A stretch of DNA of 34,041 nucleotides from a virus, in IMG/VR virus record IMGVR_UViG_3300020166_000063, positions 1 through 34,041 of that record; one strand, written 5' to 3'. Below are positions 1 through 34,041 of the stretch, piece after piece. The translations under genes and the position numbers were made by a program. Within the stretch, counting starts at the first letter, position 1. Every line of letters begins with the position of its first letter. Under the pieces are notes generated by a model, which saw only the letters and a program-made list of their open reading frames with translations, was not told the origin of the DNA and searched no databases.

Positions 1-1155
1 ACCCTTTACGGAGCAGGACAATTCGGATACTCTATCAAAATGTTAAACGGATCTAATGACGCACAAGTTACTGGTTCAGCTACTGAAGCACTTATCGATT
101 ACGATGACGCTAAAACAATTGGTAACTACAGAAAAGTAACTGTTGCAGCAGCTGATATCCCAGGATTTGACGCAGAAGGAATAAGAGCATTTAGACTTTT
201 ATCTTCTTCAGTAGATATTACACTTAACCCAGAACTTACTAAGTTTGACGGAACAAATGTAACATTCGTAGTAGAAGATGCACCAGGTGGAAATACTTTA
301 GTTTCTCCATTCTCTGCATCAGTTAACTATCACGCACAACCTGCAGATAACGCAAGAGGTGACTTTGAAGATTCAACAGCACCTGCAGCAGGAGCAGTTT
401 CTTCATTAGCTATTCCAGAAATCAACGTAGAGTTGAAATCTGAAGCAGTTGTTGCTAAAACTAGAAAATTGAAAGCACAATGGACTCCAGAGTTTGCTCA
501 GGATCTTAATGCTTATCATTCAATTGATGCTGAGGCAGAACTTACTTCTTTATTAAGTGAGTACATCTCAATGGAAATTGATCTAAAAATCTTAGACATG
601 TTAATCGGTGGTGCAGCTACTACTGAAAGATGGTCTGCACAAAACAACAGAGTATGGAACGGTACTGCTTGGGCAGATGCTGGATCAGACTTCTACAATA
701 CTCAAGGACAATGGTTCCAAACTTTAGGAACTAAAATCCAAAAAGTATCTAACAAGATTCACCAAAAAACATTAAGAGGTGGTGCAAACTTCCTAGTATG
801 TTCTCCAACAGTAGCAACAATCTTAGAATCAATTCCAGGATATGCTGCTAACACAGATGGTGACTCAGCTGAATTTGCTTTCGGAGTACAGAAAGTAGGT
901 CAATTAAACGGTAGATTTAAGGTATACAAAAACCCTTACATGACTGAAAACACTATCCTTTGTGGATTTAGAGGTGGTCAGTTCTTAGAAAGCGGTGCTG
1001 TATATGCTCCTTATGTACCATTAATCATGACTCCTCTAGTATACGATCCAGTATCTTTCACACCAAGAAAAGGTATTATGACTCGTTACGCGAAGAAAAT
1101 GATCAGACCAGAATTCTACGGTAAAGTACACGTTAGTGGATTAGCTACTATCTAG
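1..1155 (+). CDS. Major capsid protein, gp23-like (5' end cut by window edge)
   Basis: This is the shell-forming major head protein of T4-type phages, which assembles into hexamers of the capsid. The frame is open from base 1, so the start lies to the left; the first visible Met at base 40 is internal. About 384 residues are visible against roughly 520 in T4 gp23, so the N-terminal part is missing. Family-like stretches include RKLKAQWTPEFAQDLNAYHS with the following acidic helix (roughly visible residues 155-200) and the C-terminal block LNGRFKVYKNPYMTENTIL, then GFRGGQ, YAPYVPL and TPRKGIMTRYAKKM. These closely resemble the gp23 C-terminus as I know it. It ends in TAG just before a strong terminator, as expected for a very highly expressed gene. 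A gp24-like vertex paralog is possible but less likely. Confidence 0.93.
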   Translation, partial: TLYGAGQFGYSIKMLNGSNDAQVTGSATEALIDYDDAKTIGNYRKVTVAAADIPGFDAEGIRAFRLLSSSVDITLNPELTKFDGTNVTFVVEDAPGGNTLVSPFSASVNYHAQPADNARGDFEDSTAPAAGAVSSLAIPEINVELKSEAVVAKTRKLKAQWTPEFAQDLNAYHSIDAEAELTSLLSEYISMEIDLKILDMLIGGAATTERWSAQNNRVWNGTAWADAGSDFYNTQGQWFQTLGTKIQKVSNKIHQKTLRGGANFLVCSPTVATILESIPGYAANTDGDSAEFAFGVQKVGQLNGRFKVYKNPYMTENTILCGFRGGQFLESGAVYAPYVPLIMTPLVYDPVSFTPRKGIMTRYAKKMIRPEFYGKVHVSGLATI

Positions 1156-1178
1156 TATTAACTTAGATTTATATTAAG

Positions 1179-1204
1179 AGAGGCCTTCGGGCCTCTTTTT
1201 TTTT
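1179..1204 (+). terminator. Strong intrinsic terminator after the capsid gene
   Basis: The perfect stem GAGGCC/GGCCTC (1180-1185 with 1190-1195) is closed by a TTCG tetraloop, extended by A1179-T1196, and followed by an unbroken T-run (1196-1204). It lies 24 bases after the capsid stop and is the clearest terminator in the window. It separates capsid transcription from phoH downstream. Confidence 0.95.
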
Positions 1205-1207
1205 GTA

Positions 1208-1224
1208 CTATTTATTAATATAAA
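1208..1224 (+). promoter_or_regulatory. Candidate late-promoter motif upstream of phoH
   Basis: CTATTTAT at 1208-1215 is followed by TAATATAAA, 34 bases before the phoH start and directly after the capsid terminator. The same core recurs in other gaps (1932, 5422, 6838, 23581, 27854, 29500). Because it sits just after a terminator, a fresh transcription start here makes sense. The promoter function is inferred. Confidence 0.5.
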
Positions 1225-1241
1225 TTAAAACGTTTTAATAC

Positions 1242-1928
1242 ATGCCTTCAAAACACCACACTGACGAAGTGTTCGTCCAAAAAAGAAGACCAAAACGCCC
1301 TATAAAATTTCAAGTTCAACTTAACGAAGAGCAAAAAGCAGCAAAAGCAATAATAATGGATTCACCTGTTACGGTACTAAAAGGTATGGCAGGATCAGGA
1401 AAGACATTAGTAGCTACACAGGTTGCTTTAGATCTACTTTTTACTAAACAAGTTCATAAGATAGTAATTACAAGACCAACAGTATCAAAAGAGGATATAG
1501 GTTTTTTACCAGGAGATATTAGAGAAAAGATGGACCCATGGCTAGCTCCAATATACCACAACCTTTATATGTTGTACAATAAAGAAAAAGTTGACAAAGA
1601 AGTTGAAGCAGGTAATATTGAGATTGTACCATTTGCTTTCATGAGAGGACGTACATTTGTTGATTCTTTTGTAATAGTAGACGAAGCACAGAATGTTACC
1701 CACAATCAAATGGAAACAGTTGTAGGTAGATTAGGAAAAGGATCTAAGATGGTAATATGCGGGGACATGGCACAGATAGACCTTAAAGATAAAAGAGAAA
1801 CTGGGTTTTCATTCTTATCTAGAATAGAAGAAGAGGTATCAGGTTTTAAAACATATGCACTTTTACACAACCACAGGCACAAAATAGTAGCACCAATATT
1901 AGAGGTATATAAAACCTTCAGAGATTAG
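1242..1928 (+). CDS. phoH: PhoH-like P-loop ATPase
   Basis: This is a PhoH-family ATPase of 228 residues. Family hallmarks are in order: Walker A GMAGSGKT (48-55), ITRPTV followed by GFLPGD (77-92), MRGRTF (134-139), Walker B with FVIVDEAQN (143-151), and ICGDMAQID (172-180). The fold is that of helicase superfamily 1 P-loop domains. PhoH is widespread in marine phages, often counted as an auxiliary metabolic gene linked to phosphate stress or RNA metabolism, but its real role in infection is unsettled. The protein is essentially only the ATPase domain, with no PIN or KH domain. The start has no Shine-Dalgarno; the upstream bases are A/T-rich. The gene sits alone between the capsid terminator and the neck block, with a candidate promoter motif on each side. 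Confidence 0.95.
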   Translation: MPSKHHTDEVFVQKRRPKRPIKFQVQLNEEQKAAKAIIMDSPVTVLKGMAGSGKTLVATQVALDLLFTKQVHKIVITRPTVSKEDIGFLPGDIREKMDPWLAPIYHNLYMLYNKEKVDKEVEAGNIEIVPFAFMRGRTFVDSFVIVDEAQNVTHNQMETVVGRLGKGSKMVICGDMAQIDLKDKRETGFSFLSRIEEEVSGFKTYALLHNHRHKIVAPILEVYKTFRD

Positions 1929-1931
1929 TCA

Positions 1932-1946
1932 CTATTTATATATAAA
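1932..1946 (+). promoter_or_regulatory. Candidate late-promoter motif upstream of the neck gene block
   Basis: CTATTTATATATAAA runs 1932-1946, a few bases after the phoH stop and 23 bases before the start at 1955. It matches the recurrent intergenic motif. The segment also contains TATAAA on the coding strand, so the functional orientation cannot be settled by eye. Confidence 0.5.
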
Positions 1947-1954
1947 CTGTAACT

Positions 1955-3097
1955 ATGAGTAATATATCTATATGGGCAGGAACATCTACATTTGGTTCTG
2001 GCCAAACACCATTCGGATTTTATGACAGTGACTCGGACTTTAGTACTGATGCTGATAAAGTAGCAAGATTTTGTGCTCAAAGACTCGGTTACCCGTTAAT
2101 GGACGTTGAACTACAATCAGGATCTTTTTATGCCTGCTTTGAAGAAGCAGTAACTGTATACGGAAACGAAGTCTTTCAGTATAAGATTAGAGAAAACTAT
2201 CTATCATTTGAAGGAGCACCAACAGGTAGTACAGCAAATAATCAACTAGTTGAACCTAACATTAATCGTTTTGTACAAATAGCAAAAAACTACGGTACAG
2301 AAGCAGGTGTGGGAGGTAATGTAACTAAATACTCCGGCTCACTTGAACTAACAGGATCAGTACAGGAATACGATTTAGATTCATGGGCTACCGATAACGC
2401 AATAGAAGGTGGAATAGAAATTAGACGTGTATTCTATGAAGCACCACCAGCAATAACGAGATATTTTGATCCTTATGCAGGAACAGGAACAGGTATTCAA
2501 TCACTAATGGACTCATTTGGATTCGGACAATTCAGCCCAGGTATTAACTTTATGCTAATGCCAGCATCTTACGACGTTATGAAGATGCAAGCAATAGAGT
2601 TTAATGATCAAATTAGGAGATCTACATTTTCATTTGAATTAGTTAATAACAAATTAAAGTTATTTCCTATCCCACAAACAACCGGGAAGTTATTCTTTGA
2701 ATACATGAAGCTAACAGATAAATCTCAATTAAATTTTGATAATTCAACAGATAGAATTACAACAGTATCAGAAGTGCCCTACTCCAACCCTAAATACGAA
2801 CAAATTAATAGTGTAGGAAGGCAGTGGATATTTCAATTTACTTTAGCATTGGCAAAAGAAATGCTAGGGTACATTAGAGGTAAATATGCAACAGTACCGG
2901 TACCAGGCTCGGAAGCAACATTGAATCAAGCAGACTTATTAACTGATGCAAGATCTGAAAAAACAGAATTACTAACTAATTTAAGAGCTATGTTAGAAGA
3001 AGCATCAAGAGGAGCACAAATGGAAGCACAAGCACAAGAATCTGATTTCCTTAGAGCTACTTTAGCACAAGTACCAATGACAATACACGTAGGATAA
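1955..3097 (+). CDS. Neck / head-to-tail connector protein, gp13-like
   Basis: A 380-residue structural protein placed immediately before recognisable gp14- and gp15-like genes. Residues 33-80, with ADKVARFCAQRLGYPLMDVE followed by an acidic-aromatic helix (FYACFEEAVTVYGNEVFQY), resemble the N-terminal helix-LG-P-V-E(L) pattern I associate with gp13-type neck proteins of marine T4-like phages. A GS/T-rich insert (about 85-150) follows. The C-terminal third is alpha-helical and charged, rich in Ala, Glu and Gln, ending MTIHVG. In T4, gp13 and gp14 complete the packaged head and provide the site for tail joining. The stop overlaps the next start as TAATG, implying coupled translation with the 99-residue gene. 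The family call rests on pattern memory and synteny; another connector role is possible. Confidence 0.62.
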   Translation: MSNISIWAGTSTFGSGQTPFGFYDSDSDFSTDADKVARFCAQRLGYPLMDVELQSGSFYACFEEAVTVYGNEVFQYKIRENYLSFEGAPTGSTANNQLVEPNINRFVQIAKNYGTEAGVGGNVTKYSGSLELTGSVQEYDLDSWATDNAIEGGIEIRRVFYEAPPAITRYFDPYAGTGTGIQSLMDSFGFGQFSPGINFMLMPASYDVMKMQAIEFNDQIRRSTFSFELVNNKLKLFPIPQTTGKLFFEYMKLTDKSQLNFDNSTDRITTVSEVPYSNPKYEQINSVGRQWIFQFTLALAKEMLGYIRGKYATVPVPGSEATLNQADLLTDARSEKTELLTNLRAMLEEASRGAQMEAQAQESDFLRATLAQVPMTIHVG

Positions 3098-3396
3098 TGA
3101 AGTTATTGAGAATAATAGAACAGATACAGTTTAAAACCTACGAAGGAATGATAAGAGTTCTTTATGAAGATGGTGAAAGCGAAGATTTAGCTGAACTCTT
3201 AAGAGCATTACCAGGAGTTACAACAGTAACTAATGCTGGACAGTCTGAAGAAATGAGCACAATGACATTTAAAATCAAAGTAATCACTCAGAAAGAGGGA
3301 GAAGAAGCATTTGAACTATTTAAGAACAATGCTATGGATAAATACCCAGGTATAATAAAAATTGAAACAGCGAAAGAAACAATACAAGAGAAGTAA
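3097..3396 (+). CDS. Small conserved-looking protein of unknown function in neck operon
   Basis: A 99-residue protein I cannot assign. Its visible pattern is strand (MIRVLYED), helix (LAELLRALPGV), strand (TTVTNAG), strand (STMTFKIKVIT), helix (EEAFELFKNNAM) and strand (IIKIETA). This beta-alpha-beta-beta-alpha-beta order suggests a ferredoxin-like fold. The phrase LLRALPGV is typical of the first helix-turn in such folds. It is coupled on both sides: its ATG overlaps the gp13-like stop (TAATG) and its own stop overlaps the gp14-like ATG (TAATG). It is therefore likely made in proportion to the neck proteins and may be a minor virion protein or assembly factor. No signal peptide or membrane segment is seen. 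Confidence 0.75.
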   Translation: MKLLRIIEQIQFKTYEGMIRVLYEDGESEDLAELLRALPGVTTVTNAGQSEEMSTMTFKIKVITQKEGEEAFELFKNNAMDKYPGIIKIETAKETIQEK

Positions 3397-3881
3397 TGCT
3401 ATTTGGAAGTAAAAAAGATTTTAACTTACTAGTTCGTATTAATAGAGAACTGCTTAAAGATGTAATAGAACAGGAAATTCTGATCTATAAAATGAATTTA
3501 GCAGATACTAATACTAATATATACGGAGAAGCTATGCAAAAAACTTACCTACAACCGGTAAAACTTAATTGTTTGATAACTAGAGGAGATCAGATAATAG
3601 ATATAGATGAATTTGGACCAGATTTAGGTAGAGATGCATCTTTTGCTCTACTTAAACAAGACTTAGAAGATATATCAGTAGTTCCAGAGGTAGGAGATAT
3701 AGTAATGTGGCATGAAGATTACTATGAAGTAGATACAGTTAAAGAAAATGAGCTGTTTTATGGAAGAAATAATGACTACAACGTAGAAAGAACAGCAGGA
3801 TTCGGTTCTTCAATATCAATAGTATTAGATACTCATTTAACAAGAGCAGATAGAGTAGGAATAGCAAGACAAAGCTTATAA
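3396..3881 (+). CDS. Neck protein, gp14-like (head-tail joining)
   Basis: A 161-residue protein. Residues 99-122 (VGDIVMWHEDYYEVDTV then FYGRNND) match the pattern of T4 gp14, where a GD(L/I)(I/V) stretch, an acidic turn, a Y/F-E-(V/I) strand and an FY pair follow one another. The upstream part DIDEFGPDLGRDASFALLKQ (69-88) fits the region before that motif in the family. It is shorter than T4 gp14 (about 256 residues), so only the core is present. In T4, gp14 binds gp13 to form the neck collar. The order gp13-like, small protein, gp14-like, gp15-like supports the call. The start overlaps the preceding stop (TAATG), and the next gene starts two bases after the stop. Confidence 0.72.
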   Translation: MLFGSKKDFNLLVRINRELLKDVIEQEILIYKMNLADTNTNIYGEAMQKTYLQPVKLNCLITRGDQIIDIDEFGPDLGRDASFALLKQDLEDISVVPEVGDIVMWHEDYYEVDTVKENELFYGRNNDYNVERTAGFGSSISIVLDTHLTRADRVGIARQSL

Positions 3882-3883
3882 CA

Positions 3884-5113
3884 ATGGCAAAAAGAAACAG
3901 ACCAACACCAAAATCACAGAAAGAAATAGCTAATAACATAATTAGCTCACAAGCGTCTGGACCTAAGCCAACTATTGCTGACAATACAAAAAGAGAACTA
4001 CAAAGATCTGTAAAAAACGATACTACCAAAAGACTTCATATTGGTTTAAGGGATATAGATGAAACAATAGTATACTACTTTAACAATGTTATTAAACCCT
4101 CCGTAATACAGAATGGCTCTCGTAAGAACGTACCGGTATTATACGGTTCTCCGGAAAGATGGAAAGCAGTCCAGAAAGACGGCTTTTACCGAGATAAGAA
4201 TGGTAAGATTCAAGCCCCTTTACTTATGTTTAAACGTGATAGCGTTGAAAAAAATAGAGGTTTAGGTAATAAGGTAGATCCAAACAACCCATTAACGTAC
4301 GGTATCTTTAAAAAAAGCTTTTCTAGAAAGAATATATACGATAGATTTAGCGTACTAACCAACCGAAGCAAATCAGATGAGTTATACGGAGTAATAGTAC
4401 CGGACTACGTTACATTAACATACTCTTGTTTAATATTTACAGACTACATTGAACAAATGAATAAGATAATAGAAGCAATAAACTATGCTTCTGACTCTTA
4501 CTGGGGAGATGATGAAAAATTTAGCTTTAGAGCTACAATAGACTCATATACTACAGCTACAGAACTAACACAGGGAGAAGATAGAGCTGTAAAAACCACT
4601 TTTACTATACAAATGCACGGATATATCATATCAGACTCAATACAATCACATATTGCGGGGATGAATAAGTACTACTCAAAATCTAGTGTGAACTTTAAAC
4701 TAGAAACAGCAGGCACATTAGAAGAATTAACAGCAAAAGCAGGAACATCTCAAGCAGAAACAACAACAAGGTTTATTGATTCAGCAGGAGGTGGTATACC
4801 GGCACAATCAACACTGACAGCCGACGAAATAGCTTACATAAGTACAAACTTAACAGTCACCACAGTAGGATCGTTGGATAACAACTGTATTACCTTTAAT
4901 AACTTAGCATTCGTATCAGCACCAAATGGGTTTATACCAGGAGAAGAAAGATTCTCACTATATATTAACGGACAACATATAGCACCAGAAGATTACACAG
5001 TAGCAGAGGTAGGTAGCAATATAGAGGTATGTGTTGACGTAACTAATATAGGGTATAATATAGGATCAGGAGATCAAATTATTTTCACAGGTAAAATAAA
5101 GAATGTAATATAA
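3884..5113 (+). CDS. Tail terminator / sheath stabiliser, gp15-like, with extra C-terminal domain
   Basis: A 409-residue protein. The core (about 55-255) follows T4 gp15: an N-terminal YYFNNVIKPSVIQNG, the basic VPVLYGSPERW segment (83-93), then LTYSCLIFTDYIEQMNKIIE (178-197), FSFRATIDSYTTATE (213-227), and RAVKTTFTIQMHGYI (234-248). T4 gp15 is a hexamer that ends the tail tube and sheath and contacts the neck. T4 gp15 is about 272 residues. Here a linker rich in Thr/Ala (260-335) leads to a C-terminal domain (336-409) with FSLYINGQHIAPEDYTV and a GDQIIF strand, a module I associate with phage fibre and adhesin proteins. So a tail-completion protein appears to carry a surface module. Its stop overlaps the next ATG (TAATG), coupling it to the small fibre gene. 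Confidence 0.75.
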   Translation: MAKRNRPTPKSQKEIANNIISSQASGPKPTIADNTKRELQRSVKNDTTKRLHIGLRDIDETIVYYFNNVIKPSVIQNGSRKNVPVLYGSPERWKAVQKDGFYRDKNGKIQAPLLMFKRDSVEKNRGLGNKVDPNNPLTYGIFKKSFSRKNIYDRFSVLTNRSKSDELYGVIVPDYVTLTYSCLIFTDYIEQMNKIIEAINYASDSYWGDDEKFSFRATIDSYTTATELTQGEDRAVKTTFTIQMHGYIISDSIQSHIAGMNKYYSKSSVNFKLETAGTLEELTAKAGTSQAETTTRFIDSAGGGIPAQSTLTADEIAYISTNLTVTTVGSLDNNCITFNNLAFVSAPNGFIPGEERFSLYINGQHIAPEDYTVAEVGSNIEVCVDVTNIGYNIGSGDQIIFTGKIKNVI

Positions 5114-5418
5114 TGGCTTTAATACATTGGAAACAGATAGATGGCGATTTAACAGGTTCCAGAGTCCTAACAGGATCTCTAGGAATATCAGGGAGTATAA
5201 ACCTAACAGGTAGTGTTGAACAATCCTCAGGCTCATTTACTTTAAACTTTGATGGAGCATCAGACTATTTTAGTGTTAATGTAGGTGGAGAAGAAAAGTT
5301 AAGAATAAATGAAGAAGGTACCTTGCAAATGAAATCTCAAACATCAACACCTACTGCAGTTTCAGGAGGTTTATTCTACTCAGCTTCAAATGATTTTTTC
5401 TTAGGGTTTAGAGACTAG
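5113..5418 (+). CDS. Small fibre-like virion protein
   Basis: A 101-residue protein rich in Gly, Ser and Thr. It starts MALIHWKQIDGDLTGSRVLT and continues with alternating GSLGISGSINLTGSVEQSSG strands typical of beta-structured phage fibres. The middle (about 37-75) reads as FTLNFDGASDYFSVN followed by EKLRINEEGTLQM, resembling a single repeat of the head-domain module used in larger fibres. It ends NDFFLGFRD. The HWKQI start echoes the NWKK(I/L)IVSGS start of the next two fibre genes, perhaps a shared docking end. It is translationally coupled to the gp15-like gene (TAATG). The exact role is unknown; it could be a short fibre, a trimer cap or a decoration protein. Confidence 0.7.
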   Translation: MALIHWKQIDGDLTGSRVLTGSLGISGSINLTGSVEQSSGSFTLNFDGASDYFSVNVGGEEKLRINEEGTLQMKSQTSTPTAVSGGLFYSASNDFFLGFRD

Positions 5419-5421
5419 CCC

Positions 5422-5436
5422 ATATTTATTACTATA
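5422..5436 (+). promoter_or_regulatory. Candidate late-promoter motif upstream of short fibre gene
   Basis: ATATTTATTACTATA at 5422-5436 lies in the 49-base gap before the ATG at 5468, preceded by C. It shares the TATTTAT core and the A/T-rich downstream half with the other intergenic copies. The rest of the gap is A-rich (AAACAAAAAAATATAAC), without a Shine-Dalgarno. Confidence 0.4.
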
Positions 5437-5467
5437 CGACTCATTTATTTAAACAAAAAAATATAAC

Positions 5468-6595
5468 ATGGCAAATTGGAAAAAGATAATTGTTAGTGGT
5501 TCGCAAGCATTATTAGCGAATGTAAAAGCTGACAATTTAACAGCAGGAACCGTTCTTATAGGCGGAACCGGTGGTTTAATAGAAAATAGTGGGATAACAT
5601 TTGCCACTTCAACATACTCTTTTGGAGCAACTAGTTTAGTTGCAACTGGAGCATCCTCAGCACTAACAGGTTCATTTACAGGCTCCTTTGCAGGTGCACA
5701 TACAGGTGATGGATCCGGTTTAACCGGTATAGCATTAGACATTGATGCTTTAGGTAACACAGGTATGAGTAATACCAGTTTAATAGACGGTGACTTATTT
5801 GTCGTTTCTGATGGCGGAACAGAGAAAAAAATTACCTACGGCCAGTTATATAAGAATATATTTGACGAAGTAGCCGGAGACGTAACAATTTCAGCAACAG
5901 GAGCATCAGTAATTGGAGCAGATACAGTAGAAGGTACAATGTTAAATACAAACGTTGCAGATACCACTACAATTGAAGTTTCTTCAGATACATTATCTGT
6001 ATTAAAAGTTCCTAATGCCTTAACAGCGGGATCTGGTTTAAGTGCTGCAGGTACATTTGACGGTGCTACTGCAAGACAATTTAATGTTGACTCAGGATCA
6101 CTACTTCCTTACATTACAGGATCTACATTTGGTACAGTTACTGGAGACGTAACAATCACAGCAGCAGGATTAGCAACTATTGGAGCAAATAAAGTAGACG
6201 GATCTAAATTAACAGATAGTATTACAATCGCCCAGGATTTAACAGGGGCGGGAGATTTAATTGTAAACGGAGACACAACCACAGTTAATACAGCAAACTT
6301 ACAGGTAGAAGATAAGTTTATATTTGTAAATGCAGGATCAGGATCAGTAGCTCCAGTAGGAGAAGGTGGTATAATTGTAGAATCTGGATCAGCAGGATCT
6401 GGATCAGCATTCTACTTTGATGGAAATGCAGATAGATGGTCACTTGCTAACAACTTAGGTAAAGAATCAACTACAGCAACTCCTGAAGCATATGCAGCAG
6501 TAGTAGTTGATATAGATGCATCAATGTCGTCAGGTATATATGAACAAGTAGGTAACATTAAACATGAAGGTGGAGATATCTACATATGGGCATAA
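5468..6595 (+). CDS. Short tail-fibre-like protein
   Basis: A 375-residue protein of the beta-rich Gly/Ser/Thr/Ala type. The N-terminus MANWKKIIVSGSQALLANVK matches that of the 2259-residue fibre downstream (MPNWKKLIVSGSDANLNSIV), suggesting a common attachment end. Inside are fibre phrases: LTGSFTGSFAGAHTGDGSGL (about 71-90), two GDVTI(S/T)A-type repeats (about 138 and 220), and a segment NTANLQVEDKFIFVNAGSGS (about 276-295) followed by FYFDGNADRWSLANN. A close analogue of that last segment lies in the partial fibre gene around 31771-31950. It ends GGDIYIWA with tandem stops TAA TAG. No catalytic motif is visible. It is probably a virion fibre or a fibre subunit. Confidence 0.78.
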   Translation: MANWKKIIVSGSQALLANVKADNLTAGTVLIGGTGGLIENSGITFATSTYSFGATSLVATGASSALTGSFTGSFAGAHTGDGSGLTGIALDIDALGNTGMSNTSLIDGDLFVVSDGGTEKKITYGQLYKNIFDEVAGDVTISATGASVIGADTVEGTMLNTNVADTTTIEVSSDTLSVLKVPNALTAGSGLSAAGTFDGATARQFNVDSGSLLPYITGSTFGTVTGDVTITAAGLATIGANKVDGSKLTDSITIAQDLTGAGDLIVNGDTTTVNTANLQVEDKFIFVNAGSGSVAPVGEGGIIVESGSAGSGSAFYFDGNADRWSLANNLGKESTTATPEAYAAVVVDIDASMSSGIYEQVGNIKHEGGDIYIWA

Positions 6596-6640
6596 TAGCG
6601 TAAAAAAAATAGTTAATTAAATAATAAAAAAATAAGTTAT

Positions 6641-6826
6641 ATGGGTATATTATCAAAGATTACCAAACCAAAAGGTTCTCAAGAATTAACCATAGAAGAT
6701 CTTAAATTTCTTCTATCTAAAATGAGAATTGCAACATACACTGGAGAAGAATTTGAACACTTTTACAATGTCTGGGTAAAGCTAACAGAAACATTACAGT
6801 ATTTAGAAAGCAAAAAGGGGACTTAA
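6641..6826 (+). CDS. Small helical protein of unknown function between fibre genes
   Basis: A 61-residue protein. MGILSKITKPKGSQELTIED leads into two helices: LKFLLSKMRIATYTGEEFE and FYNVWVKLTETLQYLESK. The LxFLLxKxxxATYxGxEFExFYxVWxKL pattern recalls a family of very short phage proteins with no known role. It sits between two fibre genes, so a chaperone or regulatory role for fibre assembly is conceivable but unproven. The preceding 45-base gap is A/T-rich with a TTAATTAA palindrome (6613-6620) and neither a Shine-Dalgarno nor the TATTTAT motif. The stop codon falls in the loop of a hairpin (6809-6839). Confidence 0.72.
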   Translation: MGILSKITKPKGSQELTIEDLKFLLSKMRIATYTGEEFEHFYNVWVKLTETLQYLESKKGT

Positions 6827-6839
6827 GGTCTCCTTTGCT
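6809..6839 (+). terminator. Imperfect hairpin at end of the 61-residue gene (weak terminator or processing site)
   Basis: AAAGGGGAC (6814-6822) pairs with GTCTCCTTT (6828-6836) through one G-T pair. Flanking AGCAAA and TTTGCT can add base pairs past a two-base bulge. The loop TTAAG contains the TAA stop of the 61-residue gene. There is no long T-run after it, so it may be a weak terminator or an RNA processing or stability element. Confidence 0.45.
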
Positions 6840-6856
6840 ATTTATACGTATATTAT
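6838..6856 (+). promoter_or_regulatory. Candidate late-promoter motif upstream of the 2259-residue fibre
   Basis: CTATTTAT at 6838-6845 is followed by ACGTATATTAT, overlapping the right arm of the hairpin and 74 bases before the ATG at 6912. It is one of four copies with the exact CTATTTAT core found between genes. Confidence 0.48.
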
Positions 6857-6911
6857 AGGCCCGAAAGGGAAGTGGACTCACATTGAGCAACCAACCGTAA
6901 TTGTTTAGAAT
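6857..6911 (+). other. Leader region before the 2259-residue fibre
   Basis: These 55 bases hold a small CCC-GAAA-GGG hairpin (6860-6869) with a GNRA-type loop, then an unpaired-looking stretch of more balanced base composition (GTGGACTCACATTGAGCAAC) leading to the ATG. No Shine-Dalgarno and no open frame are visible. If transcription starts in the motif just upstream, this would be the longest 5' leader in the window. Its function is unknown. Confidence 0.3.
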
Positions 6912-9900
6912 ATGCCAAACTGGAAAAAACTCATAGTTAGCGGGTCTGATGCTAACTTAAATTCGATTGTAGTCAACTCAACTGGTTCTTTTGGAACTCA
7001 AGTTAGGATAGGGACAGACACCTATACAGGAGGATCCTTAATAGTATCTCAAGGTTCTACAAACCAAAGAGTCGCAAGACTCGGTAATATAGAAGTAGTT
7101 AACAATGCTACCGGTGGAACCTGGACAGGGCAAGCAATACATGCAGAAGGTTCAAACAGAACCCTTAGATTCACAGCAGGTGGATCTTTAAATGCATCTG
7201 ATACATCAGCACATAAATTTAAAGGCTACTTAAATTCTTCAAGAACTGTAGATTATAGTACATTTAATGTAAATGGAGGATATAATCAAAATACATTAGC
7301 CGCTGATTATAGCTATATTAAGATAGACGGATCTGTAAACCAAACAGGAACATCCCAATCAGGGTCAATAACAGGTATTGATTATAACCCAAGTCTTATT
7401 AACGCTTCATCCGCAACCCACTATGCTTTTCGTGCTAGATCGGGAAATATTGTATTAGATTCAGGTAGCGTTGGTATCGGGACTACTGATCCAGCAGAGA
7501 AGTTACACGTTTATAATGCAGGTAATTCGTTTATAAAAATTGACTCTGACGCTACATCTCCATATATGGCTGGAGTTGAGTTTGTAAGAAGTTCAATTAA
7601 TGGAGGTCGTATTTACAATGACGGTGGAGCGGTTCAAGTAAAGCTAGAAAGTTACTTTGGGTATGATTCAGTAAACCCAACACGTGGAGGCTTTATGTTT
7701 AAGACAGCCCCGGTAACTTCAGGAACTTTAGTTGATGCTGTTAGAATAGATGCTAGAGGCTATGTAGGTATTGGAACTGCTACTCCAAGCGAAAAACTTG
7801 AAGTTAACGGAAATATAAGCGGTAGCGGTGACTTATACTTAGGAGGAGATAACTTTTACCTTGGAGGTAGTGAAACAAGAATTAGAACATATTCTAGCTA
7901 CTTAGGATTTTTTGCATCTGGAGGATCTGCTAAAAACATTAAAGTAGGAGGATTAGGAGTTACTAATGATTTCTCAGATAGCTTCCCTACAAATGGAATA
8001 TACTCAAAAGGAGATATAGTAACAAGCGGATCAGTTACAATACATACAGTAGATAATGCAACATCTGATACAGATAAATTTTTAGTTTCAGATGCAGGCA
8101 CTGTAAAATATAGATCAGGCTCTCAAGTACTAGCTGATATAGGAGGAATATCATCTGCTGATATATCTGATATGGTAACCAAGAGTACTAATCAGACAAT
8201 AACTGGAGCAAAAACATTTTCTAATAAAATAACACTAGACGACGGATCCGGAGCAAGCCCAGAAATAGATTTTATAAACGGCGATAATCAGAAATTTACA
8301 GTAAGCGCTGGTGATAATAACCGTACACTTAATATAACCCATGAAAGTAACGGCGGCAACGATGTATCGATAATATCTACTCAGAATGACTTTAGAGACG
8401 CTGTAATAAAAGTAGGAGGAACTTCTACTTACGGTAAAAATATACAACTATCAGGTTCTTTCACATTTCTACCACAAGCACAAACTGGTAGTATACGGAC
8501 AACTTCAAACCAAACGTTAGAACTAGTACCCAACGGAACCGGAACAGTAAACATAGGAGATACTTCTAACGGAACAGTAATGTATCACTACTCTCAGGAA
8601 AACGATGGAGTGCATACATATAGAACTCACGGAGGTGATTATTCTTCAACATATACAACCGCTGCATCAGGATCTAGATTCTTTCAAGATCTTACAAGTA
8701 ACGGTAATATCTATGCTCGTGGCTTTTCTGGAGTAAATATAGGACAGGGAAGTAATAATAGTAGGTACGGACTTTGGGGTTACCCACACGGAACAGGAGC
8801 AGGAGACGGAAACCTTTATATGGCACCTAGAAATATAAATTCTTCAAACGGATCATTTATAAAATTAGGACAAAGAGACTCAGATGTAGCAGCAGATAAG
8901 GGAACAGTTGTAATAACTGCTGGAGATCCAACCTACCATAGTATGACAGGTGATATAGTATTCAACTATAGTTCATCTAGAGTAATGAAATTAGAGGGAG
9001 ATACTGGATACGTCGGAATGGGTGTTAATGGTCCTTTAGCACCTCTACACATATCAGGTGGTGCAGAATGGAGAACGCTTTACTTAGAAGCTCAAAACCC
9101 AGCTGTGTACTTTAAAGATTCGGGCTCTGTACCGGGATACCATGTTGGATTAAACAGCGACCACCTCTATGTACTTAGAGATAGCGACGGTAACGGAGAC
9201 TATAATAACATATTAGCCCACTTTAATTCATCTGAGTTCAAAGTATACGGAGATCAGACAGTAGCAGGAAACTTAACAGTGGATGGCACCGTAACAGCAC
9301 AGGAATTTCACACTGAATTTGTATCTTCTAGTATAATATACGAATCAGGTTCAACTAAGTTTGGAGATACAGCAGACGATAAACATAACTTTACAGGTTC
9401 ATTAATTGTAAATAACGCAGCCTCTAATACTAATAGTATATTTAAAGGTATAAGGTCAAGTACGTACTACTTTGACTTAGGGCAGTATGCTGATATAGAC
9501 CATAGAGTTAACGGTTCAGTCTTTGCAAACACAATTAGAAATACATCTACTACACAAACTACACCAGTGCTTAGACTTGGACACAGTAACGATGGAGCAC
9601 ATATTACAACATACGATACTAATGAAGATTTAATAATAAATCCTAACGGCTCAGGAGATGTAAAGTTAATTGGGAATACAGAAGTTACAGGATCAATTGA
9701 TTCAAGTGGTGATATTAGATCCGAAAGAGATTTAGAAGTAGGATATAATAACGCCAATTACGACCAACAATTAATACTACATAACGGTCTTAATAAAAAT
9801 TACATTTTTACATCAAATTCAGCATCCATAAGCAATGCTCAATTAACAATTCAAGGAGGTAATTACACACATGCCGTTAATTTTAAAGATTCATATTCTA

Positions 9901-12900
9901 ATCAAGACAATTATGCAACGTTATCAGGAGGATACACAGGAGATTCTAAATTAATACTATTTAACTCTTCTTCCCAATTAACAACAACAATAAGTACAGC
10001 AACTTCATCACTTAACCATACAGATGTATATGGGAATATAAGATTTACTGGCACCACTGCTAATACTATAAACTCTATAGTAAATTTAACATTAAATGCA
10101 GACAGTGATTCAAACAGTGGAGACGGGTATAGAAATATAATATTTAAAAATAGAGGAACAGAGACAGCTAGAATAGATCAAGACGGTAAATTAGGTCTAG
10201 GAACAGATAGCCCAGAAGCTAAGTTAGAAATTGTAGATGCAACACCTACATTAATACTAAGAGATAACCGTAACTTAAATGTTGGAGCTTGGGACAATGT
10301 AGCAATGAGCAGAATACAGTTTAGCACATCAGATACTACATCACCAGGAGCAAGAGCTTTAACAGAGATTGAAACATATAGTGGCACTGGAGCAGCATCA
10401 GGCCCTGAAGGAGAATTAAGATTCAAGACTTCTGAAATTACTGATGCATCTCCCCAAACTAGAATGACTATTTCTGCAGAAGGTTATGTAGGTATAGGAA
10501 CTGCTCCTTACACAGGACTAACAGTAGCAGGAAATATAACTACCTCTGCTAACTCATACATAATATCAACAAGGAAACTTGCAGCTCGAGACGGAAACGG
10601 ACTCCAAGTAGTAAATGATGGAGGAGAGGGTATTAATGTAAACGATGATAATAGTGTAACACTTACAAACTACGGATCAGGTACACACACAGGTACATTA
10701 GCAAAATCATTAGGTGTTGATTCTTCAGGTAATATTATAGAAACAGTACCTACTGCTGGAGGTATAGACGGAACAGGTATATCTCAATCACTAGCAATAT
10801 GGTCAGATACAGATACTGTAACAGCAACTAGCAACCTTAAGTACCTTAGCAACAAGGTAAGACTTAGTAATGCCGGATACGATACATTAGAATTAATAAG
10901 CTCAGTAGCAGAACACAGTTCCATGAAATTCCTTTCCGGCTCTGTAGGCTTAGGTAGAATTGGATGGCACAACTCAGGATACCATTTCCCAGGATCAAAT
11001 TCACAAGCGTTGATGCTATTGGGTAACAAAGGTATTAACTTCGGTATACCGTCAACAGGGTCTATTTCAATAATGTCAGGATCAGCTGATGTAATTATGG
11101 CGCTAAGCTCTAGTGTAGGTATAGGAAAAACACCAGTCTATAAATTAGATGTTAACGGCATAATAAGATCAGGAGATGCATCAGCAACATCAAACTATGT
11201 TTTAGTTGAAGGCGCAGACAATAATGATACATACACAGTATTTAAAGGTAAACGTAAATACCCAAGAATAGATCTTACAGATACTTATGGCGCCACTGAT
11301 ACCACCTTTCAGATTTGGAATTTAGGAGGTCAATTAAGGTTCGGAACCTCAGCAGGAGGATCAAATACTGCCGCTTTCTTTATTAACGGAAGTGGAGCAG
11401 CACCCGTTACATTTAATACATCTGTAGGGATAGGTCACCACAGTTTAACTGGCACAAGCTACAAACTACACCTATCATCTTCTAATGCTAATCATATAAG
11501 ATTAGAAAGAGACAACCACGATTCATATAGAATTGCATTATCCCACTCTGCAGGATTAGGTTTTTATAATTTAACTGACTCTAGGGATGAATTAAGATTT
11601 AGAGGAAATGGAGATATACTAATACCTAGTGGAGCATTAGGAATCGGTAACACTACACCAACACATAAATTACACATAGTAGATGGAACTGATAGTTTAA
11701 AGTATGGAGCAGATATAGGTAATGGTTTCGATGGAATAAAACTTACCGGAGGAGCTCCAGGAATAGAGTTTGTAGGAAACGGAGATGACTTTATAGTAGG
11801 TAAGATTACCGCAGGATTAGCATTCTTTAATAGCACTGACTCTAACTATAAAATGATTCTTGATGATGATGGTAATCTTGGTATTGGTACAGGAACATCT
11901 GCTATTTCTGAAAAACTAGAAGTTACGGGTAACGTTAAAGCAACTAGGGTAATATCAGATACTATAAGAGATACTAATAATAATGGACACTTGGTTACTG
12001 CTGTTACGAATGCTTCTAACACTACAACAATTGTAGGTAATGCAGCTACAGCGAACACATTAACCTTAGGTGTTAAAGATACAGGTGTTGTAACTACCCA
12101 AGGAAGCGTAGGAATCGGGACTACTAATCCGGATTCTTTATTACATGTCTCAGCAGATGTAACTGGAGCAAATACAGGCACAATAACAATAGAGGGTAGA
12201 CCTACTGGTTTCTTAGGTGATGACATAGCAACAATTGATTTTCATAATAACGGTAGTAAACGTGCTGATATTAGAATGGAAAGAGGTAACGCTGCTGATG
12301 ATTCTCAACTTGTTTTTTCTACATCTGATACGGGAACTCTTAATGATGCTTTAATAATAAACGAAATAGGTAACGTCGGAATAGGAACACCAAATCCAGA
12401 TAGTTTATTACAGTTATATAAAGCAACAGGTAATACGACATTAAAAATTACATCAAACCAAGAAAACGCTTACCTTTACATTGACTCTAATCAAGACGGA
12501 GCTGGAGGAGAAGAAAGTGGTATAATTCTTGCAGACAATGGTACTGCAAAATGGGAACTATTTAAAACAAGTGGTAACGATTATTCAATCCACGATTATA
12601 CACGTGGTGCTTCTTCATTTAAGATACAAGATAATGGAAATATGTTCCTTATGGCCAACGGAGGAAATGTTGGTATAGGAACAGAAACATTAAGCACTGT
12701 TGGAGGTAATGCTAAACTAACTATAAGTGCTGGAAACAGTCCTGTTTCAATAGTTAACGGTACCAATGATGGAATGTACCTTAGAAGATTTGACGATGAA
12801 GATGGGCATTATCAATTACAAACAACTGTAGGTAGTGGCAATTCAGGAACATTATCATTACAGACTTACGGAGGAGATTTAGGAGTTGGAACAAGAACAC

Positions 12901-13691
12901 CATCTAGTAAATTTCAAATATCTGGAGGTAATACAAGCACCGCAGCAGATGCATTATTCTCGATTCAAAAGAACGAAGAGGGTTATGGTTTATTTGCTGG
13001 TATTTTAGGATCCGGAACATCATGGCTTCAATCTTCTACAAAAACACAATCTGCATACTATGGATTAACACTACAACCTAATGGAGGAAATGTAGGAGTT
13101 GGAACTACTTCAACCCCTCAAAAATTAACAGTTCAAGGAAACATTCAATTAAACCATACATCTGGAAACTCTCAGTCAAGCTACGATTTACGATTTAACG
13201 CAACTAATTCATCTGGACAGAGTCAAATAAAAGCAGCAATGTATGCTGCACCATATGGTAATAATACTAACGGAGGGAACTTTGTACTAAAAACAGCAAA
13301 TACAGGTACTACGTTAATTGAAAGATTTAGTATCAATGCTATTGGAGCAGCAAGATTTAACCAGTACGGATCAGGAACACATACAGGAACAGCTACTAAA
13401 ACTCTTCAAGTTGATACTAACGGAAATGTAGTAGAAAGTAATATAGTAAAATTTGCACCAAAAGTTGAGTATTCCGCATTAGCTGCTGATTTAGCAGAAA
13501 ACGCCGTTGTAACATTACCAAACTCGCTAACATATACAATATCATCAGGAGGATATGAATACCTAGAAATCTTCTTAGATGGAATTAGACTAAATAGAAC
13601 AATAGACTTTGAAGAAGTAACAACAACTACTATTAGAGTACTAATGAATATTCCACAAGGATCAGTTTTAACTTATAAATCTATATCATAA
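6912..13691 (+). CDS. Giant tail fibre / adhesin with GNVGIGT-type repeats
   Basis: A 2259-residue protein, beta-rich throughout, with few Cys and no catalytic signature I can see. The N-terminal MPNWKKLIVSGSDANLNSIV matches the 375-residue fibre. The body has about 14 copies of the phrase G(N/S/Y)VGIGT(x)xPxxKLxV near residues 184, 282, 698, 1090, 1190, 1399, 1502, 1573, 1653, 1730, 1819, 1917, 1987 and 2058. Between copies lie variable 70-400-residue stretches, probably distinct beta segments. A GTVTAQEFHTEFVSSSIIYE module (about 792-831) has a near-copy in the 1181-residue fibre. Two GSGTHTGT...K(S/T)LxVD modules lie near 1254 and 2151. The C-terminal domain (about 2190-2259) with EIFLDGIRLNRTIDFEEV resembles the C-terminal domain of the gp15-like protein. 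No endosialidase-type (S74) chaperone domain is present. It is most likely a long host-recognition fibre. Confidence 0.85.
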   Translation: MPNWKKLIVSGSDANLNSIVVNSTGSFGTQVRIGTDTYTGGSLIVSQGSTNQRVARLGNIEVVNNATGGTWTGQAIHAEGSNRTLRFTAGGSLNASDTSAHKFKGYLNSSRTVDYSTFNVNGGYNQNTLAADYSYIKIDGSVNQTGTSQSGSITGIDYNPSLINASSATHYAFRARSGNIVLDSGSVGIGTTDPAEKLHVYNAGNSFIKIDSDATSPYMAGVEFVRSSINGGRIYNDGGAVQVKLESYFGYDSVNPTRGGFMFKTAPVTSGTLVDAVRIDARGYVGIGTATPSEKLEVNGNISGSGDLYLGGDNFYLGGSETRIRTYSSYLGFFASGGSAKNIKVGGLGVTNDFSDSFPTNGIYSKGDIVTSGSVTIHTVDNATSDTDKFLVSDAGTVKYRSGSQVLADIGGISSADISDMVTKSTNQTITGAKTFSNKITLDDGSGASPEIDFINGDNQKFTVSAGDNNRTLNITHESNGGNDVSIISTQNDFRDAVIKVGGTSTYGKNIQLSGSFTFLPQAQTGSIRTTSNQTLELVPNGTGTVNIGDTSNGTVMYHYSQENDGVHTYRTHGGDYSSTYTTAASGSRFFQDLTSNGNIYARGFSGVNIGQGSNNSRYGLWGYPHGTGAGDGNLYMAPRNINSSNGSFIKLGQRDSDVAADKGTVVITAGDPTYHSMTGDIVFNYSSSRVMKLEGDTGYVGMGVNGPLAPLHISGGAEWRTLYLEAQNPAVYFKDSGSVPGYHVGLNSDHLYVLRDSDGNGDYNNILAHFNSSEFKVYGDQTVAGNLTVDGTVTAQEFHTEFVSSSIIYESGSTKFGDTADDKHNFTGSLIVNNAASNTNSIFKGIRSSTYYFDLGQYADIDHRVNGSVFANTIRNTSTTQTTPVLRLGHSNDGAHITTYDTNEDLIINPNGSGDVKLIGNTEVTGSIDSSGDIRSERDLEVGYNNANYDQQLILHNGLNKNYIFTSNSASISNAQLTIQGGNYTHAVNFKDSYSNQDNYATLSGGYTGDSKLILFNSSSQLTTTISTATSSLNHTDVYGNIRFTGTTANTINSIVNLTLNADSDSNSGDGYRNIIFKNRGTETARIDQDGKLGLGTDSPEAKLEIVDATPTLILRDNRNLNVGAWDNVAMSRIQFSTSDTTSPGARALTEIETYSGTGAASGPEGELRFKTSEITDASPQTRMTISAEGYVGIGTAPYTGLTVAGNITTSANSYIISTRKLAARDGNGLQVVNDGGEGINVNDDNSVTLTNYGSGTHTGTLAKSLGVDSSGNIIETVPTAGGIDGTGISQSLAIWSDTDTVTATSNLKYLSNKVRLSNAGYDTLELISSVAEHSSMKFLSGSVGLGRIGWHNSGYHFPGSNSQALMLLGNKGINFGIPSTGSISIMSGSADVIMALSSSVGIGKTPVYKLDVNGIIRSGDASATSNYVLVEGADNNDTYTVFKGKRKYPRIDLTDTYGATDTTFQIWNLGGQLRFGTSAGGSNTAAFFINGSGAAPVTFNTSVGIGHHSLTGTSYKLHLSSSNANHIRLERDNHDSYRIALSHSAGLGFYNLTDSRDELRFRGNGDILIPSGALGIGNTTPTHKLHIVDGTDSLKYGADIGNGFDGIKLTGGAPGIEFVGNGDDFIVGKITAGLAFFNSTDSNYKMILDDDGNLGIGTGTSAISEKLEVTGNVKATRVISDTIRDTNNNGHLVTAVTNASNTTTIVGNAATANTLTLGVKDTGVVTTQGSVGIGTTNPDSLLHVSADVTGANTGTITIEGRPTGFLGDDIATIDFHNNGSKRADIRMERGNAADDSQLVFSTSDTGTLNDALIINEIGNVGIGTPNPDSLLQLYKATGNTTLKITSNQENAYLYIDSNQDGAGGEESGIILADNGTAKWELFKTSGNDYSIHDYTRGASSFKIQDNGNMFLMANGGNVGIGTETLSTVGGNAKLTISAGNSPVSIVNGTNDGMYLRRFDDEDGHYQLQTTVGSGNSGTLSLQTYGGDLGVGTRTPSSKFQISGGNTSTAADALFSIQKNEEGYGLFAGILGSGTSWLQSSTKTQSAYYGLTLQPNGGNVGVGTTSTPQKLTVQGNIQLNHTSGNSQSSYDLRFNATNSSGQSQIKAAMYAAPYGNNTNGGNFVLKTANTGTTLIERFSINAIGAARFNQYGSGTHTGTATKTLQVDTNGNVVESNIVKFAPKVEYSALAADLAENAVVTLPNSLTYTISSGGYEYLEIFLDGIRLNRTIDFEEVTTTTIRVLMNIPQGSVLTYKSIS
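7463..13130 (+). repeat. GNVGIGT-type protein repeats (about 14 units) in the giant fibre
   Basis: Units start near 7463, 7758, 9005, 10183, 10483, 11109, 11417, 11632, 11871, 12101, 12370, 12662, 12874 and 13085. Each codes for a short G-x-(V/L)-G-(I/V)-G-T turn usually followed by P and a K-L-x-(V/I) strand. Spacing shrinks toward the C-terminus (about 70-100 residues from 11417 onward). DNA identity is local: copies at 7463, 12101 and the one at 21199 in another gene share ATCGGGACTACT. Confidence 0.85.
9285..9404 (+). repeat. Shared fibre module, copy A
   Basis: A 120-base in-frame segment coding GTVTAQEFHTEFVSSSIIYE and then SGSTKFGDTADD. It aligns without gaps to 18502-18621 in the 1181-residue fibre, with strongly similar DNA, implying duplication or module exchange between fibre genes. 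Confidence 0.85.
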
Positions 13692-13969
13692 TGATTAAAT
13701 ACATCTCAGAAAAACAACAAGCACTACAAATTATAATGGATAACTACAACGGATATACCATTGATTCAGTTAATAGCAATGTAACATTTAATGTAACAAT
13801 ATCTTATGATATAAGTGATATAGAAGAGAAAATAAATACCATAGAGACAGAATTAAATGTGTTAGAAAGTGAAGTTGAAAGGGAAAACGAAGAACTAAGT
13901 ATTAGTCAAATTCAAGATTTAAATGATTCTTTAGATATTTTAAAAGATCTTCTAATTAAATTAAACTAA
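13691..13969 (+). CDS. Small coiled-coil protein between giant fibre genes
   Basis: A 92-residue acidic protein. Residues 1-41 contain short strands (VTFNVTISYDI). Residues 42-92 look like a coiled coil, with IEEKINTIETELNVLESEVE followed by a second helix (LNDSLDILKDLLIKLN), and regularly spaced Ile/Leu. It starts at the A of the TAATG overlap with the 2259-residue fibre stop, so its output is tied to that fibre. Nine bases separate it from the next gene. A trimerisation helper, fibre cap or assembly chaperone would fit the position, but I do not recognise the family. No signal peptide or membrane helix is seen. Confidence 0.72.
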   Translation: MIKYISEKQQALQIIMDNYNGYTIDSVNSNVTFNVTISYDISDIEEKINTIETELNVLESEVERENEELSISQIQDLNDSLDILKDLLIKLN

Positions 13970-13978
13970 GTAAACCTA

Positions 13979-16900
13979 ATGGCAAGTATATACACAGTAA
14001 AAAACGCCGGAAAAAAACACTGGAATGACACTTCTGCGTGGGTAGGAGGAGTTGTACCTGGTGAAAACGATAGAGCGTATATTGAGACTGATTTTACCCG
14101 AATTAACTTTGGAAACGGCTATCTCCCATGGGAAGGTAAGAAATCAGAGATTAGAGTAGATACCACATCAGGATTCCCAGCTACTTCTGGTTCATTTTAT
14201 ACTTATGCTTACTTATCCCAAAACATAATTAAAATAGACTACGATACAATTAATGGAGATGACTACTTTAACTCATGTTCTATAGATAATAGCTTTAGAG
14301 AATGGTCTCCTTCTCAATCAGGTAGTGTTGATGACGATAAAGCGTACGGGTATATGAAGAATGATACCCCAGTATTTAGAACGGACCATACACATATATA
14401 CGTTTCTGGTTCCAGCACCTGGCATGTAGGTAGAATTTACGTTAGAGATCACGCAAAATTTACTGTAAAGGATACTGCAACTCTAGCATTAGATTCTGAT
14501 ACAGAAGATGCTTTTGTAGGAATAGCTGATGCATGTTTTGAAATGTTTGATCAATCAAATGCTATATTAACCGGCTCAACAGAAAGAAATAGTGGTTTAA
14601 TACATTTAGAAGACGATACATACTGCTCAGTTAATATATCAGGATCTTCGGATCTTAGAACTAGAACTACAGTTTCTACATTAGTTAACACAGGAAGCGG
14701 AATTATACCAGTAGCGAACGGAAGTAACTTTGAACCAGGAGATATTATATCAGTATACGGGAAACACGATGTAGAAGTTCAAGGAACCCACGGCATTAAT
14801 ACAAATTCGGACTATGAACCCTACTATTATACTACTACAGGATCAATTTACCCGTACTTCCATAACAACGTAGTTAAAGATGAAGACGAAACTTTTGAAG
14901 TTTGTTCAGTAAATGGAAACAACTTAGTAGTTAAAAAGAAGTTTACTCCCATAGGAACAGTAACACATACTCAAGGAGCAATCACAAGAAGAGTTTACCA
15001 AAAAGAACACGGTAGATCAAAAAGTAGATTCACAGGCACTAAAACATCAATAAGTGTTAGATCTGAAAATAATCAATACAAAACAGGAGACAAGGTAGCT
15101 ATTGGGAATAGTGTATATACAGTATTAGAAGTAGCAGATAAATTAATACCGTTCAAAACAGTAGACTTTGTAAATGGAGATAATCTAGACGATTTCTGGG
15201 TTGATGAATTTATCGGTTCAGGTTCTACTAATGAAATTAAATGTAACTCAGGTTTTATAACAGGTTCTACAGGATTACAGATGTCCGGTAGTTTAGTTGG
15301 CACATCTAACTACTATAAATCTCTTTATATGAAAGATATGAAACTAAGAGATTTAAAAGTTACACTAACATGTAGTCAGGTAGACGATAATGGATCTTGG
15401 AATGGTGATAGAATGGCAGGAGTAAGTATTTGTGAAGAACCTTACAATAGAGACAGGGTACTTTCATTCTACAATAGATACAGTTACGCAAGAGCATCCT
15501 ATATAGGGATATACTCAGATGATGTGTACTATGGGTCTAGACAAGACCAGTGGGGTAGATTAGACGGAGACGATTTAAATAATACTCCTAATATTAGCAC
15601 CGGTATGAGAGAAGGAGAAGTAACTGTAGAGATGAATGCTTTACGTGAGAATGTAGACTTTACCTATCAGGGTCAGTATTTAAACTCATCTACAATAAGC
15701 AGAAAAGCAGGTTCAGTAGCAATACACCTACGAAGAGAAGGTTCTAGTATAAAAAAACTAGTTGTTGAAGAATATGTTCAAGAGTTAGTACTGGATACAA
15801 CAGATTCTATAAGTGTAGACTCTAAAGTATATATAACAGGAACTGAGGTAATTCACCCAAGTGGGCAAGAAGTAGTAAAAATAGCATCAACGATAACAGA
15901 TATGAGAGGGTATGAAAATATACCATCTAAATTTGCAAAAGGAAAAGACTTAACAGACTGTGTAGTCCCGGTACTCTGGTCTAATAATGGTAACCAGAAT
16001 AGATATAGAACTAGCAGTACATCTTCGGATAGAGCTAGATTAGATAGTTTATTTTTAGATCATAACCACTACGATTATTACTTTAGACTAGATGCAACAA
16101 ACCAGTCCTTTATAGATTTAAACCTAGGTAAAGAAGTAGACCTAGACGCTGTTGGTTTAGCACATTTCTATAACCTACCAAGTCATTATCCCGGTACTTA
16201 CCCTAAAGGTATTGGTATAGAATACTCAACAGATGGACATACTTGGAATGTTGCAAGAGCACAGGCTGATGATACAAGATTAAGTAACCAAGGAGCAGAT
16301 TACCGAATATATCAATTTTCAGAAATTACTGCAAGATTTTTAAGAATTAAAGTTAATGGAGCAAATAATAACACTAATAATAGGATTGTAGCAATGGGGT
16401 TCTATAAATTTGACGGTAGAGGAAGTAGTATAGAACTAAATAATACATCAGATTTAGCAGTTGGTGACACTATTACATTTATGAATCCCCAAGCAGTAAG
16501 AGCTGGAGGGTATATAAACGCACATCATAGAAGCAATTACCGTTCAGCAGTTCTTGCAGGTACTAAGACCGCAAGTGATTACCCAGGAGGACTTACATTA
16601 AACTACACCATTACAGCTAAAACAGGTAATGTTATCACATTAGACAGACTTATAGAGGGGTATGAAATACACCCTGATACATTAGTAATAAAATTAGATA
16701 GAGGAATAACAGTAAAAAGTCAAGCAGGCATTAGCAACTGTATACCTTTTGGAGGATTCTACTCTGATAGTAGTTCTAATCCCTGTTATTTTAATATTGA
16801 AAATGCTTCATTTTTATCCCTAGGTTCAAATAGTAGAGAGAGAATGTACTTTTATAGACACCCTTATGTAGGTAGATTTAATATTTCTAATAGCAGTTTC

Positions 16901-18088
16901 TACTACATAGAACCAGGTTCACCGTACTTTAATAACTCAGGGATGGTTCGTAAAAATAACGCATGGATAAACACCTCTACTTTTAGTAATAGAGGTTCTA
17001 GAATGCACAGTGACCAAAAAGTACATGGCGAAATTAATACCAGTACTAATTACCAATTTAAAAACGTACACTCAACAAGTGACTATTATACAGGTAATAT
17101 AGTTGATGCAGGAAGGTATATGTATATTAATAGCCACTCAACACCATATGAAGGAGGTAGTAATAGATTAGTTATAAGAAACAACTACTGGACATTCCAA
17201 GATTATGTAAATCATCAATTAGGAGACGCGCACGGTAGAGAGACAGCACCTAAGAATAGCACACATATATACGATAATGTTGAAAGGCAAGGAGCAGGTT
17301 ATAGAAGATACTATAACGATTACTACGGAATTCATTCTAATCCAAACAATAAAATAGAGGGTAGTAAATATTACCCCTTTACTGCCCCGAACGGATTCAG
17401 ATGGTATACAGAATCAAATATAATAGACTACCAAGCTATGGGGACGGATTATCATGAAATGAGTCCAATTATAGGTAAGGATTACTTTTCTAATAGAAAC
17501 TTTTTAACGGATAACGGTAGAAGATTTATAATACAAAATAAAGATAAAAAGAACCAATACGATATGGTTAACATCTCTTTAAATAGAGCAGCACCACTGT
17601 TAATGTCAGCTAACTTTTCAGTACATGAAGAACAAGAGATAAGAGTACAGCAAAAAATGACATATAAAACACCATTTGGACAATATTATGACAACTACTT
17701 AGGCTCCACAACCAGTACAAATAAAGATATAAAAGGAGTACTACTATACCAAGATAGAACAGTATCTATACAAGGAGCCCCGATATCATTAACTTTTACT
17801 GATTTTACCTTCGATCATTCGTTTACAGCCCAACCAGGTAACTATTTATATATGCTATTAAATAGAAATAGAGCATATTGTCAAACTCTATTTACTTACA
17901 AAGATATGAGCTTTAACGTAACAGGAAATACACCAAACAAGATTTATATATCTCAGAACCTATTCAAAGAGCATAAAATACTACGTAGACCAGACAAAAT
18001 AGCATTAGCGGATTATTCAGGTAAACAAAAGGTACCTAAAAAATTAGCTACTAGAACAACAGTTAAATTAAGAAAATTTAAGTTTTAA
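13979..18088 (+). CDS. Giant mosaic adhesin with G8-like, discoidin-like and beta-helix-like regions
   Basis: A 1369-residue protein with a different architecture from its neighbours. Residues 14-36 (HWNDTSAWVGGVVPGENDRA) resemble the start of G8 domains (W-x-D-x-x-x-W-x-G-G-x-x-P-x-x-x-D). Residues about 245-390 contain FEPGDIISVYG and KTGDKVAIGNSVYTVLEV strands. Residues about 395-610 look like a jelly-roll sugar-binding fold. Residues about 645-812 resemble a discoidin (F5/8 type C) domain: SFIDLNLGKEVDLDAVGL, GIEYSTDGHTWNV and ARFLRIKVNG. Residues 814-920 read LNNTSDLAVGDTITFMNP, VITLDRLIEGYEIHPDTLVI and LDRGITVKSQAGI, the order seen after G8 domains in PKHD1/CEMIP/TMEM2-type proteins. 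Residues about 920-1240 look like a right-handed beta-helix. The C-terminus is basic (RTTVKLRKFKF). A glycan-binding or glycan-cleaving tailspike is plausible; no catalytic residues can be assigned by eye. Confidence 0.75.
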   Translation: MASIYTVKNAGKKHWNDTSAWVGGVVPGENDRAYIETDFTRINFGNGYLPWEGKKSEIRVDTTSGFPATSGSFYTYAYLSQNIIKIDYDTINGDDYFNSCSIDNSFREWSPSQSGSVDDDKAYGYMKNDTPVFRTDHTHIYVSGSSTWHVGRIYVRDHAKFTVKDTATLALDSDTEDAFVGIADACFEMFDQSNAILTGSTERNSGLIHLEDDTYCSVNISGSSDLRTRTTVSTLVNTGSGIIPVANGSNFEPGDIISVYGKHDVEVQGTHGINTNSDYEPYYYTTTGSIYPYFHNNVVKDEDETFEVCSVNGNNLVVKKKFTPIGTVTHTQGAITRRVYQKEHGRSKSRFTGTKTSISVRSENNQYKTGDKVAIGNSVYTVLEVADKLIPFKTVDFVNGDNLDDFWVDEFIGSGSTNEIKCNSGFITGSTGLQMSGSLVGTSNYYKSLYMKDMKLRDLKVTLTCSQVDDNGSWNGDRMAGVSICEEPYNRDRVLSFYNRYSYARASYIGIYSDDVYYGSRQDQWGRLDGDDLNNTPNISTGMREGEVTVEMNALRENVDFTYQGQYLNSSTISRKAGSVAIHLRREGSSIKKLVVEEYVQELVLDTTDSISVDSKVYITGTEVIHPSGQEVVKIASTITDMRGYENIPSKFAKGKDLTDCVVPVLWSNNGNQNRYRTSSTSSDRARLDSLFLDHNHYDYYFRLDATNQSFIDLNLGKEVDLDAVGLAHFYNLPSHYPGTYPKGIGIEYSTDGHTWNVARAQADDTRLSNQGADYRIYQFSEITARFLRIKVNGANNNTNNRIVAMGFYKFDGRGSSIELNNTSDLAVGDTITFMNPQAVRAGGYINAHHRSNYRSAVLAGTKTASDYPGGLTLNYTITAKTGNVITLDRLIEGYEIHPDTLVIKLDRGITVKSQAGISNCIPFGGFYSDSSSNPCYFNIENASFLSLGSNSRERMYFYRHPYVGRFNISNSSFYYIEPGSPYFNNSGMVRKNNAWINTSTFSNRGSRMHSDQKVHGEINTSTNYQFKNVHSTSDYYTGNIVDAGRYMYINSHSTPYEGGSNRLVIRNNYWTFQDYVNHQLGDAHGRETAPKNSTHIYDNVERQGAGYRRYYNDYYGIHSNPNNKIEGSKYYPFTAPNGFRWYTESNIIDYQAMGTDYHEMSPIIGKDYFSNRNFLTDNGRRFIIQNKDKKNQYDMVNISLNRAAPLLMSANFSVHEEQEIRVQQKMTYKTPFGQYYDNYLGSTTSTNKDIKGVLLYQDRTVSIQGAPISLTFTDFTFDHSFTAQPGNYLYMLLNRNRAYCQTLFTYKDMSFNVTGNTPNKIYISQNLFKEHKILRRPDKIALADYSGKQKVPKKLATRTTVKLRKFKF
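17842..17853 (+). promoter_or_regulatory. TATTTAT motif inside the mosaic adhesin gene
   Basis: CTATTTATATAT at 17842-17853 equals the core and flank of the copy at 1932, but lies inside coding sequence (residues NYLYML), about 240 bases before the 1181-residue fibre gene. It could be an internal promoter for that gene, whose own three-base gap has no room for one, or a chance match in A/T-rich DNA. Confidence 0.2.
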
Positions 18089-18090
18089 AT

Positions 18091-21000
18091 ATGAAACAAA
18101 GAATATACAACGGACATCCATTAGAATTTTATGATGATTCTAATAATAAAAAAGCAGAAATTAAAATATCTGGATCTGATCTTATTCTTAACCCAGTAGA
18201 TTCTTCAGGTACAGTTATAATTGGAGAAGATGGAGCAATTAATGATATTGAAGTAGGAGCTGTAGGTACTGCAGTAGACTTTACTTTTTTAGGTGGAGGA
18301 ACAATTACGTCAAATGGTAGTACACTCGTACTAGGATCAGCAGGAGATACTGTAGATTTATCAAATACAACACTATCAGCAGTATCCGCATCTGAATTTA
18401 CAGGATCATATTTTGGTGATGGTTCAAACCTTTTAAACGTACCAATGGACTTAGCATCCTATACAGGTAATGTAGGAGTTACAGGATCATTAGTAGTAAC
18501 TGGAACTATAACCGCACAAGAATTTAATACAGAAATTGTATCAGCTAGTATTTTGTACGAATCAGGATCAACCAAATTTGGAGATACAGCAGATGATACT
18601 CACAACAGAACAGGAAGTCTACTATTAAGTGGTTCTCAAACTATAGACGGTAATTTTGAAGTATTTAAAAAAGGAACTGGGAGAACTGTAGGCGATCTAA
18701 AAGTTGATGCAGGAAGTAAGTACACTTATGTAGGTAGGTTAAGCTCAACATCAGGAGATGTAAGTAGTTTTAAAGTTAGAGATAGACTTGATAGAGCATA
18801 TTTTGATGTTAATACTGCAAGCAAATACATATCCTTTAACCCGGAAATTGGTAATATAACTATGCAGATAGCATCCGGTTACGGTTTTAAAATAAATACA
18901 GACCAATTTATAGTAAGCGCTTCAGGCAATGTAGGGATTGGAACAGCTAATCCAAGCTTTACATCAGGAGGAGGACTTCAAATATCTCACGCTACTCAAG
19001 CTAATGTAAGATTATCTGATACATCAAATGCTGCATACAATACAGACCTAGCAATGTCTAATGATGACTTTTTCCTAGTAAATAGGTCTTCTGCTGGACA
19101 TTTAAAATTTAGAGTTAATAGTAGTACAGAAGCTATTACTGTGTTACAAGATGGTAAAGTTGGTATAGGAACCCCAACACCAACAATTGCACTGCATGTT
19201 AGTAAATCATCAGGATTTAATATTAAAACAGAAAGAGCAATAGAAGATGGAGGAAGGAACGGTCATTCTCATTTCTATACCGCAGGAAACGCTCATATAT
19301 TTGGACGACCTTTGATACTGGAAAGTTCATTTAGATTAGCCCCCACCACTCCTTCAGGTACCACAAAGCATTACAGAATATTGAACGACTCAGAGATTCT
19401 TAAAGTAGCTTTAGAGGTAGGAGGTTCAACAACTGCAGATAACATACTTACAGTATCAGGTTCAAACGTAGGTATCGGAACAGCTAGTCCTAGTGAAAAA
19501 TTAGATGTTGCCGGTACAGCTAGGATGGACACAGGAATAACAGAAGGTATTCACTACGTAGGTACTAGTGTTGAACATTGGGGGGATGGAGGCACAGGAA
19601 TGCAGTTTCCTGCTAATGATACAATTTCTCTTAGAACAGATAGTTCAGATAGATTATACATAAATTCAACAGGCAACGTAGGGATTGGTATAACATCTCC
19701 AACATCAAAACTACATATTTACGATAATAATAATTCACCATCAGGTGACATTACAACTAGTAAAATTCTTAGTAACGGTAACGTTGCAGCAAATGGGAAC
19801 ACCCGAACTGGATTAGACGTAGAAACAAACAGAAGCGGTTGGTATAATGCAGATGCTACATCTGGTAATTTTAAAATTTCTAGCGATAACAGGATAGGAA
19901 ATTCCGACCTTATAGGTGTTAAATCACTTGCTACAGTAGATGTTGATAACGTTTACAGCGGAGTTGCTGCTGGTGGTTCTCTAACAGCACTATACGGTAA
20001 AGTTACCACAACACACACAACAGGTTCAGGCCCAGTATCTAAAGGGTATGGTTTAAAAATTGCTGCACCAGAGGTAGCTGCAAATTCAGAGATAGATACA
20101 TACTACGGCGCGTCAATAGAAGGTGGTTCTGTATCAGGAACATTAACCAATAAGTATGCTCTTGTAACTGCCGCTGATGCCGGAAACGTAGGTATTGGTA
20201 CTACCTCTCCAGACAGTAAACTTCACCTAGCAACCTCAGGTGGTACTACATTAACTATTCAAAATACAACAAACTCAGGTAATGCGTCTCTACACTTTAG
20301 AGATGAGGGGGATGTTAATCAGTACCAGATTTACTATGCTCTAGGAGCGAACAGAGCTTATAACCTTGTAAATGGTAATGGTCTTACGATATATTCTTCT
20401 CAAGCATCAGGAGAAATTGCCCGTTTTGGAACAAGCACAGGCTATACCGACTCATACTTTATAGGAGACGTAGGTATCGGAACTGATACTCCTACGACAA
20501 GACTACATATTAAAGACGTAGACAGCCCTTATCAAATAAGATTACAAAGCACAGGAACAGAAACTTGGAATCTAGGTATAGGTAAAACAGGTTACTACGA
20601 TAATACACTATTATTCCAGTATGGAGGAGTTGGTGATAAAATGGCTTTAACAAGCACTGGTAAATTAGGTGTAGGAGATCTTAATCCTACAGCTAGATTA
20701 GCGGTAGTTGATGATACTCAATTTTCCTCAGGACAAGCTTCTGTAGAGGTACTAAAATTACAAAGAAAAAATACCGGTGGGGATATAAAAGCTACAACAG
20801 AAGGACATATTTCAATGTGGGCTACTGATTCTAATAACAATACAGAATGGGGTAGGATTTCTTGGGTAAATGATAACGCAGCAGATGGTGGAAATGAAAC
20901 TGAAGGAGCAATGTCTTTCTGGACTAGTAGAGAAGGAACTCTTACTAGAGCGATGTACATTGATCACGACCAGCAAGTCGGTATTGGAACAGATAGTCCT

Positions 21001-21636
21001 GATGCTATTTTAGATATAGAAAACGCTAGCGGGGTTACTATTGACATAAATAGTTCTAGCGGAGATGGTCAGTTTAGATTCCAAGATAATGGAACAACAA
21101 AGTGGTCGATAGGAAGAGATAATACTCAGCAAAATTTTGTTTTCTCTAACTCTGCTGGCTTGGCTTCCGATGACGTACTAACCTTAGCTCATTCTACAGG
21201 CAACGTAGGTATCGGGACTACTACTCCAAGTGATAAGTTAGAGGTTGCTGGGAATGTAACCACACAAGGAGGTTTGACAGTTGGAGACTCAACCGCAGAT
21301 ACAGCTCAAATAGGACTTAAACATCTACTAGGATACTGTGAAAACACAGATGTTGATACAGGAACTGAAGACATTAAATCTCTAGCACTATCAACATACC
21401 AAGCAGTCTTTTTTGACTACGTAATAAAGAACGGTACTAACCTAAGAGCTGGTACATTAACAGCTGCTCACGACGGAACAAATATTAAATTTAATGAAGT
21501 ATCAACCGTAGATTTAGGTAACACGACAGATGTTAAGTTAAAGGTAGTAATAGATGGAAGTAATATGAAACTACAAGCCACAACATTAACAGATAACTGG
21601 ACAATAAAAGCAAATATTAGAGGTATAAAAGTTTAA
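18091..21636 (+). CDS. Long tail fibre / adhesin with GNVGIGT-type repeats
   Basis: An 1181-residue beta-rich fibre. The N-terminus MKQRIYNGHPLEFYDDSNNK differs from the NWKK fibres, so it may attach elsewhere. A GTITAQEFNTEIVSASILYE module (about 138-177) copies a segment of the 2259-residue fibre. About nine GNVGIGT-type repeats follow near residues 277, 355, 457, 528, 700, 792, 857, 962 and 1037. The C-terminal domain (about 1065-1181) reads GLKHLLGYCENTDVDTGTED, FFDYVIKNGTNLRAGTLTAA, HDGTNIKFNE and DNWTIKANIRGIKV, a fibre-tip domain I recall from other marine phage proteins. That makes the tip different from that of the 2259-residue fibre although the shafts are related. It starts two bases after the previous stop in TTTAAATATG context with no Shine-Dalgarno. 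Confidence 0.85.
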   Translation: MKQRIYNGHPLEFYDDSNNKKAEIKISGSDLILNPVDSSGTVIIGEDGAINDIEVGAVGTAVDFTFLGGGTITSNGSTLVLGSAGDTVDLSNTTLSAVSASEFTGSYFGDGSNLLNVPMDLASYTGNVGVTGSLVVTGTITAQEFNTEIVSASILYESGSTKFGDTADDTHNRTGSLLLSGSQTIDGNFEVFKKGTGRTVGDLKVDAGSKYTYVGRLSSTSGDVSSFKVRDRLDRAYFDVNTASKYISFNPEIGNITMQIASGYGFKINTDQFIVSASGNVGIGTANPSFTSGGGLQISHATQANVRLSDTSNAAYNTDLAMSNDDFFLVNRSSAGHLKFRVNSSTEAITVLQDGKVGIGTPTPTIALHVSKSSGFNIKTERAIEDGGRNGHSHFYTAGNAHIFGRPLILESSFRLAPTTPSGTTKHYRILNDSEILKVALEVGGSTTADNILTVSGSNVGIGTASPSEKLDVAGTARMDTGITEGIHYVGTSVEHWGDGGTGMQFPANDTISLRTDSSDRLYINSTGNVGIGITSPTSKLHIYDNNNSPSGDITTSKILSNGNVAANGNTRTGLDVETNRSGWYNADATSGNFKISSDNRIGNSDLIGVKSLATVDVDNVYSGVAAGGSLTALYGKVTTTHTTGSGPVSKGYGLKIAAPEVAANSEIDTYYGASIEGGSVSGTLTNKYALVTAADAGNVGIGTTSPDSKLHLATSGGTTLTIQNTTNSGNASLHFRDEGDVNQYQIYYALGANRAYNLVNGNGLTIYSSQASGEIARFGTSTGYTDSYFIGDVGIGTDTPTTRLHIKDVDSPYQIRLQSTGTETWNLGIGKTGYYDNTLLFQYGGVGDKMALTSTGKLGVGDLNPTARLAVVDDTQFSSGQASVEVLKLQRKNTGGDIKATTEGHISMWATDSNNNTEWGRISWVNDNAADGGNETEGAMSFWTSREGTLTRAMYIDHDQQVGIGTDSPDAILDIENASGVTIDINSSSGDGQFRFQDNGTTKWSIGRDNTQQNFVFSNSAGLASDDVLTLAHSTGNVGIGTTTPSDKLEVAGNVTTQGGLTVGDSTADTAQIGLKHLLGYCENTDVDTGTEDIKSLALSTYQAVFFDYVIKNGTNLRAGTLTAAHDGTNIKFNEVSTVDLGNTTDVKLKVVIDGSNMKLQATTLTDNWTIKANIRGIKV
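18502..18621 (+). repeat. Shared fibre module, copy B
   Basis: A 120-base in-frame segment coding GTITAQEFNTEIVSASILYE and then SGSTKFGDTADD, the partner of 9285-9404. Similarity drops on both sides of the module, which suggests a discrete exchange unit. Confidence 0.85.
18919..21255 (+). repeat. GNVGIGT-type protein repeats (about 9 units) in the 1181-residue fibre
   Basis: Units start near 18919, 19153, 19459, 19672, 20188, 20464, 20659, 20974 and 21199. Most keep G-x-V-G-I-G-T followed by x-x-P-x-x-K-L. The last unit (TTTPSDKLEVAGNV) is the closest to a consensus. The repeats are of the same family as those in the 2259-residue fibre. Confidence 0.85.
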
Positions 21637-21646
21637 AACATATTAA

Positions 21647-22399
21647 ATGGCGTTTTCAAGAGGACCAACAGTTATAAAAGATGGGATTGTATTCAGTATT
21701 GATCCAGCAAGTACAAAAAGCTACCCAGGAGCAACTAAGGTTAATGATCTTACTAGATACGGTGGTACTACACCAGAATTTACACCCGCTGGGACGCTAT
21801 CAGGAGGTACAACAGTAACTGTACCTACCACAGGGTCGACAACTAAAGTATTCGGTTTTGATGGGACTAACGATAGTTTACTTTTCCCAAATAATAACTC
21901 TGCTGCACCTCTACCCGTTAACTTTACATCATCAGCATTTTCAATAGAATCTTGGGTAAAACTCCAACAAACAGGTTCAAATAACATAGCAGTTATAGTC
22001 ACTAGAGGAAATCCATTATGTGATGGTTGCGACGGTGGATTTAATACCATGTTTACCAATAGTTCTACAATACAGGTAAGATTCGACGCAACAGGAGGAA
22101 GTAATATAGCAAGTGTTTCTTATAACTCTTCTTCATATGGGGTTAGAGATGATAAATTCCACCACATTGTAGGGTTAAGAGATGGAACAAATATCAAACT
22201 TTACCTAGACGGGGTAGAAGTAGCAACAAATAATAACGACAATAACGTAAACGTTAATGTAGAAGACCACGTATACATATCAGGATGGAGTTCATATAGA
22301 GGAGAAATGGAAGTAGGCCCAGTAAGGATATATAATAAAGCACTATCAGCTACTGAAGTAAGTATTAATTATAACGCTCAAAAACATAGATTTATATAA
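21647..22399 (+). CDS. LamG / concanavalin-A-like lectin-domain protein (array member 1)
   Basis: A 250-residue protein, the simplest member of a six-gene lectin array. The N-terminus (GPTVIKDGIVFSIDPASTKS) is the widespread phage form in which a GLV-x-x-x-D-x-x-x-x-K-S-Y-P-G phrase precedes a LamG domain; it lacks the GYDTGYP phrase of the other five. The LamG-like jelly roll spans about 65-250: FGFDGTNDSLLFP, FSIESWVKLQQTGSN, FHHIVGLRDGTNIKLYLDGV, and the closing VGPVRIYNKALSATEV, ending NAQKHRFI. Such folds usually bind sugars or proteins. A local CDGCDGG may be a loop with paired Cys. It starts ten bases after the 1181-residue fibre and its stop overlaps the next gene (TAATG). It is likely a virion-surface binding protein. 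Confidence 0.85.
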   Translation: MAFSRGPTVIKDGIVFSIDPASTKSYPGATKVNDLTRYGGTTPEFTPAGTLSGGTTVTVPTTGSTTKVFGFDGTNDSLLFPNNNSAAPLPVNFTSSAFSIESWVKLQQTGSNNIAVIVTRGNPLCDGCDGGFNTMFTNSSTIQVRFDATGGSNIASVSYNSSSYGVRDDKFHHIVGLRDGTNIKLYLDGVEVATNNNDNNVNVNVEDHVYISGWSSYRGEMEVGPVRIYNKALSATEVSINYNAQKHRFI

Positions 22400-23580
22400 T
22401 GAATACAGGACCGAAAATAGATACAGATGCTTTAGTGTTTGGATATGATACTGGATACCCACTAGTTTCTACAAGCAGTGATTCATATAAATTTAACCTA
22501 GGTGAGCCAACTACCAATAAGTTAGATGGTGATATACTAGGTACCGGAAACGGAGCAAGTTTAGACTCAGATGACTTTGGTACATACATACAGTTAGCAA
22601 ATATTACTTCCAGTTATTCTAGATTCCAACTACCCAGTATAACGGTAGTATCTAATGAAGTATACACCTGGTCATTTGAATTATATTCAACAGAAACTAT
22701 AACACAGAGTGGTAATAAGTACTACTTTGATACAAATGAATATTCTGATCAATTTTCAACTAGTAACGATTTATCAAGAGTAGGATTTACAAACATAAGA
22801 CCTTCTTCTATACCGGCAAATGAATGGACTAAGTTTAGTTTAACAGTTACTATGAAAGATAATTTAACTGGGGCCTATACATATGACTTCTTTAATATGC
22901 TATATCCTCATTTTCAAAATAAAAAAATATACTATAGAAATATGCAGTTTGAAACTAAACCGCATAATACACCCTATGCAGGACAGGGTATTACAAGGTC
23001 TGTAGAAAACTCATTAATTGATTTAAAAAGAAACACAACAATAAACGTATCAGATGTATCTTTTGATACTGATGCACAAATGTTTTTTGATGGTACTGAT
23101 GACCATATTACAATAAATAACCCCGGTATATCAATTGATAGGTTTACTATTGAAATGGTACTTAAACCAGATAGCTATTCAAATAGCCCAATGTTAATTA
23201 ACCCAAGTAGTACAGGTATTGATCAGTATGTAAGAATATGGAGTAATGGTCAAATTGGAGGTGTATTTGTAGCAGCAGCGGATACATCAGGAGATTCATG
23301 TAAAAGCACAACTCAATTAGACACAACAGAATACACACACTTTGTTCTAACAAAAACTCAAAGTGCAATAAAGGTGTATATAAATGGTGAACTAGAAACA
23401 ACCGTTACACCGACAGTAACCGCAGCACCCTGGACAGGAACTTGGGATATAGGACAAAGAGCAAATAATACTTTTAACTACGATGGTGAATTACCGATAT
23501 TAAAAGTGTATAAAAATGAGATGTCAGTAGAAACAGTAAAAAGTAATTTTAAAGGACTTAGAAGTAGGTTTAATATTTAG
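22399..23580 (+). CDS. LamG-like lectin-domain protein with GYDTGYP module (array member 2)
   Basis: A 393-residue protein in three parts. Residues 10-40 hold ALVFGYDTGYPLVSTSSDSY then FNLGEPTTN, the module shared by five array members. Residues about 60-195 form a CBM-like beta-sandwich ending IYYRNMQFETKPHNTPYAGQ. Residues about 215-393 form the LamG domain: AQMFFDGTDDHITIN, FTIEMVLKPDSYS, THFVLTKTQSAIKVYINGEL and GELPILKVYKNEMSVETV, ending RSRFNI. The middle part resembles carbohydrate-binding modules found in front of LamG domains in phage proteins. So two sugar-binding folds may lie in one chain. The start overlaps the stop of member 1 (TAATG). It is most similar to member 3. No catalytic motif is visible. 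Confidence 0.85.
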   Translation: MNTGPKIDTDALVFGYDTGYPLVSTSSDSYKFNLGEPTTNKLDGDILGTGNGASLDSDDFGTYIQLANITSSYSRFQLPSITVVSNEVYTWSFELYSTETITQSGNKYYFDTNEYSDQFSTSNDLSRVGFTNIRPSSIPANEWTKFSLTVTMKDNLTGAYTYDFFNMLYPHFQNKKIYYRNMQFETKPHNTPYAGQGITRSVENSLIDLKRNTTINVSDVSFDTDAQMFFDGTDDHITINNPGISIDRFTIEMVLKPDSYSNSPMLINPSSTGIDQYVRIWSNGQIGGVFVAAADTSGDSCKSTTQLDTTEYTHFVLTKTQSAIKVYINGELETTVTPTVTAAPWTGTWDIGQRANNTFNYDGELPILKVYKNEMSVETVKSNFKGLRSRFNI

Positions 23581-23590
23581 ATATTTATAT
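23581..23590 (+). promoter_or_regulatory. TATTTAT motif between lectin genes 2 and 3
   Basis: ATATTTATAT lies between the stop ending at 23580 and the ATG at 23594, preceded by G. The gap is only 13 bases, so a transcript from this point would have almost no leader. It may act as a promoter, or merely be the A/T-rich start context. Confidence 0.35.
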
Positions 23591-23593
23591 TAA

Positions 23594-24781
23594 ATGGGAA
23601 TAAATAGAGGAGCAAATATAGTTAGAGAAGGTCTTGTCTTTGGGTATGATACAGGTTATCCCCTAGTGTCGTCTAGTTTTGATTTATATAGATTTAACTT
23701 AGGTGAACCTACTACTAATCAAGCAAACACAGATACAAAAAGAACAATAGCTGGACACAGTGTTGGCGCCTACGGCCATGTAGTAGAGGTATCATCTGCA
23801 CCTGAAAAAGGAGTTGGATGGAAAAAGATTAATATTACAACACATGGAACTAATAATAGAATTGCACAATTTCCATACATTACCCATGTAGCTAACGCAA
23901 CTAACACCTATAGTGTTGAATATGATTTTAACACATTATCAGGGTATTACTGGAAATTAGACGGCTCAACCGGTACTCTAGGAAGTAATGTTAAAGACAC
24001 CGGGCACATACATTCACTAACACACACAAGAACAAGTAACGGAAGTCAAGCTTTATTTTTAATGAATAACAATGTCAATAGAGCATCAATAGACGATACT
24101 ATATACTTTAAAAATTATCAAGTTGAAACTAAACCACATAATTCACCTTTTACAGAAACCATAAGATCAACATCAGGTTCATTAATAGATATAACAAGAA
24201 CAACTGATATAGATTTATCTGATGTAACATTTGATAATAATGCACAAATGACTTTTGACGGTTCGGATGACTTTATAGAATTAGATGTAAACTTATCAGA
24301 TCTTGTAGGAACAGCCCCTACAGGAATAACTTTTGAATTTGTAGCAAAAGCAGATAACCTAACAAACCCAATAGGAATCAGCGGGGACTATACAGGTCCA
24401 GCAGGAACAGGATTTGGAATTAAAAGGTCTTCTTCTAATAATAAACTAGAATTTAGAGTTTACGCAACTGGTGGAATTCCAAGATCAACAACAGACATAC
24501 CCACAGATAGTTATTTTTACGGAGTTTGTATTTGGGATGGCACTAGCACAGGACAGCTTAGAATATACTTTAACGGAGTACTGGAAACAACAGACACTTC
24601 AGCAGGTACGACTTGGAACCATGGAAACGGTGATTTGAGAATAGGAGATAATTACGGAAGCATGGGTTCCCCTGGAGAATGGCAAGGAGAAATACCAGTA
24701 TATAGAATTTACGATAGAGCACTATCATCAGCAGAAGTAACACAGAACTTTAACACCTTAAAGGATAGATTTAACATATAA
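23594..24781 (+). CDS. LamG-like lectin-domain protein with GYDTGYP module (array member 3)
   Basis: A 395-residue protein. The N-terminus GLVFGYDTGYPLVSSSFDLY then FNLGEPTTN (about 14-41) is nearly identical to member 2. The middle (about 55-190) is a CBM-like sandwich whose sequence differs from member 2 but ends alike: IYFKNYQVETKPHNSPFTET. The LamG domain (about 205-395) has AQMTFDGSDDFIELDVNLSD, ITFEFVAKADNLT, YFYGVCIWDGTSTGQLRIYF and GEIPVYRIYDRALSSAEV, ending LKDRFNI. The conserved ends with a divergent middle suggest module swapping or fast change in the binding domain. Its stop overlaps the next ATG (TAATG). Confidence 0.85.
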   Translation: MGINRGANIVREGLVFGYDTGYPLVSSSFDLYRFNLGEPTTNQANTDTKRTIAGHSVGAYGHVVEVSSAPEKGVGWKKINITTHGTNNRIAQFPYITHVANATNTYSVEYDFNTLSGYYWKLDGSTGTLGSNVKDTGHIHSLTHTRTSNGSQALFLMNNNVNRASIDDTIYFKNYQVETKPHNSPFTETIRSTSGSLIDITRTTDIDLSDVTFDNNAQMTFDGSDDFIELDVNLSDLVGTAPTGITFEFVAKADNLTNPIGISGDYTGPAGTGFGIKRSSSNNKLEFRVYATGGIPRSTTDIPTDSYFYGVCIWDGTSTGQLRIYFNGVLETTDTSAGTTWNHGNGDLRIGDNYGSMGSPGEWQGEIPVYRIYDRALSSAEVTQNFNTLKDRFNI

Positions 24782-26508
24782 TGGCAACAGGAGGAGGACC
24801 AAATAATATAACTAAAGGATTAGTAGCAGGATACGATACAGGGTATCCAGCATCTACTGGATCTACTCATGAAACTAAGTACTATAAAGGACAGTTTCTA
24901 CATGAAAACGTAATACCCGAAACACAGACATTATCTAGATATAACAACCCAGGTTTTTCCGGAACAAACACGAATACAGGTAAATTACACCCAATACATA
25001 AAACACCAATTTGGAAGTTAACCCACATAGCTGATTCAGGAAAAGAATCAAGATTATCAAGCGGGGAAGGATTTGGATGTTACCATAGTTCTGTAACTCA
25101 GTATAATGCAGGAAGTAAGTACATAGCTTCAATTTCATTCAAAGCAGATTCAGCAAGCCCGGTAGTAACAGGAAGTTTTAGTAACGGTTACTCCAATATT
25201 AACGGATGGAACGCTCACGGTACATCAAAAACAATGGTACCTGAAGGAGATGGTTGGTATAGAATTTATACATTCTACAACAATACAACAACTGCATACT
25301 CAGCAGATGGCACCACAAATTTATCAGGTAGATATGCAGGTAATACCTATACCACAATTGATCTACCTGCTGGAATAAGTGTAGTAACGCATTCGGTTGA
25401 TACTGCTCAATACCTTGGCGGAGACGCTAATTATAGAGGTACTTACCAATTAACCAATACAGTACAAAACGATTATAATAATGTAGGTGCATCTATTTTA
25501 GATTATGGATTAGATACTTCGTATACAAAACCAGTATTTAACCCAGTATGGAACTTTCCAACCAGTAGTGCTAGTGATATAAACCAAACAATATACTTAA
25601 GAGTAAATATGCCTTCAGCAGGTTCAGTAAGACTTAGATCATACGTATATTCAGCTACCCCTTATTTAACGGACAGTAAATATTGGAAAATATACTTTGA
25701 TTCTGCAGGAGTATCAACCGGTAAAGAAATGACTACATACTGGAGCGCACCAATGAAATCACGAGTAGTAACCACAGATGTTACAAATAGCAATAATAAG
25801 AATTATAAATTTAAAAAATACGGCACAAATGTAAGACATTCGACTGATTCCTTAGTCAATTTACCTTCCCTAGAAATTGGCTCCTCCCAGAGTTCCCTTT
25901 CATTTACAGGAGCAAGTACAGTGCATGTTAGTTATGATAGCGATAGACTCCCGTATTTTGACGGTACGAATGACCGTATTGAACTTAACAAAATAAGTGG
26001 TGTAAGTAGTGGTTCAACACATGTAACTTTTATTGCATGGATTAAATCTGATGGTGCTTTAACAAACGCAAGAAGAGGTCTTTTCTATTCTTATGCTCAT
26101 CCAGAATTAGATGAAGGTGGGATAGCCCTCTACGGTACAAACACCGGAGCATTAGCAGTTTCAACAACTGATACAGAGCTTGATACTCGACAAGTTTCTT
26201 CATCTAACTTTAACATATATGATGGAACATGGAAATGTGTAGGATTTAGATTATCAACACAAGCCATAACAGTATTTCACTTTAACAGTAACGGTAACTT
26301 AGTAACATCTTCACTATTAGAAAACGGTACACGAACAGTTAAATCAGGGTATAATATAATGAAAGACTTAATAATAGGAGCTGAATATGATAACTCAAAT
26401 ACATATTGGCAAGGCAGTATAGACGGAGTAAGATTTTTTGAAAAAACAGAAAAAACAGATAAAGATTTAATTACGTATTATAACTCAACTAAAAAAAGAT
26501 TCACATAA
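24781..26508 (+). CDS. LamG-like lectin-domain protein with GYDTGYP module (array member 4, longest)
   Basis: At 575 residues this is the largest of the array. The N-terminal phrase is VAGYDTGYPASTGSTHETKY then YKGQFLHENV, keeping GYDTGYP but losing the FNxGEPT part. A long middle (about 40-385) seems to hold more than one CBM-like sandwich: ISFKADSASPVVTGSFSNGY, GDGWYRIYTFYNNTTTAYSA, ITVVTHSVDTAQYLG-type strands and VNMPSAGSVRLRSYVYSATP. The LamG domain (about 389-575) includes LPYFDGTNDRIELNKISGVS, VTFIAWIKSDGA, WKCVGFRLSTQAITVFHFN and GSIDGVRFFEKTEKTDKDLI, ending TKKRFT. The extra length may be a second carbohydrate-binding unit inserted into the shared plan. It starts and ends with TAATG overlaps. 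Binding target unknown. Confidence 0.82.
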   Translation: MATGGGPNNITKGLVAGYDTGYPASTGSTHETKYYKGQFLHENVIPETQTLSRYNNPGFSGTNTNTGKLHPIHKTPIWKLTHIADSGKESRLSSGEGFGCYHSSVTQYNAGSKYIASISFKADSASPVVTGSFSNGYSNINGWNAHGTSKTMVPEGDGWYRIYTFYNNTTTAYSADGTTNLSGRYAGNTYTTIDLPAGISVVTHSVDTAQYLGGDANYRGTYQLTNTVQNDYNNVGASILDYGLDTSYTKPVFNPVWNFPTSSASDINQTIYLRVNMPSAGSVRLRSYVYSATPYLTDSKYWKIYFDSAGVSTGKEMTTYWSAPMKSRVVTTDVTNSNNKNYKFKKYGTNVRHSTDSLVNLPSLEIGSSQSSLSFTGASTVHVSYDSDRLPYFDGTNDRIELNKISGVSSGSTHVTFIAWIKSDGALTNARRGLFYSYAHPELDEGGIALYGTNTGALAVSTTDTELDTRQVSSSNFNIYDGTWKCVGFRLSTQAITVFHFNSNGNLVTSSLLENGTRTVKSGYNIMKDLIIGAEYDNSNTYWQGSIDGVRFFEKTEKTDKDLITYYNSTKKRFT

Positions 26509-27854
26509 TGTTTATAGGTCCAAACACAAACGCAAGCAAAGTTAGCTGGGGATACGATACAGGATACCCAATAGTACAGTCAAATTTAGATAGCTATAGA
26601 CTTAATGCTGGAGAACCAACTTATAATTATGTTTCAGATAATAATAACCCATTCGGTTCAGTATCAGACTGGACAGAAGCAGGATGGGCTGGAGATGTAG
26701 AATGGAGTCAAGCAGAAAATGCAATCGAGTTAACAGCAACAAATGGATGGCATAGCATATATTACGAATTAGGAAACGATGTAATATCGGAAAATATGTA
26801 CGTATCATTTGAATATAAACTCAAATCACAACAAACCTCGGGTATATTTGGATTCGTACTTAACGGTACTCATTTAGGTAGTTACACCTCAAGTTTAGGT
26901 AATTTCACATCACCATCTCTTACAGAATGGAAAACATACACAGGATCGTTCACCGGTCACAATAGTACCAACGGAACTAGAATATGTATAGGACTAAGAG
27001 GCACAGACAATGGCGGTCTTACAGACACAATTTATATTAAAAAACTACAGGTCGAAAAAAATAATCACCACACACCTTTTGCAGGCTTAGCTTTTGCATA
27101 TCCACCTAATGGACATGGATCTAGAGTAGCATATACAGGTAGTCAAGGTAGCGGAACAGGTCAATTTAAACCAACTTCATTAAAAAATATTGTACAGCGA
27201 TACACTTACCCTGCTTTTTCTGGAACAGGATTCCCAACAATGGTTAGCAGTAATGATCAAGTATTAAAGTGGAAGATAAACGTAGAAGATGTAACCTTTA
27301 ATTCAAATGCACAAATGGAATTTGATGGTACTGATGATAAAATGAAAGGAAGCTGGCCAGCATTATTAAATATAGATAATACAGACAAGCCAAGAACCTG
27401 GGAAGTGGTATTTAAAACAGATACACTTACTGGAACACATTGTATATTTGGACATAAAGCAAGCGATGGTTGTTCCCACTACTGTAACGGCGGTATTCGA
27501 CAAAGTAGTAACAGAGTGCAATTTGTATGGTATGATAATGCTAGCTATCAATTTCTACAAGGAACAACAACACTTACAACAACATCGTATTACCATGTAG
27601 TAGCAGTATGGGACGAATCAACACTATACCCTACCCTTTATGTAAACGGAGAAGAAGTAGGATCTTGGGGCTCTGCTTCTAATCTAAACTATTCATCAGG
27701 TATGCAACAGTACAATGTAGGGTTTAACTCTAAATCAGGAGGGCAGCATTATTTTGATGGAGTTATTCCGATAGTTAAATTTTATAGTAACAGATTGACA
27801 GCAACAGAAATAAAACAAAATTTTAAAGGAATTAAAAAAAGATTTAATATTTAA
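26508..27854 (+). CDS. LamG-like lectin-domain protein with GYDTGYP module (array member 5)
   Basis: A 448-residue protein. The N-terminus reads VSWGYDTGYPIVQSNLDSYR then LNAGEPTYN (about 11-40). The CBM-like middle (about 45-200) includes AIELTATNGWHSIYYELGND, MYVSFEYKLKSQQTSGIFG and IYIKKLQVEKNNHHTPFAGL. A linker rich in Gly/Ser precedes the LamG domain (about 262-448): AQMEFDGTDDKMKGSWPALL, RTWEVVFKTDTLTGTHCIFG, DGCSHYCNGGIRQSS, YYHVVAVWDESTLYPTLYVN and GVIPIVKFYSNRLTATEI, ending KKRFNI. The Cys residues around DGCSHYC are unusual for the array and could form a disulfide or metal site at a binding loop. The start overlaps the previous stop (TAATG); a motif-bearing gap follows. Confidence 0.84.
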   Translation: MFIGPNTNASKVSWGYDTGYPIVQSNLDSYRLNAGEPTYNYVSDNNNPFGSVSDWTEAGWAGDVEWSQAENAIELTATNGWHSIYYELGNDVISENMYVSFEYKLKSQQTSGIFGFVLNGTHLGSYTSSLGNFTSPSLTEWKTYTGSFTGHNSTNGTRICIGLRGTDNGGLTDTIYIKKLQVEKNNHHTPFAGLAFAYPPNGHGSRVAYTGSQGSGTGQFKPTSLKNIVQRYTYPAFSGTGFPTMVSSNDQVLKWKINVEDVTFNSNAQMEFDGTDDKMKGSWPALLNIDNTDKPRTWEVVFKTDTLTGTHCIFGHKASDGCSHYCNGGIRQSSNRVQFVWYDNASYQFLQGTTTLTTTSYYHVVAVWDESTLYPTLYVNGEEVGSWGSASNLNYSSGMQQYNVGFNSKSGGQHYFDGVIPIVKFYSNRLTATEIKQNFKGIKKRFNI

Positions 27855-27869
27855 TATTTATAATTAAAA
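27854..27869 (+). promoter_or_regulatory. Candidate late-promoter motif upstream of the 114-residue gene
   Basis: ATATTTATAATTAAAA begins at the end of array member 5 and lies 26 bases before the ATG at 27880. It has the TATTTAT core and is followed by A-rich sequence without a Shine-Dalgarno. Confidence 0.42.
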
Positions 27870-27879
27870 CACAATAACA

Positions 27880-28224
27880 ATGAGTAGATTTCCAAACAGA
27901 CGCTGGTTAGTAGTACCAGCAACAGACATAGAAACTATAGATTTCAATCAGGTTTTAGAACATTCAGCGGAAGGTCTAAGATACTCTATAGATAACACAA
28001 AAACCTTTGTAAAGTACGAAGTTAATGAAATAACCGCATCATATTCAACAATAGGTATGGATGCTGAAACAGGAGAAGAAATTTCAATTTTACACGAAGC
28101 AGGTGTATACGGTAGACCGTCTTTTTATTTAGACAGTTACTCTGAATATACACATAGTGAGATACTAGCTTTACTGTCAACAGATGAATGGACTGATCAA
28201 GATGTATTAGATTCACCATCATAA
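27880..28224 (+). CDS. Small conserved-looking protein of unknown function inside the lectin array
   Basis: A 114-residue acidic protein unrelated to its neighbours. MSRFPNRRWLVVPATDIETI and IDFNQVLEHSAEGLRYSIDN lead into KTFVKYEVNEITASYST, and the C-terminus reads SEYTHSEILALLSTDEWTDQ. I recall similar short proteins (RRWLVxP, FNQVLE, TKTFVKYE, T-H-x-E-I-L-x-x-L) near fibre genes of other marine phages, with no known role. It is not beta-repeat rich and has no signal or membrane segment, so a chaperone or assembly factor for the adhesins is more attractive than a fibre component. It has its own candidate promoter and lies nine bases before the last lectin gene, probably sharing its transcript. 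Confidence 0.75.
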   Translation: MSRFPNRRWLVVPATDIETIDFNQVLEHSAEGLRYSIDNTKTFVKYEVNEITASYSTIGMDAETGEEISILHEAGVYGRPSFYLDSYSEYTHSEILALLSTDEWTDQDVLDSPS

Positions 28225-28233
28225 ATTAAATAT

Positions 28234-29487
28234 ATGGCTTCTCACTTAGGACCAAATACAATTGAAGAAGGGTTAGTAGTTGGCTATGATACCGGCTACC
28301 CGTTAGTGAGTACTTCTAGAGATGTCTTTAAATATAATAAAGGTGAACCAACTGAAAATTTAGTAGGTAATTCAACCTTTATTGGAACATCCGGAACACA
28401 AACTCAAGGAGTTACTCCTGCTAATTGGGTATTTAGTGGAGAAACAGCATCAACTGGATTCCAATTTTATAATTCCGACACATCTCCTATACCGTTAAAG
28501 TTCCCAAACGAAGGTGCAGTTATCACTACCGGTCCAGGAACGTCAAATAGGAGAATTTATTTTAGAAGAGAAGACTTACTTGGTAATACTACTTATAGTA
28601 TTTCTTGCTGGATGTATTTTAGAACAGGGTTTAGCAGTAGTTGGTCAAAATTTCAATACGATTCATCTGGTACAGGTCTAGGTGGTGGATACTTCGACAG
28701 TTTCTCCAGTTACGCTTCAACAAATGGGTATGTACTAAATGAGTGGTTCTTATGGAAAGGTACTCTAACTACAGAAGCTACTACGGCTAAGTGTTATTGG
28801 GGACCGGTAGTTAGTAATGGTGTTAATGTATTAGTAGGAATGCAAAGAATGCAAGTAGAGAAAAAAGGACATATAACACCATTTACAAAAGGCACAAGAT
28901 CAGTATCCGGATCTTTGATAGATTTAAAAAGAGTAAAAGATATAAACATAAGTAATGTAAGTTTTGATAGTAATGCACAATTATCTTTTGATGGAACAAA
29001 TGATTCTGTACAAATAGCTGATTCGAACGATTTAGATCTAACATCAAACCTGTCTTTTGAGTTTATAGTTAAAGCAGATTCATCCCAAAGCAACCCTTAC
29101 CCGAGGTTACTAGATAAAAGTGTTTACTTAGTACATCTTAGTGTGTCATCACCATTTTCTATCGCACAAAATATAACAACATCAGACGGGTTGAGACAGG
29201 TATCGGTAGGAGGCGCATTTGCATCAGATAAATGGACTCATATAGTTACATCATACGATGGACAAAACGGTAGAATATATGTTAATGGAAGTTTAGTAGC
29301 AACAAATAGCTGGAGTACATCGTTGCCCTGTAATACAAACAGTACAGCATTAAAAATAGGAGGAGATGGAGGAACAAATAGACCGCTCAATGGGGAGTTA
29401 CCCATAGCTAAGATTTATAACAAAGTATTAACTGCAGAAGAAGTATTAAATAGTTTTAATAGTTTACGACATAGATTTGAATTGTAA
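28234..29487 (+). CDS. LamG-like lectin-domain protein with GYDTGYP module (array member 6)
   Basis: A 417-residue protein. The N-terminus is GLVVGYDTGYPLVSTSRDVF then YNKGEPTENLV (about 14-42). The CBM-like middle (about 50-225) contains ANWVFSGETASTGFQFYNSD, TYSISCWMYFRTGFSSSW, and ends VGMQRMQVEKKGHITPFTKG. The LamG domain (about 243-417) has AQLSFDGTNDSVQIADSNDL, LSFEFIVKADSSQS, KWTHIVTSYDGQNGRIYVNG and GELPIAKIYNKVLTAEEV, ending RHRFEL. The LamG part is the closest to a textbook consensus in the array. It is separated from members 1-5 by the 114-residue gene. The start has AAATTAAATATG context and no Shine-Dalgarno. It is likely another virion-surface binding protein. Confidence 0.85.
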   Translation: MASHLGPNTIEEGLVVGYDTGYPLVSTSRDVFKYNKGEPTENLVGNSTFIGTSGTQTQGVTPANWVFSGETASTGFQFYNSDTSPIPLKFPNEGAVITTGPGTSNRRIYFRREDLLGNTTYSISCWMYFRTGFSSSWSKFQYDSSGTGLGGGYFDSFSSYASTNGYVLNEWFLWKGTLTTEATTAKCYWGPVVSNGVNVLVGMQRMQVEKKGHITPFTKGTRSVSGSLIDLKRVKDINISNVSFDSNAQLSFDGTNDSVQIADSNDLDLTSNLSFEFIVKADSSQSNPYPRLLDKSVYLVHLSVSSPFSIAQNITTSDGLRQVSVGGAFASDKWTHIVTSYDGQNGRIYVNGSLVATNSWSTSLPCNTNSTALKIGGDGGTNRPLNGELPIAKIYNKVLTAEEVLNSFNSLRHRFEL

Positions 29488-29499
29488 GTATTAACGTAA

Positions 29500-29513
29500 C
29501 TATTTATTATAGA
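29500..29513 (+). promoter_or_regulatory. Candidate late-promoter motif upstream of the last fibre gene
   Basis: CTATTTATTATAGA lies in the 56-base gap after the lectin array, 44 bases before the ATG at 29544. A possible six-base-pair hairpin CCTTTT/AAAAGG (29514-29519 with 29530-29535) follows it. Confidence 0.47.
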
Positions 29514-29530
29514 CCTTTTGGAAAATGAAA

Positions 29531-29536
29531 AAAGGA
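29531..29536 (+). promoter_or_regulatory. Shine-Dalgarno-like site, an exception in this window
   Basis: AAAGGA ends seven bases before the ATG at 29544, a normal Shine-Dalgarno spacing. No other gene in the window has a well-placed purine-rich site, so this start may be read differently. The site overlaps the right arm of the CCTTTT/AAAAGG hairpin, which could mask it. Confidence 0.4.
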
Positions 29537-29543
29537 TATTATT

Positions 29544-32500
29544 ATGGCAAACGAATTTAAAGTAAAAAAAGGACTGATCGTTGATGGATCAGGTTCAGTA
29601 GTATTAGATGTCCGTGGTTCTCATGGACAATTATTTTCTGTAACAGACTCTCTTTCAGGATCATTATTCGGTATATCAGATATATCCGGTATTCCTATCT
29701 TTGAAGTCTTTTCCGATGACACTATTAAAATGGGATCTCATGGAGCAGAAGCTATAATAATATCCGGTAGTACAGCTACTATATCTAACGGAATTCTTTC
29801 TGGTTCATTTTCTGGTTCATTTGTAGGAGATGCATCAGGATTAACAGGTCTTTCATCAGGAGCAGTTACTGCACTTAATAATGCGACTGCTAATGAATTA
29901 GTAACCGTTGGATCAACTACAACAGAATTAGATGCCGAATCAAATCTTACCTTTAACGGAACACTCTTAGATGTAACCGGTAATATAACTTCATCTGGTA
30001 CAGGTTCATTTGGGAAAGTAAATATAGGAGGAGCTACTCAAGGAACGTACCTATTAAATGTAGGAGGGTATACAAGAGCAGGAGGCGTAGACTTCCTAAA
30101 TGGAGTTGTATATGCAAACTCTGCTAGGATAACTAGTATGGAGGATAAAGTAAATAACACCTATTCCTCGATATCATTTGCAGGCGCAGCAAGAAGTATA
30201 ACTTTCATGACAAGTGGAAGCAATAGAATGGTAATAAACTCGGATGGTGATGTATCTATACCTGGAGGTGCTTTATCAATATCAGGTGATGGTAGTAATG
30301 CAGTTACCTTTACAGAAAGCGGAGCCGGTCTTTTAACTATCGCAGCACCAGATGATATAAAATTAGATGCAAATAGTGATATAATTTTAGATGCAAATGG
30401 TGCAGATATCAGGTTATCAGACAATGGTACGGAAGTAGGAGTTATTAATATGGCTTCCTCTAATCTTACCATAAGTAGCAAGGTATCAGACAAAGATATT
30501 ATATTTCAAGGTAATGACAATGGAACAACCATAGATGCTCTTACTTTAGACATGTCAGACGCTGGTTCGGCTACATTTAATCACAACATAGGCCTTCCTT
30601 CTGGTGGTGAAATTGATTTTAACGCTGGTGATGTTAAGTTTGTACACAGTAGTAATAAATTAACCTTAAATGGTGGTAATTTACTTGTTAACGCACAACT
30701 AGCAGTAAATTCTACAACTGTTAACGCTGTTAATAAATTAGAGGTTCACGGTCAAGCTAGGATAAACGGTAAGATGATGATTGGTGATAGTACTATATCT
30801 AATGTACCAAACGCAGCAGTGCAATTACACGTTAAGAACGCTGGTCAAGCAGGTATCAGGTTAGAAGACTCAGATAGTACTAATTTAGCTTTTGACGTTA
30901 TTGTAGACGAGGGCGTTGGTTTTATAGTTAAAGAAACTGTAGGTGGTGACGCTGGTGATGACATTAGACTAACAATAGCTGAAACTACCGGAGATGCAAC
31001 TTTTTCAGGAAAAATATCAGGTGGTGAAATAGAAGGTACAAGTTTAGACATAAACGGTAATGCTGATATAGCAGGCAATTTGACATTATCATCAGGGGGT
31101 AATATTTTTGGTAGTACTGGTGATTTTATAATACAAAATAATGCCGGTGCTCAACTTGATATCAAATCAAACCAAGGCGTAAGGTTATATATTGATAAAA
31201 ATAATGATGATACCACTCATAAATTTGAAATACTTTCTAATACAGGTTCTTACAATTCTAGTAATGTTGTTGCTAGTGTTGATCAAAGTGGTAATGCAAC
31301 TTTTGATGGAACGCTGACACTAGGCACTGCTTTAGCTGTAGCTGAAGGAGGTACAGGTTTAACAGCTAACACTACATATATAAACTCAAATGCATTTTCT
31401 AACTTTGCTTCATCAGCTGCTGATTGGGACACAATAACAACTAGAGGTCTTTACAGACTATCAGGTGGTACAAACAATCCATTTGGTACTTCTCACGCTA
31501 CAGGTTTTACTTTGACAGAAAACAGTGGTAATTATGGTTTTCAACTATTCTCGAAAGGAAGTACAAATAATGCAGAGGGGTTAGCATATAGGTATAGAGG
31601 TACGACCTGGGGAGCATGGCAAACAATAGTTACTAAAACATTTGGTGACGGTAGGTATGCAAACGTAGCTTCAGGAAGTTTAGCGGGATCAGCAGTACAG
31701 GAGAATACTTCTCCAACATTTGATGATTTAACAGTAACTGGTAACCTAACAATTACAGGAACAGTAGATACTTATAACGTAAATAATTTAAATGTAGTTG
31801 ATAAACTTATTATCATTGGAGCAGGCCAAACAGAAGCAAATTCAGACGGTTCAGGTATATTTGTATCCGGTTCAAGTGCTAGTTTACTATGGGATGAAAC
31901 TAACGATACCTGGGACTTTAATAAAAGCTTAGACATAACCGGTAATCTGACCACTTCAGGAAACATCACAGGAGGAGGACTAACACTTAATGGAAGTTTA
32001 TCAAGAGGTAGTTACACCGCATCGTCTAACTACCACACAGGATCAGACAATATTGTATTAAAAGGAAATTCTGTAGGGATAAGCGGTATATTCTTCGAAT
32101 CAGAAAAAGATGGTACTAATATTAACCACAGTACTGATTTTGGGTTTATACAATACCATCCTTACGGTACAGGTACATCTGGAGAAAATGCTGAATTAAT
32201 AATAGGTGTTTCAAATGACAGTTCAGATCACGTAATACTTAATGCTCCATCCGCAGAAGGATTTAGGGTAAGAGTTGCTGCCGGTGAAACAGACTATAAG
32301 ATCTTCCACGAAGGACATGAACCAACTTATAGTGAAATATCAGGAACCATCCCAACTTGGAATCAAGACACAACAGGAACTGCAGCATCAGCATCACATG
32401 CATTAATAGCAGATACAGTAACTACAAATGCTAATTTAACCGGACATATAACCTCATCAGGTAATGCAACAGTTTTAGGATCCTTTACAACAGCACAATT

Positions 32501-34041
32501 AAATGCAGCTATTTCTGATGGTACAGTACTAACTGCAGAAGCAGATACTTTAGATACTGTTGCTGACAGAGGGGCTACTACAAATAACACTATTACATCT
32601 ACAAATGGATTAGGTTTTAAAGTTGATTCAGCAGGATCTGCTAGAATAGAAATAGAAAACGGAGGAAGCAATTGGGCATATTTAAGACTTAGAGATGACA
32701 GTACGGTATCATGGGATATAGCATCCTATAATGGTGGTAACCTAGAATGGAGACCAGGAGGATCTGCAACTAATAGAATGACATACTCTTCTACAGGGTT
32801 ATTATCAGTACCTTCTATTACTACAACAGGAACTATACACCTAGATAACGATTCAGCTCAACTTCAGTTAGGAGATGACAATGATATGCAAATATACCAT
32901 AACGGAGCAAATGGTGAAATAAATAATACAACGGGTAACTTTACTATCGACTCTGCAGGAGATATAATTTTAGATGCAGCAGGAGATTCTATACAACTTA
33001 CTGATAACGGTACGCTTATTGGTAAAGTTAATATGACTTCACAGAACCTTACATTTATCTCCTCAGTTAGTAACAAGGATATGATATTTAGAGGTAATGA
33101 CGGCGGTACATTTTTTACGGCTTTATCATTAGATATGTCAGATGCAGGAACAGCTGCATTTGCAAATGACATTGTTGTTAATGGTGACCAAATAAGATTT
33201 ATAAATGACGCAGCATCAGCATACGTAAGCGCAGCAGATGCTTTAATATTACAGTCTGATTATAATACCGGAGAAAACAAACCGATATACCTACAGCCTT
33301 CAGCAGTTACAGAGTTAACAGTAGCAACAGGTAAATCTACCTTTGTTGGCAATGTGGGGATAGGAACAGATACCCCAGCATCTAAATTACATGTTTCTGG
33401 TACAACAGATCTAGTTACTATAGAAGGATCAGGAAGTGTGCTATTTGACGTACAGGGGTCTCAAGGTCAATTATTCTCAATAACAGATTCTTTAGAAGGT
33501 ACTTTATTCTCTGTTAGTGACGTAGCTGGTATTCCAATCTTAGAAGTAGAATCTTCTGATAAGGTTACAATGGGTTCATTCGGAGCTAACACGCTTGTAG
33601 TTACAGGTTCTTACGCACTCTTCGGTACAAACTCTCCTAATACAGCATTTGCAAGTACAGTACAGATACATGAGAGACAGTTACTGCTAGACCATACAGA
33701 CCATACTCAACCTATATTAACAGTAGGAGGAGGTGGAGCAGCAGGAATAACCGGATCTTTAACTTTTTATACCTCAAACACCACAGGTCAACATCAGATG
33801 ATTATTGAATCTGGACACTCTTCAGCAGAAATAAGATTTATTAATAATAGAGTTATACTAGACGGTAAGTTAAATATAGGAAGTGTAGCAGGTGTTGCTA
33901 CAGACACAGATAAATTTTTAGTACTTGACGGACAAGTTGTTAAGTATGTTTCCGGATCTCAACTATTAAGTCAAATAGGAGGAATCGGTCCTACTGGAGC
34001 AACATTAGACACTGTAACTGACAATGGAGCTACAACAAAAA
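29544..34041 (+). CDS. Giant fibre / adhesin, 3' end beyond the window
   Basis: The frame is open from the ATG at 29544 to the last base, giving about 1499 residues. The start MANEFKVKKGLIVDGSGSVV is supported by AAAGGA seven bases upstream; an ATG at 29525 is in another frame. Residues about 14-56 (VRGSHGQLFSVTDSLSGSLF then SGIPIFEV) recur at about 1294-1336. A second internal pair, with ILDANGADIRLSDNGTEVGV (about 283-302) and LDMSDAG, recurs near 1140-1206. Residues about 612-700 with GLYRLSGGTNNPFGTSH and YRYRGTTWGAWQTIVTK look like a pyocin-knob-type domain. NVNNLNVVDKLIIIGAG (near 753) matches a segment of the 375-residue fibre. One GNVGIGT unit lies near 1270. The visible end is TLDTVTDNGATTK. 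It is likely a host-recognition fibre; the tip lies outside the window. Confidence 0.87.
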   Translation, partial: MANEFKVKKGLIVDGSGSVVLDVRGSHGQLFSVTDSLSGSLFGISDISGIPIFEVFSDDTIKMGSHGAEAIIISGSTATISNGILSGSFSGSFVGDASGLTGLSSGAVTALNNATANELVTVGSTTTELDAESNLTFNGTLLDVTGNITSSGTGSFGKVNIGGATQGTYLLNVGGYTRAGGVDFLNGVVYANSARITSMEDKVNNTYSSISFAGAARSITFMTSGSNRMVINSDGDVSIPGGALSISGDGSNAVTFTESGAGLLTIAAPDDIKLDANSDIILDANGADIRLSDNGTEVGVINMASSNLTISSKVSDKDIIFQGNDNGTTIDALTLDMSDAGSATFNHNIGLPSGGEIDFNAGDVKFVHSSNKLTLNGGNLLVNAQLAVNSTTVNAVNKLEVHGQARINGKMMIGDSTISNVPNAAVQLHVKNAGQAGIRLEDSDSTNLAFDVIVDEGVGFIVKETVGGDAGDDIRLTIAETTGDATFSGKISGGEIEGTSLDINGNADIAGNLTLSSGGNIFGSTGDFIIQNNAGAQLDIKSNQGVRLYIDKNNDDTTHKFEILSNTGSYNSSNVVASVDQSGNATFDGTLTLGTALAVAEGGTGLTANTTYINSNAFSNFASSAADWDTITTRGLYRLSGGTNNPFGTSHATGFTLTENSGNYGFQLFSKGSTNNAEGLAYRYRGTTWGAWQTIVTKTFGDGRYANVASGSLAGSAVQENTSPTFDDLTVTGNLTITGTVDTYNVNNLNVVDKLIIIGAGQTEANSDGSGIFVSGSSASLLWDETNDTWDFNKSLDITGNLTTSGNITGGGLTLNGSLSRGSYTASSNYHTGSDNIVLKGNSVGISGIFFESEKDGTNINHSTDFGFIQYHPYGTGTSGENAELIIGVSNDSSDHVILNAPSAEGFRVRVAAGETDYKIFHEGHEPTYSEISGTIPTWNQDTTGTAASASHALIADTVTTNANLTGHITSSGNATVLGSFTTAQLNAAISDGTVLTAEADTLDTVADRGATTNNTITSTNGLGFKVDSAGSARIEIENGGSNWAYLRLRDDSTVSWDIASYNGGNLEWRPGGSATNRMTYSSTGLLSVPSITTTGTIHLDNDSAQLQLGDDNDMQIYHNGANGEINNTTGNFTIDSAGDIILDAAGDSIQLTDNGTLIGKVNMTSQNLTFISSVSNKDMIFRGNDGGTFFTALSLDMSDAGTAAFANDIVVNGDQIRFINDAASAYVSAADALILQSDYNTGENKPIYLQPSAVTELTVATGKSTFVGNVGIGTDTPASKLHVSGTTDLVTIEGSGSVLFDVQGSQGQLFSITDSLEGTLFSVSDVAGIPILEVESSDKVTMGSFGANTLVVTGSYALFGTNSPNTAFASTVQIHERQLLLDHTDHTQPILTVGGGGAAGITGSLTFYTSNTTGQHQMIIESGHSSAEIRFINNRVILDGKLNIGSVAGVATDTDKFLVLDGQVVKYVSGSQLLSQIGGIGPTGATLDTVTDNGATTK
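29583..29710 (+). repeat. Internal duplication in the last fibre gene, pair 1 copy A
   Basis: This codes GSGSVVLDVRGSHGQLFSVT and the following DSLSGSLFGISD...GIPIFEV. It aligns without gaps to 33423-33550. Confidence 0.85.
30378..30580 (+). repeat. Internal duplication in the last fibre gene, pair 2 copy A
   Basis: This codes DIILDANGADIRLSDNGTEV...NMASSNLTISS...DIIFQGND...LTLDMSDAGSATF. It aligns to 32961-33163 with the same order of phrases. Confidence 0.82.
32961..33163 (+). repeat. Internal duplication in the last fibre gene, pair 2 copy B
   Basis: This codes DIILDAAGDSIQLTDNGTLI...NMTSQNLTFIS...DMIFRGND...LSLDMSDAGTAAF, the partner of 30378-30580. Confidence 0.82.
33423..33550 (+). 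repeat. Internal duplication in the last fibre gene, pair 1 copy B
   Basis: This codes GSGSVLFDVQGSQGQLFSIT and DSLEGTLFSVSD...GIPILEV, the partner of 29583-29710. It directly follows the single GNVGIGT unit of this gene. Confidence 0.85.

Follow-up and report, generated by a model that had tools for sequence, protein, structure and literature searches.

A tail terminator of gp15 type with a C-terminal module paired to fibre hooks: a candidate fibre-docking socket in aquatic, T4-related phages

T4 and a small number of further phages are known to bear neck fibres. As far as the available portions of the cited accounts go, T4 fibritin (wac) binds domain III of gp13 (PMC12270204), the neck fibres of A-1(L) consist of several proteins in series that are anchored on the neck protein gp5 and encoded near each other (PMC10966104), the whiskers of Sf14 are anchored on the adapter gp37 (PMC11821841), and solved whiskers are borne by adaptor- or stopper-linked proteins and not by the terminator (PMC12270204, PMC10966104, PMC11821841, PMC12886913). 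For the F-ENA spore fibres, the part of the account at hand describes a trimeric DUF4183 domain with a groove that receives a seven-residue N-terminal hook, while the C-terminal DUF4183 domain of the F-anchor is modelled as the base for the first fibre subunit, which is encoded next door (PMC11952670). A fibre-docking extension of gp15 was not found described in a literature search of limited extent.

The window, i.e., the whole stretch of DNA analyzed here (34,041 nucleotides), stems from a source record that is a 34-kb fragment. The gene of interest is one uninterrupted open frame of 409 codons (409 aa) on the plus strand (3884-5113). Its upstream neighbours are genes for a major head protein (PHROG 138) and a PhoH-like protein, for a 380-aa protein that matches a head-tail adaptor (PHROG 211), and for 99-aa and 161-aa proteins. 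The 99-aa protein (3097-3396, family unassigned) is kept between the adaptor-like and 161-aa genes in many relatives. Further along the window, several related proteins form a run of paralogues (21647-29487). They begin with a motif of the GYDTGYPLVS type, their C-terminal half is of the (I/V)YxNG type, and they may be lectin-like (concanavalin/LamG).

Pfam and PHROG scans gave no name for the 409-aa protein, PHROG 227 was matched by one of 29 core members, and a 29-row core profile searched against the PDB at E up to 10 returned two rows, both T4 gp15 (E 0.052 and 0.063). For the AlphaFold2 model of the core (residues 1-260, 3884-4663, plus strand), Foldseek ranked T4 gp15 first (4huh_C, E 2.3e-7) and VIA-align gave a Z of 12.8 to the same protein (158 aligned, rmsd 4.2, model positions 48-259); the other leading structural rows were mostly tail terminators and neck proteins. 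Since the predicted structure matches T4 gp15, we regard the identity of the core (residues ~48-260) as settled at the level of the model, and the sequence-only reading of this DNA, which had proposed a gp15-like tail terminator with an added C-terminal extension, was borne out. By its fold, such a core would cap the tail tube and sheath, and by analogy we assume a hexameric state. Two BFVD models, one 398 aa long (E 2e-8) and one 403 aa long (E 5e-6), may represent fused gp15 proteins of other phages.

The extension comprises residues 256-409 plus the stop (4649-5113). Its first part is a flexible linker (residues 261-311, 4664-4816, plus strand) that is rich in Thr and Ala, as the same reading had noted, and has low pLDDT; in the full-length model, predicted disorder (pLDDT < 50) covers residues 254-277 and 292-308. 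An RF(I/F/Y)D motif within the linker (residues 296-299, 4769-4780, plus strand) is conserved in the alignment, and also in stand-alone copies of the module. AlphaFold2 run on the extension alone (34 aligned rows) predicted that residues 312-406 (4817-5101, plus strand) fold into a compact domain of mainly beta structure behind the low-confidence linker, with ten-residue blocks at pLDDT 87-94 and one at 79. The full-length model is consistent with this separate fold, and residues 312-406 are thus predicted to form a separately folding module, which carries FSLYINGQHIAPEDYTV from residue 357 on (4952) and GDQIIF at residue 396 (5069).

What the module resembles was less informative. Foldseek against PDB folds found nothing at E ≤ 0.001; the best rows were pilins and adhesins (E 5.5e-3 to 1e-1) with unrelated enzymes interspersed, PHROG and Pfam scans gave no significant family match, and hence no significant fold or family match points to a binding partner. 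VIA rows of the module to tail and neck complexes (Z for cyanophage A4 6.0, CBA120 TSP4 5.2, LME-1 4.8, T5 4.8, HRP29 4.7, P-SCSP1u 4.5, P74-26 4.5) were given no weight because they fall below the telling level and the chain is mostly unnamed. The earlier label of an adhesin- or fibre-type domain therefore found no backing in significant matches. A similar pattern had also been proposed to close the 2259-aa fibre of the window: the motif letters are indeed present there (residue 2219, 13566), but a shared module was rejected on sequence, as the local Smith-Waterman score of 26 lies below the shuffled mean of 27.7 (1248 of 2000 shuffles reach 26), the hhalign probability is 3.6%, and the module HMM at E up to 10 did not match this fibre end in the window.

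Of the 128 relatives from the first scan, 80 viral loci were fetched. The module is fused to the core in one open frame in 49 of these 80, down to ~50% identity, and in the isolated Flavobacterium phage vB_FspM_immuto (immuto; 51% identity over 404 residues); fusion to gp15 is the commonest arrangement in relatives. It is encoded as a separate downstream ORF in L050, L054, L056, and L058; L052, L087, and L088 have a fused module and one more copy besides; and the module is absent from relatives whose protein ends at 275-330 aa. In dN/dS comparisons of five pairs, the extension showed values of 0.04-0.19 vs. 0.03-0.07 for the core, i.e., it is under purifying selection and evolves faster than the core. 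Together with the open frame kept in 49 of 80 loci and in immuto, this selection rules out a sequencing frameshift; an artefact of this kind or a misjoin, for which no supporting point was found, can be regarded as refuted across the family and has a negligible probability. The module could alternatively be an outward-facing binder (an adhesin for host or surface), as the earlier label would imply, with the fibre attached elsewhere. While the weak pilin and adhesin rows and the faster change of the module are in line with such a role, it is at odds with the lack of any significant match, with a mean column identity of 43% in the module across diverse phages, and with its strict pairing to one hook type (see below), and we consider it highly improbable.

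Several details of this distribution deserve mention. In each of five records the module profile matched a single place; G003 has in addition a second, weak piece that partly overlaps and lies across a stop. A programmed frameshift between the core and the separate module in L050, L054, and L056 is not needed because the separate ORF has its own ATG, closely preceded by a GGAGGT site. The stand-alone second copies (L052 7128-7595, L087 and L088 4001-4468) are located before the hook fibre, and fused and stand-alone copies could possibly make up a heteromeric socket. In immuto (L082, NC_055915.1), whose hook fibre is gp056, the counterpart of the 161-aa gene is present at ~11440-12000 as an unannotated open frame; two short minus-strand ORFs (gp058 and gp059) are annotated there instead, and the annotated start of gp057 seems too early. 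No paper on phage immuto itself was found in the literature; PMC7077304, in the part available, covers other Flavobacterium phages.

In the window, the stop of the 409-aa ORF and the start of a 101-aa fibre protein (5113-5418, plus strand) overlap in TAATG (5111-5115), the last A of TAA being the first of ATG, and in relatives the module gene and the following fibre gene are likewise neighbours that often overlap. This next gene starts with M-A-L-I-x-W-K-Q-I-x-x-x-L or a variant of it (FWEQI in immuto and L042, FKQI in L040, LIQGKQI/LIQSKQI in L091-L096), and in the window this proposed N-terminal hook reads MALIHWKQIDGDL (5113-5151, plus strand). With an anchored hook expression, the hook was recognised in the next gene of all 63 loci that have the module (fused in 56, separate in 4, and fused plus an extra copy in 3; both the window and its near-copy L001 are included) and in none of the 21 that lack it. 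This count left out one-contig duplicates (L081, L084-L086, L090, L097) and T7 (L098), as well as loci with a truncated core (L004, L044, L047, L057, L059, L074) or an unreadable next gene (L060, L095). L031 was counted as hook-present although an in-frame TAG interrupts its hook gene 32 residues from the start (~7215-7320); the frame continues beyond, and the TAG is either a sequencing error or a true break. Among the 790 ORFs considered, the anchored expression fitted three others, the gp15 starts of L059, L087, and L088. A looser expression also matched L076 (MQKNREELKQL), which lacks the module; the anchored one drops this single false positive. Each of four 160-191 kb records contains the hook pattern once, beside the module, and none contains the reversed control. 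A reciprocal scan from the 101-aa fibre yielded 26 new loci, 16 of which contain a gp15 core, in every case with the module; for the remaining 10, the match is confined to the fibre body or C-terminus. The module-hook pairing is thus without exception in the loci counted, and immuto, the cultured relative, carries the same pair. A likeness of the hook motif to the T7 gp17-type N-terminal domain found no backing in hhalign, which against a single T7 sequence gave a probability of 0.1%.

How much of this pairing reflects descent was assessed on the core tree. After dereplication at 95% core identity the hook was present in 38 of 38 loci with the module vs. 0 of 11 without (Fisher p 3e-11, a value that ignores kinship). 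The module changes state three times on the tree: one change lies on the side of the outgroup and two lie within the clade, at L055 and at L062. Each of them coincides with absence of the hook, L055 and L062 having lost both. With only three state changes, kinship explains part of the pairing, and a tree-aware pairs test found one pair on supported branches and had no power. The module and the hook fibre might therefore form one gene block that is inherited together through kinship and operon structure without any binding between the two, in which case the hook would serve another partner, e.g., a fibre chaperone or a baseplate protein. The adjacent, often overlapping genes and the few independent changes on the tree are what co-inheritance would produce. 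It accounts poorly for a hook that is conserved at the N-terminus of otherwise unlike fibres (between 95 and 1806 aa long when complete), for an upstream module that persists as a separate gene, and for the telling natural control L062, in which module and hook are gone while a fibre gene with a like body (LTGSLNISGS repeat) is kept. We consider co-inheritance without binding unlikely. A second alternative, in which the module is a decoration that strengthens the contact of the terminator with the stopper or the sheath and has nothing to do with fibres, has a precedent in the terminator decoration proteins of phage 812, as described in the part of the source available (PMC12886913), but would explain neither the pairing with hook fibres nor the relatives that live without the module; its probability appears low.

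On balance we favour, with reasonable but not strong confidence, the reading that the extension is a modular fibre-docking socket on the tail terminator, receiving the N-terminal hook of the next fibre. The strict co-occurrence, the adjacency, and the fusion and fission of the module are the grounds on which we infer binding between module and hook. The compact beta domain predicted on a flexible linker at the gp15 C-terminus would receive the M-A-L-I-x-W-K-Q-I-x-x-x-L hook of the immediately downstream fibre, so that one standard connector would fasten fibres of very different length at the head-tail junction. The overlap of stop and start codons in the window would keep the socket and the first fibre in step, and if the terminator is a hexamer, its flexible linkers could allow either two trimeric sockets or six single ones. 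If the hook docks on the assembled tail end, the fibre would consequently be a neck fibre; by analogy with the place of gp15 in T4, a neck-whisker placement is plausible. The earlier suggestion that the extension anchors the coupled 101-aa fibre is supported by the same co-occurrence. The module itself is ordinary in being a structural domain of a phage; what sets it apart is that it is attached to the tail terminator and pairs, without exception in the loci counted, with a short signature of the fibre.

A second tag and hook pair follows downstream. The 101-aa fibre ends in the C-terminal tag TPTAVSGGLFYSASNDFFLGFRD (5347-5415, plus strand), a proposed second socket, and the next fibre (375 aa, 5468-6595, plus strand) starts with MANWKKIIVSGS, its proposed second hook being at 5468-5503. 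Of 33 genes ending in a GGxFYSxSNDFFLGF-like tag, 31 were directly followed by an M-x(1-3)-WKK gene, with starts that read M..WKK(I/V)(I/V)VSGS; additional duplicate loci (L001, L083, L099-L114, and L117-L121) were omitted from this count. The pair is also found in L058, L082, and L122. In the remaining two (L123 and L124, near-identical contigs), the WKK gene comes one small ORF later. Another 37 WKK genes follow genes without a strict tag; most of these are the second WKK fibre after a 55-74-aa ORF, and some come after variant tags. A conserved 55-64-aa ORF precedes the second WKK fibre in the window (6641-6826) and in many relatives. The adjacency of tag and WKK gene in these sequences suggests fibres joined in series, i.e., a multi-protein fibre. 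It is conceivable, though we hold it only tentatively, that the head-tail junction bears a serial hook-and-socket fibre with gp15 as its base, whose connector code lets phages swap neck fibre parts. The gp15 module would then take hook 1 (WKQI) of the first fibre, the C-terminal tag of this fibre (GGxFYSxSNDFFLGF) would accept hook 2 (WKKxxVSGS), which the second fibre carries, and the 2259-aa fibre might be taken by a third tag (GDIYIWA).

The phages with the gp15 module are an aquatic family related to T4. If the socket reading is true, the socket-hook rule would predict which fibres of the uncultured members of the group belong to the neck and how these are exchanged, and two small proteins and a single cultured relative would suffice to test the idea.

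Compared with the described systems, the core fold (residues 48-260) is common to T4 gp15 (PDB 4hud, 4huh, 3j2m), whereas the solved T4 protein has 272 residues and lacks the C-terminal module present in the window. If the neck placement is right, the fibres would be fixed at the neck like T4 fibritin, although the base is gp13 there and would be gp15 here; a Fibritin_C domain was found in none of five records searched, which may be incomplete. Serial multi-protein neck fibres would be shared with A-1(L) and Sf14, whose anchors are the neck protein gp5 and the adapter gp37 instead of the proposed gp15. VIA-align of the module to DUF4183/F-ENA gave a Z of 5.8 (rmsd 3.6, 77 aligned), below the telling level, and a DUF4183 profile matched five of 34 module members (best E 0.0045) and not the extension of the window itself; as the likeness in fold and sequence is too weak, kinship with DUF4183 is not claimed. 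In its way of working, F-ENA with its F-anchor is nevertheless the nearest analogy found: to the extent that the account describes it, a C-terminal beta domain on the anchor protein is modelled there as taking a short N-terminal hook, as the gp15 module would do here with a different hook motif, and the serial fibre envisaged here would resemble the anchoring and stacking of F-ENA fibres.

Follow-up and report, generated by a model that had tools for sequence, protein, structure and literature searches.

Background

The tailspike LKA1gp49 of Pseudomonas phage LKA1, a proven O-antigen lyase, is built from a beta-helix with a barrel insertion, together with a discoidin-like domain (PMC5701251). 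The rider of the K1 capsule lyase is a barrel that protrudes from the beta-helix and takes part in sugar binding (PMC8822698). In mouse TMEM2, one of the G8 proteins, the GG domain is essential for the cutting of hyaluronan, and His248 and Ala303 are critical for activity (PMC10276149). A literature search found no paper linking G8 and bacteriophage. Here we compare these systems with a protein encoded in a stretch of 34,041 nucleotides from a virus (IMG/VR record IMGVR_UViG_3300020166_000063), which as a whole is referred to below as the window. The protein represents a previously undescribed family, and with moderate confidence we favour the view that it is a tail protein, tailspike-like and glycan-binding, that may also act as a depolymerase.

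The locus and its genome

The main gene is an intact ORF, and its coordinates and length were verified (Table 1). The phage is T4-like and uncultured, and the gene is part of its tail module. The major capsid protein encoded in this 34-kb virus record shares 69% identity with its counterpart in Flavobacterium phage vB_FspM_immuto; the virus is therefore a T4-like phage, and its host is probably a member of the Bacteroidota. The location of the main protein in the virion is deduced from gene order. A 90% identical copy of the main gene is found on two IMG/VR contigs, one of which is 167,696 bases long. From the N-terminus, the domains are a G8-like start, a first GD/rider-like module, a small beta domain, a middle domain and a discoidin domain, followed by a second GD/rider-like module, a variable region and a C-terminal region.

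The two flanking fibres and the product of 29544-34040 are very long fibre-like proteins, two of the three made up of GNVGIGTxxP-type repeats. Downstream of the main gene, positions 21647-29487 encode a nearly uninterrupted row of six related proteins, of which five are Laminin_G_3 (ConA-like), and six Laminin_G_3-type matches are also present in a close relative (G001). A sister T4-like record (G025) has a different discoidin-type protein of 488 aa near its PhoH gene (L091, 1315-2781), which suggests that adhesins are exchanged in this part of the genome.

Table 1. Features of the main gene and its neighbours, with positions in the window; domain borders other than those of the discoidin domain are estimates
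Feature	Residues	Position	Strand	Evidence
2259-aa tail fibre		6912..13691	+	C-terminal ~78 residues conserved; PHROG tail fibre
Acidic 92-aa protein		13691..13969	+	HMM with the window left out, E 9e-7
Main gene		13979..18088	+	1369 aa, multi-domain (order from family alignment)
G8-like start MASIYTVKNAG..W.D...WVGGVVP..ND	1-36	13979..14086	+	hhalign against phage G8 set
Putative rest-of-G8 stretch with apparent insertion	37-193	14087..14557	+	family-conserved ...GSFY...IKIDY...SCSID...
Post-G8 segment and first GD/rider-like module (F-x-PGD-I-I-S-V ... E-V-x-S-V-NG-N-x-L-V-V-K)	194-345	14558..15013	+	hhalign, weak Rider matches
Small segment, putatively beta-barrel-like (YKTGDKVAIGNSVYTVLEV)	346-395	15014..15163	+	family alignment A9
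Middle domain, poorly conserved	396-605	15164..15793	+	18.5% identity to distant homologues
Discoidin (F5/8 type C)	683-799	16025..16375	+	Pfam PF00754
Second GD/rider-like module, with VGDTI...ITLD...LDRGI	812-925	16412..16753	+	hhalign, family alignment
Probable beta-helix, least conserved part	926-1200	16754..17578	+	16-19% identity to distant homologues
C-terminal region, conserved basic end (TTVKLRKFKF)	1201-1369	17579..18085	+	family alignment
1181-aa tail fibre		18091..21636	+	N-terminal ~112 residues conserved; PHROG tail fibre

Domain structure of the main protein

The initial annotation had described a discoidin-like domain, and this was borne out: F5_F8_type_C is the sole significant Pfam domain of the protein (37.2 bits against a cut-off of 28.2, E 3.7e-9). 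Across the family, at E<=1, this region matches PF00754 in six and PF22633 in seven of nine members. The best solved-structure match of the A9 family profile is 2w1q (E 0.0068), an entry titled hyaluronoglucosaminidase. From the length of its chain (192 residues) and the aligned range, this chain appears to be a CBM32-type carbohydrate-binding module and not the catalytic domain; the match is therefore no evidence for hyaluronan cutting.

A G8-like start had also been proposed. The motif W15-x-D17-xxx-W21-x-GG-xx-P27-xxx-D31 is present, and the DNA pattern of this W/GG/P/D start had 0 matches in 100 shuffles of the window. Pfam G8 (PF10162) had no match at E<=10 in the whole protein, in its pieces or in a model search of the record, and it was listed at E<=1 in none of the nine aligned family members. 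Against a set of nine phage G8 proteins, the family profile of residues 1-36 gave an hhalign probability of 96.8% and a score of 71 (shuffles <=22), and residues 194-266 gave a probability of 96.9%, also well beyond the shuffles, in the same order along the chain as in the set; here and below, hhalign values are single comparisons whose weight rests on the shuffle controls. Residues 40-130 and 131-232 align to nothing, which leaves no recognizable G8 core (40-193) between the two matches. Since only these two segments match, we consider the N-terminus to be a diverged or interrupted G8-like module that does not count as a G8 domain under the curated test. The original proposal thus holds in part: the motif and a relation to phage G8 proteins are present, a Pfam G8 match is not. 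Another comparison, in which residues 40-130 were considered as the same insertion as in L094, L096 and L231, gave no support.

In a scan of IMG/VR for the DNA pattern of W-x-GGVVP-xxx-D there were at least 120 motif matches, at least 101 of them no later than residue 26 of an ORF; at least 12 matches presumably represent a chance motif in proteins that we take, from their sequence, to be recombinase-like. Among 47 phage N-terminal regions with this start, which include members of the main protein's own family, 13 match Pfam G8 at E<=0.1 (best 4.7e-6), and in a smaller set all six regions match at E<=1. With tblastn, residues 1-60 have a weak match (E 0.5) to Curvibacter phage PCA1, in which the 981-aa protein has a borderline G8 match. 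At the level of sequence, a remote connection of the N-terminus to G8 through such phage intermediates is supported. The occurrence of the same W-x-GGVVP start on at least about a hundred diverse phage proteins points to an N-terminal module that is widespread in phages and not to hyaluronan activity. Three phage proteins that share the start (L161, L169 and L172) also show a weak resemblance, over other short stretches, to the parts of the main protein that hold the GD modules.

The VGDTI...ITLD...LDRGI order (about 828-914), which had been likened to the segment that follows G8 domains, is part of a real conserved module (812-925), now to be read as the second copy of residues 222-345. The two copies align with an hhalign probability of 91.6% (E 8e-7, score 43; <=17 in 100 shuffles). 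In the null for residues 810-930 one shuffle scored 132, which we treat as an artefact because 150 fresh shuffles scored <=19. With 34% identity to distant homologues, residues 812-925 are among the best conserved parts of the protein. The sequence of the duplicated module weakly resembles that of the beta-barrel known as the rider in K1 capsule-lyase tailspikes: the Pfam K1-lyase Rider matches L001, one of the related loci, at E 0.011 and 16.5 bits, below the cut-off of 27, and matches five of the 47 phage N-terminal regions (best E 4.2e-4), and a profile of phage N-terminal modules has a weak match to the K1 depolymerase 9k4a (E 0.019).

The fold of the remaining parts is less clearly indicated. 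Pfam Beta_helix is matched in one of nine family members (E 6e-4). Neither the jelly roll that had been suggested for residues 395-610 nor the beta-helix (926-1200) could be confirmed: both were without a match in a profile search of solved structures, as was the main protein as a single sequence. AlphaFold models of residues 1-650 and 600-1369, made from a two-sequence alignment, had a mean pLDDT of 28 in both halves; structure prediction thus yielded nothing usable, and the models carry no weight.

A conserved four-gene cassette

The family is present in at least about 13 uncultured phages, and its complete members are 1309-1641 aa long and about 24% identical. A pattern scan and a follow-up search identified full-length distant homologues (L140/L220, L221/L222, L223, L225, L226/L179, L227 and L229) and partial homologues (L173, L224, L228 and L230); a distant homologue matches residues 1-909 of the main protein at E 1e-43. 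In all 15 loci (L001, L140, L173, L179 and L220-L230 included) an acidic ORF of 79-105 aa, in the relatives either a homologue or an equivalent ORF, directly precedes the main gene. In most loci with flanks the order is fibre, acidic protein of ~100 aa, G8/discoidin protein, fibre. An HMM of the small acidic protein, from which the window and its near copy were left out, has the 92-aa ORF as its only match among 20 ORFs of the window, and we infer that this protein probably has a dedicated role in assembly, as a chaperone or adaptor. HMMs from five relatives match only the window's two fibres, the upstream one at residues 2181-2258 (E 1.4e-23) and the downstream one at E 1.7e-30. The most divergent locus, L223, has large ORFs at both fibre places, and tblastn matched neither fibre there.

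In relatives, head-completion and PhoH genes are found near the cassette, together with a gene that we take, from its sequence, to be sheath-like, and a T4-like major capsid protein is present in 8 of the 22 records searched. All four parts of the cassette are absent from the 40-kb stretch of Immutovirus immuto that was examined. Searches of cultured phages with the main protein and the homologues L140, L223 and L225 found nothing, and no relative turned up when bacterial and archaeal genomes were scanned twice. Unlike the near-identical G001, 47 other capsid-related records lack the family at the sensitivity used, and Pfam G8 was matched in 0 of the 48, G001 included.

Selection on the main gene and the fibres

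In comparison with the 90% copy, the main gene has a dN/dS of 0.118, indicating purifying selection, while the flanking fibres have values of 0.363 and 0.398, about three times as high. Within the main gene dN/dS is highest (0.228) at residues 926-1080, inside the region that is least conserved in the family. The low value for the whole gene together with this peak marks the main gene as a constrained component with a variable face. As the main gene evolves more slowly than both flanking fibres, the fibres may carry most of the host specificity.

Possible roles of the main protein

The analogy with LKA1gp49, the rider of the K1 lyase and the weak match to 9k4a lead us to favour the tailspike-like reading, with which the position of the cassette in a T4-like structural module and the variability of residues 926-1200, the highest in the family, are also consistent; against it, no catalytic residues were identified in the main protein. 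The earlier proposal of a tail protein that binds carbohydrate is well supported by the discoidin/CBM32-type domain, the position in the tail module, the conserved fibre neighbours and the module resembling that of K1 depolymerases, and because of these features we think that glycan binding on the tail is probable. Catalysis by the main protein is doubtful; the acidic polysaccharide of the initial annotation would be a possible substrate. An alternative role would be that of a non-enzymatic hub, a large structural protein that is part of the baseplate or connects fibres, with the discoidin domain keeping the particle near glycans and specificity and any cutting residing in the fibres or the laminin-G neighbours. 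The low dN/dS relative to both fibres, the place between two fibres that is fixed in most readable relatives and the short conserved basic C-terminus would all fit such a hub, but residues 926-1200 vary strongly across the family, as expected of a ligand-facing surface, and one would not usually expect a discoidin domain in a component that is wholly internal. We therefore regard this role as possible, though unlikely.

In this phage group the head genes are near the cassette, with the main gene downstream of the capsid and head-completion genes, and the corresponding stretch in Immutovirus precedes the tail sheath, which could indicate a head-attached adhesin (a capsid decoration fibre) instead of a tail part. 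This is improbable, as the neighbours match tail-fibre families and some relatives have the cassette first, then head-completion genes and then the sheath-like gene. We consider it very improbable that the protein is a CEMIP/TMEM2-like depolymerase of the hyaluronan type, in spite of the remote G8 relation of its N-terminus and although G8, GD segment and probable beta-helix follow one another in a similar way. The activity of TMEM2 and CEMIP needs the GG domain, and none is found among the Pfam matches at E<=10; Pfam G8 is likewise unmatched, and the start is widely shared by phage proteins. The link to PKHD1, CEMIP, TMEM2 and hyaluronan made in the initial annotation is accordingly unsupported.

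In the tailspike-like reading that we prefer, the G8-like start would cap the N-terminal beta structure and may attach the protein to the virion. The discoidin domain, and probably also the middle domain, would bind a host surface glycan, as their family membership suggests, with the two GD/rider-like barrels flanking the discoidin part. The variable region, probably a beta-helix, would face the host polysaccharide and may cleave it. The acidic protein probably assists assembly, and the neighbouring fibres would complete the adhesion apparatus. The analysis thereby assigns a family of unannotated proteins from uncultured T4-like phages to host adsorption. It also adds a conserved adhesion cassette of four genes, among them one for a small partner that is likely dedicated, and corrects a tempting but unsupported connection to hyaluronan. 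Many phage proteins begin with a G8-like start, which opens the function of the G8 module to tests in phages. We speculate, very tentatively, that the start serves phage tail proteins in general as an N-terminal module for capping or for attachment to the virion, the same ancient module as in animal G8 proteins, which here heads a class of spikes with two riders and an internal discoidin domain that are always accompanied by their own acidic chaperone.

Comparison with known systems

The N-terminal start and the post-G8 segment are common to the main protein, the PCA1 protein (UZZ64504.1, 981 aa) and IMG/VR relatives; beyond the start, the PCA1 protein has no long BLAST match to the main protein. 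With PKHD1, CEMIP and TMEM2 the main protein shares, through phage intermediates that match Pfam G8, the W-x-GG-VVP-xxx-D start and the post-G8 segment, but unlike them it has no Pfam G8 match, no recognizable core at 40-193 and no GG domain, and a discoidin domain has been added. That domain is of the F5/8 type C (discoidin/CBM32), over the Pfam cut-off, and is here embedded in a protein of a phage tail module. As in the Klebsiella phage K1 capsule lyase (K1-lyase_Rider, PDB 9k4a), a GD/rider-like segment adjoins a probable beta-helix, but the main protein has two copies of the module, and the matches are either below the Pfam cut-off or at E 0.019. The closest proven analogue of the main protein is LKA1gp49. 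The main protein is much longer, its start is G8-like, no lyase residues were identified in it, and its discoidin domain is internal, between two GD/rider-like modules; like LKA1gp49, it would be a phage protein for adsorption in which a barrel insertion and a discoidin-like domain accompany a beta-helix, here a predicted one.
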